Below are positions 1-64,000 of a stretch of 64,000 nt of DNA, piece after piece. Source of the stretch: Ischnura elegans (Eukaryota > Arthropoda > Insecta > Odonata > Coenagrionidae). Every line of letters begins with the position of its first letter. Position 1 is the stretch's first letter. The notes beneath the pieces were generated by a model, which was not told the origin of the DNA, did not search any database, and saw nothing but the letters and a program-made list of their open reading frames with translations. The translations under genes and the position numbers were made by a program. The DNA is taken from the NCBI RefSeq assembly GCF_921293095.1, contig NC_060251.1:64063585-64127584 (forward strand), in the 5' to 3' direction.

Positions 1-110
1 AAGTCCCCGGAAGTGGTCGCCGCCCAAGCGAAGAAAACGACATAATCCTACTGAGGAATCCTTGATCCATGACGCAAAACTATAATGTCCGCTCACTACG
101 CCGATTCATC

Positions 111-728
111 TTAACACTTTCCGAAGACATTTCCCAGAGGAAAGTAGACGAAATCGTTCTCGACTCGAACCTCGTCAATGCCTTCCGCCGTGTGGAACGA
201 AAAATAATGGGAGCACATCGCCGGCGTCACACCTTCGAACGTGACTCGCTTCACGTTCTTCAAGGGGAACAACGGACCGTCCGCTCCACTCCGCAGCTCG
301 CTCTCCAGCGTCAGGTCGAGCCCGTCGCTGCCGGGGGAGGAGCAGGCGGTATGGTTGTGGACGAAAGTGACCATTTGGACGCCGGACTCGGTGGTTTGAC
401 TACCCGCGTGGAAGGTCGAGTCGCAGTCGACGTCTTCCTTACTGCTGTTCTGCTTCGAGACCAAATATATCCTGGTCCAGGTGATGTTCGCCAAGGAGTG
501 AGAGAACGAACAGTAAGGGTCCCGGGAGGTGGACTCGCCCTTGGTGCACACCAAAGTCACGTCTTGCGAGAGCAATCCGCGAGGTGGCGTCCAAGCAACA
601 TTTTGAGCCGATCCGCTGACTCCGCTACGATCCAATTTTAAGATTACCTTGTATTCGGTGGCGTGAGCGATGAGCAGCGGCACCAGGAGGAAGGAGATCC
701 AATTTACGCAACTACTATAAAGACCCAT
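111..728 (-). CDS. Small secreted six-cysteine protein, copy A (205 aa, family unknown)
   Basis: Uninterrupted minus-strand frame from ATG at 728-726 to TAA at 113-111. A longer reading upstream starts only at a TTG, so the ATG is preferred for a eukaryote. Residues 1-23 form a signal peptide (hydrophobic ISFLLVPLLIAHA). The mature part has six cysteines (61, 73, 102, 129, 172, 205) and N-glycosylation sequons NIT (81), NSS (94) and NHT (125), fitting an extracellular protein. Its paralogue is at 9,396-10,067. Relative to that copy, A has lost 12 and 24 bases in the second half, both multiples of three, and a TAT-to-TAA change ends the protein right after GKC, seven residues early. I do not recognise the family and give no function. 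The antisense frame over the same DNA is a shadow. Confidence 0.72.
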   Translation of the reverse strand: MGLYSSCVNWISFLLVPLLIAHATEYKVILKLDRSGVSGSAQNVAWTPPRGLLSQDVTLVCTKGESTSRDPYCSFSHSLANITWTRIYLVSKQNSSKEDVDCDSTFHAGSQTTESGVQMVTFVHNHTACSSPGSDGLDLTLESELRSGADGPLFPLKNVKRVTFEGVTPAMCSHYFSFHTAEGIDEVRVENDFVYFPLGNVFGKC

Positions 729-2465
729 TTTAAAGGCCGCAAGCGTCAAAGTCGGGATGGACAAGGTTATTTATTCAGAGATGTATAAGCGCGAGCGGTT
801 GTCCGCCAACTAAATAACGGGGAGATGATATTAAAACGATTTTCCTTCTAAGACTCCCCTCCTCTGCATCTCTGGCTGAGGAGAGCCGATCAATGATCTT
901 GCCCTATGGCATTCTCTCTTATCAGATCCCATACTTGGAATGCGACAAACAAACACAAGCTTTTGGTACGACTTCGTCGAGTTAAAAAAAGGAGTTCGAG
1001 AAGGCGATTTAATTTTTAACTAGTTTTTTATAATACCATTTTCTCATTTAAATGTTGTAGGCTAATTATAGTTTTATTTTTTGGTTTGAAATATTAATTG
1101 ATTTGCAAATATCAAAGTGCACAGCGTTCCGCTCTCTTATTATTTAAATATATGTACCTATTTCTCACCTTTTATTTCATTTTGACAATCGGGTCAGAGT
1201 TAATGCTAAATAGAGTTTAGATCGAAAAAATTAAATAACGAAATGGGGTCTTTAGATACAGCATAACTTTCGTTGCTCAATTTTGCGTTAATTTTCAGGG
1301 CCGGCTTATGGGCCGGGACACCAAAACCCCCGGTAGGGGAGCGACACAACAGCAGTTTGGCCGGTAAGTATTTTGCCTGAAACGGGCCAAGTCAATTTCG
1401 ACTAACTTTAATTCATAAACGAAGTAAAAAAATTTAATCATGATTGAAACGAAAACAACCCGTTTTTAAGGGTTTTCGATCAATATAACAAATATGGTAA
1501 CCCATTCCTCGCGATAAAGCAATTTCATTTCGACCAAACTATAGTAAGTGCAATACTTGATACGTGATTGCTTCATGCAGTATTTATTGGAAACATATGT
1601 ACGTATCTACCAAGTAAAATTAATGTACTAATGCAAAATTCATGCAAATTAATGCAAAATTGCACAACAATAATTATGGTTTCATAATTTTATGCATCTT
1701 TAAGGTATTTAGTTACTTGTAAAAACTCAAGTGCACATTACCAATGCAGCGGCAATAGGTTCTAGTACGCCCAGCAGATATGATCATAACTTTGAACACA
1801 ACTTGTTGATATCCGCTTTAACATGTTCGTTTGCTTTAATGTTTAACCTAATATTGCGAATAAATGAATTTAGTACCTCCAATAATTTTTAAATTTTCTA
1901 TGTTACTGGCTAACCCAATACTTGGGTAGAGTGGGACACTTTATCAAAGAAGATACTTAATTGTTTCAACTATTGTAATTAGCTTATCTCTCGAGGATTT
2001 TTTAAACACGTTTTGGAATATATTCTTCGGTAATTACAAACATTTACTAAATAACCAGTAATATCCTTTTGAAAATAAATTTTAGATACCGCAACTGCCA
2101 CACTGTGATCCAGTCACTGATGACCGAGTCATTTATGATATGAAGTGCTTTCCTTTTCAAAACCTTAAATCATTCGCCGTTCAATGCCATCAAATGATTA
2201 ACTGATGAAATGAAAAAGTCAGCGATAAAGATGATCCCGGTCAGTCTCAATGGGTTACTATTAATACCCGCTGCAGTTATTATCGCCTTTTATCTGAAGA
2301 ATAAGGAAAAAAGGGATTTAAATACCCTGCACTGTACACTCCAGTGCGCATCAATAAATACAGGAATCCACAAGTGGAAACCGCTTCTTTCCAGTTATTC
2401 CAACTCGCTCTGACATAGTGAAATTTTAATATTTCTATAGTTTTCCATGTATTGATTAATACTTA
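729..2465. other. Upstream flank of copy A gene, AT-rich non-coding
   Basis: Matches 10,068-11,781 with many substitutions and small indels. Apart from the short promoter motifs I see no gene, exon or mobile element ends here. Confidence 0.5.
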
Positions 2466-2761
2466 CAAGGGCGTACCCAGGATCAAAAATAGAGGGTGGC
2501 AAGCCACGGCCGATCAAGTTTAACACAGATAAGGTAATGAAAACAAAATTTAAAGAAAATTATAACATCGCTCCATTAGTTCTTAAAATAATTTGATCCG
2601 AAAAAAGTTTTTATTTTATTAACATGTTTTATACTAATATCACTTCGCTTGGATTTATATCAAATTCAAATCTGTTCAAAATTTTCGTTTTGAACTAAAT
2701 TTACCTTTGCTTCTAGGGGGAGGAAACTGCCCCCTCCCGTCCCCCGCTGGGTACGCACATG
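2466..2761. mobile_element. hAT-like MITE, family with GCGTACCCAG ends (copy in segment A)
   Basis: Terminal inverted repeats CAAGGGCGTACCCAG and (reverse complement) CATGTGCGTACCCAG. Flanked by imperfect 8 bp duplications AATACTTA / CATACTAA. No coding capacity. The counterpart in segment B is 11,782-12,072, so the insertion predates the duplication. Other copies: 7,361-7,630 and 21,261-21,502. Confidence 0.7.
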
Positions 2762-3037
2762 CATACTAACACCAACTAATTCTTCCGCGCGTGGTGGAAA
2801 AAGGAAAATATGGCCCACAAAAACTAGAAGTAACAGACCAGATAATCCGTGGGGAACGAGAGGAGGGGTATTATCGGTTTGATATCCCACAAAAATGTAA
2901 TGACTGGGAATTCCTGCGGACTGCATAACATCGCGACGTATTTCCCCCCTTCCCGGAAACGGAAAACTTGATATCTCAATCCGTTTCGTTGATATAGGTC
3001 GTCAGGAAGGCTTTAACGTAATGCGACTGTCCCAACC

Positions 3038-3243
3038 ATGAGCGGATCCAGGATTTTTTTCTAGGGGGGAGGAACAAACAAGGCCATTCCCAGGATTTTG
3101 TTCCGGGGGGGGGGGGGGGTCAAACGTATATCCCGTAATATAAAACGAACGCAATTTCAACGAGACCGTTTTAAAAAATCTTGCATACTTTTTAAGGGTG
3201 TGGGGGGGCACGTGCCCCCGGGTACCCCCTAGATTCACCTATG
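3038..3243. mobile_element. MITE with GCGGATCCAGG-type ends (segment A)
   Basis: Ends ATGAGCGGATCCAGG and, reversed, CATAGGTGAATCTAGG around G-rich subterminal runs. Present in B at 12,888-13,108. No open frame of note. Target duplication not clear. Confidence 0.5.
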
Positions 3244-3469
3244 GCCCCATCCTCATACAAAGGCGATAAAATTTGATACAGTGAAATAAATAAAAATAGT
3301 GTAATTGACCAAGTTTTATGGGCACTAGTATAAGAGAAAATAACTAATATATTTCAAAGAACTTTACTTTAAATCGGATAGGGGGTCACTGATATTCGCA
3401 AATGTATAATTCGCATCGAATTCTCAATCTAAAATTAAACAAATTAAATGAAAAAACGTCAAATTCGCA

Positions 3470-4200
3470 AAGGTTTATGGGGAGATGTTCTTTACCCTTC
3501 ACCCCTACCGCACCAGGACTGACGGCCTATCCTTTCCAGACCGCCCTCTGAGCAGCCCTGCCGATAGCCGATAACATTAATGGGTGTCACACTGAAAATG
3601 AATAGAACCTCCCCAATTAGCTTAATCTCCCTAAGTTCATTGACGCCGCATGATTCACCGTGGGAAAATCCACGAATAGCTCACTCCGAGATAACATGAG
3701 ACATCTTAGTCACCGATAAAGGGAGTCGACCCCCGGAACACAGAGGAGGGTGATTGGGGGAGTTACCGGGAATCCAGGCCTCGCAGACCGCACGCGTCAG
3801 AAGACAAAGGGTCCAAGGTACGCTTCGTATGCTCGAGACTTCATTTAAAGGTTCAAGCACGGTCCAACGGTGACCGTCGGCTGGACATGTAAAAACACGC
3901 CCGTGGATAACCGTTGGACTGGCTGAGGTGAATGTTTACTTCCAGGAGACCGGCGTTACCGTAAGCTGACGAAGACCACGGAAGACACCACGACAACAAT
4001 GTACAACGCATGATCCTTCACCTTCTCCTGACGCCCTGCACTCGAAGCCAACGAATTCAGTCGTTCATAGGTGCACCGGACACATCGGCAGAAGCAGCCT
4101 TCGCAGCAACAACCTCTTCCGTCCCGCGAAAACGAGGATATATTCTGTGCCGTACTCCCGAAAGGTATGATTAGCATTTCTTTGACAAAATAGACTAGTT
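3470..4200. other. Strongly conserved block shared by both segments (copy A)
   Basis: Compared with 13,330-14,060 this block differs at only about 2% of positions by eye, with an apparently identical core of ~200 bases (3,680-3,860). Flanking non-coding sequence differs about five times more and has indels. It lies ~3 kb upstream of the minus-strand secreted-protein gene. A 73-codon minus-strand frame (3,956-4,177 / 13,820-14,041) is kept at equal length, but its Cys-rich low-complexity peptide is not convincing. Candidates: 5' exon or promoter/enhancer, non-coding RNA, or a recent gene-conversion tract. Confidence 0.5.
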
Positions 4201-4300
4201 GTACACCTACATCTATATCTACATAATACCCTGCGAGCCACCTCTAGGGTGTTTGGCAGGGGGTGATCAGTCACCAGCATGCAATAGGATTCCCACATAC
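4190..4300 (-). repeat. Dispersed repeat with GTAGATGTAGAT tail
   Basis: Minus-strand unit with core GGTGACTGATCACCCCCTGC, then GGTGGCTCGCAGGGTATTA and an ATGTAGATATAGATG tail. Related copies: 5,100-5,190, 5,440-5,530, 14,060-14,155, 15,060-15,172, 15,640-15,752, ~57,635-57,720, ~59,470-59,555 and ~63,755-63,838. A hexamer-like tail fits the 3' end of a LINE or SINE, but no polymerase was found attached. Confidence 0.55.
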
Positions 4301-4575
4301 ATAGGCGGATTTAGAGGGGAGGGACGGGATCATGTGCCCCCGCCATACGCTTAAAAAATAAACGAGATTTTTAATACAAATTCATTTTACATTTTAATAA
4401 AGTAGTTATAAATATTTCCATATTACTAATTTTTATGGTAAAATTAAGAGTACATTTCGTGGCTAAATTGTTGCTTGTAGTTTTTGATCCCAAATACGAG
4501 AAGACCGTTTTCCTATCAGACCCTGGTGTCCCCCCACCCCCTCCACAGAAACAAAAATCCCGGATTCGCCCTAGC
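4301..4575. mobile_element. MITE with GCGGATTTAG / GCGAATCCGG ends (segment A)
   Basis: Left ATAGGCGGATTTAGAGG; right end, reversed, GGCTAGGGCGAATCCGGG. AT-rich interior. Shared with segment B at 14,165-14,443. Confidence 0.5.
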
Positions 4576-5439
4576 CTACATGCACACCACACGGTACCAT
4601 ATTCATGAAAAGGCAAAACTTGCCAACTACTCATGAAGGCAATCTACTCATGCAGCTAGAACACAAAAAATATGATCTTAAAAATATTCAGAAAATTCAG
4701 AAACATGCATTAAGGAATACATAAGTTACTATGATACCCTAAAAGCATCTAATATATTTGTGATTTCTAACGCTGCCGTAATAATCTCCTATCGTTCGTG
4801 AAAAAAGGACATTCTGAATGTATCGGTTCTACAGTCTCTCTCTCTCTTATATTATTTATATCATCTTTAGTAAATGCAAGAGTTATGTTCAGATGGAAAA
4901 GAGCATATTAACTGCGAATGAACGGAACGCTTTAAAAAATCCATAAATGCACGGTCATGTTCATTTTTATGAAATGTCAGATACGCTCTAATTCCACTTA
5001 ACATTACTGAACTCCTCGCAACGGTATCTCAATTAATATAATTACCGGCGTCACTCGCTTGGCTGGCTCATTCCAAGGTTTTTTCCATATCTCTAACATT
5101 GCATGCATTTGATCTAGGAATTACTGGTGATTGGTCACCCCCACACATGCAAAAAACCATACAGATGGCTCGCAGGGTATTATGCAGATGTAGTGCTACT
5201 GACCCTTTAGAAATATTCGAATGGGAAACATTGTCAGATAGTAGATTGAAAACTAGACTAACCTATTCTGTAAATTCATCAGCAGTTAATTTTCCGAAGA
5301 ATTGAGCCATGTCTTACGAACGCCAACATACTACTGTTGATCATACCATAAAAAATGAAATAAGTGAGATACAATGTAGAACAAATAGATTTAGAATTTT
5401 ATCCGTGATCGATAAGAGACAATTGTTTTGGACCGTGTT

Positions 5440-5530
5440 GTGTGCATGTTGAAATATGCATGCTGGTGATCGCTCACCCCCAGTCAAAGACCCTAGAAAA
5501 GGCTCGCGAGGTGTTATGTATGTCACATGG
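5440..5530 (+). repeat. Dispersed repeat, diverged copy
   Basis: TGCTGGTGATCGCTCACCCC then GGCTCGCGAGGTGTTATGT; tail lost. Another diverged copy lies at 5,100-5,190. Confidence 0.45.
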
Positions 5531-5607
5531 TGGTATGCAGATGTAAAATTTGCAAAATGCTTTACCTCTCACCTAAATTCACTAACATCACTATTATTTC
5601 TCACCAG

Positions 5608-5727
5608 CTAACGATAGAATTGATACGAGATCAAGAGCATTGCCAGCTCCACACCGTCAGTGACGAAACCTCTCCTCATTAAGGACATCCGGCTGTAAAT
5701 ATCGTCAGAATGGTCGACAGTTGCGAG
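5608..5727 (+). other. Candidate non-coding exon, copy A
   Basis: Bounded by a good acceptor (TATTTCTCACCAG) and an excellent donor (GAG/GTAAGCG), both kept in copy B (15,814-15,932). In copy A every plus frame has a stop, and B differs by a 1-base indel, so if transcribed it is likely untranslated. Could be chance splice-like motifs inside the duplication. Confidence 0.25.
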
Positions 5728-5844
5728 GTAAGCGATTTTTTTCATTTTTTTAGTTTTATTGAACGGGACAATTTCAATATACGCCAATTCTACGGCCATT
5801 AAGATGCTCAACTTAATTAAAAATACAGAATTCTTGGAGTACAC

Positions 5845-6529
5845 AATAGGTGGTTTCCTATTATTTTTTTATTGCCTAAATCGAAAGATTAGTAATCGAA
5901 AAAAAAAGATTACTCCTGGAACACGTATTTCACGCTTTTAGATTTTTAAATCACGATATCTATTTTTCGCGATTAATTGAAAAGTGAAAATTTGCAAGCG
6001 CGCGTAAACGCGACGGGTAAGTATGAATGCTGGGAAAACTCCGTGTGGCGTCGTTCTGGTTCCCACTGCCGCAAGTGAGGTGACCTTGGGGAGAGGCTTA
6101 GAGCGCTGATACAACGTAGGATGCTAATAAGTAGCTGAGTACTCTGAAAGATGGTAGCGCTTGGCTTAAATAAGGATTATTAATACCCTATCAAACGAAG
6201 AAAACTTTCCGACCTTAGCCAGTTTTAATAGGTGATTATTAAGACATGTTTCCCTGAGCTCTGTGCCTCTTGCATGCATTGGTAATCTCAGACGGTGTAA
6301 AACTCCCATTTACTCGAATAGAAACTAGCTCCCAGGGACGTCACGTGGAGTGGCATTGTATGGGCGCCAACTTGGCCTTTTTCAAATGAGGCTAAAATTT
6401 ACCATTGCCATTCGTCTAAACTGGCATTTGTAAAACCAAATAATTTTGTATATAATGAATACACTAATGCTGGGTAACGAATCGCAATCAATGCCTTTCG
6501 TTTTCTTTGATGAAGGAAACTACCCTATT
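5845..6529 (+). mobile_element. AATAGGGTGG MITE, copy 1
   Basis: Non-autonomous DNA element of about 650-690 bp with inverted ends (A)ATAGG(G)TGGTTTCCT and, reversed, AATAGGGTAGTTTCCTTC. Four copies in the window. The empty site is visible in segment B (18,936-18,945, acacaattcagag), which proves insertion. All copies are bordered by AT on both sides (AT/AGGGTGG...ACCCT/AT), compatible with an AT or TA dinucleotide target. Superfamily unresolved. Confidence 0.85.
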
Positions 6530-6536
6530 CAAAGTA

Positions 6537-6730
6537 CCCGCAGCTTGACTTCAGGGTTGTTCTCCGCGTCAAATCATCTTCGTACGAAAGTTTCGCCGGC
6601 GTTGCAACAGTTGTCTTCAGGTTTGCATGCAAACTTGCATCCGACACTTCAAACCTGAAGAAACTTGCAGCAACAAGAGCGAAACTGTCTGATGAACACG
6701 AATCTACGCAGAGGACAACCCATAAGCCAG
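6537..6730. repeat. Foldback (long inverted repeat), copy A
   Basis: Diverged partner of the palindrome at 18,950-19,140. Arms around the central tttgcatgcaaa still pair in part (e.g. GGGTTGT with ACAACCC, AGTTTCG with CGAAACT). Confidence 0.55.
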
Positions 6731-7360
6731 TGGGGTTACCCACGAATTTTGTTCGGGTCGGGGGGGGGTGGGGTCCAAAAGGGGTACTTTTTAAAAGTAG
6801 GGTACTTAGTAGAGGGTTTTAAACTAATTTTTGCACGTTTCATAATCGAAGAAAACGAAATGTATATAACTTAATATATTGTTCATAACATTGAATTGAT
6901 AGTGTTTTATGTGAAAGTTTAAAAAATACTATGTATCTTCTATTGCGAGAAAATAAAGTTGAACTGCGACTTAAGAATTTCCCGGTTAAGAAAAGAGAGG
7001 CTGAATCAAATACAATTAGGGAAGAGCTGCATTTTTTGCTGACCTCATTGAGTAAATAAATGTGGGTTCTCATATTTTTAGAGACTAATATGTATCATTA
7101 AAACAGTGGATCTTGCAGTTCAAATATTAAGTCCATTGTAAAGGGCAGGGTTTAGGATCTCTCGGCCCTCACAATCATCCTCAGGTATGGGTTCTTCTGG
7201 AGAGGGTACAGAATACTACCCAGGACAAGTGTCAAGGTTCACCACCAGATTTAAAAAAATAGTAACCTTAGATATTAAATGGGACAAAAAACTTTAGCAA
7301 CAATTTAAAATTAATTTTCAATACCGTCATGGCTAAAAAAAATCACTTTAAAACTAGGAG

Positions 7361-7630
7361 CAACAGTGTACCCAGGATCAAAACTAGGGAGGTGGGGAGG
7401 CAAGCCATGGTTGTTCAAGTTGTACCATTTAAGCATGGAAAAGGTGAATGAAACCAAAATTTTAAGAAAGCTGTAACAGCCCTTTAGAATTATTTGCTAG
7501 AAAAAAAATATTTTAGTTAAATGTCTTATACTAATATCATTTTTCACCCGTTTAAAGAAAATTTGATGAAAAATATTGGTTCTAGGGCAGAGCAGCTGCC
7601 ACCTCCTGCCCCTTGCTGGTTATACCCATG
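7361..7630. mobile_element. hAT-like MITE, GCGTACCCAG family
   Basis: Left end CAACAGTGTACCCAGG, right end ...GGTTATACCCATG. Flanks ACTAGGAG / TCTAGGAG match at 7 of 8 bases, as expected for a hAT 8 bp target duplication. Confidence 0.68.
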
Positions 7631-8116
7631 TCTAGGAGGACAAACTACAGTCCAAGATGACAGATGTCCAATGAAAGTTCCAAAAGGGCGAGTAGGACCT
7701 TGCCAACCCTAGAGCCAATAGCTGAACACCTTCACTACCTCATCCCCTTGCTCGTCCTGGCAACATTATCACACACAGTAAGCTGCATACCTTCCTCTCT
7801 TCACCCTCTTTATGACCTACTGTACATTTGCATAGACAAGTGCTTCTGTGTTCTTTGGTGTTATCTTTCCATAGCAGTGCTTTACTTCTTCTCTGTTTAG
7901 CTTGCAGTGTAAGAATTCTTATGCATCACGATAATAGAATGAGTGTCATAAAACGTGGTTGTGGAGCACAATGGATCTCGGATGGTTCACCAGCATGCTA
8001 GAACATCCAATGGCTTCATCCTGAATTGTTTTCATTTCATTAAGAAAAAATATATCACCCAGGGATTTACCAAGAGGAAATTATGAGCATGACATTAAAA
8101 AAGTAGTTCCTGAACC

Positions 8117-8389
8117 CAGTGGTGCAGCGAGGGGGGGCTTTGGGGGATAAATTTAAGTTTAATCCATTTTACTCAACTGGATTGAGATTACTAATAGAAT
8201 AGTGTAAGGATCAATATAATATCCCTCAGAAAACAGTAAAACTCACCATATTGAACCATTTATCTTAAAATTCCGCAATTTATTAATCTCGCACTTACCG
8301 TTTATCCTGGTGGGTAGTCCATGCCCCTATACACCTTAGTATTAGTTGCACCTGACCCCCCCCAGCCTTAAGTCTTAGCTGCGCCGCTG
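8117..8389. mobile_element. hAT-like MITE with perfect 8 bp target duplication
   Basis: Ends CAGTGGTGCAGCGAGG and, reversed, CAGCGGCGCAGCTAAG. Flanked on both sides by CCTGAACC (8,109-8,116 and 8,390-8,397). 273 bp, no coding capacity. Confidence 0.85.
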
Positions 8390-9187
8390 CCTGAACCACC
8401 TTCTGCTCAACATAAACCTCAATAGTACCCTTGCTCTTTTGCTTTGGATAATGCTCTAAAAATACATCCAAGTACAAGTAAATTCACAACATATGTTATG
8501 TTAATAGAAAAATTACATGCTTAATCAGAAACATCTTTCCCTTGATGCTTATTTCTTTGGGATTGAGCCCACAAAGCATGTAATGAATTCTAATGCGATT
8601 AGGAGTATTAATTATTCTTTTTATTTGCCTCCAACCACACCATTTATTTTGTGTAATCCACTCACAGGTCTATTTCATTGTAAAAGAATGACTAATGCTT
8701 CTAAGAAAAAACTTCAGTCACCCTCTTACGCACGTCTGACAGTTTAGCACTATGACCTGTCAATAATGCCCCTCACCCTTCCTCCGCCATGCTAGCTCTC
8801 AAAAGACTACTTTTGCCGTGGCAACTGTATACATACCTACGCATCTTCATTTGCCCCAAGAGAACCTGATATTCCTCATCTACTCTTAGGTTCACCTAGT
8901 CCTCTTGGCTACCACAGTAATTTGCCCTCCTTACCCCACTTGCTGGGCTAGATATCGTGTATGCGTCTCAGTGCTGACAGTAACATCCATTTCTGCCAAA
9001 AACCGAAAATATTCCACAAAAGCACCTCTATGGCACTTTTTGGGAACATAAGGCCATGAAAGGCACAAGTTTAATGCCTCACCCATGTCATGGAAATTAA
9101 ATCTAATGGTAAAGAAGTTCATGATGAGAGAGGGAAAAGCCAACAAAGTTATAAAAAAAGAAACTCGAAAAATATTTTGTTTGCCAT

Positions 9188-9193
9188 TTTATT
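9188..9193 (-). promoter_or_regulatory. Candidate poly(A) signal of secreted-protein gene copy B
   Basis: Minus-strand AATAAA about 200 bases downstream of the copy B stop codon. The motif is seen; its use is inferred. Confidence 0.4.
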
Positions 9194-9395
9194 CCAAAGT
9201 TTTCAAAAAATAATATGTCTTAGGCAACTTAAATTCGTAAAGACATTTTAAACGGATTCAATTTTTTCCCACACGGACAGTAAATTACTAAAAAAAAACA
9301 GCACAACATCGGGGAAGTCCCTGGTCATCGTCCAAGAAAACGAGATAATTCAACTGAGGAATCCTTTATCCATGACGCAAAGCTATGATGTCCGC

Positions 9396-10067
9396 TCACT
9401 CCGCCGATTCGTCATAGCACTTTCCGAATACATATCCTTCAGGAAAGAAGACGAAATCGTTCTCGACTCGAACCTCGTCAATGCCTTCCTCCGTGTGGAC
9501 CGAAAAATATTTGGGGCACATCTCCGGCGTCACACCTTCGAACTTGACACGCTTCACGTTCTTCAAGTGGAACAACGGACCGTCCGCTCGCGGCACCAAA
9601 CGGTAGCGGCTACCACTCTGCAGATCGCTCTCCAGCGTACGCAGGCGCACCAGGTCGAGCCCGTCGCTGCCGGGGGAGAAGCAGGCGGTATGGTTGTGGA
9701 CGAAAGTGACCATTTGGACGCCGGACTCGGTGGTTTGGCTACCCGCGCGGAAGGTCGAGGCGCAGTACACGTCCTCCTTACTGCTGTCCTGCTTCGAGAC
9801 CACCAATATCCTGGTCCAAGTGATGTTCGCCTCGGAGTGAGAGAACGAACAGTAAGGGTCCCGGGAGGTGGACTCGCCCTTGGTGCACACCAGAGTCACG
9901 CCTTGCGAGGGCAATCCGCGAGGTGGCGTCCAAGCAACATTTTGAGCCGCGCCGCTGACTCCGCTACGATCCAATTTTAAGATTACCTTGTACTCGGTAG
10001 CGTGAGCGACGAGTAGCGGTACCAGGAGGAAGGAGATCCAATTTACGCAACTACTATAAAGACCCAT
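9396..10067 (-). CDS. Small secreted six-cysteine protein, copy B (223 aa, family unknown)
   Basis: Minus-strand frame from ATG 10067-10065 to TGA at 9398-9396. Signal peptide at residues 1-23, then a 200-residue mature chain with cysteines 61, 73, 102, 129, 184 and 217 and sequons at N81 and N125. All six cysteines are kept in copy A, consistent with three disulphides. It is fuller than A: it has residues LVRLR and the SRYRLVPR stretch missing there, and a YDESAE tail after the last cysteine. An AATAAA lies about 200 bases past the stop. The paralogues share the reading frame and the promoter-proximal sequence. No known domain recognised; function not assigned. It could also be one exon of a larger gene, but ATG, signal peptide, stop and poly(A) signal all fit a single-exon gene. 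Confidence 0.75.
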   Translation of the reverse strand: MGLYSSCVNWISFLLVPLLVAHATEYKVILKLDRSGVSGAAQNVAWTPPRGLPSQGVTLVCTKGESTSRDPYCSFSHSEANITWTRILVVSKQDSSKEDVYCASTFRAGSQTTESGVQMVTFVHNHTACFSPGSDGLDLVRLRTLESDLQSGSRYRLVPRADGPLFHLKNVKRVKFEGVTPEMCPKYFSVHTEEGIDEVRVENDFVFFPEGYVFGKCYDESAE

Positions 10068-10114
10068 TCTAAAGGCCGCAAGCGTCAAAGTCGGGATGGA
10101 CAAGGTTATTTATT

Positions 10115-10175
10115 CAGAGATGTATAAGCGCGAGTGGTTGTCTGCCAACTAAACAACGGGGAGATGATATTAAAA
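10115..10175 (-). promoter_or_regulatory. Candidate core promoter region of copy B
   Basis: About 50-110 bases upstream of the ATG. It contains a TATA-like CTTATACATC on the minus strand, kept in both paralogous segments (A: ~779-800). Further upstream both copies also keep a GATA-type CTGATAAGAG (A ~917-927). These are short motifs, so confidence is low. Confidence 0.25.
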
Positions 10176-11781
10176 CGATTTTCCTTCTAAGACTCCCCTC
10201 CTCTACATCTCTGGCTGAGGAGAGCCGATCAATGACCTTGGCCTATGGCATCTCTCTTATCAGATCCCACTCGTGGAATGCGACAAACAAACGCAAGCTT
10301 TTGGTATGACTTCGTCGAGTTAAAAAAAGGAGTTCGAGAAGGCGATCAAATTTTTAACTAGTTTTTTATAATAACATTTTCTTTATTTAAATGTTGTAGG
10401 CTAATTATAGTTTTATTTTTTGGTTTTAAATATTAATTGATTTGCAAATATCAAAGTGCACAGCGTTCCGCTCACTTGTTATTTAAATATATGTACCTAT
10501 TTCTCGCCTTTTATTTCTTCTTGACTATCGAGGCAGCCTTAATGTGAAATAGAGTGTAGATAAAAACAATTAAATAAAGAAATGGGGCATTTAGGTACAG
10601 CATAACTTTCGTAGCTCAATATTGCGTTAATTTTCAGGGTCTGCTTAAGGGCCGGGACACCTAAACCCCCGGTAGAGGGGCGACACAATGGCAGTTTGGC
10701 CGGTAAGTATTTTGCCTGGAACCGACCCAGTCAATTTCGACAAAACTTTAACTTATAAACGAATTAAAAACTTTTATCATAATTGCAACGAAAACAACCC
10801 GTTTGTAAAGGTTTTCGATCAATTTACCAACTATGGTAACCCATTACTCGCGAAAAAGCAATTTTAATTTGATCAAACTTTAGTAATTGCAATGTTCGAT
10901 ACGTGATTGAAATATGTAGTATTTATTGGAAATATATGTAGGTATCTACCAAGTGGATTAATGTACAAATGGCAAAATAGCGCTACGATAATTATGCTTT
11001 CATAATTTTGTGCATCTTAAAGTAATTTAGTTATTTTATTTAACTCAAGTGCGCATAACCAATGCGGCGGCAGTAGGTTCTAGCACGCCCAGCAGGTATG
11101 GCTATAACTTTGAACACAACTTGTTGATTTCCATTTAACATGTTCGTTTGCATGATATTTGACCTAATATTGCGATTAAATGACTTCAGTACCTCGAATT
11201 AATTTAAAATTTCTATGTTACTGACTAACCCAATACTTGGGCAGAGTGGGACACTTTTTATCAAAGAAGAAACTTAATTCTTTTAACTATTTTAATTAGC
11301 TGTATCTCTCGCAGATTTTTTTATACGTTTTGGAACACATGCTACGGTAATGACAAACATTTCACCAAATCATCAGTAATATACTTTTGAAAATAAAATT
11401 TAGATACCGCACCTGCCACACTGTGATCCAGTCACTAATGACCGAGACATTTACGACATGCAGTGCTTTCCTTTGCACAACCTTAAATCATTCGCTGGTC
11501 GATGCCATCAAATGATTAACTGATGAAATGAAAAAAGTCAGCGATAAGGATGACCCCGGTCAGTCTCAATGGGTTAACTATTACACCCGCTGCAGTTACT
11601 ATCGCCTTTCATCAGGGGAATAAGGAAAAATGGATTTAAATCCCTGCACTGTACACTCCACCGCGCATCGATAATATAGAAATCCACAAGCGGAAACCGC
11701 TTCTTTTCCGTTATTTCAACTCAGTCTGGCATAACGAAATTTTAATAATTCTATAGTTTTCCATGTATTGATTCATACTTA

Positions 11782-12072
11782 CAAGTGCGTACCCAGGATC
11801 AAAACTAGAGGGGTTAAGGGGGGTCATTCGAGTTATAACACAGAAAAGGTAATGAAACCAAATTTTCAAGAAAATTATAACATCGCTTTCTTAGTTTTTA
11901 TAATTATTTGATCCGAAAAAATGTTTTTTATTTTAATTGCATGTTTCATTCTAATATCACTTTTCTTGGATTTAAAGAAAATCTGTTCAAAATTTACTTT
12001 TGGAACTAAATTTACCTTTGCTTCTAGGGGGATGCAACTGTCCCTTCCTGCCCCCCGCTGGGTACGCCCATT
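11782..12072. mobile_element. hAT-like MITE, GCGTACCCAG family (copy in segment B)
   Basis: Orthologous within the duplication to 2,466-2,761. Ends CAAGTGCGTACCCAG... with target duplication CATACTTA / GATACTTA (7 of 8). Confidence 0.7.
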
Positions 12073-12298
12073 GATACTTACACCAACTAATTCTTCCGCG
12101 CGTGGTGGAAAAAGGACAATATGGTCCACAAAAACTAGAAGTAACAGACCAGATAATCCGTGGCGAACAAGAGGAGGGGTATTATCGGGTTGATATCCCA
12201 CAGAAATTTTACGATTCGGAATTCCTGCGGACTGCATTACATCGCGACGTATTTCCCCCCTTCCCTTCCAAGGAAATCCTGATTTCGGCCATGAGACC

Positions 12299-12492
12299 AT
12301 AGGCGGATCTAGGGGGGGTGGCACGGGGGCACATCCCCCCCCAGACCCTTAAAAAATATGAAAGATTTTTAATACGTTCCATATCATTGCGTTCGTTTTG
12401 TATTACAAGGTATCCTTGTACCTCCCCAGCGCAAAACCCTGGATACGGCTTTGCTTGTACCCCCCCAGAAAGAAATCCTGGATCCGCCCCTG
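12299..12492. mobile_element. hAT-like MITE present only in segment B
   Basis: Ends ATAGGCGGATCTAGG and, reversed, CAGGGGCGGATCCAGG. Flanked by perfect duplications CATGAGACC (12,290-12,298 and 12,493-12,501; 8 or 9 bp). Lies in a stretch that copy A lacks altogether. Confidence 0.75.
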
Positions 12493-12887
12493 CATGAGAC
12501 CATCCATAGTTCGTTCGTACATATATCTTAAAACGAAACGAAGAAGAAACATAAAATTTACATTCAAATTCATTTTACTACAACCCACGATTTTGAGAAA
12601 TGTTTGAGGTCAAGGATTGAAAAATTATACATGATTGGTAAATGTGGATTGAAAATAGAGTTTTGCGGGAAAACTTCTTAATTCCGTTAAGATATGATTG
12701 ATTGGTTTAAAAGATAAAGTCAGCGACAAGAGGAAGATAAAAACGGCGATTTTTAAGCATGCTGTAAAGGTTACAATACTTGTTGAAGACATTAACTCCA
12801 ATACCAGAAACGGAAAATTTGATATCTCAATCCGTTTCGTTAATACAGGTCGTCAGGAAGACTTGAATGTAATGCGATTGCCCCACC

Positions 12888-13108
12888 AAGGGGCGGATCG
12901 AGGATTTCTCTCTGGGGGGGGGAGGGAGGCACAAACAAGGCCATTCCCAGGATTTTGTTCTGGGAGGGGGCACAAGTACACCCCGTAATACAAAACGAAC
13001 GCAATTATAACGGGACCGTTTTAAAAATCTTGCATACTTTTTAAGGGTCTGAGGGGGGGGGGACCCGGGGGCACGTGCCCCCCGGTCCCCCCCCCTATAT
13101 CCACCTAT
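12888..13108. mobile_element. MITE with GCGGATC-type ends (segment B)
   Basis: Counterpart of 3,038-3,243, with ends GGGGCGGATCGAGG and, reversed, CATAGGTGGATATAGG. Confidence 0.5.
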
Positions 13109-13329
13109 GGTCTCATCCTCATACAAAGGCGTAAAATTTGAACCAGTGGAATAAATAAAAATAGTGAAATTGACTAAGTTTTAAGGGCACTAGTAAAAGA
13201 GAAAATAACTAATATAATTCCAGGAACTTTATATTAAAGCGGATAGGGGGTCGCTGATATTCGCAATTGTAAAATTCGCATCGAATTCTTAATGTAAAAT
13301 TAAACGAATTAAATGTTAAACGTCTAATT

Positions 13330-14060
13330 CGCAAAGGTTTATGGGGAGATGTTCTTTACCCTTCACCCCTACCGCACCAGGACTGACGGCCTATCCTTTG
13401 CAGACCGCCCTCTGAGCAGCCCTGCCGATAGCCGATAACATTAATGGGTTTCACACTGAGAATGAATATAACCTCCCCAATTAGCTTAATCTCCCTAAGT
13501 TCTTTGACGCCGCATGATTCACACTGGGAAAATCCACGAATAGCTCACTCCGAGATAACATGAGACATCTTAGTCACCGATAAAGGGAGTCGACCCCCGG
13601 AACACAGAGGAGGGTGATTGGGGGAGTTACCGGGAATCCAGGCCTCGCAGACCGCACGCGTCAGAAGACAAAGGGTCCAAGGTACGCTTCGTATGCTCGA
13701 GACTTCATTTAAAGGTTCAAGCACGGTTCAACGGTGACCGTCGGCTGGACATGTAAAAACACGCCCGTAGATAACCGTTGGACTGGCTGAGGTGAATGTT
13801 TACTTCCAGGAGACCGGCGTTACCGTAAGCTGACGAAGACCACGGAAGACACCACGACAACAATGTACAACGGATGATCCTTCACCTTCTCCAGACGCCC
13901 TGCACTCGAGGCCAACGAATTCAGTCCTTCACAGGTGCACCGGACACATCGGCAGAAGCAGCCATCGCAGCAACAACCTCTTCCGTCCCGCGAAAACGAG
14001 GATATATGCTGTGACGTACTCCCGAAAGGTATGATTAGCATTTCTTTGACAAAATAGACT
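13330..14060. other. Strongly conserved block shared by both segments (copy B)
   Basis: Partner of 3,470-4,200. It is moderately GC-rich compared with its AT-rich surroundings, and no mobile-element ends are visible inside it. Confidence 0.5.
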
Positions 14061-14164
14061 AGTTGTACACCAACATCTGTACCTACATTATACCCTGCGA
14101 GCCACGTCCAGGGTGTTTGGCAGGGGGTGATCAGTCACCAGCATGCAATAGGATTCCCACATCC

Positions 14165-14443
14165 ATAGGCGGATTTAGAGGGGAGGGACAGGGGCACGTG
14201 CCCCCGCCATACGCTTAAAAAATAAACGAGATTTTCAATACAAATATTAAATAATTTTATATTTCAATATAGAAGTTATAAATATTTCCATATTACTAAT
14301 TTTTATGGTAAAATTAAGAGTACATTTAGTAGATAAATTATTGCTTTTAGTTTTCAACCCGAATATGAGAAGACCGTTCTCCTGTCAGACCCTGGTGTCC
14401 CCCAAACCCCACCACAGAAAAAAATCCCGGATTCGCCCTAGCC
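14165..14443. mobile_element. MITE with GCGGATTTAG / GCGAATCCGG ends (segment B)
   Basis: Counterpart of 4,301-4,575, same ends and interior with point changes. Confidence 0.5.
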
Positions 14444-15059
14444 TACATACACACCACACGGTACCACATTCATGAAAAGGCAAAACTTGCCAACTACTCA
14501 TGAAGGCAATCTACTCATGAAGCTAGAACACAAAAAATATGCTCTTAAAAATATTAAGAAAATTCAGAAACATGCATTAAGGAATACATAAATTAGTATG
14601 CGTAACTACAAGTCATCTATGGTATTTGTAATTTTTAACGCTGCGGTGGTAGTCTCTTGTTAATGGTGGAAAAAACGACATTCTGAGTGTATCGGTTCTA
14701 CAGGTTATCTCTCTTATTTTATTTATATGATCTTTAGTAAATGCAAGAGTTATGTTCAGATGGAAAATAGCATATTAACTGCGAATGAACGGAACGCTTT
14801 TAAAAATCCATAAATGCACGGTCATGTTCATTTTTATGAAATGACAGATACGCTCTAATTCCACTTAACATTACCGCACTCCTAGAAACGCTGTCTCAAT
14901 TAATATAATTAACGGCGTCACTCGCTAGGATGACTCATTGCATTTTTTTCCATAGTTCTAACTTTGCATGGATTTGCTATAAGAATTACTAACCATTGGC
15001 AAGTTTGGTCTTTGCATGAATATGCATGTATATTTTGCTCATATGCATACTATTTCTAT

Positions 15060-15172
15060 GACCGTGCGGTGTGCATGTGGCGGTCCTCTTGCATGCTGCA
15101 TGTTGGTGATTGGTCACCCCCTGCCAAACAGCATACAGGTGGCTCGCTCGGGTATTATGTAGATGTAGTGTA
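15060..15172 (+). repeat. Dispersed repeat with GTAGATGTAG tail
   Basis: Plus-strand member of the family described at 4,190-4,300: GTGTGCATGTGG, GTTGGTGATTGGTCACCCC, GGTGGCTCGC, TATTATGTAGATGTAG. Confidence 0.55.
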
Positions 15173-15639
15173 ACTGACCCCTTAGAACTATTCGAATGGA
15201 AATCACTGTCAGATCGTAGATTGAAAACTAGACTAACCTATTCTGTAAATTCATCAGCAGTTTATTTTACGAAGAAGTGAGCCATATCTTACGAACGCCA
15301 ACATACTACGGTTGATCATACCATAAAAAATGAAATAAGAGAGATAGAATGTATTACAAATAGATTTACAATGCCGATTTTATCCGCGATCTATAAGAGA
15401 ATATAACAACAGCATTAGGACTTAGAAATGGATTTGGTGACCGATAATGTAGCTTACTAACTTATACATTCCTTGACGTATGCTTCTGATTTTACTAGTA
15501 TTTCTCTTAGCATGTTTTGCATGTTCTATCTTCAAAGGAAGATTGTCTTCGTTAGTAGTCGTGAATTTTTGCCTTTGCATATTTTGGAAGTATTTTAATA
15601 GTGTTATTTTTATATAGTATAGAATTTATTAGTATGCGT

Positions 15640-15752
15640 AATGTTATTTGGACCGAGTGGTGTGTATGTGGGACACTGCATCTGGTGATTAATAACCCCT
15701 TGCCAAAGACCCTAGAGATGGCTCGCAAGGTGTTATATAGATGTAGATATAT
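15640..15752 (+). repeat. Dispersed repeat with ATAGATGTAGATA tail
   Basis: Plus-strand member: GGTGTGTATGTGGG, CTGGTGATTAATAACCCC, GATGGCTCGCAAGGTGTTA, ATAGATGTAGATA. It forms most of a chance open frame 15,601-15,936. Confidence 0.5.
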
Positions 15753-15813
15753 TTTTTGCAAGACGCTTTACCTCTCACCTAAAGTCACTAATTTCACTAT
15801 TATTTCTCACCAG

Positions 15814-15932
15814 CTAACGATAGCATTGATGCGAGATCAAGAGCATTGCCAGCTCCACACCGTCAGCGGCGAAACTTTCCTTACTATGGACATCCGGCTG
15901 TCAATAACGTCAGAATGGTCAACTATTGCGAG
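15814..15932 (+). other. Candidate exon, copy B
   Basis: Partner of 5,608-5,727 with the same splice-site motifs. Open in one plus frame here but closed in copy A. Confidence 0.25.
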
Positions 15933-15959
15933 GTAAGCGTTTATATTATTTACTCGCAC

Positions 15960-16400
15960 GCTCCGCGCGCTCGTTAAGGGGCTCCGCCCCTTAAAACCCC
16001 GGTTCCGGCTTCGCCGTCTACATTTGTGGTCGTTCGAAGAGTTTTGAAGTTCGAATAATCTCAACACGGCTAGGGGCCGGCTTCGCCGGCCAGGGGGTAG
16101 GGAGGTGCCCCACTCATTCCTCGGAACGGCTTCGCCGTTCCTCGCTGAAGGGCGGCTTCGCCGCCTGGGGGTTTAGTGTGCCAGAGGGCGAGGGCATTTC
16201 GGAACTGTTTCACCGTCATTCGTTTAAGGGGCGGCTTCGCCGCCCAGAGGTGAGGGGAGTCCACAGCGGTTGCGCCGCTTGAACATCGGGGCGGCTACGC
16301 CGCCCGGGGGTTGCTGAAGCTCCCCCTCGCCTACGCCAGTTCCTCGTTGTGGGGCGGCTTCGCCGCCTTGGGGTTGAGGAGCCCCCCGCGGCTGCTCCGC
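15960..16400. repeat. Cluster of GC-rich short palindromes
   Basis: At least eight hairpins with a common GGCGGCTTCGCCGCC-like core: 15,974-15,994 (TTAAGGGGC/GCCCCTTAA), 16,075-16,091, 16,123-16,141, 16,150-16,165, ~16,229-16,246, ~16,265-16,280, 16,288-16,305 and ~16,351-16,368. Stems are 6-9 bp with a 3-5 base TTC/TCC/TAC loop. Stems vary while self-complementarity is kept, which points to selection or spread of the palindromes rather than a coding sequence. Confidence 0.8.
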
Positions 16401-16442
16401 CTAGTCCTTATAAATGGTCTTCCCCACCGAGAGGGGTGCCCA

Positions 16443-18115
16443 GGGGGATTCGGGGATTTTAGTGTGTTATGCATGCGGTCACCAAAAGTCCACAGTGATC
16501 ATGTAGCGATGATTGTAAAAGGTAGTGCAATGCGGATTAATAGTGGCGACAAGTACCCATAAAAGAAGACTTAATGGCAAGTTTTTCATTTTTATTTCGG
16601 GGGGTTCCTACGGAATAACGGGGGTTTTATACTTGTGTTAACCAGTGGTCACTAAAAGTTCTCATAAATTCCGTGCCGATAAGTCCTAGGGGACCGGAAG
16701 AGTGGTCTTACGATTCTTTTCCCTGGAGAGGCTATTTATTAGAAATTTTTTGGGAGGTTTCACGGGGTTATCGGGGGTTTTAATAAGTGGTAGGGGCATC
16801 GGTTAAATTGTGTCGAAAACTATTCGGAAAGGCGAGTTTAAATTTGTTTAATTTTTTTTTCGGCGATGTTCCAGGAGGTAATCGGGGGTGTTCTGGTATT
16901 TTTTCCCGTATGGTTTACGGTGGCTCGCCCTCACCAAATATTCCGGATCTAGAGCTCAGAGGGGACGGGTAGTGCGGCGTAATGTTTGCGAGAAGTTCCC
17001 AAATAGGAGACTAAATGACACATTTTACATTAGGGGGGATTTCACGGGGATACCGGGGGTTTAAATGTGTGTACTCCTGGCGGTCACCATCCATTCACAT
17101 AAATGTCGGGGGGATGAGTCGTTGGGGGCGGTGGAATAGTCACGAAAAGGACCTAAAAAGTAGACTTATTTGAAAATTTTATTTTTTTGGGGGGGGGGTT
17201 TACCGGGGGTTTATAGGTTTTTACTGCCAGCGGTCATCAATCGTCCACATCTATAGGGTGGTTTCCTATTATTTTTTTATTGCCTAAATCGAAAGATTAT
17301 TACTCCTGGAGTACGTATTTCACGCTTTTAGATTTTTAAATGACAATATCTATTTTTAGCGATTAAATGAAAAGTGAAAATTTTCAAGCGCGCGAAAACG
17401 TGACGCGTATGTAGGAATGATGGGAAATCTCTCCGTACGTCGTATTTCTGGTTCCCCCTCCGCCCGGTGAGGTGACCTTGAGGCGAGGCTTAGCGCTGAT
17501 ACGTCGCAGGCTGCCAGCAGGTAGCCTAGTACCCTGCTGGCTGGTAGCGCTTGGCTTAAATAAGGATTATTAATACCGTAATAAACGAGGAAAACTTTCC
17601 GACCTTAGCCAGTTTTAATAAGTGATTATTAAGACATGTTTCCCTGAGCTCTGCGCCTCATGCATGCATTGGTAACCTCAGACGATGTATAACTCCTATC
17701 TTCTCCTATAGAAACTAGGTCCCTGTGACGTCACGTGGAGTGGCATCGCATGGGCGCCAATCTGGCCCTTTTCAAATGAGGATAAAAATGGACCATTGCC
17801 ATTCGTCTAAACCGGCATTTATAAAACGAAATAATTTGTATATTATGAATACACTAATGGTGGGTAACGAATCGCAATTATTGCCTTTTGTTTTCTTTGA
17901 TGAAGGAAACTACCCTATTCCGTAGCGATGAGTGGTAAGGATTGGAAAAGCGGCGGAATTGTGACGAAAGGTACCCGACAAGGCTACTTATATGCTAATT
18001 TTAATTTTTTAGGGGGTTTCGGGGGGTTAAAAGATGACGGTACTATATGGTCACATTCATTTACTGTCATGTCTAAAAGAATTGTGCCCTATGACATCCA
18101 TATTTCGAAAGTAAT
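16443..18115. repeat. Diverged G-rich tandem array, ~155 bp unit
   Basis: Seven units begin near 16,443, 16,598, 16,751, 16,861, 17,033, 17,189 and 18,013. Each starts with spaced G runs (e.g. GGGGG..TTTCACGGGG..ACCGGGGGTTT) and most go on to a GCGGTCACCA motif and a TCCACAT-like motif. Spacing is 153-172 bp (one unit 110), and 157 across the last pair once the nested MITE is removed. Units are well diverged, so the array is old. The G runs could form quadruplexes. Confidence 0.75.
17253..17919 (+). mobile_element. AATAGGGTGG MITE, copy 2, nested in the G-rich tandem array
   Basis: Same family as 5,845-6,529. Inserted in the sixth unit of the array at 16,443-18,115. Removing its 667 bases restores the ~157 bp unit spacing. 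Confidence 0.85.
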
Positions 18116-18605
18116 ACAATAAAAAGCAAACCAGTCCCTGACAAATGTTAGCAGTGCCCGCCATTTTTATTTTTTCGCGGTTAAATCCATTAAATAATTA
18201 TTAAACTGTTTATGTTTTCTGAAAGACAATGCATAGCTGTATGTAACTACAAAGTTTAAAAGAAATCGGTTGAGTTAAAATTGACAAAACCTTGTGTTAA
18301 TCTTTTGAAAATCGTAATTTTCGGTGATTTTCGGAATATTTTAATTTTATTCTCAGTAACCAAGGACGATGAAAGAAAAACGTTACCTACATTTCGTAGA
18401 CTATGTTATGAGCATATATAATAATCATTTTCAATATCCTACACCTGTAATTACGACTAGGGGAGCGGAAGTTATGAAATATTTTTCGAAAAACCAATTT
18501 TTGGACGCCATTTTGGCAGCAAATTTCTTAAAAAGAAACTTATAACATAGCATAATTACGTTACTACATTTACCAGCTTTCAAAAAATGCATTAACGATC
18601 CGTGT

Positions 18606-18764
18606 GGCACGCACGGTTCGCGCGCAGTAAAATAAAAACCGGAAGACGGTCCCCGGAAAAAGCGCGATTTCGGCCATTTTGTCGTCCTAGCGACGACACG
18701 TGGCGGAAACTTCCGGTTTTCGGATTTTTCCTCCGAATCATTTCCGGTTCCCCGCACGCGTGCC
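18606..18764. repeat. Nested inverted repeat
   Basis: Three complementary pairs sit inside one another: GGCACGC (18,606-18,612) with GCGTGCC (18,758-18,764); AAAACCGGAAG (18,635-18,645) with CTTCCGGTTTT (18,710-18,720); GTCGTC (18,681-18,686) with GACGAC (18,692-18,697) around loop CTAGC. Just beyond lies a TGAGTGAGTCAGTCAC stretch. Confidence 0.65.
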
Positions 18765-18949
18765 AAATTTCAGCTCTCCAGCACTTCTAGAACTGGTCGG
18801 GAATTTGTATCCATGAGTGAGTCAGTCACCACGAGGGCTGTATATAGATAGGATTTATCTTTATTGAACGGGACATTTTCACTACGGCCAATAAGACGCT
18901 CAACTTATTTAAAAATACCGAATTCTTTAAGTACACAATTCAGAGTACC

Positions 18950-19140
18950 CGCAGTTTGGCTTCCGGGTGATCCTCCGCGTCGATTCATCTTCGTACGACA
19001 GTTTCGGCGGCGTTGCAGCAGGCGTCTTCAAGTTTGCATGCAAGCTTTCATCCGACATATCACACCAGAAGACGCCTGCTTCTACAACAGCGAAACTGTA
19101 GTATGAAGATGAATCGACGCGGAGGAAAACCCGGAAGCCA
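18950..19140. repeat. Foldback (long inverted repeat), copy B
   Basis: Arms 18,957-19,029 and 19,068-19,140 (about 73 bp) are largely complementary: TGGCTTCCGGGT with ACCCGGAAGCCA, GCGTCGATTCATCTTC with GAAGATGAATCGACGC, AGGCGTCTTC with GAAGACGCCT. The 38-base loop contains TTTGCATGCAA. A hAT MITE sits in the right arm, and pairing resumes beyond it at 19,378-19,390 (CGGAAGCCAAACCGC). Low GC skew and no coding frame. Confidence 0.75.
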
Positions 19141-19376
19141 ATGGGGTAGCCAGGAATTTTGTTCGGGAGGGGGTCCAAAATCAGGGGGTAATTTTTAAAA
19201 GTAGGGTACTTAGTTGAGGGTTTTAAACTAATTTTTACACGTTTCATAATCGAAAAAATTTCACTTTTCAAAGAAATCTTTTGAAAATTCGTGATCTTTT
19301 GATATTATGTTTTCTTTTATGAAGCAAAGTAATGGTGTTTTTTATTCCGGACCCCCCCCCCTCGCTACGCCAACTG
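19139..19376. mobile_element. hAT-like MITE with 8 bp target duplication
   Basis: Ends CAATGGGGTAGCCAGG and, reversed, CAGTTGGCGTAGCGAGG. Flanks CCGGAAGC (19,131-19,138) and TCGGAAGC (19,377-19,384), 7 of 8. The left part also exists in copy A from 6,728, so it predates the duplication. Confidence 0.75.
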
Positions 19377-19384
19377 TCGGAAGC

Positions 19385-20051
19385 CAAACCGCAATCAGTT
19401 TGGGTCAGATTACCTTCAAGTAACCTTAAACAAAAAATCCATCGCTATATATACGTACATGATACTAGATTTAAGTTTTGAGTTCTTCGCCTCGCAAAAA
19501 AACGGGGGAGTATTTTTCGGGTGAGGAGATTTCATTAGCGGTGGTTGACTCATTACTGCTCTTTGATCACTCACTACTATGCATCTCGAGAGAAATTTCC
19601 AAGGAGGGAGGTTATTGACCTCTTGAGGAACACTTGCTGGCTAAGATAAAAATTGCATCTTAAAACAAGATCGATGACGATTACTCGTAAATTTCGTATA
19701 AATGAGGTGAGGGTGTACTATGCGGGGGGCTACCTACTAATTTCAATAATAAGCAAAATCTAAGGAATGAATCACACGATCATTTCTTCCGTCCCTCAGA
19801 ATGATAGCTCCAGCGATAGGTCTCCAGGGACCCAATGAGTGATTGAGTGATCGCTCGGCTCATCATTTTCTGAATCACTCGGTCAATCCCACCGTTCCTT
19901 TCTCCATAGCTTATTCTGTCACTTTCCGTATTTACAACTTTCATTCAACTAAATATATACCAAGCGCGGCTGTTAGCGGTCTTGAGTTCTGATTGGTAAA
20001 AGGACGGTGCAAGCTACGGTTTCAGCTACGGTAAAAGGGACGTGCCGAGTG
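19385..20051. other. Non-coding spacer
   Basis: AT-rich sequence with scattered TGAGTGATTGAGTGATCGCTC-like short repeats near 19,835; no gene or element ends identified. Confidence 0.4.
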
Positions 20052-20336
20052 ATGGAAAAAGGGATGAAAAGCCCATCCCTCGAGCCATCGCGAGAAACGG
20101 TCATTTTTTCCGCCATCGCTGGATATTCAGTGTTATTCAGTATTAAAGGGTGCAGTCAGTTTAGGTCAGTCACCTCCCCCAACGTCCACCGCCCCATCGC
20201 TTATCTCCCCTCAGTGTTGGCATATACTGCGAAAGCCAATGATGCTAATCTCAGCCTGTCTCCCAGCCAGAAAAATTTTACAACCTTGGGAGTTTTAGCT
20301 GCTGTTATAATAACCCTTATATTATTCTTGCAATGA
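20052..20336 (+). CDS. Small open frame with C-terminal hydrophobic segment (doubtful)
   Basis: ATG 20,052 to TGA ~20,334-20,336, about 94 aa. The C-terminus GVLAAVIITLILFLQ could be a membrane tail. No homologue recognised, no splice or poly(A) evidence, and it lies in repeat-rich DNA. It may well be chance. Confidence 0.15.
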   Translation: MEKGMKSPSLEPSRETVIFSAIAGYSVLFSIKGCSQFRSVTSPNVHRPIAYLPSVLAYTAKANDANLSLSPSQKNFTTLGVLAAVIITLILFLQ

Positions 20337-20580
20337 CAGGACCGGGCAAAGCCAAACCATGCCCTAGGCGACGCGACGCGTCAAGTTCTTTGCGGGCAAT
20401 TTTTGCGAAAGTTCGACTTTGAGGCTATGCATTTTATTATCTATTATTGAAGTTACAAGTCGATCATTCGGTCGGGTGGTAACATAGATACACATAAAAT
20501 AAAATTGACACATTAACAAGTAATAAAATGTAAACTTGAACCCAAACATAATAAAACAAATAAAATGAAAAGACGCAAAC

Positions 20581-21215
20581 AATAGGGTAGTTTCCTTCAT
20601 CAAAGAAAACAAAAGGCATTGATTGCGATTCGTTACCCACCATTAGTGTATTCATAATATACAAATTATTTGGTTTTATGATTCCCAGTTCGCTGCATTT
20701 GAAAAAGGCCAGATTGGCGCCCATGCGATGCCACCCCACGTGATGTCAAGGTTTCTGTATGAGTGTATTGGAGTTATACATCGTCTGAGATTACCAATGC
20801 ATGCATTAGGCACAGACTTCAGGGAAACATCTCTTAATAATCACCTAATTAAAACTGACTAAGGTCGGAAAGTTTTCTTCGTTTGATAAGGTATTAATAA
20901 TCATTATTTAAGCCAAGCGCCACCAGTTAGCAGGGTACTCTGCTACCTGCCAGCATCCTGCGTCGTATCAGCGCTCAAAGCCTTGCCCCAAGGTCACCTC
21001 ACTTGCGGCAGCGGGAACCTGAACGACGTCACATGGGAGTTTTCCCGGCATTCATACTTAGCCGTCGCGTTTTCACGCGCTTGAAAATTTTCACTTTTCG
21101 TTTAAACGCGAAAAATAGATATCGTCATTAAAAAATCTAAAAGGTTAAATACATACTCCAAGAGTAATAATCTTTCGATTTAGGCAATAAAAAAATAATA
21201 GGAAACCACCCTATT
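20581..21215 (-). mobile_element. AATAGGGTGG MITE, copy 3 (reverse orientation)
   Basis: Begins AATAGGGTAGTTTCCTTCAT and ends ...AGGAAACCACCCTATT. Homologous to copies 1, 2 and 4 over its whole length. Confidence 0.85.
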
Positions 21216-21260
21216 CACTACTTTACACGACGCAATTTTCACTGGGGTTTCGTACACACG

Positions 21261-21502
21261 CATGGGCGTACCCAGCGAGGGGCAGGAGGGTGCAGCTGCT
21301 CCCCCCTAGGAGCAAAACTAGCAAATGGCTTTAAGGAAAATAATATTTTTTCAAGCAAATAACTTTTAAACCAAATAAAGAGCTGTCACATTTCCGTTAA
21401 AATGTTAATTTCATTCACTTTTTCCATGCTTAAATCTTACCTATAACTTGAACAGCCATGGCTTGCCTCCACCCCCTAGTTTTGATCCTGGGTTCGCTCT
21501 TG
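21261..21502. mobile_element. hAT-like MITE, GCGTACCCAG family, inserted in a Harbinger-like remnant
   Basis: Ends CATGGGCGTACCCAGCG and (reverse complement) CAAGAGCGAACCCAGG. Flanks TACACACG / CATACACG (6 of 8). Sequence on both sides (gacgcaattt at ~21,229 and gtgcaattccgtg at ~21,519) resembles parts of the Harbinger-type MITE at 25,761-26,265. Confidence 0.6.
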
Positions 21503-21554
21503 CATACACGTCAGATTGTGCAATTCCGTGCCCCGTGGTAAACTGCCTTTAGAA

Positions 21555-22525
21555 TTCGTACCCCGCTTTTGCAGCTGCTAATATCCGTTCCATGACTTTG
21601 CTCGCTTCTTCTACCCTCTAACACTGTTTTCAACCCCGCTTCCCCTCCCCGCTAAGTACCTACTCGCTCCATCCATACCGTCTGTCTCCTCCGTATCTCA
21701 TCAAGAAGCTGCCTTTCCTCGCCCACCATGTCCAGCACTTCGTCGTTCCTCCTCCCCTCCGTCCATTTAACGTTCTTCAATCTTCACCACGCCCACATCT
21801 CGAATGGCTCCAGTCTTCTCTCGTCCTCCTTCTTAAATGTTTCCGCACCGTAAAGAGCTACAATCTACATCAGACTCTTCACTAATTTTTACTTTTAACT
21901 CTTAACGATCCTGCCATAAGTTCCTTCCTGTTCATGAATACCTCCTTTGCTAATACACTTCTCTTCATAATGTCCTTAACTACTGCATCCGTTTTCCTCT
22001 GATGATCTGCCTATATAGCTGAATTGCTCTACTTGTTCTAGTCTTTCTCCATCAACTTTTCCCTTGAACCTCAAATTCCTAGCTCTCGATGCTTATAAAA
22101 GCACATAACCTTGGTCTTCTTCAGTGGTGGATATAGGAAAAACTCAAGGGGGAAGCAAAAGATTTATACCTTCACTTTTATCGTAATAAAAAGTCATCGA
22201 GTCATATGGAAATTTTACGACAGCTTCATTTAAACTGATTATACACACTTAAAAGATAATGCTACCTTATGATGTGAAAAAGTTACAACTGTGGTTCTGC
22301 AATGCGGGCGTACCCGCAAGGAGGGGCGCGCCCCTATATGTATCCGCCACTGGTCTTCTTATGATTAATTCTCGTACCATACCCCTCGCAGCACTTGTCC
22401 AACGTATCCACTATAGCCTGCAGCCTCCTTATTGACTGGCTAATCAACGCCTGATCATCCGCGATCCTCGCTAATTTTGACATAATTCCTCCCACTTTCA
22501 TTTCAGCTTCTAACTTAATCCCACG
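21555..22525 (-). pseudogene. Decayed LINE reverse transcriptase (3' half)
   Basis: Minus-strand translation of ~22,380-22,470 reads RIADDQALIS then RLQAIVDTLDKC and GYGTRINHKKT, matching the catalytic (A/F)ADD motif and following region of non-LTR reverse transcriptases. At ~21,640-21,860 it reads ALYGAETFKKEDERRLE, then VGEERQLLDEIRRRQ, the typical post-RT segment. Many stops and frameshifts. Interrupted by a MITE at 22,122-22,352. Truncated at ~22,525, where a duplicate of ECT2-downstream sequence begins. Confidence 0.75.
22122..22352. mobile_element. hAT-like MITE, CAGTGGYGGATAYAG family
   Basis: Ends CAGTGGTGGATATAGG and, reversed, CAGTGGCGGATACATATAGG. Perfect 8 bp duplication GTCTTCTT (22,114-22,121 and 22,353-22,360). 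Inserted in the LINE remnant. Sister copy at 25,978-26,240. Confidence 0.88.
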
Positions 22526-22530
22526 CTTAA

Positions 22531-22657
22531 CAACAGGGTATAAAATTAAGTATAAAACGACTTCTCAAAAATAAATTACGGGACATATGATGATATTTAA
22601 CAATGTGATTTACTTATGTCAACCACAATGCTCACTTGCCTGTGAATTCCTTGTAGA
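22531..22657 (+). repeat. Duplicate of ECT2-downstream sequence, left part
   Basis: Matches 30,527-30,648 (ACTTCTCAAAAATAA, GGGACATAT, TATTTAACAATGTGAT, GTCAACCACAATGC, CTTGTAG). The right part is at 26,452-26,500. The two were separated by the transposon nest. Confidence 0.7.
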
Positions 22658-23246
22658 CAGTGCTGTAGATGGGCCGGTACGGCGTACCCTCTAAAATCCA
22701 AACTCGTCATAAGCGTACCGGTTAAACTACCTTTTTAAATCTGTAAAAAATAGCCCTACTGTAAATTGTCCAATGGATTTCAGAAAGAAAAATCGGAAAT
22801 GACAAGTCAGAGTTATCTTTTGGCACAACTTGGAACTAATGTAAGTGTTGGAGTTTGACATTAAAATCGCGGCCGGATGTATAACACATATTCAAGGTTC
22901 CCATTCTAACTAAATTATAAAATTCACGGTTTCTTCCAGGTTTTCCCGGTTTAAATGTCATCAAATTCACGGTCTGTTGAAAAGTCATTTTTTTATAAAT
23001 ATTGATCACGTAACAATCACAGGCCGCACGTTAAGTAAAAGTAAAAAAAAAAAAAAACGCGACAGACGCCGTGAATGCGGACGCAGTACTTAAGTATGAA
23101 AGCCTCTCATCGTTGGCAAAATTCAGGGCCGGCTAAAGGTTGTGAGTGGGAAAATTGAGGGTGGCAGGGAAGCGAAGAAGTGTCTGTATTTTTCGACAGG
23201 GATAATGAACACTTTGGTTACCGGTCTTCCAATTACAGGCTTCAGG

Positions 23247-25604
23247 CAGTGGCGGCTCGTGAGTCAAATGCTAGGGGGGGCGCACTCCACCGGGGGGTCA
23301 TAATTTTTTAATATTTCGTGTATTTTATTAAGTTTTACGGCAATCTAGGAATTAAATTTTGTGATGCCATATGTTCCGTTTTTTTCAACAAAAATACCTA
23401 GTTTTCCTAATAAATCTTGATTAATAAATACTAAATGCCACAGACTCTCGGTCATACGGATCGGCTTATTCCGGACTCTCGATTATACTGATCAATGATC
23501 TTGAAGAATAAAAATATATTTGCTGCGATATTTTGCAAATACAAACGAAAATTCGTAACTTTAGGTTTTATCGCATACATTCTTCGTGCGGATATGCCCG
23601 CAATACACTTCTGTTGTTCGTTTTGCAATCATAATACGTTATTTGTCAAATCTATACAACATTTGCAATGATTTAGGTAGCAATGACACTTGTAACCCCT
23701 GAGGAGGGAGGGGAGTGTCACTGAATTCCACTAGGCAACAAACACTACTAGAATGCGCGCGCTTTCCTATTGCAGATGTAAACTTTGATGCCGGTGTTCG
23801 CGATGATTCTTGAATACAGTATGATTTAAAATCAATAATTAAACATTTCTCACACATTTTTGACAAAATATGAAATACTCACATGCCTTTAGTTATATTG
23901 CAGAAGTCCATCCTTCTTTCCTTTTGTCCAGCAAAGTGATCAATTACACGTTCGTTGAAATCAGCGCCGGACAACAATTTCTTTCCGATTGAACACATGA
24001 CAAGGGCACTAGTCTATAAATAAACAAGGGACGACACAAAATAGGCCGACGAAAAATACCACCAAAAAGAACAAGGTGCCTGGACACAGAATTGGGACAA
24101 TTTTTCCCTATATTTCCCTAAAAAAAACAAGCACTGTTGATTAATTCAAAATTGTCTTCTTGAATGTACACACAGCACTAAGAAACTTCTTAATCGGCAA
24201 TTACGCACAGTTAACTCCTCGAAAATGATGTCTGAACTCATTTCACTCCGTTCTTTCCAAGAGTCTTGCCGTTACTATAAGGACGACTCAAGGGAGATAG
24301 AAGTCGTGGTCCACTAATGCTGATTCAGCTGAGGGACGAATTTAAGGTCAGCAAAGGCATTCAAGCAAACAAAGGACGTCACGGACCATCTCCTTGAGTC
24401 TAAGATTCATATGTGGTAAACACACGAGACGCCAACGGGTCGCATTTGAAATAACCATGACTTCGAAATCATTGCCATGATATAATAATATAGAAATTCT
24501 AGATCGTAAAAGAAGACGACTCTGAGCCACAGATGGGAGCTGTAAGGATCTCCGCACTGATATGAACTCTTCGAAGCCACTTAAATCAGACCCAAGTGGA
24601 CATTTTCCGTCAGACAGCTACCGCTCTGCCGCTGATGAATTAGGTGAACATGAACTAACACAACAAGGACGGCTAGAAAAATGATGAACCTACACACAAA
24701 AGGTGCATTGTACGCGGCACTTCTTGACATTCATTGAATGACTCTATTTAAAGTCACGTTTTCCGGGTTAAATCATGTTTAATCATTCACCCTATCACGC
24801 ACGCACCTATTTCTTAAATTATAAATCAGTGGGGAATGTTAACTGATTTTTCCTAATACTGCAGGTCTTATGATAAATTTATCTGAAAAATAGGTACCGC
24901 ATTTATAATCATCGGGAAGATATTAATACATTGTTAAGGCCTAAATATTATAATATTAGTTTCCCCAAGGTTCTTGAAATTCGTAATCATAACAGAACTG
25001 TGGCAAATACTCGAGAATAGTTTTCCTTCGTCAATACGGCCTTTAACTGGTTGGATTTTATGTGTTCCGGAATTCAAACACCAAAAAACGCAAGCATAAT
25101 GGGATAATTTATTTACTGTAGCAATACCTACCAGCAATTAAAAATTAAAATCGTATAACTACACCCAGTACAGTGACCATTCTGATTCCGTAGGTCCCTT
25201 TTCTGTGGCAGCACCAAGTAGACGCCAGATTATACGCCCGCCGGCCTGCGCAGCGATGTCAACTCACTCGTCGCTCTGCGCAATCTCGGACGACGTCCCA
25301 AGGCTTCCGTAAGGCAGCATGTTAGACGCGTCATAGCACCAGCAGCCCCCACCACTACTACTCTCCATATAATAGCATGGGGATGGATTGGGACGTTCTG
25401 GCCAGCGCCCCACGGCTACAAATACGAACTTTTCGCGCTATTTCTTTTCGTTTTTTTCCAACACTTTCGATGTATGGGACTGAAAAACACTTTCATTAAT
25501 CAATGTATAATTATAAATTAATGGATATTTATTTATTTTTTTTTACTTTTTCAAATATTTGGGAGGGGCGGCGTCCGAGAGTCCTTATGGGCAAACCGCC
25601 ACTG
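23247..25604. mobile_element. hAT element, 2.36 kb, non-autonomous or decayed
   Basis: Ends CAGTGGCGGCTCGTGAG and, reversed, CAGTGGCGGTTTGCCC. Perfect 8 bp target duplication GCTTCAGG (23,239-23,246 and 25,605-25,612). No transposase domain recognisable; the frames inside (e.g. 24,348-24,557 and 24,934-25,137) are short and featureless. Confidence 0.88.
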
Positions 25605-25760
25605 GCTTCAGGTCAATGTTTCGTCATAGCATACGGACCAATAATTGCGCTTCGAATACACGCGTGCAGATAAATAGGTGGACAGCGTCCGCACGTGACT
25701 CGGCCTTGGCTCTTGAACAAAATATCGAATTTTCTTTTGATCTATCAATCGTAGTTCTAA

Positions 25761-26265
25761 AGGCCGTTTTACACAGTACACGGAATTGCGCAGTCTGATG
25801 TACGTGTGAAGGCGCAATCAAAATTGCGTCGTGTAAAGCGGTGAATTGCTAGAACACATGCGAGAATGCGTGGATGCGAGACGGCAAAATAGCCCCTGTT
25901 CTAATTTCGTTCATGCATTCGCGCAATTCCACGCCATTTTAGAAATTAATGCAGCTCTAACCTGCGCAATTCCGTGTCAGTGGCGGATACAGAGAAAATT
26001 CAAGGGGGGGGGGCGCAAAAGACATCTTGAGTTACCTTTACTTTTATCGCAATAAACAATAATCAAGTCACATGCAGAGCTTCAGAAATTTTAACTAAAG
26101 TGATTTAACACACATTCAAGACAATGCCATCTTATGATATAAAAAAGTTAAAATTATGGTTCTGCTATGTTTGGCAATACGGGTGGCCCCGCAAAGGGGG
26201 GGCGCGCGCCCCCTGCGCCCCCCGTCTGTATCCGCCACTGTTCCGTGTACCGTGTAAAACGGCCT
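25761..26265. mobile_element. Harbinger-type MITE
   Basis: Ends AGGCCGTTTTACAC and, reversed, the same; the inner repeat CACGGAATTGCGCAG is also mirrored. Flanked by TAA on both sides (25,758-25,760 and 26,266-26,268), fitting the 3 bp TWA target of PIF/Harbinger. Holds a younger hAT MITE; about 234 bp without it. Confidence 0.75.
25978..26240. mobile_element. hAT-like MITE nested in the Harbinger-type MITE
   Basis: Ends CAGTGGCGGATACAGAG and, reversed, CAGTGGCGGATACAGACGG. Perfect duplication TTCCGTGT (25,970-25,977 and 26,241-26,248). Same family as 22,122-22,352. Confidence 0.9.
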
Positions 26266-26451
26266 TAAAATCAAATTTAAGAGATTTTTAAGGTTCATTG
26301 ACAAAATTCACGGCTTTTCCCAGGTTTTTTCACGGTAGACGAAATTCACGGTTTTAAGGTTTTCAGGGTTGAGTGGGAACCCTGATATTCAGCTGTTAGC
26401 AAATTTTGATGAGTAGGTACCGCCTACATTTTGTTCCCAACTACAGCACTT

Positions 26452-27912
26452 CTCGTAGGCACTTCAAAGTAATTGAATAAAAATAGTCTTCCTGATGCCA
26501 TATCTTAACTTGGAATGAGAGATTATAATATCGAATCAATTCCTCAGCATGGATCAAAATTAAGTCATTAACTTTTAACTGCAGCTTCTTTTTATTTTTA
26601 TTTTCGCAACAAAGTATTTGACTTCACAATTTCCAGCTAATTGATCGACTATATACGAGGCCCAGTCATTATAGCAATAAAAATTTGAGTACTTTCCCAG
26701 TGAAAAGTACGTAGAAAGGCAGATCTGGATGCCACATGCAGTCTACGATAAATACCGAGACAAAAGCGTCGGCAGCGCTGAAGGCTGTCACCCGGTTGGA
26801 ATCCCGATAAGTCTTTCCACCTATATTAGCTGTAAGCTACACCAACATATCTAAAACGCAATTGCCAACGTTTTACGAATGTATGCTATAACAATAAAAC
26901 ATCGAGATAACGTACACGACAAATCATACGACCATACACCTGGGTGCTGCGTGCAAAATATTATGAATTGATTACCTTATTTAATGTGCGATGGACAGCT
27001 TCCCAGACAACTATCCTTCGTGGAGCTTCGATGATTTTTCTTCGAACGAGGGAATCGATTCAGTTGATTCTCTTGTAATGTTCTTATTCTTCGCCGTCAA
27101 CTTGTTCTGAATGAGGTAGTAGCAAGCAAAATCCTATTAACCTTTGGTGGAGCAAATGGGTTTTAGTGACAATAGAGAAACGTTCCTCTTTCCTCCAAGA
27201 TGTATGAAACTGCAACACGAAACACTTACACCTGTGATCAATTCAAAATGAGAGATGACGGAAATCAGAATCGATAACGCAGTTCATTTGTCATCGCAGG
27301 AGCTATCGAAGAGTATATCGATTAAAGCAATCGAAGCCAAGCCTATCCAGCAAAGATTAATCTAAATATCATTATATATTCCTATACAGGCTATACAGTC
27401 TATCCAGCATCCCCTGTCCCACTGCTATCCACACCACGCACTAATTCCACATTTATATCGGTACTTGACCAAATTCGACTGATAGTCTATCCACGAAGTC
27501 AGTGCTATACTGCTCATAAAGTGGACTACCGATACCTTGTTATTTGTCTGCTAAATAAAGGCCGTTTTTAGGCCTTATCATTGCATTATATTTCGTATTA
27601 ATAACATAAATTATAGACGTATGTTTGAGGAACGGAATGATGAGGAGCATTCGGCCGTACTGGATGTTCACTTGCTCACGTCGTGGAACTGAGCAGTATG
27701 CCGTATAGTGAGCGTAGACATACCACTCCACTTCCGATCACCATGGAGGAGAAGGGAAAAGTGAGGGCTTTGCTTCGTACTTGGATTCGGCCAAGAAAGT
27801 TGGATATTCCTCCGGTACCTTCTCACCCAATGATCATGACGTCATGATCTGCTTAGCCGAGTGCGGCAGAATGCACTCATTGCCCCATTGTACTCGGCTG
27901 CTCACCGCCAGG
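26452..27912. other. Non-coding stretch; start duplicates ECT2-downstream sequence
   Basis: 26,452-26,500 continues the match to ~30,641-30,690 (GTAGGCACTT, AATAATTG/AATTGAAT, AGTCTTCC), fading afterwards. The remainder shows no gene, splice pattern or element ends. Confidence 0.45.
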
Positions 27913-28563
27913 AATAGGGTGGTTTCCTTTTTTTTTATTGCCTAAATCGAAAGATTATTACTCCTGGAGTACGTATTTCACGCTTTTAGATGTTTAAATG
28001 ACGATATCTATTTTTCGAGATTAAATGAAAATTGAACATTTTCAAGCGCGCGAAAACGCGACGAGTAAGTATAAATGTCGGGAAAACTCCGTGTGACGTC
28101 GTTCTGGTTCCCGCAGCCGCAAGAGAGGTGACCTTGGGGCGAGGCTCTGACAAGCGCTGAGCGCTGATACGACGCAGGATGCTAGCAGGTAGCACTTGGC
28201 TTAAATAAGGATTATTAGTACCTTATCAAACGAAGAAAACTTTCCTACCTTAGCCAGTTTTAACAGGTGATTATTAAGACATGTTTCCCTGAGCTCTGTG
28301 CCTCATGCATGCATCGGTAACCTCAGACGATGTAAAACTCCTATCCTCTCGTGTAGAAACTAGGTCCCTGTGGCGTCACGTGGAGTGGCATCGCATGGGC
28401 GCCAATCTGGCCTTTTTCAAATGAGGATATAATTGACCCTTGCCATTCGTCTAAACCGGTATTTCTAAAACCAAATAATTTGTATATTATGAATACACTA
28501 ATGGTGGGTAACGAATCGCAGTCAATGCCTTTCGTTTTCTTTGATGAAGGAAACTACCCTATT
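27913..28563 (+). mobile_element. AATAGGGTGG MITE, copy 4
   Basis: Full-length copy with both ends intact. Like the others it encodes a short frame at its right end (MNTLMVGNESQSMPFVFFDE, then into the terminal repeat), which is probably incidental. Confidence 0.85.
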
Positions 28564-28619
28564 CAGACGATGGATATTTTAATATCTTCATTGCCCCGGT
28601 AAAAGCACATTTTTCCTTA

Positions 28620-28795
28620 CCTAATTTGGCCTTTATTTCGGTGAGGGGGAGATTGATAGCTAGTAAAAACAGACAATCATTAACATCCATGACCTGAATA
28701 AGGGCAACCTACCCAGGCGGAACTCGAACGAGTGACCTTCGTGAGGGCGAAGACGTCACCCTGCCGTCAGTCAATAACATCGTGACTTATATCGG
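28620..28795 (-). repeat. tRNA-derived SINE-like element
   Basis: On the minus strand a box-A-like GGCAGGGTGACG (28,753-28,767) is followed ~35 bases later by a box-B-like GTTCGAGTTCC (28,719-28,731), then GCCTGGGTAGGTTGCCC and an AT-rich tail. The tRNA resemblance is partial and no cloverleaf forms, so SINE rather than tRNA gene. Confidence 0.45.
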
Positions 28796-31700
28796 TTTAT
28801 ATACGTACATTGAAAATCAACTTTTGTAGGTGATAGCAACATACATAAAATGATTTTTATGAGCACGTATACCATTCAGTTAACCTGTTTGAGAAGATAT
28901 GAGCAGAATAGTCTAATATCTCAGTTTGGTAAACATTACTCATAACCCTCATATCTAACACTGCATATTATTTCCATTACGATGATATTTACCTGCTCTT
29001 TTAGAGCAACGATACGCTCATGGGTATGATTGTTGAAAATGAGTTGGCATGTAGAGGGATGCTAAGGAGTTTCATATAAGCCCTTAATTTGATTGGGAAA
29101 CGTCAAATCTCTGTAGATTCACCATTTTTCAAGAGAGGCTATCTTTTGAAGGCAGTCTAACTTGGCCCTACCCCGCAGATACATCAAATGCGAGGTTCCT
29201 CAAGATGCATTAATTTACAAATTTCATTCTCATCATTCAAAATTGTTTCTGCAGTTATGGCTATGAATGGTAAAAGTGAAGTCACCTATGCAGAATAATC
29301 TATATATGGGCTGTAATATTCTCATCAATTAATTTAGCATAATTCATCAAATAATATTTGGGAGAATTTTAGATTGCCCACTTAGTTATTTTTGTTAACC
29401 AGGATAATATTTTATAAAACTGAGGGGCAAGCATAGGAAAAAATTTCATTACATTGAAAAGCCACTGAAAAACTGGCTCCTCCTAAATTCCAATTTGTTA
29501 TAAAAGCTCATCAAAGATAGAGAAAGCCGAAAAATACAAGTGGATTCACTCCAGGTTTGGAAGTGAATTGTTTGCCGGACCAGATGTCACCAGTGGCCTT
29601 AAAAGACGGAAGCTGTTCAATAATATATCTTTATTGTAAAGCTCCAGACTATGGCATGAAAAAATTCACCATCTAATCTCTGATCCCAAATGAGCATTTG
29701 TCAAACAAACCCAAACACTAACTCCCCAGATGGTCTGTAATGCAAAATTTCTTAGTTGCTTAGAATGGCATAGAAGTCACGAGGACTATTGGTACTCCAT
29801 TTCCATTTGAACTCTTTTATCAAAATCCTTGATTTTCCTCATTCATAACCTTGATGACGTTCAAGGGTCTTTTTATTCCAACCATTAAGTTAAAATGGGC
29901 TCATTATTTTTCTTGTAATTTTGTAAAACACAATGTATTAAAACATTTTCAGGGGTTCACTATTATTAATTTCACCAATATCAATATATTTTAGTACTGT
30001 GAAATATTAACATTACTATTGCACTTGTTCAACCCACAGCATGCAGTTTCAAAAGTTCCACTAACATTAGAATATGATTCAATAAAACTGCCTTACTCAA
30101 TAGCTGTTTTACAGATTGACTCTCTTCAAATGAATCGAATTATTTGCTGGTAATGTTCACCGGAAATTATTAATATTCCTACATTCATCATAACCATCTA
30201 CCAGAATGCCTTACTCCTGTACAAATACAGGTTTGCATTCACATTTTTCCTATTACTTAGATGGTTTCTGTAATAGAACTCAAATCAAATCTGTCACCTC
30301 TAAAGCATGCTCACCCCAATAGCTCTTAGCTCACTTCAGGAGCATGTCAAGCTACATTCATCATGACAACTCTTGATTACTTTCCAGGGCTTAAAAAAAT
30401 ATGAACCAGTTACTGCAGACAAAATGTCACGAATTAGATACCAGAAATAATCTACGTTCTATCCACAAATCAGCATTTGAAAAAATTGTACACAATATAC
30501 CTTTATGATTCTTAGAAATATATACAATACAACAGGATATAAATTTATATATAAAACAACTTCTCAAAAATAACCATTTCGGGACATATACATATTTAAC
30601 AATGTGATCATATGTCAACCACAATGCCCACTTGCCCATGAGTTTCTTGTAGGCACTTTGAAATAATTGGATAAAAAGTCTTCCAAGTGACTTTCACAAC
30701 CATTTCTTACATTGGTATGAAAGATTATAAAAAATGATAACCTGCATTCACTTAAATCACTGGAGTTAAGCAAAATTATCATACGATCAACTTACTAAAC
30801 ACTAATGAGATGACTTTTCAGCACAAAAACAGCAGCCATGTTCAAGAAGAGAAAGAAAACACTCACACTGACACCGGACACTAAAGAATGATATGTACGA
30901 ATAATATTTATAATATAATTGCATTACTTTTTAACTGCAGGAGCTAGGCTATTGAGATTGCTCATTCACAGTCAATTTGCAAGTGGTATATAAATCACAT
31001 ACTCAACAAGTACACACACAACACAGAGTATTACACAAGTGATGCTGCAAACAATACAAGATTAAAAAGACTTCACCATGCAATTTTTCACCTCATCAAA
31101 TTGGAAGTCAAATTATATCACAATGTTGAGGAGATTGTAGACACATGGCTGATGGCAAGGGATAAAAAAATGTTCATACGAAAAAAAGTTTTCTTTGGCA
31201 AAGTAAAAGGCAGAGAATGACTGAAGTTATTCCCTATTTACACAGCTGACTATAAATTGATTCCATCATTCCTGTCATATGATCAAGAACAACACAACAC
31301 CTGTACAGGTCACTATTATTTTAACTGAAAAAAATGATAGACTAACTGCATTCAGTGAAAACAATGACATATGTGTGAAAATCTATCCAGAAATTGTTTG
31401 ACCTTCACTGTTTCCACTGTAGTATGAGAGATATGGCAAAAGCCCTTCAGCCTGAGGAGAATATGTGCTTGGGAGTGATGCCAATACTGATGCTTAAAAT
31501 TAGAACCAACAGACACAGAAAACAGCTTTCCCACAAAAGTCAACTTAAAAAAATATGGCCACATTTTGAATACTGAACAGCAAGGAAAAATAATCCTCCA
31601 TCAGTCACAATAAGGGAGATACAGTTAAGAGGGAAGTTTCCTCATGACAAGAAACATCTTTCTCAGCACTGAAAATAAAGCTACCATGCAACCAATGAGA

Positions 31701-32331
31701 TTGTTCCAGCATTCACTCATAGTCATCCAAGCCCTGCAGAATAATTATAAAAAAAAGGTAACTCTAGTACACAAGAATTGTGTTCATACCTCGGCAAATA
31801 TTACCATTAAACACTCCGCAAATTGTATGTGAACTAGTTTTGGAAGTATATAGTCATACATGAAATTCTGAAGTCCAAAATTAAAATTGCTCATATAAAT
31901 CAAATAATATAAAATTCTGTACACATAAACTTAAAGGAAGAATAATAGTACATAAGAACTGTGTTCATACCTTTGCAAGTCTTACCCTTAAACATTCAGC
32001 AAATTGTATGTGAACTATTTTTGCAAGTATATAGTCATAGGCTAAATATGTAAGTCCAAAATTAATATTGCCCATATAAATCAAATAATAAAAAATTCTA
32101 TACACATAAAATTACAATCTCTCGATATGAACAATACATATATTACAGGTAACATTGGGAATGGTTGAATATTAGTCATGGTTGGCCACGGGCCACATCC
32201 CAGAGGCATTTATCGTGTGATGAGCATTAAGCTTGGATTATATCATTAGAAAAAATAAGCGAATTAAATTAATTAAAGCAATACAGCCTTAGTTACAGGA
32301 TTAAATAGGTAAAAATTCCTCAACGATTTTC
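28796..32331 (-). other. 3' flank and probable 3' UTR of the ECT2 gene
   Basis: AT-rich, no coding. Minus-strand AATAAA candidates at 29,630-29,635 and ~29,870 could end the transcript about 2.5-2.7 kb past the stop. Contains the sequence at 30,527-30,760 that is duplicated at 22,531/26,452, and a tandem duplication at 31,765-32,110. Confidence 0.45.
31765..32110. repeat. Two-copy tandem duplication, 181 bp period
   Basis: 31,765-31,930 and 31,946-32,110 match through TAGTACA(C/T)AAGAA, TGTGTTCATACCT, GCAAATTGTATGTGAACTA, AAGTATATAGTCATA, AAGTCCAAAATTAA and CATATAAATCAAATAATA, with scattered differences. Lies in the probable ECT2 3' UTR. Confidence 0.8.
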
Positions 32332-32442
32332 TCAGAGCCTCCTGAGAGTAGCAACATTCAGAGAGGAACTTTTGACCTTCCTAGAAGGCAGGACGGAGAT
32401 AGGGGCAAACGTGCCTTCACTATTTGAAGGGGCGCCGAGTTC
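32332..32442 (-). CDS. Ect2 (pbl): ECT2 terminal coding exon
   Basis: Acceptor AAAATTTTCAG, 36 codons and TGA: ELGAPSNSEGTFAPISVLP, then SRKVKSSSLNVATLRRL. Phase 0 entry matches the previous exon. The C-terminal SLNVATLRRL is family-like, which supports this as the true end. Confidence 0.88.
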   Translation of the reverse strand, partial: ELGAPSNSEGTFAPISVLPSRKVKSSSLNVATLRRL

Positions 32443-35400
32443 CTGAAAATTTTAAAGAGAAATATTTTAGTTAGAAAACTGAAAATTTTCTTTAAAAAAA
32501 TACAAATCCATGTAATCCCTCACTCACTCTGTGTTTCAACGTGACAGTTGGATTGGAAAGGTGAGGGAAGAGCTCACCCCAGACTTAGCCACAGGCACGT
32601 GAATTTCATTAACTAACAGATTAGGCAAAAACACATCACATTTATCGTTTCACACAATACCAGTAATATACTAAGCAGCACTAAAATTCCATACTTAACA
32701 AATATCTTCTGAGGCTGAGCTTGACATAAATTTTAAGTCACCTGCAAGGACCACTTTCTTTAATATTCCATTACATTAGAAATGGTATTAATTTTTTCAT
32801 GGTAGCTGACCACTTTTTGGTTAAAAAAAATAGGGATTACATAGCAGGAAATTCAAATGAAATTTAATCAGTTAGTGGGTTTTGCAGTTAAAAAATCACA
32901 TTCATATACTTTAAAAATACCACCATTAGGGTTGTCCACTACAATTGAAAACAGCCGAAAAAAATTGTTGTATATGTGGAGCCTATTATAGGCTTATAAT
33001 ATGCCCTGAAAAAATGTGAAATTTTAAGGCTGCAAAAATGGGAAGTCATGTTGAAAATTTGCAGTGAGGTCAGCTGGCAGCACATAAATGCTCAGAATCA
33101 CTGTTAGGGGATGACCACCATCTTCAGTTCATGTAAATATGACAAAACTATGAGTGTATTCCTTTGGATCCATTCCAATCGCTAGAAGGCACACTGAAAA
33201 ATGTCTAACTAAACCAAGAATGTATGCATATATATAAATGGAACTATATAAATGGAACGACTGCTCGTGTATTACTTCAGAGAATTATGATATCATTACC
33301 TCCAGATTTACTGCAACTTTAAATAAAATATATTCCTTCTAGCACATTGAATACTCTTCCTTAAACACAATCCACAGATTTTGCAAAAACAAAACATGTA
33401 TTTGTGGCTATAGCAGACATATCATGCATGGTTATAAGCAGCAAAACTTTCATGCCCTGTTCATGAAATTAGTAACTATCTACTAGCCAGCCACCCGGCA
33501 CTGCTCAGGAAGAATAGTACCCAGAAAAGGAGAAACTTAAAACTTGGAATTAATGGTCATTTTGACCTCTTCATGGGATCATATGAGACAATGTAAGAAA
33601 CACAATTTGGTGAAATGCACAGTTAAAAGGACAGCAAGGATATTCTTGGGCCATACCTATGAACGGTGAAGTTGCGAGAAAAGACAGCATTGAAACTGGA
33701 AGTCACCAAATCGGCCATCAACGCACACAAAGATATACAAACATGGCAGGGTGAATGGGGAAGTAATCGGAAAGAGGGAGAGTTAACAGAGGGCGGTGAA
33801 TGGGTGCTAGGTGTCACTAAGCCCACATGCAGGGTTAGGTAATGAGAAAATGATGTAAAGGACACATTGGATGCAACCAAAAGTAGCACTCTAACAGCAG
33901 CAATAGAAGGGATTACACTACCAAATATTTTGCCCGATTTATAAAGCAATGGGTGTAAGAAAGGCTCTCACCAAATTTTACCATTGAGCGCAGAATAATT
34001 TCGCCCCTAGAGCAGTTTGAAGTTTCAACTTGAATTCGAAAAATTATTTCGTGTGCATTTACTGCATATTTGCCCCGGTTTTCACTCTTTGTTTCTATTT
34101 TGCGCATTAAAAGCCAACCACTGCAACGGAAAGGGTCTTCGACGCTAACCTGGTTATGGTTCAAATAGTACAAACTAATACATGATAATCTCAAATTTGG
34201 ACTCCAGGAACACTATAGTGTTCCTGGAGTCCAAATTTGAGTGAGTAATTCTATATCATATATGATATAGAATTACTAACGATAAACAGAAATAAGCACA
34301 TTTGACTCCCGGTGCCGCCAGGTCTATAAATATAAGAACAAATAGTAAATAAAAAACAGGGATAACTTTGCAATTCTTACAATAAAACAGAGAAATCGGA
34401 GGCAAATACTTACTGAATGAATGCTAGCAAATAGTTTGAACTATCATTAATCGAAAAAGAATAATTGACAAATAATAAATTATAATGTGTGACTCCTTTC
34501 GCCAGACTTCAAACTGTACGTTAATGCTAACGCCAGGATTTTATCCACGATTTTTCTCTTAATTTTAAAAATTCGCATCGGCAATAATAAAATCATAATA
34601 TCAAATACAGAGAAATTACGATTATAAAAAACCTGTTAATAAGTAGGAAAAGGAGCTGAGGAAATTATGAGAGACAGTCCCGACCCCTCAGTCTTCACTA
34701 ACCGAGCTCAAAGCATTGCTCACTAGGCCACCGCCGCCGCGACCCGTCATATAACAAAACTCATATAATAATTACTTTAACCACTAAGGGTAAAAACCGG
34801 TGCAAGTATGCAGTAAATGCTCACGAAATAATCATTACACCCTACATAAATAGAAGTGGAATGATAAATTTGCAGTATAAAATAATTTGTCCCTTTGTGT
34901 GCATGTATATAATCACAAGCTGAATGTCAGCGGAGTGCAGCAGATAACTACGAAAGGTGTATAGGATACTAAATTTCCTTGAGAAGCAGAAGTGGTGCAA
35001 CAAAATTTGTCCTAAAACTTTTGAAAGTGACTGAACGCGTAACTCTGACGTAAATATAAGTGGACTTAAGGATATTTTCATGTAAAAATCCCCATCTCTG
35101 AGTTACTCTTTCATTTTGATGACAATTGTTTACCATTTTTCTTAATACAAAACTGACTTGAACATTTATCAGGAACATAGGTGGACCAAAGCGAGACCTC
35201 TGCTTTAAAAAAATGCTGTTCCAACGAAATCTGAATGCTAATCCTAAAATAAACGGAGAGAACCCCGAATTTTCTCCCTTCAGAGGGCAAGAAAACAGCT
35301 ATAACTATAGCACATCTGTTCATTTATTTCACAATTTACATCCGGAAACCAAAAACCAGTAATAAGTAAAGGATTTTATGATGGTAAGTCCACAAATTAA

Positions 35401-38400
35401 AACATCCACGATAATTACCGTGATTACTGTCTCTTTCAAAAGTGTAAACATTTCATCTTAAGAAGTTTAATTTCAATGAAATGATTATTTTTGAGGCAAA
35501 AAATTGTCCAGAGTCCGTGTTAACAATGTCAGTACACTTATGGTGTCTGCCAGAACAAAATTAATACTGTGTTTCGCCATGATGATAAACTTATTATCAC
35601 TATTTCCACGAACGCAGTGTGTTTACGGCTTCTTCAAGCATTACTCTCGCGACATTCATGAGGTTCACACGTCACGCGGCGTCAGCCAATAGAAATACGT
35701 TTCGCGCCGTGGGCGTGGCCGAAGCTCCTAGCGGACATTCAAAGCTACTTATCTCGGTTACAAATTGAATTTGAGCTCTAAAATTTGGCGTGTGTGTTTT
35801 TCATGCATATCTTTTTGGTTTTAAATAACAAAAACCAATTTTTAATTTTGAGTGTTCCCTTCTATTAAGACTACAGTCAGATCCGGATTTAAGGTTTTTG
35901 CATTCAATGTTTTTCCACATTTAGTGTTTATTTTTTGGGGTCCTGATTAATGCCCTATGTGAGCAATATAAAAATTATCCAGATAACCTTCCGTTAAATT
36001 GATATTCCGCAGTGCAGAATTACAGATTAAGGATCTTCTACTGTCTCTTTATTACACTTGTCTTTAATGATGCAATGATGAGGATTTTTTGGGGAATTAT
36101 ACATATTTATATTATTTTAGACTTGCTATAGTCAGCTACATGTCACTCTCATGCATGGAATAAGATTTTTTAATTCATCAAGGCCACTGAAAAGAGTAAA
36201 AATGGAATCAAGTTCATTGTAATATTCTGCGTAGGAATGCTTTTAAGTTAATATATGTCATAATTTTCTTAAAATATAATCCACTCATTGCTTTATTTTA
36301 CTTCCCAATTTATTTAACTCTTTCCGGCAAATTGTTACGCAACAGTCTTTAAGGGATAAGAACATTTACCTAATCAATGAATTTTTTGCCGCATATGGCA
36401 CCAGTGGCATTGCGAGAGGGTGGGGTCTGGGATTCCCCCTCCCCCAAAACTCAATTACTTTGCTCCTTCATTATAGAAAACAAAATGCTGAAAGTTCATA
36501 TAATTACATGAGATTTTTTTGAAAAGTGAAGTTGTTTCCATTATGAAAAGTGTTAAAATTGGTTTAAAACCCTCTAATTTCTAATCTTTTTTTTTAATTC
36601 TCCCCACACCCCCCAAATGACATTCCTGGCTATTCCACTGTGTGGCATCTTATAGTGATTTTAAAATATATTATTTATTCATAGAAAGCCATTCAAATCA
36701 TTGCAGACCCTAAAACATGAAAAAAATGGCTGGTCCTCATTTAGTGTTTTAAATTTTGTCCCCCATGAAAAATGTTATATCAGGATTCTACTGTATATCA
36801 GGCGTTTATGCCAAAGTTGCAGGCAATTAGAAAGATAATGTAGCCCTTACTTGCCACTATCTCATTATATATATTTTTTGGCAGTTTTTTATCAGCAATG
36901 TTGTTAGATCAGTGATTACCCTGATCACGATTATCTCAATGCTCATAGTATGGAGTGAACGGTGACAAAGGCAAGAACAGTACCTGCTGACATCACTCCT
37001 TACTTTACATGGCAGTAGACTGTTTCAGTGCAGCATAAAATTTTACCACTTTTTTTTAGAGAGAGATTTTTATTATATTTATAGAGCACAGAAAAGAAAA
37101 TTTTTTGTTGTTTAAACTTTCAAATATAGCAATTAAAATTAGTGGACAACCCTGTACTTCTATAAGAAAATCACTACAAAATTGCAGCATTAAGGAAATT
37201 TGAGTCTCACCGTGAGATTATTACAGCTAGCCAGTCTCATTTGACCCAGTTGTGATGATGGAGATTGAAGGTTAGTAGTAGAGCTGTTAAATGGACTCAT
37301 CATTGACGACACAGCACGCTTCAGTTTGGTTGGAGTTTTGTTGAAGCTAAAAGCCCGTCCAACCTTCATTCTTGTGCGTGATGCAAACCTAGAAGCATAG
37401 TTAGAAATCATTTTATTATTCATGACAAGTAATTCACCAGGTAGCATTGAATATAACACACGTTCCAGCACCGCACTTTAACCCATTCCAACACTGCATT
37501 TCGTTCTCCAGTTCTACATACAGGCATCCCCCGAGTTACGTAAGAGATGCGTTCCGGCAGATTCTGCGTAAATCGAAATTTACGTAAGTCGAACCTTTGC
37601 GTTAATGCCTCAGAGATTGCGATCGGCGCGGTGAAATTCTCAGCGGAGAAATGCGCGGTAAATTCTCCGTGAAGTTTCATTCAATTCACTGTGATATTCA
37701 TGAACTCTACCACGTATTCTTACGTTATTAGGTACAAAATCGATAAACATTAATATAGTCTGAGAGTTGCATCTTGAGCATTGCCTATCAAAATGCGAAA
37801 TATCATTCCCAGAGTTGACCGATAGCGTAGATTCGGGAAAGTATGGTATCTCAACGCTACATTACTTAACTGAATACTTAAATTGATTCATTATGTTACT
37901 GCGATCTAAGGGCCCAAAGAATGCATAGTCTACCTACCTTTAATCGTTATATCTTCTGCCTTTTATATATTACATTGATCGATGAATATGGTGGTTTCAC
38001 TGCCACAGTTAATACACGTAGTAGGAGTGTCTAGGATTATGAGCAAATAACACACAAAAAAATGCCAGTACATTACTATATTCTTAGATACATTCACACG
38101 CACATACACTCAATCTTTCACGCACGGAAACATACTTTCATTCTCTCATATCTCAATAAAATAACGTGAAAATATCATCATTTGAATATTTACTTCGCTG
38201 GAAACATCGAAGAGTATTTCCAAAGCACGAAGCTAATTAAAAGTGAGCTTTTATTCAGCCAACTCCGTCATTAACGTGCAACAAAGTTAGTGGGGAAAAT
38301 CTTTCAATGACGCAATATTCATTTATTTTACAGTTGCACACAATATGAGAGAACGAGAAAATGCAGCAAATTAATAAAATTTTCCGCCAGAAACATGTAA

Positions 38401-41400
38401 ACAATTACGCAATTAATATCGTGTGTCAACTTTTTCTTAACTTTTTCGCAGCGTTCATTGCCAACACTCCAAAGTTCGATGCCGTTACTCGGGTACTAAA
38501 CAATAGAGTATGTGCACATTTTTGGGAAGTGATCTTAAAAAAAAATTTAAACCTCAATTAGGCTAAATTCCGAGTCTGAGAATAGAGGGGTACTTTTTAA
38601 GTGAGATATTCATTATTAAAATTTGCAAAATTAATGATGCGCTGAAACACCAGTCGGCCATATTCTCAAGGCTGTGACGTCATTTTGTTCGATGTGTTCT
38701 CAGGCATACCTTGTTCTTTAGGGTGAGCCCCTCTACAGCGTAAACTGAGTTTGGAAAGAAGCCATGGAATGGCTTATGAACTAGATTAAAAGTGTGTACA
38801 TGCCATCATCTACATCTTTTAATTCATTTATTTCTCGGTTACGCTGACGACAAGACTCTATGAACTTTTCTACCTAGAACTACCTAATCGTATTTCTTAC
38901 TCCTCGGTTCTCGCATTTGCTTTTGTGTGCAGATTTATAGTGACATTAAAATTAAGAGACACTTAAATAGTGATGGTCCTTGAAAATGGTACGACTTAAT
39001 TCGTGACAACTAAGTCACTAATTAGTAACTAACTATCTTAGTAACAGTACCCGTACTACTAACTAAAATACGGAAAATTAATTTTCGATAAAAAGTGATA
39101 GTTTGGGTATTCAAAATGTTTGTAATTTAATTCCAAACACAGTGATGCTAATATTTTCCAAATCGGATGTGAAATAAGCTCATTATTACGTATCACAAGT
39201 CGGGACTACTTTTTGGAAATGCACCGCGCGCAGGGATTCCTCGATTAATGGATAGTCATAACCGGTCATAACAAGACACTTGTACCTTGAAAACCTATAA
39301 ACTTATGCTGTGAAGAAATGTAAAATGAACCAATTTTTAAATTGCGATAACAAATGCTTCGAGAAGCATTTGAAACCGAGTGAATGAAAAGTAATCATCT
39401 GATCTAACTATCAAACATTTGATTTCCAGCCCGAGAGATTTCCATCATTCATCCGGACCAAGTTTTCAATAATATTATTATTAGATATACCTCACAAATG
39501 CTATTCATAAACCTCAACCAAGCAAATGTATATCTGACTGACATATCCCTGTTAGCGAAATGAAAATAACTTGTAGAAACATTGAGATAATCAGAACTCT
39601 GCTTTTGAATACATTAATTCTACGAAAGAACAAATACGTCGATAAAAAGTGCGGTTTTTTAAAGAAATTAAGATCAGATTACTGCTTAGACTGGACCAAA
39701 ATGTAACTTCAGTTATTTGTGCTTACGTTTCAAACCTTAAATAGCCCAGAAGAAGAAGAACCCAGCTCAGTAGCGGCAATTAAATAATGAACTATGGATA
39801 TTCATCCAGTCACCATGGGCCATAACTGAATGATATGAACAATTATTTTTTGCGAGTCAGTAGGTTAAATAATAATAGAATAGAAAATAGTTAAATTGAT
39901 AAATTAAATTATGATCGGTATTTGAAATGATGATAATACAAATATCGATAGTTATCAACGTACCGGCACTTTTACTTCCATAAACCTTCGAATCGTGCTA
40001 ACGAACTTTTGGCCAATTACCTACTGTAAACAATCTTACTTAATTCACTTAGATGTAATTTCCGATGAGGTTTCTCGTCGATTGCTCTTTATTATGAATG
40101 AGACAACACAACAAATAAGCTCCAGTTCAACATTAAAACTTCGTGCCGAGCCATGTAGGTATAGTCCAACATAATCAGCACGGTCAATCATTGAAGCATC
40201 CACCTTCGGTATATTATTTGAAGAAACCTTAACGAAACCATATCCATGAAAAGCACTTAAACGTATTTCCCTTTACACAGATCAGATCCACCAACTTTTT
40301 CCAATGCACACGTAGTTATTGTATCGTAAACACAATCATAACACGATAAACACCTTGCACGCTGATGAGATAGAACAGAATGACGTCACATACCGAGGAG
40401 CCAATAGATGAGCGTTTTCGTCTGCCCAATATCGTTGCGAAAACAATGCATATTAAATATTAATTATTGAACAAACCAAGCAACAATTAATGCTGTTAAT
40501 CGAAAGTAATGATATTTACTAGTGATGGGTCGGTTCGATTCCTCGATTCTTCGATTCCTCGATTCTCGACCAAGAACCGGAATCGAAAACGAGTACTTGC
40601 CAAGGTGAAAAATCGATTCCGATTCCAGTAGTACTTCAAACAACAAAATATACGACCGCATTTCCAACAGTCATTTGAATTTTCGCGCCACGTAATCGTA
40701 ATGACAACACATCTTCTAGGGATGTGCAAGTACTCGAAAATTAAAGTCGATCGAGTAGTTGGTACTCGACTCGAGCGTTTCGAGTAGCATTACGAATGTC
40801 GAGTCGAGAAGCTAAGGTTACAGAGCTTTCGAGGCTAGTAGGTCCTGCAATCTGCTGGCAGGAAGCGCTATCATGAAACTCATGTAGGTAATAATGCAGT
40901 TTTTAAAGCCGATAAGTCATTCTAATGCCTTGGCCAGGTAGTTTCAGCTTGCCGAATACACTATAATTGTCGACGTGGGCGCCGAATACCTTAACGCGTT
41001 TACGCCAGCCGCGGCGGCCGATCATCTTCCTACCCGGCGCACACTGGTCCGAAATCGGAAAAACGCTGGAATAAAGTTCAAAATAACCTTTTTGGGGATA
41101 GAGATCATTACCAGATATAGATTTATATGCCATTTTACATATATACGAACCTTTAGTGAGATACAGAGGCCCAAACATGACCAATTTTTCGATGCCACGC
41201 GAGATATCGTTTTTCCTCAAAAAATCTTTGAATTTATCCAAGTGGTTTTGCGTTGGTATGAGTTTTGTGGAATAAAAAACGCAATATTCCTTTGATCTGG
41301 TGCTTTGCCTATACTTTCAATGACTTTTGAAGATTTTGGCTCTCATCTGTCTGGTTTTACGACGCAAAATGGCCGACCCGTTTTTCAAGTGAAATTTGAC

Positions 41401-44400
41401 ATAAAGTAGACAGATAAAGACATTTTCTTTCGTTAACGAAACATATAACTCGGAAAATTTGAACCACAATATATAGTAGATTTCTAAAGAGTACTAATTA
41501 GAAATCAAGGAAAAAAAAGTCTGCGACCAAGGAAATAAGAGCGATTTTTCAATGGCGCGTCAAGGCTCAGCTACACGCCGCGGAACTCTAAGGCTCGGTA
41601 ACTGAGGTCGATTTTTCAAGTTTTTAAAAACATTAGTCTTGAAAATTGTCATTAAAAGCATGGATAATCGTCTTCATTGACTTAAAACACTAAACTGAGG
41701 ATGTTAAAAAGGATTATGTATAGATCGACTAGAACATTTAGCACATTACTCGAGTGAAAATACTAAGGATTGGATAATTTTCGAAACTATCCCACGCATA
41801 AGAAATATGCCTCGGGTATTGAAGTAAAGTGAAGAGATTAAGTCAGCATGCTTAAGAGAGAGAAAAATGAACTGTTTCCGTGAAAGGAAACAACCGATAC
41901 CCTTTTTCCCTTTCCACCTTAGCCGAGGTGAGTCGCGCGGAAGGGGGAGTTTTCACACCACAAGGCTCTTTTAGCCTTTTTTATTACTGCGTCCGTCCGA
42001 TGTGATATTCATTTGTAGCGTTTAGTTTCTTTCTTGAACTTAAAAAAAGCAAGAGATTATAAGGTTGATTAAATGACGTGAGAAGTATGGAATTTTTTTG
42101 GCTCTACAAAACTAAAGTTTAGTTCTATAGTTCGTTCGCTTCGTCCACTTGAATTCCATGAAGATTCAAGATCCAAAAAATCGTTTATATAATTTTTAAT
42201 AAAAATTCCAAAGTCTCCATAGTCTTGCAATTTTGGTAGGAAAGTACTTGTCCAATCACACAAGTGTGTAGCAAAAGGCAATTATCTGCAGGCAGTAATA
42301 CTGTAACATGGAGACGTCAAAACCTGCTGGCTGAGCATGTAGAATAATTGGTTTTTCTGCTTGAGAATTTGAAAGGGCTAAATATTACATGATTCATATA
42401 CGTAGTATGTAATCTTTATTACAGCTATGAAAATTTCTGTACTCAGGGCTCTCCCTTGTAGTTTGGATACATATGTATGGTTGACATATTATGAGTGCCA
42501 ATATTCTAAAGTAATACCTATCATGTAACACCACTTTTCAGGTATGTTCTGTCTTGAAATTTAGCTATTATATTTTAATTACATAGTGATGATATGAAAG
42601 ATGCTTTTGTCAACTGACTCTTTTACAGAGTAATATTTTTTAAAGTGGTTTTCTTGTTTCCTGGAATTAAGTCATATTTTTCTTGGAGCCTATGGCATCA
42701 GAATCGATGGAATCGGTATCGGTAGAATCGGAATCGAAATGTCAGAATCGGAATCGGGATCGGAATCGATATAATTTTGGAATCGACCCATCACTAATAT
42801 TTACGATACATTTTATCGAATAAAATGCATTTCAATTGTATTCCTCCCGGGTGCACATACTCTATTCTTTTCCGCAATAAATATTTCTGCTTGAACTTCA
42901 TTTTCTTTTAATTCCACATATGGAAATGTCCAAACTTAAGGGTACAATTTTTAAATAGTTGATAGTCGGAGTTCGGGTGTGCATACTGTATAACAATATA
43001 GTTGTATCGTACAGGAATGAGCGCAACCACATCCATCGCTAGAACCGCAAATTTTCACGTTGATTGCTGACTTGGGATTAATTAGCGATTTTTCTACAGA
43101 AATTAATGAAAATTCCTTCGAGGAATGACAAAAATGGGTCACTTTGTTGTTTTTAGCACGTAAAACACTCGCTAAAAATTCAATATTTTTTCTACCATGG
43201 GTTGTACGAGCGTATATCTACTTCTTCGTGCTCGCATTCGAAAATTAACATAATCATTTGAAATACGGTTATCGCTTACGTAAGTACCGATTTACGTAAG
43301 TCGAGACATACGTAACTCGGGGGATGCCTGTAACACCTTTGGAGGACATGGAGAACATCAACCGGTGGAAAATCCGAGAAACTTTTTTGCACCTGATAAG
43401 GCGAGAAAACCTAAGATCATACACCTTTGTCTCTCATCTATTAATGAACCCTGATCTCTCTCCTTCCCCACTAATAATAATAATAATAATAATAAATTTA
43501 TTGGTGCCAAAAGATATGCAAAAACATATATAGGACCCGTCAAAAAGGATAAACACTTACACAAGAGATTCTGAATGAACAATACATAAAAGAATGTTAC
43601 ACAGTTACAACAAAACAATTAAGAATTGAGGAATTCCTCAATAGAATAAAAGGTATTGTTTAAAAGGTACATCTTTAATTTAGAGGAGAAATTTCCTTTC
43701 ACCTTTTCATCTTTTAATGAGGCAGGTAGGTTATTATAAATCCTGCAACTCATGGTGACAGGACCAGTATTAAAAATACAAAGGTTATGTTGTCTCACAG
43801 CATAATTGTCTCTGCTTCTCGTGTTATGATTATGAATATCAAGATTCTTTATAAGTGTCAAGTGAGAATGGTGATTTCTTATAAGCATCGCAGCACAATA
43901 AATATAAATACAAGGTAGGGGAAGGATTTGTAACTTTTTAAAAAGATTGCGACAGCTGTCTCGTTTCCTAGCTTTGCAGATGATTCTGACTGCCCATTTC
44001 TGTAATTTAAAAATACGAACAGCCTTAGGGGATAGACCCCAGGCTAAAATACCATATCTTAGCCTGCTGTAGATATGAGCAAAATAAATAGTGATAGCTG
44101 TTCGTGAGTCGGTTAATTGCATCATGCGTCTAATGAGATAGCATCCAGATGCAATAGAGGATGAAATATGATTAATATGAGAGTCCCAGGACAGATTTTC
44201 ATTAATGATGAGCCCAAGAAATTTGGTGTCATTGACACGTTGAAGACTGACGTCTTCAAATTTTAAATAAAGGCTGTAATCAATTATTTTTTGAGCAGGG
44301 TGGAAAAAGACATATGCACACTTGGCTTTATTTAAGTTTACTTTGTTGGAGAGGCACCACTTTTCCATGTCGAAGACAGCATTTTGAGCAGTGACTACAG

Positions 44401-47400
44401 GATTATCATCATTTTTGATTAGATGATTTGTATCATCAGCGTACATGAAAATATTTCCATTCAATGATGAAGGAAGATCATTTATGTATAGTAAAAAAAG
44501 GAGGGGCCCAAGGATGGAGCCTTGAGGAACACCCCCTGCCACCTTGCGATATGATGAAGTATGTTTGGACATCTTGTCATGTGTAACAGTTACTGATTGA
44601 GTCCTATTTGAAAGAAAAGATCTAATGAGGTTGTTAGGGATGCCCCTTATTCCATAGAAGTGAATTTTCTTAAGAAGAATCTCAATGTCAACAGAGTCAA
44701 AAGCTTTAGTGAGATCATAAAAAATCCCAATGGTATGTAAATGATGATCGAGACCATCAATGACAGCATCAATAAATTTGTAAATGGCAAATTCAGCAGA
44801 GAGGCCACCTATGAAACCAAATTGGCTTTTTGATAGAACATTGTTCTTGATTAAGAAAGACATAATCCTCCTTGAAATGATACTTTCAAGTATTTTTGAA
44901 AAGACTGATAGTTTAGAGATAGGTCGATAGTAATCCATAACATGAGGATCACCCTTTTTGAGTAAGGGAACCACAGTAGCCATCTTTAGTTTATCAGGAA
45001 AGATGCCAGAGGAAAGAGAGGCATTGACCAGATGCGTGATAGGAGTGAGAAGTAAGTTCATGCAATTTCCTTTAAGAAGGGAGCATGGAATCTCATCCCA
45101 TCCAGCTGAGTGTTTTAAATTAATTTTTTTAATTACAGATTCAATTTCCTTTTCACATGTAGGGTAAAAGTATATATTATTCATAACTGAATGTATATGT
45201 GAGTAGTTATCTGAGTTAATGCATCCAGTAGCTGGTTTTGTAATGGTATCCAGGAAATGATTGTAATGCAACATCATTCCCTATATCATGTTTTATCACA
45301 TCCCCCATCCAATTAGTTCATGCTCCATCCATGCATCCTGTCTCATCCTATCCCATCCATTCTTAGTCAATTATACATAACACTTTCTCGTTCCATTTTA
45401 TCTTCATCCATCACACCTTCAACACTATTATCTACACCATATTGAAAGTGTCTAGATCCTCCTTTTATCTATCTTTATTTTCCTTTCCAAAGTGTCCACA
45501 GCCTCATTCTACATATCAGACATTTTGCTAGCCTTTTTCTTGACAAGCTCTAACAATGGCCCTCACATCAACTCTTTCATATACAGTGTGTCCTCGTTTA
45601 ACGTCGTCCCGTTTAACGTTGTTTCACGATAACGTTGTCCAAAAATTGAAACCCTTTATCATTTAACGTCGTTATTGCTTCGCGATAACGTTGTTCAAAT
45701 TATGCGCGGCGAAAAAAAAATGAATGGCGAATAGAACGCAAGCGCATCTGAGTATTGTAAATATTACTATCATTACTATATTAATGCGATTGGTAATTTT
45801 CGTTCGACAGAAAAGGTTGGCGTGGGTAGCGTATGTTAAATATGCATCTGAGCGAATAATTATCGCCTCATTTACCCATTATCCGTATATTTTTGTGATG
45901 CCAACAGAAAAAAATGTCCACGAAGAAGAGTGGCTATCCTGGTGGTTCTTCAGACATGAAGAAAAAACGGCGATATTAGAACAAAAACTTGGTATTATTA
46001 AAAGAATTGATGAAGGTGCAACTGCTGGAGAGATCGGTCGAGTTTTAGGTTTGCAGGTCGAGTTTTTACAACTAAAATTTCTTCTGTTACTGAAAATATC
46101 GATGTTTCGCCATTAAAATACTTTCTTTTTAGTTTTTATATTTAATTTAATAATGCCTTCTTCCCAACCTTTTCGTTATGAAAATTCGTTTCGTTTCGAA
46201 TGAATCGTTATCATGCTGAAGTGAATAATCGGTAATGAATGTTTCACGCGATTTCCGCCGGGTTAAAGAATTCATATCATCACGAAAATTGACTCGCCCT
46301 TCATCCTCGTGCTTCCGAGTGTCAGATTCAGATTTTTTCATTTTGGCCTGATTCAGGTGTCTCCCGATTGGTCACGAAATCTGCTTAAAGTTACGGCTCC
46401 GGTAATTGGCCTCCTTGGATTCTCGCCCGGGAAATTCTGGATTCTTCACGAAGAAATGGATTGTTAGGATCATGGCTAGGAACCTATTTAAATTTTTTAC
46501 ATTGTTTCTTATGGGAAACACTGCATCGTTTAACGTTGTTTCGCTTAACGTCGACTTTTTCAGGAACGAATCAACAACGTTAAACGAGGACTCACTGTAC
46601 ATAATAGCTATATTTTGCTATTGTTATTCTCTTCCTGATTTCCCTATTGCTGAGACTGTTTATTCTCTGCTTAAAGCTAAAAGATACTCAATTAGTGAAA
46701 TTATTCCACCATCACAAGCTATAAACTATCAAATTATATGAAATCTACATATTTATTCCAACTCTAAACTAAATTAAACTCAATGACTTCAGTTTCGTAG
46801 CAAATTATCCCTGAACAATACTACTCGCTCTTTTTACATTAGGAATTCATCAGTACCCATAAGCCTTTCCCAACTGATAAATCAATGCTTGATCATCAGC
46901 AAGTAAAACTGCCTTCAATATATATTTCTCAATACACCCACCTACTTTAAACCCTATAACTAACTCTTCCTAAATAAAAGAACTGACCAAAGTTTTACAC
47001 TGTGAAACATTTCTAACATGGAAAAACACTTAACTAAAAATGATCCTTACTTCTAATTAGACACACATTGACCCAGGTTTTGAAGGGTGACGATCATTTT
47101 CAAGATAACCTTATTCTATAGAATTTGCTCCATGATATAAATTGACTAACAAAACTGCCTGAAGTTGAAAATATTTTGCTCATTTGGACCACAGGAGTAC
47201 CGATGGTAATACATTTCTCTTTCACTTAGGGAATATAAAGAATATAGGTAACTGTCAATTATCTGGTTCACAGATTATCCGTTCTATTTATCTTCTCCCT
47301 AGACATCTGATTTACAAGAATATCCTGAAAATGCTTAAATGCATATACAGTCAGATCCGGATTTAAGGTCTTCGCATTTAACGTTTTTCCGCATTTAGCG

Positions 47401-50400
47401 TTTATTTTTTTGGGTCCTGATTCATTCCCTATTAGGAAAATGTAAAAATTATCCGTATTTAGTGTTTCCGCATTTTGCGTTTTTCCGCATTTATGGTCGT
47501 AAAAATTTGTCCCGCTCGAGATTTTTTTGCCCGATTTAACGTTTTTTCATGACGGTTCATCCAAATCTTCGAAATTCTACTCATCAACAAGAAAAGTCTC
47601 ATGAAAGTTTACCAATATTCGATAGAATCTACCGGGGAACGCTTCTTCAACTGCTTTCTTCCGCGAGCGCAGCGCTGCGACCATTAACTCGCAAGTAGGG
47701 TGATTTGTCTTCTCGTAACGTTTCGCTCCCCTTCTGATCCAAACACCAGGCACTTTTTGTATCAGATCCGATCTAATGGAGCAAAGTCATCCCTTATAAC
47801 CTCGAACTACCTTATCCTTCACTTCTTGAACTTGACTTCGATGATGCGTGACGACTGATGACACGAGTTATCCTCCGAGGGCCGCTACAATAATGGTTTT
47901 CTCGTTATGTTTTCAATTGATGGCTTATGCCCCTTTCAACTATACTCCCTACGGGCAGTCGATTATTAGCCCAATATTTTTTCAGTCGGCTACTTTCTCT
48001 TTTCAAAAGAGGAGGCCCAATGTCAATTGCGCAGTTCACTAGAAGATTCTTTCTATAATCCATTCCAAGGTCGGTTTCCACAGAGGAACAGCGAAAGAAC
48101 AGAGAAAGTGTTTCCCCTGTCATGACCGTGAGTGAGAGCATTCTTTCCCTACGAAACAACATTATTTTATATCGTAATTTAGATATCCCGGAGCCCATTT
48201 ATCGACATGCGGCTGGTTGATATCGCTGTCGATTCAAAAATATTTATCTGGTGCTAATTAATGCCAAAAGAGAATGACAATCGGAGTTTTGACGAACTAT
48301 CACGGTCAATGACTCTAAATAAATCGCTCATGCTGGAAAAAAAATCACCGCATACTCACGGTAGAATAGATGAGCGCGGAAAAATACGAAAATCCGGCAG
48401 GTATCCCTTGGTGGTTGACTTCGACATCATAACCCTGATGAAATTGCTAAACTCCAGAGGCACTGACAATTTTTCAGATGAAATCCAGTTCTGTTGAAGA
48501 TAAAACCTTTTCACTTAACAGAGTTTAGGTGATCGTTACTCAAGGTCCAACCAAATTTTATTAAAAGCTGCCGAGAAACAAGGCGAGTCGGAGTCAAGGT
48601 GATCAGCGTGCCGCGTAAGCAACTTCTCCCGGCTCCATTCGACCTGCATAAGGCCGCGGATATATGACAACGAATCTGGTGTTATCATCGAGTTGAATCA
48701 CCATCGACTTGTATGCATACTAAAATAAGATTCTACTTTTTTGGATGACCTCGAAATCCAAAATATGCGCATAGGAGGCTTTTTAAAGGCTCATAAATCC
48801 CTTGTTTTGCCGAGGCAACAGAAAACGTTGAGTGGGCAAAATTTCAGAAAACCTCCCTTTTACTAGATATTCGGTAGTTGAGAATTTGGGATTAGCGATC
48901 TTCTGCTGTCCATTTATTTCACTCATTCCTCATGATTTTTCGAGTACCTACTTACACCTTTTCTTATTATATTAGAAATGCTATAGTCACCTACATGTCA
49001 CTTTTAAAGAAAAATTTCTAAATTTCATCGAGACCACTGAAATATGCATAAAAATGGAATCACTTATGTCCATAATAATAATCTGTGTGGGAATGCTTTT
49101 ATGTTGATGTTTATTAGAATTTTCTAAAAATATTTCATTAAAACAATTGTCATCCTCTCATTACTTATTTTTACTACCCATTTTTTTAGCTGATTCCTGA
49201 AAAGTATTATCCAACCTTCACAGGGCAGAAAACATTTCATTGAAGAATTTTTTGCTGCATTCAGCACCTTTTAGTTACTTAAAATAATATTTTTTATTCA
49301 TAAAAAGCCATTCCAATCATTACAGACCATAAAACCTGAAAAAAATGGCAGGTCCGCATTTAGTGTTTTTCCGCATTTAGTGTTTTAAATTTTGTCCCCC
49401 CTGAAAAACCTTAAATCAGGATTCTACTGTACATAAAATGGATTTGGCAGAGCTTTTACAGTATGGATTAATAATAGTAAATTGTACCCAGGAAAAAAAA
49501 TTGGGGGACAGGAAGCTCAAGTAAAAGAGTTTCTATGTAATCATTGAGTGGATTCAAAAAACAGCAACTTATACAGATAAAACATACTTACTTAAACGCT
49601 TTCCCAAGCGTCCCAACGACAACATCACTGGTGCTGATGTCTAAATTATGAGGATCCAAGGAGGTGAGGAAGTTCTCCTGAAAATATTAGAGATCAAATT
49701 TAAAAATGAAGTCAGCAAAGGTGCAATGTTGTACACGTGCATCCTCGTGAAAATGAACTCACCGCATCAGCTCGACATACAGTGTTAGCCAATTGTCTGC
49801 ACAACGTTTTCAGAAATGTTCCCTTCTGTGTTTCTTCCTCAACAATCGTGAATGAAAAAAGCCTTTCTTTCATTTCCTGGTTACTCCGACACATGAGGGC
49901 AAAGACATTTCGACAGTCTGCTAGGGGGATAAAATAAATGATTTTATGCTTGAAAAAAAATTGTATAAAATACATAATAAAAAGGAAATGCAACAACATG
50001 TACATTAATATCTCACCTTCTGTTTCTTTGATGTCGACAACTTTCCTCACACTAGATAAAGGAATGAGCTTCACATGTTTGTAGGGCTTCACACTATTTA
50101 ACCTAATTGAATGAAGACTATTTGTGCTTGGACTCTTCATAGATCCAAAAGCCTTTGACCTTTTCTTACAAACCTTGAAGGTGGAAGTGAAATGAAAAAA
50201 AAGCAAGATAAGTACAGAATATGATAAAGCAACATAAAACAGTATGTAACACATCTGATTTCCAATATCATTAAAAATTATTGACACTCAAAGAATTTAT
50301 GCAAATGGAATTGTGCATTGTAAATCAATATACATATAATAATACTACATAAAAATGAGTAGTAATGCATTCAGTGTAATGACAAGGTTGGTGACGGGAT

Positions 50401-53400
50401 TGGTGTCATCAGCATACAGAATTGGCATTGATTTCAAGTTCAGAAGATAATTAGGGAGATAATTAACATATAACACAGAGATAGGTGGGCCCACAGTTGA
50501 ACTGATATATAATACTTCATTGAAGTCATAGTATATTTGTCAAGCAAAACCCATGTTGTGATTTCACTCTAGGTAGGACAATATTTGGAGATACAAGCTT
50601 TTCAAGTATTTTAACAAATATATATTGTACATCAATTGGTCAATAATCATTTCAATCATACCAACATACACTGTTTTTGTACAAGTGAACTACCATATAA
50701 ACTCGTGTAAGAGACACACCTTTTTTCTCAGAAATTGCTGCTGAAAATGGGGGTGCATCACTTACATGAATTTCTTACCATCCCTGTGGCTTTCAACAAT
50801 AGAAATCAATTTACGGTAGTATTCTTAGAATTCTTAATGAAGCATCATAAGTTCATCATTACTAAATATTTTTAGAGAAATAGCTTGATTTTATTTTAGC
50901 AATGAATATTATCAGTCTAGCTAAGTACATATTTTAAACATTCTGGTGCTCTCTTCTTGATATATGAATTCATCATTGCAAATATTTGCAAGAGATTTGG
51001 ATTTTAATAATGGTGCAAAGATTATTAAAAGATTTTGTCCAATTGGGAAAACCAAAATTTTTTAGGAATGCATGATATAAATTTTAAATTGCAGATTCAA
51101 AATCAAGTTATCCTTAGCCTTAAAATTAGATGAAAGAAGGCTTAAATAATAATTTTCAACTTCCATATTCCCATGCTTAACACATTCAGTGCGGATGACA
51201 TATATATATATGTCATGAGGGCTTTTCCACTCAGGCGGATGACATAAATGTATGTCTTCGGGAGTACGTTTTTCCGCTGGTCACTAGGGTGCTCCGAGCG
51301 CGCCTAGCGTTACTTTTTCACCCTCCCGCAGTTCGGGATTGACCTTACACCATTGCGGAAGTGTCCGTTTCTAGTTCTACGAGTTCCTTCATTTTTAGTG
51401 TTTTTTTGTTTACTTTACTGTGCTGTTTTTGGAACAATTTGGCAGGTTGAGATTTTTCTTTTCATTTCCTTTGTCTCTTTTTCATCATTCTTATCGTAAA
51501 TATCATAATCATGTCTTACATATGGATTATTTTTTTTTATTTGTTTTTTTACCTTCATTTTTAATTTATTCATATTTTATGTGCTATCACAAAAATTATG
51601 ATTAGACTAACTTTTTTATTAAAGATATTTAGCCCCGTTTCGTACTCACTACATTATAAAAAAAATGATCTTAGTGCGGTGCTTCAGTTAATGATGTTAC
51701 ATTTGAATTTCTTTTGCTAGGAACATTTTTTATTAATGCAAATTACGTTTATCCTGGGTGATTTTTTTTAGGTCTTTATCCTACTTTTACAGCATATTTT
51801 CCCATTCGTTTCCCTAGGTCAATTACCAATCCTCTATTCATTTCGATTTTATTTCATTTTCTGAGTTATTCATACGTGTTGGGTTAGTTGCAGATTTTCT
51901 TCCTTTTCATAAAAAAATAACATATTAATGGCGTATGCCACACTGCATTACATTATCTACAGTATTGGTCTGTATTTTTTTACTCGTTTATTTGTTTCCT
52001 TAGCTTTGTAAACGAAATTGCGGAAAAGAATAGAGTCAGAGGTATTTTAAGCATTATGGCATTTAACCATTATTTATTCCCTTGAAATAGTATTTTTATC
52101 TTATTTTTTAATTTATTCATATCTTATGTGCAACCACAAAAATTATTATCAGACTTAGTTTTTGTTAATAACGTGTATTCCCGTCTCAAAACTTACTATT
52201 TTATTCCAAAATGTTTCCATGCGGTCCAAAAGGTCGTATTTTATACTTTATTAATAGTTTTAAAATAATTATTGCAAATTACGATTTTTTACATAATTTG
52301 GGTTTTTTTCCTAATTTTACGGCATATTTTCTCAGTCATTGCTCCGCATCAATTACTTGTCCTCTGATCATTATGGTGTTTTCATTTTGTAGGTCATTAA
52401 TACATTCTAGTGTTAGGTACAGATACAGTTTTAATTTTCATAAAAACTAAGGTATTAATCACATATGCAACACTCCATTACACAAATTGTACTATTTTGC
52501 TGGATAATTTTTAAGGCTCAAGGTTGGAGTCCCTCCCTACCAGCGGCACTCCCAGAGATTATTTCAACTTGCCAATGATATTTTCTTTGAAATAATCCTC
52601 TCATAGACGGAGAAAAATGCAGAAAGCATTTTCCTCCGAAATCCTTCACCAATGGCCTTCACTAAGGGCATAATGGATTGGAAGCTGTTGGACAGGGAGA
52701 ACTGGAAACTTGGCTGGGCATTCTTCTCCACATGGGCGCAATTAGGGTTAACACGATTTCTAACGATTGGAGGTCAGAATTAGTGTCAGTACCAATATTC
52801 GGGAGAAAATGTGCCGTGATAGGTTTTTAGGAATGATGCAGGCTCTTCATTTATCCGCTAACCGTGAAGGCATCCGTAGGACAGTGACTGCAATTTGCCC
52901 AGAATGTGAAGGTCAACCAGGGCTCTGTCTAAGGCCTTGCTTTCAAATATATCATAAAAATTTGTGAGAATTTTTATTGAAATGTTTCAATTTTGCAATA
53001 ACTCTGAGGTAACATAGATTTAAAAAATGTTTTTCCAATAAATTTATATTTTTCTTGCCGTTCATTGTGTGTTCTACTTCTGTGACTTGAAAAAATTAAA
53101 TCTACGGCCGTTGAAACAAAAAAAATACACGTAAAGACTAATTCCAAGATATTTCCGCCATTAACCTAAGGAATCAATGGTAGAAGAAGTATTATAAACG
53201 GAAATATGAAAAGTTCACTCCTTCATACAAGGAAAATTGCATGTGTGTAATGCGGGTTGCGTGAATTGTCAATTACTGGTGACGGGTGGCATACATGTAT
53301 GTCATTAGGGTTTTTTACAAATTGCTTGAAATAGAGACAAAAAAAATTGCAAATTCTGTAGTATTACTTCCAAGACCACCGTTATGAAGGAAAATCACCC

Positions 53401-55181
53401 ATCCGTCACTGGAGGTTTCGGTGAAAATATCATCCGCATTGAATGTGTTAAAAGGCTTAACAACATGCTATTAACAGCAGGCAGAAATTAATTTTTATTT
53501 GAATGTAATGAAATTAAATAATAAACAAACTTGCCTCCAACATATCAGAAAATAAGAAGAGGATCAAATGATCACCCTTGCCACTGAGGCCATCACTCAG
53601 CTCCATAACTTCACAGCGCTTAACGAAGTTCCTATGAGATGAGACCAAATGAGGCTGCAAGGAAAAAGAAAAAATTACATAACCTAACTAATCAATCAAA
53701 TGAGTCAGTTCAGAGTTACCAATGAAACAATATGAACTGTAGTTACTATGAAAGAAAAAATTATGAGACTACATATTTCTAAAATTGGTACGCTACAATC
53801 ATTTACCGTTAGGAATGTCAGAAAAACGCTGAAAAAATGCTCAGCGTCCAAATTATTTCCCAATACCAAATTTGGAGATTAATTTATAAATTTGAAAGAT
53901 AGATTGAAAAATGCTGCCAAAAAAATTGCATTAACAGTCATTCAATAGTATATTGAAGACATTGAAGATAGTTCCAAAAAAGTTGCTACAATACAGAAAG
54001 TGTGTCATCAGATTAGAGATTAATGCTTAAATTCCCTCAATGGACAAAGGAGCTGGAGCTGCAACTAATGAACCCTGATATCTTAGATGAAGGGAAATAC
54101 CCCATTTATATGGCAAAAAATACAAATATATAAGAAAAGTTAACTTAAATAAAATGCAAACCCTACATTGGACATGTCCTAAAATACATAGCCTGGAGAT
54201 GGTAAATGGGGAAGAAAAAATACCATCACAACCCTATTGGGATCAAGCTAGATTGAGATGAATGTAGTGGGCAAAAAGGCCAAAGGAACAAATTGAGGAT
54301 TAAGGACAAATATGAAAACAACTGTCTAGCAATCTAGGATTTAATGTTCAGGCAGATAAAAATACTTCTATAATTCAACGCACAACACAATGGGGGAAAT
54401 TCAATACGAGTAAAACTAGAGCCTTCTAGCTGATGGCACAGTTGTGAAAAGAAGATAACACCCACATAAAAAGGTACGCTAAATTCGGCCAGAACGGTTA
54501 TATCCAGCACAGTAGATGTGCCCTAAAGAATTTGATTGGGATGGGTTCGTTCAGTCCTCTTCCACTGGTTTTAGATCACAGAACCAGAATCGGAACCAAA
54601 GTAAAAAAGAATTATATCGACATTATCAGCACATAACCCAATTTTATAACTTTAATTTTCACTACATACTTCTAATAGTGATAAGATGGATCCACTCACT
54701 TGTGAGATAATTTGATGTGGTATTTTAGACAGTTACTGTAATAACCAAGCAAAATCATTTAAAAATCTTGCAAATCAAGCAATGAAAACAAAAAATTTAG
54801 CTCATATCTAACCCATCCCTAGCTATTATTAAATATTTATCTAATTACATAAAAAAAAGAAGGTGATATTAAAAACAAAGGCAAAAGTTCTTAGCAACAA
54901 AATCACCAAAATCATTAACTTCAATGCTTGGACAAAAATAAAATTCTAACAACAAGAGATGAAACCTTAAAATTGATTCAGATAAGAATTATTGTGAACA
55001 CAGTTTTCATCTTAACTCACCGGACAATGATCAATCTCATTAAAAATATCAAATATGACCATCTGCCCTTCAGTCTTTCGTTTGTCTTCATTTATGAGGG
55101 TCATCACTTCTCGGATTGCACTGAGAGCCTTTTCAAGAAGTGCATGATCAGGATTGCTCTTGCTTGTATGCTTCAAGATAT
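32332..55181 (-). CDS. Ect2 (pbl): ECT2/pebble Rho guanine-nucleotide exchange factor, 3' half (7 exons, partial)
   Basis: Joined on the minus strand: 55181-55021, 53654-53535, 50173-50017, 49917-49763, 49677-49592, 37388-37211, 32442-32332. All junctions keep the frame and give 321 codons, plus two bases of a split codon at the 5' end, and a TGA stop. ECT2 activates RhoA at the spindle midzone to drive the cytokinetic ring. Residues seen: end of the DH domain (NEDKRKTEGQM, DIFNEIDHCP), the PH domain (PHLVSSHRNF, LFLFSDMLE, CKKRSKAF, PYKHVKLIPLS, VVDIKETE, FALMCRSNQE, LCRQLANTVCRADA), then the tail with the hallmark GRAFSFNKTPTKLKRA and a C-terminal LRRL. It resembles insect pebble more than vertebrate ECT2. 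The BRCT repeats and most of the DH domain must lie past position 64,000. Introns are 1,366, 3,361, 99, 85, 12,203 and 4,768 bases; the second uses a GC donor. Confidence 0.95.
32443..34189. other. ECT2 intron, left part
   Basis: AT-rich intron sequence. Short frames at 33,623-33,949 and 33,913-34,194 have no recognisable content. ACTAGCCAGCCACCCGGCA at ~33,482 looks like the end of a further repeat, unpaired here. Confidence 0.45.
34190..34241. repeat. Perfect 52 bp palindrome, no loop
   Basis: Each half is CTCAAATTTGGACTCCAGGA followed by ACACTA, centred at 34,215/34,216. It is exactly self-complementary over all 52 bases. Confidence 0.95.
34244..34277. repeat. Perfect 34 bp palindrome, no loop
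   Basis: Half-site AGTAATTCTATATCATA, centred at 34,260/34,261; begins two bases after the 52 bp palindrome. Confidence 0.95.
34670..34745 (-). repeat. tRNA-derived SINE head (candidate)
   Basis: Minus strand shows box A TGGCCTAGTGAGC (34,719-34,731) and, about 30 bases on, a box-B-like GGGTCGGGACT (34,677-34,688), preceded by GCGGCGGCGG. No foldable tRNA, so a SINE or tRNA-like promoter. Confidence 0.4.
35874..36793. mobile_element. Tigger/pogo-type element, internally deleted
   Basis: Ends CAGTCAGATCCGGATTTAAG and, reversed, CAGTAGAATCCTGATATAAC, flanked by TA on both sides (35,872-35,873 and 36,794-36,795). Same family as 47,348-49,429 but lacking the ~1.4 kb centre. Holds a hAT MITE at 36,402-36,640. 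Confidence 0.85.
36402..36640. mobile_element. hAT-like MITE nested in the Tigger-type element
   Basis: Ends CAGTGGCATTGCGAGAGG and, reversed, CAGTGGAATAGCCAGG. Flanks TATGGCAC / TGTGGCAT (6 of 8). The related element at ~49,250-49,285 runs through this point without it, giving an empty site. Confidence 0.78.
37211..37388 (-). CDS. Ect2 (pbl): ECT2 exon: basic tail with AFSFNKTP motif
   Basis: Acceptor TATGCTTCTAG, reads FASRTRMKVGRAFSFNKTP then TKLKRAVSSMMSPF and QLGQMRLASCNNLT, donor ACG/GTGAGA. The basic RAFSF.KTP segment is a signature of the ECT2 C-terminal region, which helps membrane and phosphoinositide binding. Confidence 0.94.
37521..43330. mobile_element. Tigger/pogo-type element, 5.8 kb with a nested hAT
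   Basis: Ends CAGGCATCCCCCGAGTTACG and, reversed, CAGGCATCCCCCGAGTTACG, followed inward on both sides by TTTACGTAAGTCGA motifs. TA target duplication at 37,519-37,520 and 43,331-43,332. About 3.5 kb without the hAT at 40,520-42,796. I found no readable transposase. Lies wholly in the 12.2 kb ECT2 intron. Confidence 0.82.
40520..42796. mobile_element. hAT element, 2.28 kb, with GAATCG subterminal repeats
   Basis: Ends TAGTGATGGGTCG and, reversed, TAGTGATGGGTCGATTCC. Perfect 8 bp target duplication ATATTTAC (40,512-40,519 and 42,797-42,804). Many GAATCG/CGATTC hexamers near both ends, as expected for transposase binding sites. Inside, TAGGGATGTGCAAGTACTCG at ~40,718 looks like one end of another hAT family, partner not found. 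No transposase recognised; the frames at 40,903-41,295 are unexplained. Confidence 0.85.
43472..45280 (-). mobile_element. 5'-truncated LINE with TAA-repeat tail
   Basis: Minus-strand element: reverse transcriptase frame, short 3' UTR with GGCACCAATAAATTTATT, then a (TTA)n tail at 43,472-43,499. The 5' side stops at ~45,280 in a CATCC-rich stretch, so the endonuclease half is missing. Tail type and motifs suggest the CR1/L2/Daphne group. Confidence 0.85.
43619..45277 (-). CDS. Non-LTR retrotransposon reverse transcriptase (ORF2 C-terminal part, 552 codons)
   Basis: One uninterrupted frame. RT motifs in order: [11 protein letters not shown] (~79-89), [10 protein letters not shown] and [18 protein letters not shown] (~120-150), [15 protein letters not shown] (~170), [12 protein letters not shown] (~205, catalytic D), [20 protein letters not shown] (~270), MYADDTNHL (~300, catalytic DD), then [14 protein letters not shown]. 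The C-terminal region has [14 protein letters not shown] and [10 protein letters not shown], usual in CR1/L2-like LINEs. The first Met is probably not the native start, since a stop lies just upstream at the truncation. The lack of any stop over 1.66 kb implies a young insertion. It would copy LINE RNA at a nicked target but cannot act alone without an endonuclease. Confidence 0.92.
   Translation of the reverse strand: [552 protein letters not shown]
45584..46597. mobile_element. Tigger/pogo-type element, 1.0 kb
   Basis: Ends CAGTGTGTCCTCGTTTAACG and, reversed, CAGTGAGTCCTCGTTTAACG, with TA on both sides (45,582-45,583 and 46,598-46,599). Repeated TTTAACGTTGTT-like motifs near both ends. Contains a transposase N-terminal remnant (45,914-46,056). 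Confidence 0.9.
45914..46056 (+). pseudogene. Tigger transposase N-terminus (CENP-B-like HTH), frameshifted
   Basis: ATG at 45,914 reads MSTKKSGYPGGSSDMKKKRR, then the frame shifts and continues EQKLGIIKRIDEGATAGEIG, RVLGLQ. This is the N-terminal helix-turn-helix typical of Tigger/CENP-B proteins (LEQKL.II...G....IA..LG). The catalytic DDD region is gone. Confidence 0.75.
46598..47347. other. ECT2 intron between two Tigger-type elements
   Basis: AT-rich intron DNA without recognisable features. Confidence 0.4.
47348..49429. mobile_element. Tigger/pogo-type element, 2.1 kb
   Basis: Ends CAGTCAGATCCGGATTTAAG and, reversed, CAGTAGAATCCTGATTTAAG; TA target duplication (47,346-47,347 and 49,430-49,431). 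Repeated CGCATTTA-CGTTTT motifs near the left end. The longer relative of 35,874-36,793. The middle (47,470-48,860) may be a decayed coding region, but no transposase motif is readable in either strand. Its right end is 163 bases from an ECT2 exon. Confidence 0.87.
49592..49677 (-). CDS. Ect2 (pbl): ECT2 exon: linker after the PH domain
   Basis: Acceptor AATATTTTCAG, reads ENFLTSLDPHNLDISTS then VVVGTLGKAF, donor GTAAGTATG. Equivalent to the acidic linker that follows CRADA in ECT2. Ends in phase 2, completed by G of the exon 12.2 kb downstream to give Lys. Confidence 0.9.
49763..49917 (-). CDS. Ect2 (pbl): ECT2 exon: end of the PH domain
   Basis: Acceptor CCCCCTAGCAG, reads (D)CRNVFALMCRSNQE, FSFTIVEEETQKG and TLCRQLANTVCRADA; donor GCG/GTGAGT. 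Separated from the previous exon by a 99-base intron. Confidence 0.94.
50017..50173 (-). CDS. Ect2 (pbl): ECT2 exon: PH domain core
   Basis: Acceptor CCACCTTCAAG, 52 codons from VCKKRSKAF through PYKHVKLIPLSSVRKVVD to KETE plus one base; donor GAAG/GTGAGA. The split codon with the next exon gives Asp. Confidence 0.94.
50174..51176. other. ECT2 intron between the PH-core exon and the piggyBac element
   Basis: AT-rich intron. CCATATAAACTCGTGTAAGA at ~50,692 resembles one end of a dispersed DNA element; partner not found. Confidence 0.4.
51181..53447. mobile_element. piggyBac element, 2.27 kb, internally deleted
   Basis: Bounded by TTAA (51,177-51,180 and 53,448-53,451). Ends CACATTCAGTGCGGATGACA and, reversed, CACATTCAATGCGGATGA. 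Repeated GCGGATGACAT and ATGTATGTCAT motifs lie just inside both ends. Contains a joined transposase remnant (52,672-52,966). Sits in the GC-AG intron of ECT2, its right end only 84 bases from an exon. Confidence 0.9.
52672..52966 (+). pseudogene. piggyBac transposase remnant with catalytic core deleted
   Basis: Frame one reads GELETWLGILLHMGAIRV, NTISNDWRSE and LVSVPIFG, the piggyBac N-side motif (.LGIL..MG..R......W). After a frameshift it reads MCRDRFLGMMQALHLS, the following conserved helix. It then jumps directly to RRTVTAICPECEGQPGLC and PCFQIYH, the C-terminal cysteine-rich zinc-binding domain. The DDD catalytic centre between them is missing. Confidence 0.85.
53535..53654 (-). CDS. 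Ect2 (pbl): ECT2 exon: start of the PH domain
   Basis: Acceptor TTTTTCCTTGCAG, 40 codons from PHLVSSHRNFVKRC to LFLFSDMLE. The donor reads GAG/GCAAGT: a GC donor in its usual strong context. The only nearby GT would break the frame with the next exon, whose VCKKRS follows LE in this family. Confidence 0.92.
53655..55020. other. ECT2 intron
   Basis: 1.37 kb AT-rich intron with canonical GT-AG ends; no repeats identified. Confidence 0.6.
55021..55181 (-). CDS. Ect2 (pbl): ECT2 exon: C-terminal helix of the DH domain
   Basis: Acceptor ATTATTTCATAG, donor CCG/GTGAGT. Starts with two bases of a split Asp codon, then ILKHTSKSNPDHALLEKA, AIREVMTLINEDKRKTEG and ends DHCP. The long conserved DH helix binds Rho; the next exon continues PHLVSSHRN in phase 0. 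Confidence 0.93.
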
Positions 55182-57948
55182 CTATGAAATAATAGAAAAA
55201 GTCAAGCAAATTAAATATCATATATTTGCAAGTATATAGTACATCAAAGTTATATCAGAATACCTAAAGCAATAAAGGAATAATAATTGACATCATGATT
55301 CAAACTGAACATATTTATCAACAAACATACTAAGAACAGGCATCACTGATGAGAACAGCAATGAGCACTTGTATGTATCTGAAAAATGTGCCTGATGTGA
55401 ATGACTGTCATCCAAAACATTAAAATCTAACGAGTAATGCATAATTAAATTAATAACAGCAATATGTTCCTTATTCTTAACATTTTAAACACGTAAAAAT
55501 GATGCATTCAATTCCATAAGACATTAATAATAAAGGAATAACTTATTACAAGAGATGCAACATTTACAACAACCACTCCATCAGGCGCTAAAATAATTTC
55601 TACTTTCTCAAATACTGTTTATTTATATTAATTTTAAATTTGATTCAAGATAAGAATTCAGCCTTATGACAATAGACATTTTTAAATTGTACATTTACAC
55701 TATTCAGCATCTACTTTTTACACTTCCCAGATTCAACTTCCTGAGCATGCATCAACAAACTGACATTTTATAAGTGGCATCCTGAAGAAGTGCTTTGAAA
55801 ACATATTCTCCACATATTGAACAAGGCTAAGACTATAAGCTGAACAAGTTTAATCCTATCTTCAGCTCAGTATTTTACAGATCACCCCTGATTGCATTTT
55901 TTGTGACATCATAGAACTAAAGAATTTCTTATCATATAAAAAAGTATTTCAATAACTTTATCATATTTTGTCTTATTTAACGTACTGTTGAATTTCTCAC
56001 TCAGAAACTCAGAGGTTAAAGAGTAATTTCTCCAGAGTAGTACTTTATAACCACTTACACAACGCTTTCAAATCAAAATGGCTTTCCCAGCTCAGAACTG
56101 ATTCTTTGTGCCTTGTTCTCCGTGCTACAAGTAGCATAAAAATATTTGAAACCTCTCTGTGCGGAGCTCTTTTTTGGGGTGGAGTTACCCTGATATTTTC
56201 GTCCCTCACATTTAGGATTCAACTCAACTACCGTTTATTTATATTAATTTTAAATTTGATTTAAGATAAGAATTCAGCCTTATCACAATAAACATTTTAA
56301 AATTGTACCCTTATTGTGCCCATCCCTTACCCCGCCCATTGGTCTAGACCCTCTATCCCTATCTTAGCATGAATCCACAGTCAACTTTTTGCGCTACCAA
56401 TGTTTTTTCTCAACCAAATATTTCATTTGATTTTAAATAATTTACTCTTCTATTAGAATTACGAACATTTTTTTCAGAATTGTGTAATTTTAAACGGATT
56501 TCTAGTGTTAATAGTGCTAATTGCTCAATAAAGTTAGTGAACATAAGGTACTAAACTATAAGTCCAGAAGTCCATTATTTTTTATTCCTAAAATTTCATT
56601 TAAAAATTGCTTGTACACAGACCAAAACAAAGAATCCATTTCAAAGTATAAAAATTGTAACATGCAACAGAATATCATTGTAAAAACCAATGACAATATA
56701 ACGACTTCACAACAGATTCCTTCAGTGAGGATGATCATAAATGAGTGGGAGGGTCGTGCTTAATAACCAGACTGTGGCCCGAAGGTCTCGCTAAGCTGGG
56801 TCTCAGGCCGGTCCTGAATGCTTCCAATAATTGCTAACTCAGCGGTCACTTCCCTTCCTTCGTGTTGCCTCCGGTCGTTGTCATCGAAAGTTAAACCCAT
56901 CCGACGTTCAGCATGAAAGGGTTAAGCATTTCACCATAGTTATTTTATTCCGTTTTTTCTGATATTCTGTCCTTCATTTTATTGTTTTCAACCATAATTG
57001 AGAAAACTACATCTTAATCTACAAGGACTGTTTTACTTTGAAATGCTGAGTTGCTGGAATCCCTACAAACATAATTATTTTGAATTTAGCAGCAAGACTA
57101 ATCTATCAAAAATATATAGTTTTAAATGTGATAACAGCATACAAAAGTGTCAATTTATTCATAAAATAGCCTACTTTCAAAGAGCTATCCCTCAGGAGGA
57201 AATAAGCAAATAGAAGTCATTTTGATTCTCATTTTACTAATTAATTTTTTACACATTCAATAATGCAGCCAGATACCATAATATTTCAGAAAAAAAGAAC
57301 AACACTAATAAGGATAAAAATATCAGTTTTTTCTCTCCTATCTATAAACCTTATGTTATAAACCACTTTTTGCTCAAATCAAGTCGTTATAAAATTTAAA
57401 ACATGTTTAAATAAAATTATTTGATTTGATTAAAACGTAAGGGTGGGGCAAAGCTGTTTTAAATAATCTTTAATTGAAAACTATTGACTTGAAACAAGAC
57501 AGTTCACCAAAGGCCATCTCCATGGGACTAGCGAAGTTTCTGTAAGCAAATCAGAAGTGCTCTACAATGAAGATTGATTTATGTGCGAATGGATTTTAGA
57601 TAGCGTAATTTGGCTTTTAGAACCTTAAAACATCTACATCTATAAAGTATCGTGCAAGCCACCACCAGGGTGTGCAGCACAGGGTGATTTCACATCAGGC
57701 ATGCAGCACTCATCCATGCCTTAATCAGAAACGCACTAGCTGTCCGGACACAGGCCAAGCACATAGGACAACAACATGAGGTCAGACCAGAAACTAGGAG
57801 TGTGCTAAGGACACAAACATGCTGCCACGCAAATAAAACTATCAGTTAGTAATAGAAAACGAAAAGATAGTATAGTAACTGATTCAAGCATGAGTTATCA
57901 CATACCAAGAAATGCATGCAGATAGCTAGTATTTACAATTATATTACA
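55182..57948. other. ECT2 upstream intron, first part
   Basis: AT-rich. CATGAAAGGGTTAA at ~56,918-56,931 looks like a single piggyBac-type end, partner not found. Two related ~80 bp stretches occur at ~55,617-55,700 and ~56,233-56,310 (TTTATATTAATTTTAAATTT, GATAAGAATTCAGCCTTAT). A diverged dispersed repeat lies at 57,635-57,720. Confidence 0.45.
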
Positions 57949-57950
57949 TA

Positions 57951-60035
57951 ATGGGGAACTTGCATGAATTTTTTTTATTTAACAGGCGGACAGAAAATTA
58001 TTTTCTGAATACAACAAAGAAAACCGCATGTAAATCTGAGTTTTCCTTCGCGAGATATTAAATGATAAATATAACGAATTTTAAAGCGCGGGAAAAACTC
58101 CCTCACTGCCGACGAAGCCTCGATGACGTCAAAGGTGCCTAAACATCACACGAAGCTATTGTTGTGATTGCTTGTAATAGTTGCCTGCCGTTGTGAGAGC
58201 TCCGTTTGTGAGACATGTTGATTGTTTTCTATTTAAGGATAAATATCCGACAATAGAGGCTCGAAAGCCTCATATTTTGTATTATTTATAATATTAATAA
58301 TTGAGTAAGGACATAAAATATAAAACTGAAGAAGTGAAACCAAATATTTTATAATATCTAATTGTAAGTAACATCGTTGTAGCAGTCTGAGCCACGGCCG
58401 TTGGAAGGGGGATACGTTAATTGTAAGTTGATGTTATCGACGGCATATCATTCATTTAAGTATGTAATTAGAACGATTTTGATGTTTACTAATGTCCGCT
58501 TAGCTTTTATATACAATAACTTCTTCCGTTTATTCGTAGGTACCGGAGAATTCGTCGTTTAGGACTGTATGTGCTTGTATTATGGGGTGAATTCCAGTCA
58601 ATGCAACTTTTGATCGCTGATTGGAGACATCTAGGAACATTTTTGTGCCAAAATAGTGTTATTTTCAACGTGACATCTCCCGTTAAGCTACTACTAATAA
58701 TCACAGTGCCAGTGGTTGTAATGCACAAAGTTTGACAAGGTTGAAAAATATCGGCCAAGAGTTATCAGTGTTCCATCGTGATTGAATTGTAAAAAGTGCT
58801 ATTACGCTATCGATAAATGTCTAACAGTAGTGTAAAAATTGTCAGTGGCTTGCTAATCTCCGTTGTTCACCGTAGATATGACATTTCACGATCACGCTAT
58901 TGAAATAAAAACTGTGAGTGAAGTTTGTTATTCCATTATTTCAACGAATAGTAGTGAGAAAAGTCACCTGTGTCACTTGTGTGGGCTAATTTAAGGGTTT
59001 AAATCAGTGAATAAATAGTTGTTTTCATCATAACGAGTTCTGTTATTGTAAGTTGTACGTGATGAATATAAGAATGTGACAGTGACATCCAGTTTTTGAT
59101 AAGAGTATTTGCCTATTTCCCACTATATTTTTATGGTATATGCTAGTATATTGTTTCTGGATTTACCTATATTATTGAAATAGGTTATAGCTTGTGTGTG
59201 TGTTGGCAGCGAAACCGATTCGCGATCTCACATGTGGATTGTGTGCGGACTGTTTTGCTGTGAATTCGTACCGTAGGACGGTTAGGACTACCTTCTCCGT
59301 TAATTCGGTGTTGCCAAATTCAACAGCACAGCTTACTCTAATGTCAACAGCACATCTTACGATCGTTATCCTCCAGTATTAATAGTTTCTTTTACAACTC
59401 GATTTGCCGCCGACGTATAGCAATAATTTGTCTTAACAAATTCCATGAGGGTCGTGGTATCAATTTTTGGTGTCCGAAAAAAAGGCTGGTGTCCTAACAC
59501 CCCATGCCACACGCCTTTTAGGCGGCTTGCGGGGTATTATGTAGATGTAGATGATGTAGATTTCAGGTGTACTATTCGAACGAGTGGCAACGTTATCATC
59601 CATTTTTCTGATCACTAAAACATACGAAGTGAAACGCTTGTACTTCATCATCCCGATGCCGCATTATTAATATCCCAAGTAATAATCTAGGCACAATGGC
59701 AATAGGAAAACTTGCCCAAGAATAACAGAACAAAATAAAGTGACGATGAGCGGCTAAATACTCCCGCAAAACAAATTTTACACCATGCGCTCAGCGTATT
59801 TCCCTACTCCCTACGGTTGTTTAGGCACCTATGACGTCACGCCTGGCCTCGGCAACGCTCGGGTGTCTTCGCGCAGTGGTCGGCTCAGAGAAATTTTTCT
59901 CGATTTTAAATGCAATTTTTTTATTTCTTTTGATGTTGAATGGAGAAACTGAAGGTATTTTTGCGAGCTAATGTATCCATTTGACTTATTCAAAATAGTT
60001 TTTAGAGCAATCTACGACCCATGCAAGTTCCTCAT
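57951..60035. mobile_element. ~2.1 kb terminal-inverted-repeat element, copy I
   Basis: Ends ATGGGGAACTTGCATG and, reversed, ATGAGGAACTTGCATG. TA flanks both sides here (57,949-57,950 and 60,036-60,037). Nearly identical to 62,230-64,000, which is cut by the window end. No transposase. The frames shared by both copies (minus 58,507-58,758; plus 59,194-59,382) are probably only carried along by recent copying. It contains a GTAGATGTAGATG-tailed repeat at 59,470-59,555. Confidence 0.7.
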
Positions 60036-60037
60036 TA

Positions 60038-62040
60038 ACTACACATCCAGAGCCTATTATACCTAGTCCGAGTCAAGCTATCCTAGAGCTTAACTAGCAT
60101 ACATAGGTATTATTGTCCTTATTATAACAGGAAAAAACGACATCTTAAATCAATCAGTTTAACAGTCTATTTCCCTAGTTTGATCCTCGTGATTGTTTCT
60201 ACCAGAATAATTATGGCTCTCTCAAATATCTTGAACATCAGGAAAAAAAATTCTACTTGAAATTTCTGAAGAAGATCGAATCGAAAGTTTTCCCTTCAGT
60301 ATGCTAGACTATATCATTCAAAATTCCTACTAATAATTGTCATACTAATATGTTTATTTTAGGAATTTTAACAAATCTTGCGGCTCACCTCTGTATTCCA
60401 TCTATTTACAAAACCATTCCTTTTTCATATGGGTCCCATACACTAGCTGCGTACACCAAATGGGGTCTCACGAGAGAATGATATCATTCTTGGGAAACTG
60501 GGAAAGTCATACAACTGAAGGTTGTACAATTGAGAGTGACTTCTCATGAAAATACAAGTACATACATATTTTCATTGGGCAAGCCCACTGTCATCGTACC
60601 ACTGAAGGTCACTCAACTGAGGGTGCACTGTACTATTGACTGGGCTCATTAAATAATCTTAAAGAAATAAGGTACTAAAAATATTTTCCACCTCAGTTAT
60701 TAAGATAATTTGGAAGAACATAAATATAATTCACAAGACCTTAAGTTATGCTATCAATTGAATAGCTCATGAAACTTGAGGCAAAATAAAAAAATGTTCA
60801 ATATACTACAAGCCTCTGCAAGACAAAAACCAGGCAATGAAACTAGCACCATGCAAAATAGTACTCAACAAAAACTGTTAAACTTCTCAACATATTCTTT
60901 CCTTGTTTTTCCTTGGAAATTTCAGTTCCAAATGGTTACAATCAATCAGTGACTGATGGAAATCTACTATTTGTATCCATTCAAACTCCTGCACCAAAGT
61001 CTATTTAATTTACATTGTGTCTGACCTTTAGTAATTATCAAACCCATTTTACATACATTTAGTGATTATAAATATTCAATGACTATATGACCTTAAATTA
61101 TGGATTCCACCATCATTAAGCTGGCCTCAGTGGCAGCATGTTAACCCTTTCGAGACGGTGGAGTTTTTGTCTTAGCATGACTGCTGTACTGAGCCGCAAG
61201 AGACTCTTCTTGCCCCTGGTACGGAGCATTTTTGCGAGACATTCGTTAAGAAGGGTCTCGCGGATAATCAAAAGCTCTCAGCTCCCACCTTTTTCGACCT
61301 CTCCCAGCGGGGACTCCACATTATCTCGGACTCCGAGAGTAGTTGTGCTCCCTCCTTCCTGGATTTACGACCCTACCTGCGGCATTGGTTCATGGTCAAC
61401 TTATGGATTGCTTATATGTATTTGGCAAATGGATAATTGTTGCTTGCACGTAAATTGTACGCTTAGCATTGAATTCCTCATTTTCTTCTGAGCATTGTCA
61501 AATTTTAAACTAAGTTCTAAGGTTACGCATTTAATTAACACATTTAATGCAGCAACAACTCCATGTTGATGTTTATACAGACTTCGAGATATAAGTTGAT
61601 ATTTATCGTAGAATTTCATTTAAAACTTGTAAACGCTGCTCAAAAGGCAAAGAATTCAATTCATAGTTTATATTTCTTGAGAAAAGACGAAATATTTCTT
61701 TCGAAACCTGACTGGATAAACAATTATATGACCACGGTCATATATCCCCCTTATAGCTAAGAGGGATAATATAAGATGAGGGGTCCGGGTACCTGCTCTT
61801 CGGATTTCGAGGGTAAAGCCTAACCCCACAGTGTTGGGTCCCGAAACAAAGACATCTTACACCCCCAACCATTATAAAAGGGGGAGAGCTAGGAAACGTA
61901 TACACCGTATAAGCGTGTGTAAGAGGTGCACACATGTAAGAGGTGCACCCCTATTTTGAGCATCAAAGTTATAAAGAAAAAAATTTTGCGGCATTTTTTA
62001 TCCTATCGTGCGGTGTTGCAGACCTATTCCTGGAATTTCG
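60038..62040. other. ECT2 upstream intron between the two ~2 kb copies
   Basis: AT-rich. TTAACCCTTTCGAGACGGTG at 61,141 resembles a piggyBac-type end without a visible partner. A doubled GTAAGAGGTGCAC motif lies at ~61,918-61,948. No gene found. Confidence 0.4.
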
Positions 62041-62098
62041 ACAGTTATCGAAATTTCCTCTTTCAATACTAATTGAAAGAGGAAATTTTGATAACTGT
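62041..62098. repeat. Hairpin, 27 bp stem and 4-base loop
   Basis: 62,041-62,067 pairs with 62,072-62,098 (ACAGTTATC...TTTCAAT / ATTGAAA...GATAACTGT) with loop acta. The single mismatch becomes a G-U pair in RNA when read on the plus strand. Confidence 0.92.
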
Positions 62099-62229
62099 GG
62101 CGGTAGTAGCGGCATAAGAAGGAGTAGAAAGAGTTCCGATCCTCTCTTAGCATACTCTGTTGCTCTACGATGAGAGTCCTACTCACGAACAATTTTGTCT
62201 AAAAGCTCTCGCAGGAGTATTGCAATAGA

Positions 62230-64000
62230 ATGGGGAACTTGCATGAATTTTTTTTATTTCACAGGTGGACAGAAAATTATTTTCTGAATACAACAAAGAA
62301 AACCGCATGTAAATCTGAGTTTTCCTTCGCGAGATATTTAATGATAAATATAACGAATTTTAAAGCGCGGGAAAAACTCCCTCACCCCCCAAGCCACTGC
62401 CGACGAAGCCTCGATGACGTCAAAGGTGCCTAAACATCACGCGAAGCTATTGTTGTGATTGTTTGTAATAGTTGCCAGCAGTTGTGAGAGCTTCGTTTGT
62501 TAGACGTGTTGATTATTTTATATTTAAAGATAAATATCCGACGATAGAGGCTTGGAAGCCCTCATATTTTGCATTATTTATAATATTAATATCTGAGTAA
62601 GGGCATAAAATATAAAACGAGCAGTTAAACCAAAAATTTTATAATACCTAAATAACATCGTTGTAGGAGTCTGAGCCACGGCCATTGGAAGGGGGATACG
62701 TTAATTGTAAGTTGATGTTATCGACGGCATATCATTCATTTAAGTATGTAATTAGAACGATTTTGATGTTTACTAATGTCCGCTTAGCTTTTATATACAA
62801 TAACTTCATCCGTTTATTCGTAGGTACCGGAGAATTCGTCGTTTAGGACTGTATGTGCTTGTATTATGAGGTGAATTCCAGTCAATGCAACTTTTGCTCG
62901 CTGATTGGAGACATCTAGGAACATTTTTGTGCCAAAATAGTGTTATTTTCAACGTGACATCTCCCGTTAAGCTACTACTAATAATCACAGTGCCAGTGGT
63001 TGTAATGCACAAAGTTTGACAAGGTTGAAAAATATCGGCCAAGAGTTATCAGTGTTCCATCGTGATTGAACTGTAAAAAGTGCTATTACGCTATCGATGA
63101 ATGTCTAACAGTAGTGTAAAAATTGTCAGTGGCGTGCTAATCTCCGTTGTTCATCGTAGATATGGCATTTCACGATCACGCTATTGAAATAAAAACTGTG
63201 AGTGAAGTTTGTTATTCCATTATTTCAACGAATAGTAGTGAGAAAAGTCACCTGTGTCACTTGTGTGGGCTAATTTAAGGGTTTAAATCAGTGAATAAAT
63301 AGTTGTTTTCATCATAACGAGTTCTGTTATTGTAAGTTGTACATGATGAATATAAGAATGTGACAGTGACATCCAGTTTTTGATAAGAGTATTTGTCTAT
63401 TTCCCACTATATTTTTATGGTATATGCTAGTATATTGTTTATGGATTTACCTATATTATTGAAATAGGTTATAGCTTGTGTGTGTGTTGGCAGCGGAACA
63501 GATTCGCGATCTCACATGTGGATTGTGTGCAGACTGTTTTGCTGTGAATTCGTACCGTAGGACGGATAGGACTACCTTCTCCGTTAATTCGGTATTGCCA
63601 AATTCAACAGCACAGCTTACTCTAATGTCAACAGCACAGCTTACGATCGTTATCCTCCAGTATTACAAGTTTCTTTTACAACTCGATTTGCCGCCGACGT
63701 ATAGCAATAATTTGTCTTAACAAATTCCATGAGGGTCGTGGCATCAATTTTTGGTGTCCTAAAAAAAGGCTGGTGTCCTAACACCCCATGCCACACGCCT
63801 TTTAGGCGGCTTGCGGGGTATTATGTAGATGTAGATGAATTTCAGGTGTACTATTCGAACGAGTGGCAACGTTATCATCCATTTTTCTTATCACTAAAAC
63901 ATACGAAGTGAAACGCTTGTACTTCATCATCCCGATGCCGCATTATTAATATCCCAAGTAATAATCTAGGCACAATAGCAATAGGAAAACTTGCCTAAGA
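62230..64000. mobile_element. ~2.1 kb terminal-inverted-repeat element, copy II (cut by window end)
   Basis: Aligns to 57,951-59,722 with only scattered substitutions and small indels (for example an extra ~12 bases at ~62,386-62,397). Left end ATGGGGAACTTGCATG is not preceded by TA here. Confidence 0.75.

Follow-up and report, generated by a model that had tools for sequence, protein, structure and literature searches.

A Helitron of Ischnura elegans with an unusual 3′ terminus and with preferred targets that appear to resemble its own 5′ end

A 2.9-kb insert in the genome of Ischnura elegans is very probably a non-autonomous, minus-strand Helitron moved by a host-encoded RepHel protein (HUH nuclease plus PIF1-like helicase). 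It has exact ends, lies between A and T without a target duplication, faces an empty paralogous site and belongs to a family of high copy number. Its 3′ end is non-canonical, and the targets that it prefers look like its own 5′ end. We further put forward, as a reading that could equally turn out right or wrong, that its clade picks targets by a rule given by its own 5′ end, so that residents are preferred sites and arrays are seeded by repeat insertion, and that its 3′ signal consists of a series of GNA mini-hairpins whose stability is confined to the mobilised strand. Throughout, the window is the whole stretch analysed, 64,000 nucleotides of NC_060251.1 (64,063,585 to 64,127,584), and coordinates without another label are window positions.

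Termini, empty site and copies in the genome

Two diverged duplicates, segments A (31-6854) and B (9334-19258), match at 87-90% identity over most of their length in a self-BLAST of the window. Each opens with a pair of ORFs; the 219- and 237-aa minus-strand ORFs have no Pfam match. A 5427-5747 corresponds to B 15647-15951, and A 5749-5847 to B 18854-18939, so that the flanks adjoin in A (5747/5749, the empty site, plus strand), whereas in B they stand 2.9 kb apart (15951/18854). The clean insertion unique to copy B that the initial annotation described is therefore real. Limits common to the genome copies place the element at 15953-18853 on the minus strand, 2901 bp including a nested MITE and all of it missing from segment A; the joined query form, with the MITE removed, is 2233 bp. 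The element reads TCCTATCTATATACAGCC...GCGTGCGAG. Its 5′ terminus, TCCTATCTATATACAGCC, preceded by a host A, lies at 18836-18853 (minus strand) and its 3′ terminus, GAGCGCGCGGAGCGTGCGAG, followed by a host T, at 15953-15972 (minus strand), both as read from genome copies and the latter also from counts of 3′ ends.

The host genome searched comprised 1.72 Gb in 110 contigs. A query of 15950-17250 gave at least 42 matches, the best 40 of 2316 candidates being scored. The copies listed start with TCCTATCTATATACAGCC, a few with TCTCTATTATATACAGCC or other variants, and end with GCGTGCGAG; among them a T directly follows 41 of 41 3′ ends, with GAG in 40/41 and GAT in 1/41. The exact 15-mer of the 3′ end, CGCGGAGCGTGCGAG, occurs 837 times in the genome, 829 of these followed by T, and a 25-mer of the same end 816 times; reversed-pattern controls gave 0 in all three cases. 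On the other side, a family-specific pattern yielded 29 distinct 5′ flanks. Four of them border directly on the 3′ end of a different Helitron; the remaining 25 reduce to 24 distinct host flanks. An A precedes the element in 22 of these 24; the two exceptions, in L019 (G) and L026 (T), are found where another Helitron ends with its 3′ terminus, or close to such a point. Together, the A before the 5′ end and the T after the 3′ end conform to the A|T insertion rule of Helitrons.

As in canonical Helitrons, Helraiser in bats and Xuan-Feng in wheat, as far as the available text of their descriptions goes (PMC4778049, PMC13286980), the element has a 5′ TC and a 3′ hairpin, sits between a host A and a host T without duplicating its target, and has a probable RepHel partner. 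The differences from those two elements as so described are a terminus of CGAG in the window copy instead of CTRR, a perfect hairpin 21 nt from the end with a second, terminal hairpin instead of a single one 10-15 bp away, and a positioned TATA in the target. Because of the CGAG end, we lower "canonical Helitron" to a variant. The search pattern for the ten terminal strings taken from all loci itself demanded CGAG, so those strings are no test of that feature. Helentrons and DINE-1/HINE likewise move by rolling circle without being autonomous, and some of them contain internal tandem repeats, but in the accessible parts of PMC4067079 they have TT targets and endonuclease-bearing partners; here the targets are A|T, and no endonuclease family is listed for the protein of the candidate partner locus, L073.

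Target motif and head-to-tail joints

The 78 3′ ends in the loci collapse to 52 distinct flanks, of which 14 are joints and 38 are host sequence; leaving out a near-joint (TCTTCC...) and a flank akin to another one from an array, we kept 36 host flanks. In 29 of these 36 sites TATA starts at +5 to +12 after the insertion point, and in 7 it is missing; the sites come from the top matches of the 15950-17250 query and from the 25-mer's first 30 occurrences by contig order, and were not sampled at random. Rotation of the same flanks gave a mean of 6.7 and a maximum of 17, with 0 of 20000 rotations reaching 29, and G+C-matched A|T sites of the window gave a mean of 3.6 and a maximum of 11 in 10000 draws. 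Genome-wide, TATA occupies +5 to +12 after 343 of 403 forward-strand ends, as against 17 of 403 at the control position +25 to +32; the forward strand alone was counted, since the reverse matches listed include several per site. When 203 exact joints are set aside, 140 of 200 forward-strand ends, some of them possibly duplicated sites, still have the motif. For the window copy, copy flanks place it at +8 of the host 3′ flank (15942-15945, minus strand).

The positioned TATA goes beyond AT-richness here. By inspection, the element's own 5′ end, TCCTATCTATATAC, carries TATA at +8 and +10, with TATATAC in the target register. We infer from this likeness that the target motif may reflect recognition of the element's own 5′ end. 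We imagine that Rep would recognise targets much like that end (A|TC..TATATAC) and would therefore prefer A|T sites with TATA 5-12 nt downstream. In a search of the Helitron target and array literature that was not exhaustive, the available text mentions AT-richness, AT/TT dinucleotides and a TNAT site, and we found no positioned TATA motif there. For Helentrons, the poly-T target preference has been hypothetically tied to their own termini (PMC4067079).

The same motif may bear on how copies come to adjoin each other. On both strands together, 407 of the 829 3′ ends are directly followed by TC-N5-TATATACA, that is, they abut exactly on a Helitron 5′ end. Clearly different 5′ ends are found in 6 of the 14 distinct joint flanks. 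Three of the 7 full-length neighbour pairs are 94.6% alike, one 98.2% and three 99.6-100%, and partial neighbours resemble the window copy at 82.3% (L014), 87.9% (L025) and 86.4% (L026). Both local copying and the joining of different elements thus occur. At L029-L033 (C105 and C19, ~64.3 Mb), units of 2232 bp follow one another in satellite-like arrays; their joints are exact, and the units fall into two types that are about 94.6% alike.

It seems to us that the 5′ junction of a resident would itself be a good target, and that insertion there could join copies exactly head to tail; the arrays might then be multiplied by read-through replication, unequal exchange or segmental duplication. Since host insertions are preceded by A, a newcomer fits the resident's 5′ junction (A|T..TATATAC) and does not fit its 3′ junction (G|T), and the newcomer probably went in at the resident's 5′ side. 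A self-like landing preference may thus be a partial explanation of the many head-to-tail copies. Exact 3′-5′ joints are likewise reported for the head-to-tail Helitrons of maize, bat and Metarhizium. Insertion at the AT formed by a host A and the resident's 5′ T has already been considered in maize (PMC2267711), and insertion into the resident's 5′ end in Metarhizium (PMC5148889), both sources leaving it open, in the text available, whether read-through replication or serial insertion builds the arrays. Relative to the arrays as described there, what differs here is that joints make up 407 of 829 ends and that the target motif includes the resident's 5′ end.

A plausible alternative, which we hold to be a little on the unlikely side, is that this is an ordinary Helitron whose arrays come solely from rolling-circle read-through or unequal exchange, the TATA reflecting the known liking for easily melted AT-rich DNA. 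Helraiser does favour AT-rich DNA, above all 3′ of the insertion site, according to the portions of PMC4778049 available, and the three neighbour pairs that are 99.6-100% alike are explained equally well by local copying. However, the count of 29 of 36 stands against 3.6 for G+C-matched A|T sites, the motif is restricted to about +5 to +12, and several joints link clearly different elements.

Internal structure, nested MITE and residence in the host

The last 520 nt of the element contain the hairpins. A subterminal hairpin, TTAAGGGGC-GGA-GCCCCTTAA, lies at 15974-15994, and a terminal one with one G-T pair (RNA energy parameters) and a GGA loop at 15956-15970; six more perfect triloop hairpins, with loops GAA (five) and GTA (one), occupy 16075-16091, 16123-16141, 16151-16165, 16229-16245, 16289-16305 and 16353-16367, all of these on the minus strand and found by hairpin search. 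The GC palindromes of the initial annotation are thus seven perfect triloop hairpins. Read on the TC...CGAG strand, all 7 have GNA loops (GAA in five, GTA in one, GGA in one) on stems of 6-9, and none has the complementary TNC, although the hairpins may share descent from one another and are then not independent evidence. GCGAAGC occurs six times in the element and GCTTCGC not once; one additional triloop with a stem of at least 6 lies elsewhere in it. Pooled over all loci, the 3′ regions contain 22 distinct stem-loop types, 13 of them with GNA loops and 0 with TNC; the window outside the element has 3 GNA and 1 TNC among 25 stem-loops. Plus-strand 15940-16440 folds better than its shuffles (z -2.06).

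GNA loops closed by G-C pairs form very stable DNA mini-hairpins, according to the available text of PMC4686876. By analogy with other Helitron work, the TC...CGAG strand is probably the mobilised strand, and one can picture the GNA hairpins folding on this strand once it is displaced and serving as a 3′ stop signal. Helitrons and GCGAAGC are mentioned together in 3 papers, and the text available for one of these shows no link between them.

Further inside lies a diverged, MITE-interrupted array of about 154-bp G-rich units (approximately 16440-18060, minus strand). Default Tandem Repeats Finder did not report it; relaxed settings gave a period of 154, 2.4 copies and 65% matches, and the base autocorrelation peaks at lag 154 (0.333 versus a mean of 0.264). 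A nested inverted repeat near the 5′ end (about 18604-18767) shows a modest fold excess, with z -2.49 and 4 of 200 shuffles equally good. Both features had been proposed from the letters, the former as a "G-rich 155 bp array", and both are present.

The host MITE placed inside the array is borne out by self-BLAST and by comparison with other copies: it spans 17254-17917 (664 bp, TAGGG...CCCTA), and its family has three further members in the window, at 5847-6527, 20583-21213 and 27915-28561. The empty site of the first of these four MITEs, seen in segment B, and that of the second, seen in other copies of the Helitron, both read AATT, and a target duplication is not evident; this pattern is reminiscent of the Spy group. 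At the window's MITE position, Helitron copies elsewhere read CACATCAATTCCGTAG, and the MITE-Helitron junction occurs at only two places in the genome, the window (C6) and C10. These two copies are 99.66% alike with different flanks, so the element moved between two loci with the MITE aboard. At C10, the copy with the MITE adjoins, through its 3′ end, a resident copy to which it is 98.2% alike.

Neither a protein family nor an RNA family was recognised inside the insert: 15953-18853 contains none of the window's 13 stop-to-stop ORFs of at least 120 aa, all Rfam families stayed below their gathering scores across the window, where ARAGORN likewise predicted no tRNA. Other parts of the window include an RVT_1 reverse transcriptase domain in a 553-aa open frame (43619-45280, minus strand), marking a retrotransposon, and a 1.8-kb direct repeat (57950-59721 and 62229-64000, 95.6% identical). 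A composition unlike the rest of the window had been claimed for the insert; 16001-17000 does have the highest G+C of the window (0.531), but 1-1000 comes close at 0.518 and 18001-19000 is ordinary (0.383).

The initial annotation took the DNA to be resident in this genome and suggested either a replication- or structure-driven element or organellar, viral or microbial DNA. The first description was right, the element being a Helitron, and residence is confirmed by same-ended copies that occur hundreds of times. Foreign DNA or an assembly contaminant is extremely improbable. The G+C content and palindromes that differ from most of the window, and the lack of a recognised family, would suit such an origin, but the 837 exact 3′ ends across host contigs, against 0 for the reversed pattern, together with common ends, host flanks and the empty paralogous site, reject it, and the Helitron ends, the A|T rule and a probable coding partner leave transfer unsupported. 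The annotation had itself allowed that multiple genome-wide copies would point to a host repeat, and the search for other copies and shared ends found many. Viral contigs scanned with one degenerate pattern from the 5′ region gave 0 matches, and literature searches with a palindrome string and a 5′-region string returned nothing relevant. A cut-and-paste element with a 5-bp target duplication is almost certainly wrong as well: ATTTA stands on both sides of the window copy, but flanks of the other listed copies share no duplication, only the A before and the T after.

The RepHel partner and what the target rule would mean

The Helitron reading calls for a coding partner. PF14214 has 119 matches in the host genome, of which 18 are stop-free in the match and lie in open frames of 1792-1925 aa. 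Three RepHel loci were read (L071, L072 and L073). L073 has a 1792-aa ORF with PIF1 helicase and Helitron_like_N domains, and its translation shows stretches that we take to be the HUH (as HAH) and two-tyrosine motifs. On the same strand, 2.6 kb downstream of the ORF, is a 3′ end 88.9% like the element's over 54 nt (E 7.7e-13), directly joined to a 5′ end, TCCCGTCTATATACAGCGGG, the only such 5′ end found in the locus. ORF and 3′ end probably form one element. A matching 3′ end was present in this one of the three loci; the sequence read at L071 and L072 gave no significant match. Since one of its members has such a 3′ end beyond its ORF, the RepHel group whose open frames span 1792-1925 aa is the probable partner.

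Near its N terminus, at residues 22-170, the protein of the L073 ORF has a domain resembling the tegument deubiquitinases of herpesviruses (PF04843, E 7e-7); a family of enzymes of this type is reported in a paper with 35 mentions of Helitron (PMC9741609). At C4, ~98.32-98.46 Mb, two RepHel matches lie 44,292 bp apart among clusters of head-to-tail joints, which suggests a large repeated block with coding and non-coding Helitrons.

In IS200/IS605 elements, target choice is tied to the donor-nicking specificity of the HUH enzyme. If our reading is true, a positioned motif that matches the 5′ end of the element itself would directly explain serial insertion, and in this Helitron family too the choice of targets would be linked to how specifically the HUH enzyme nicks its donor.
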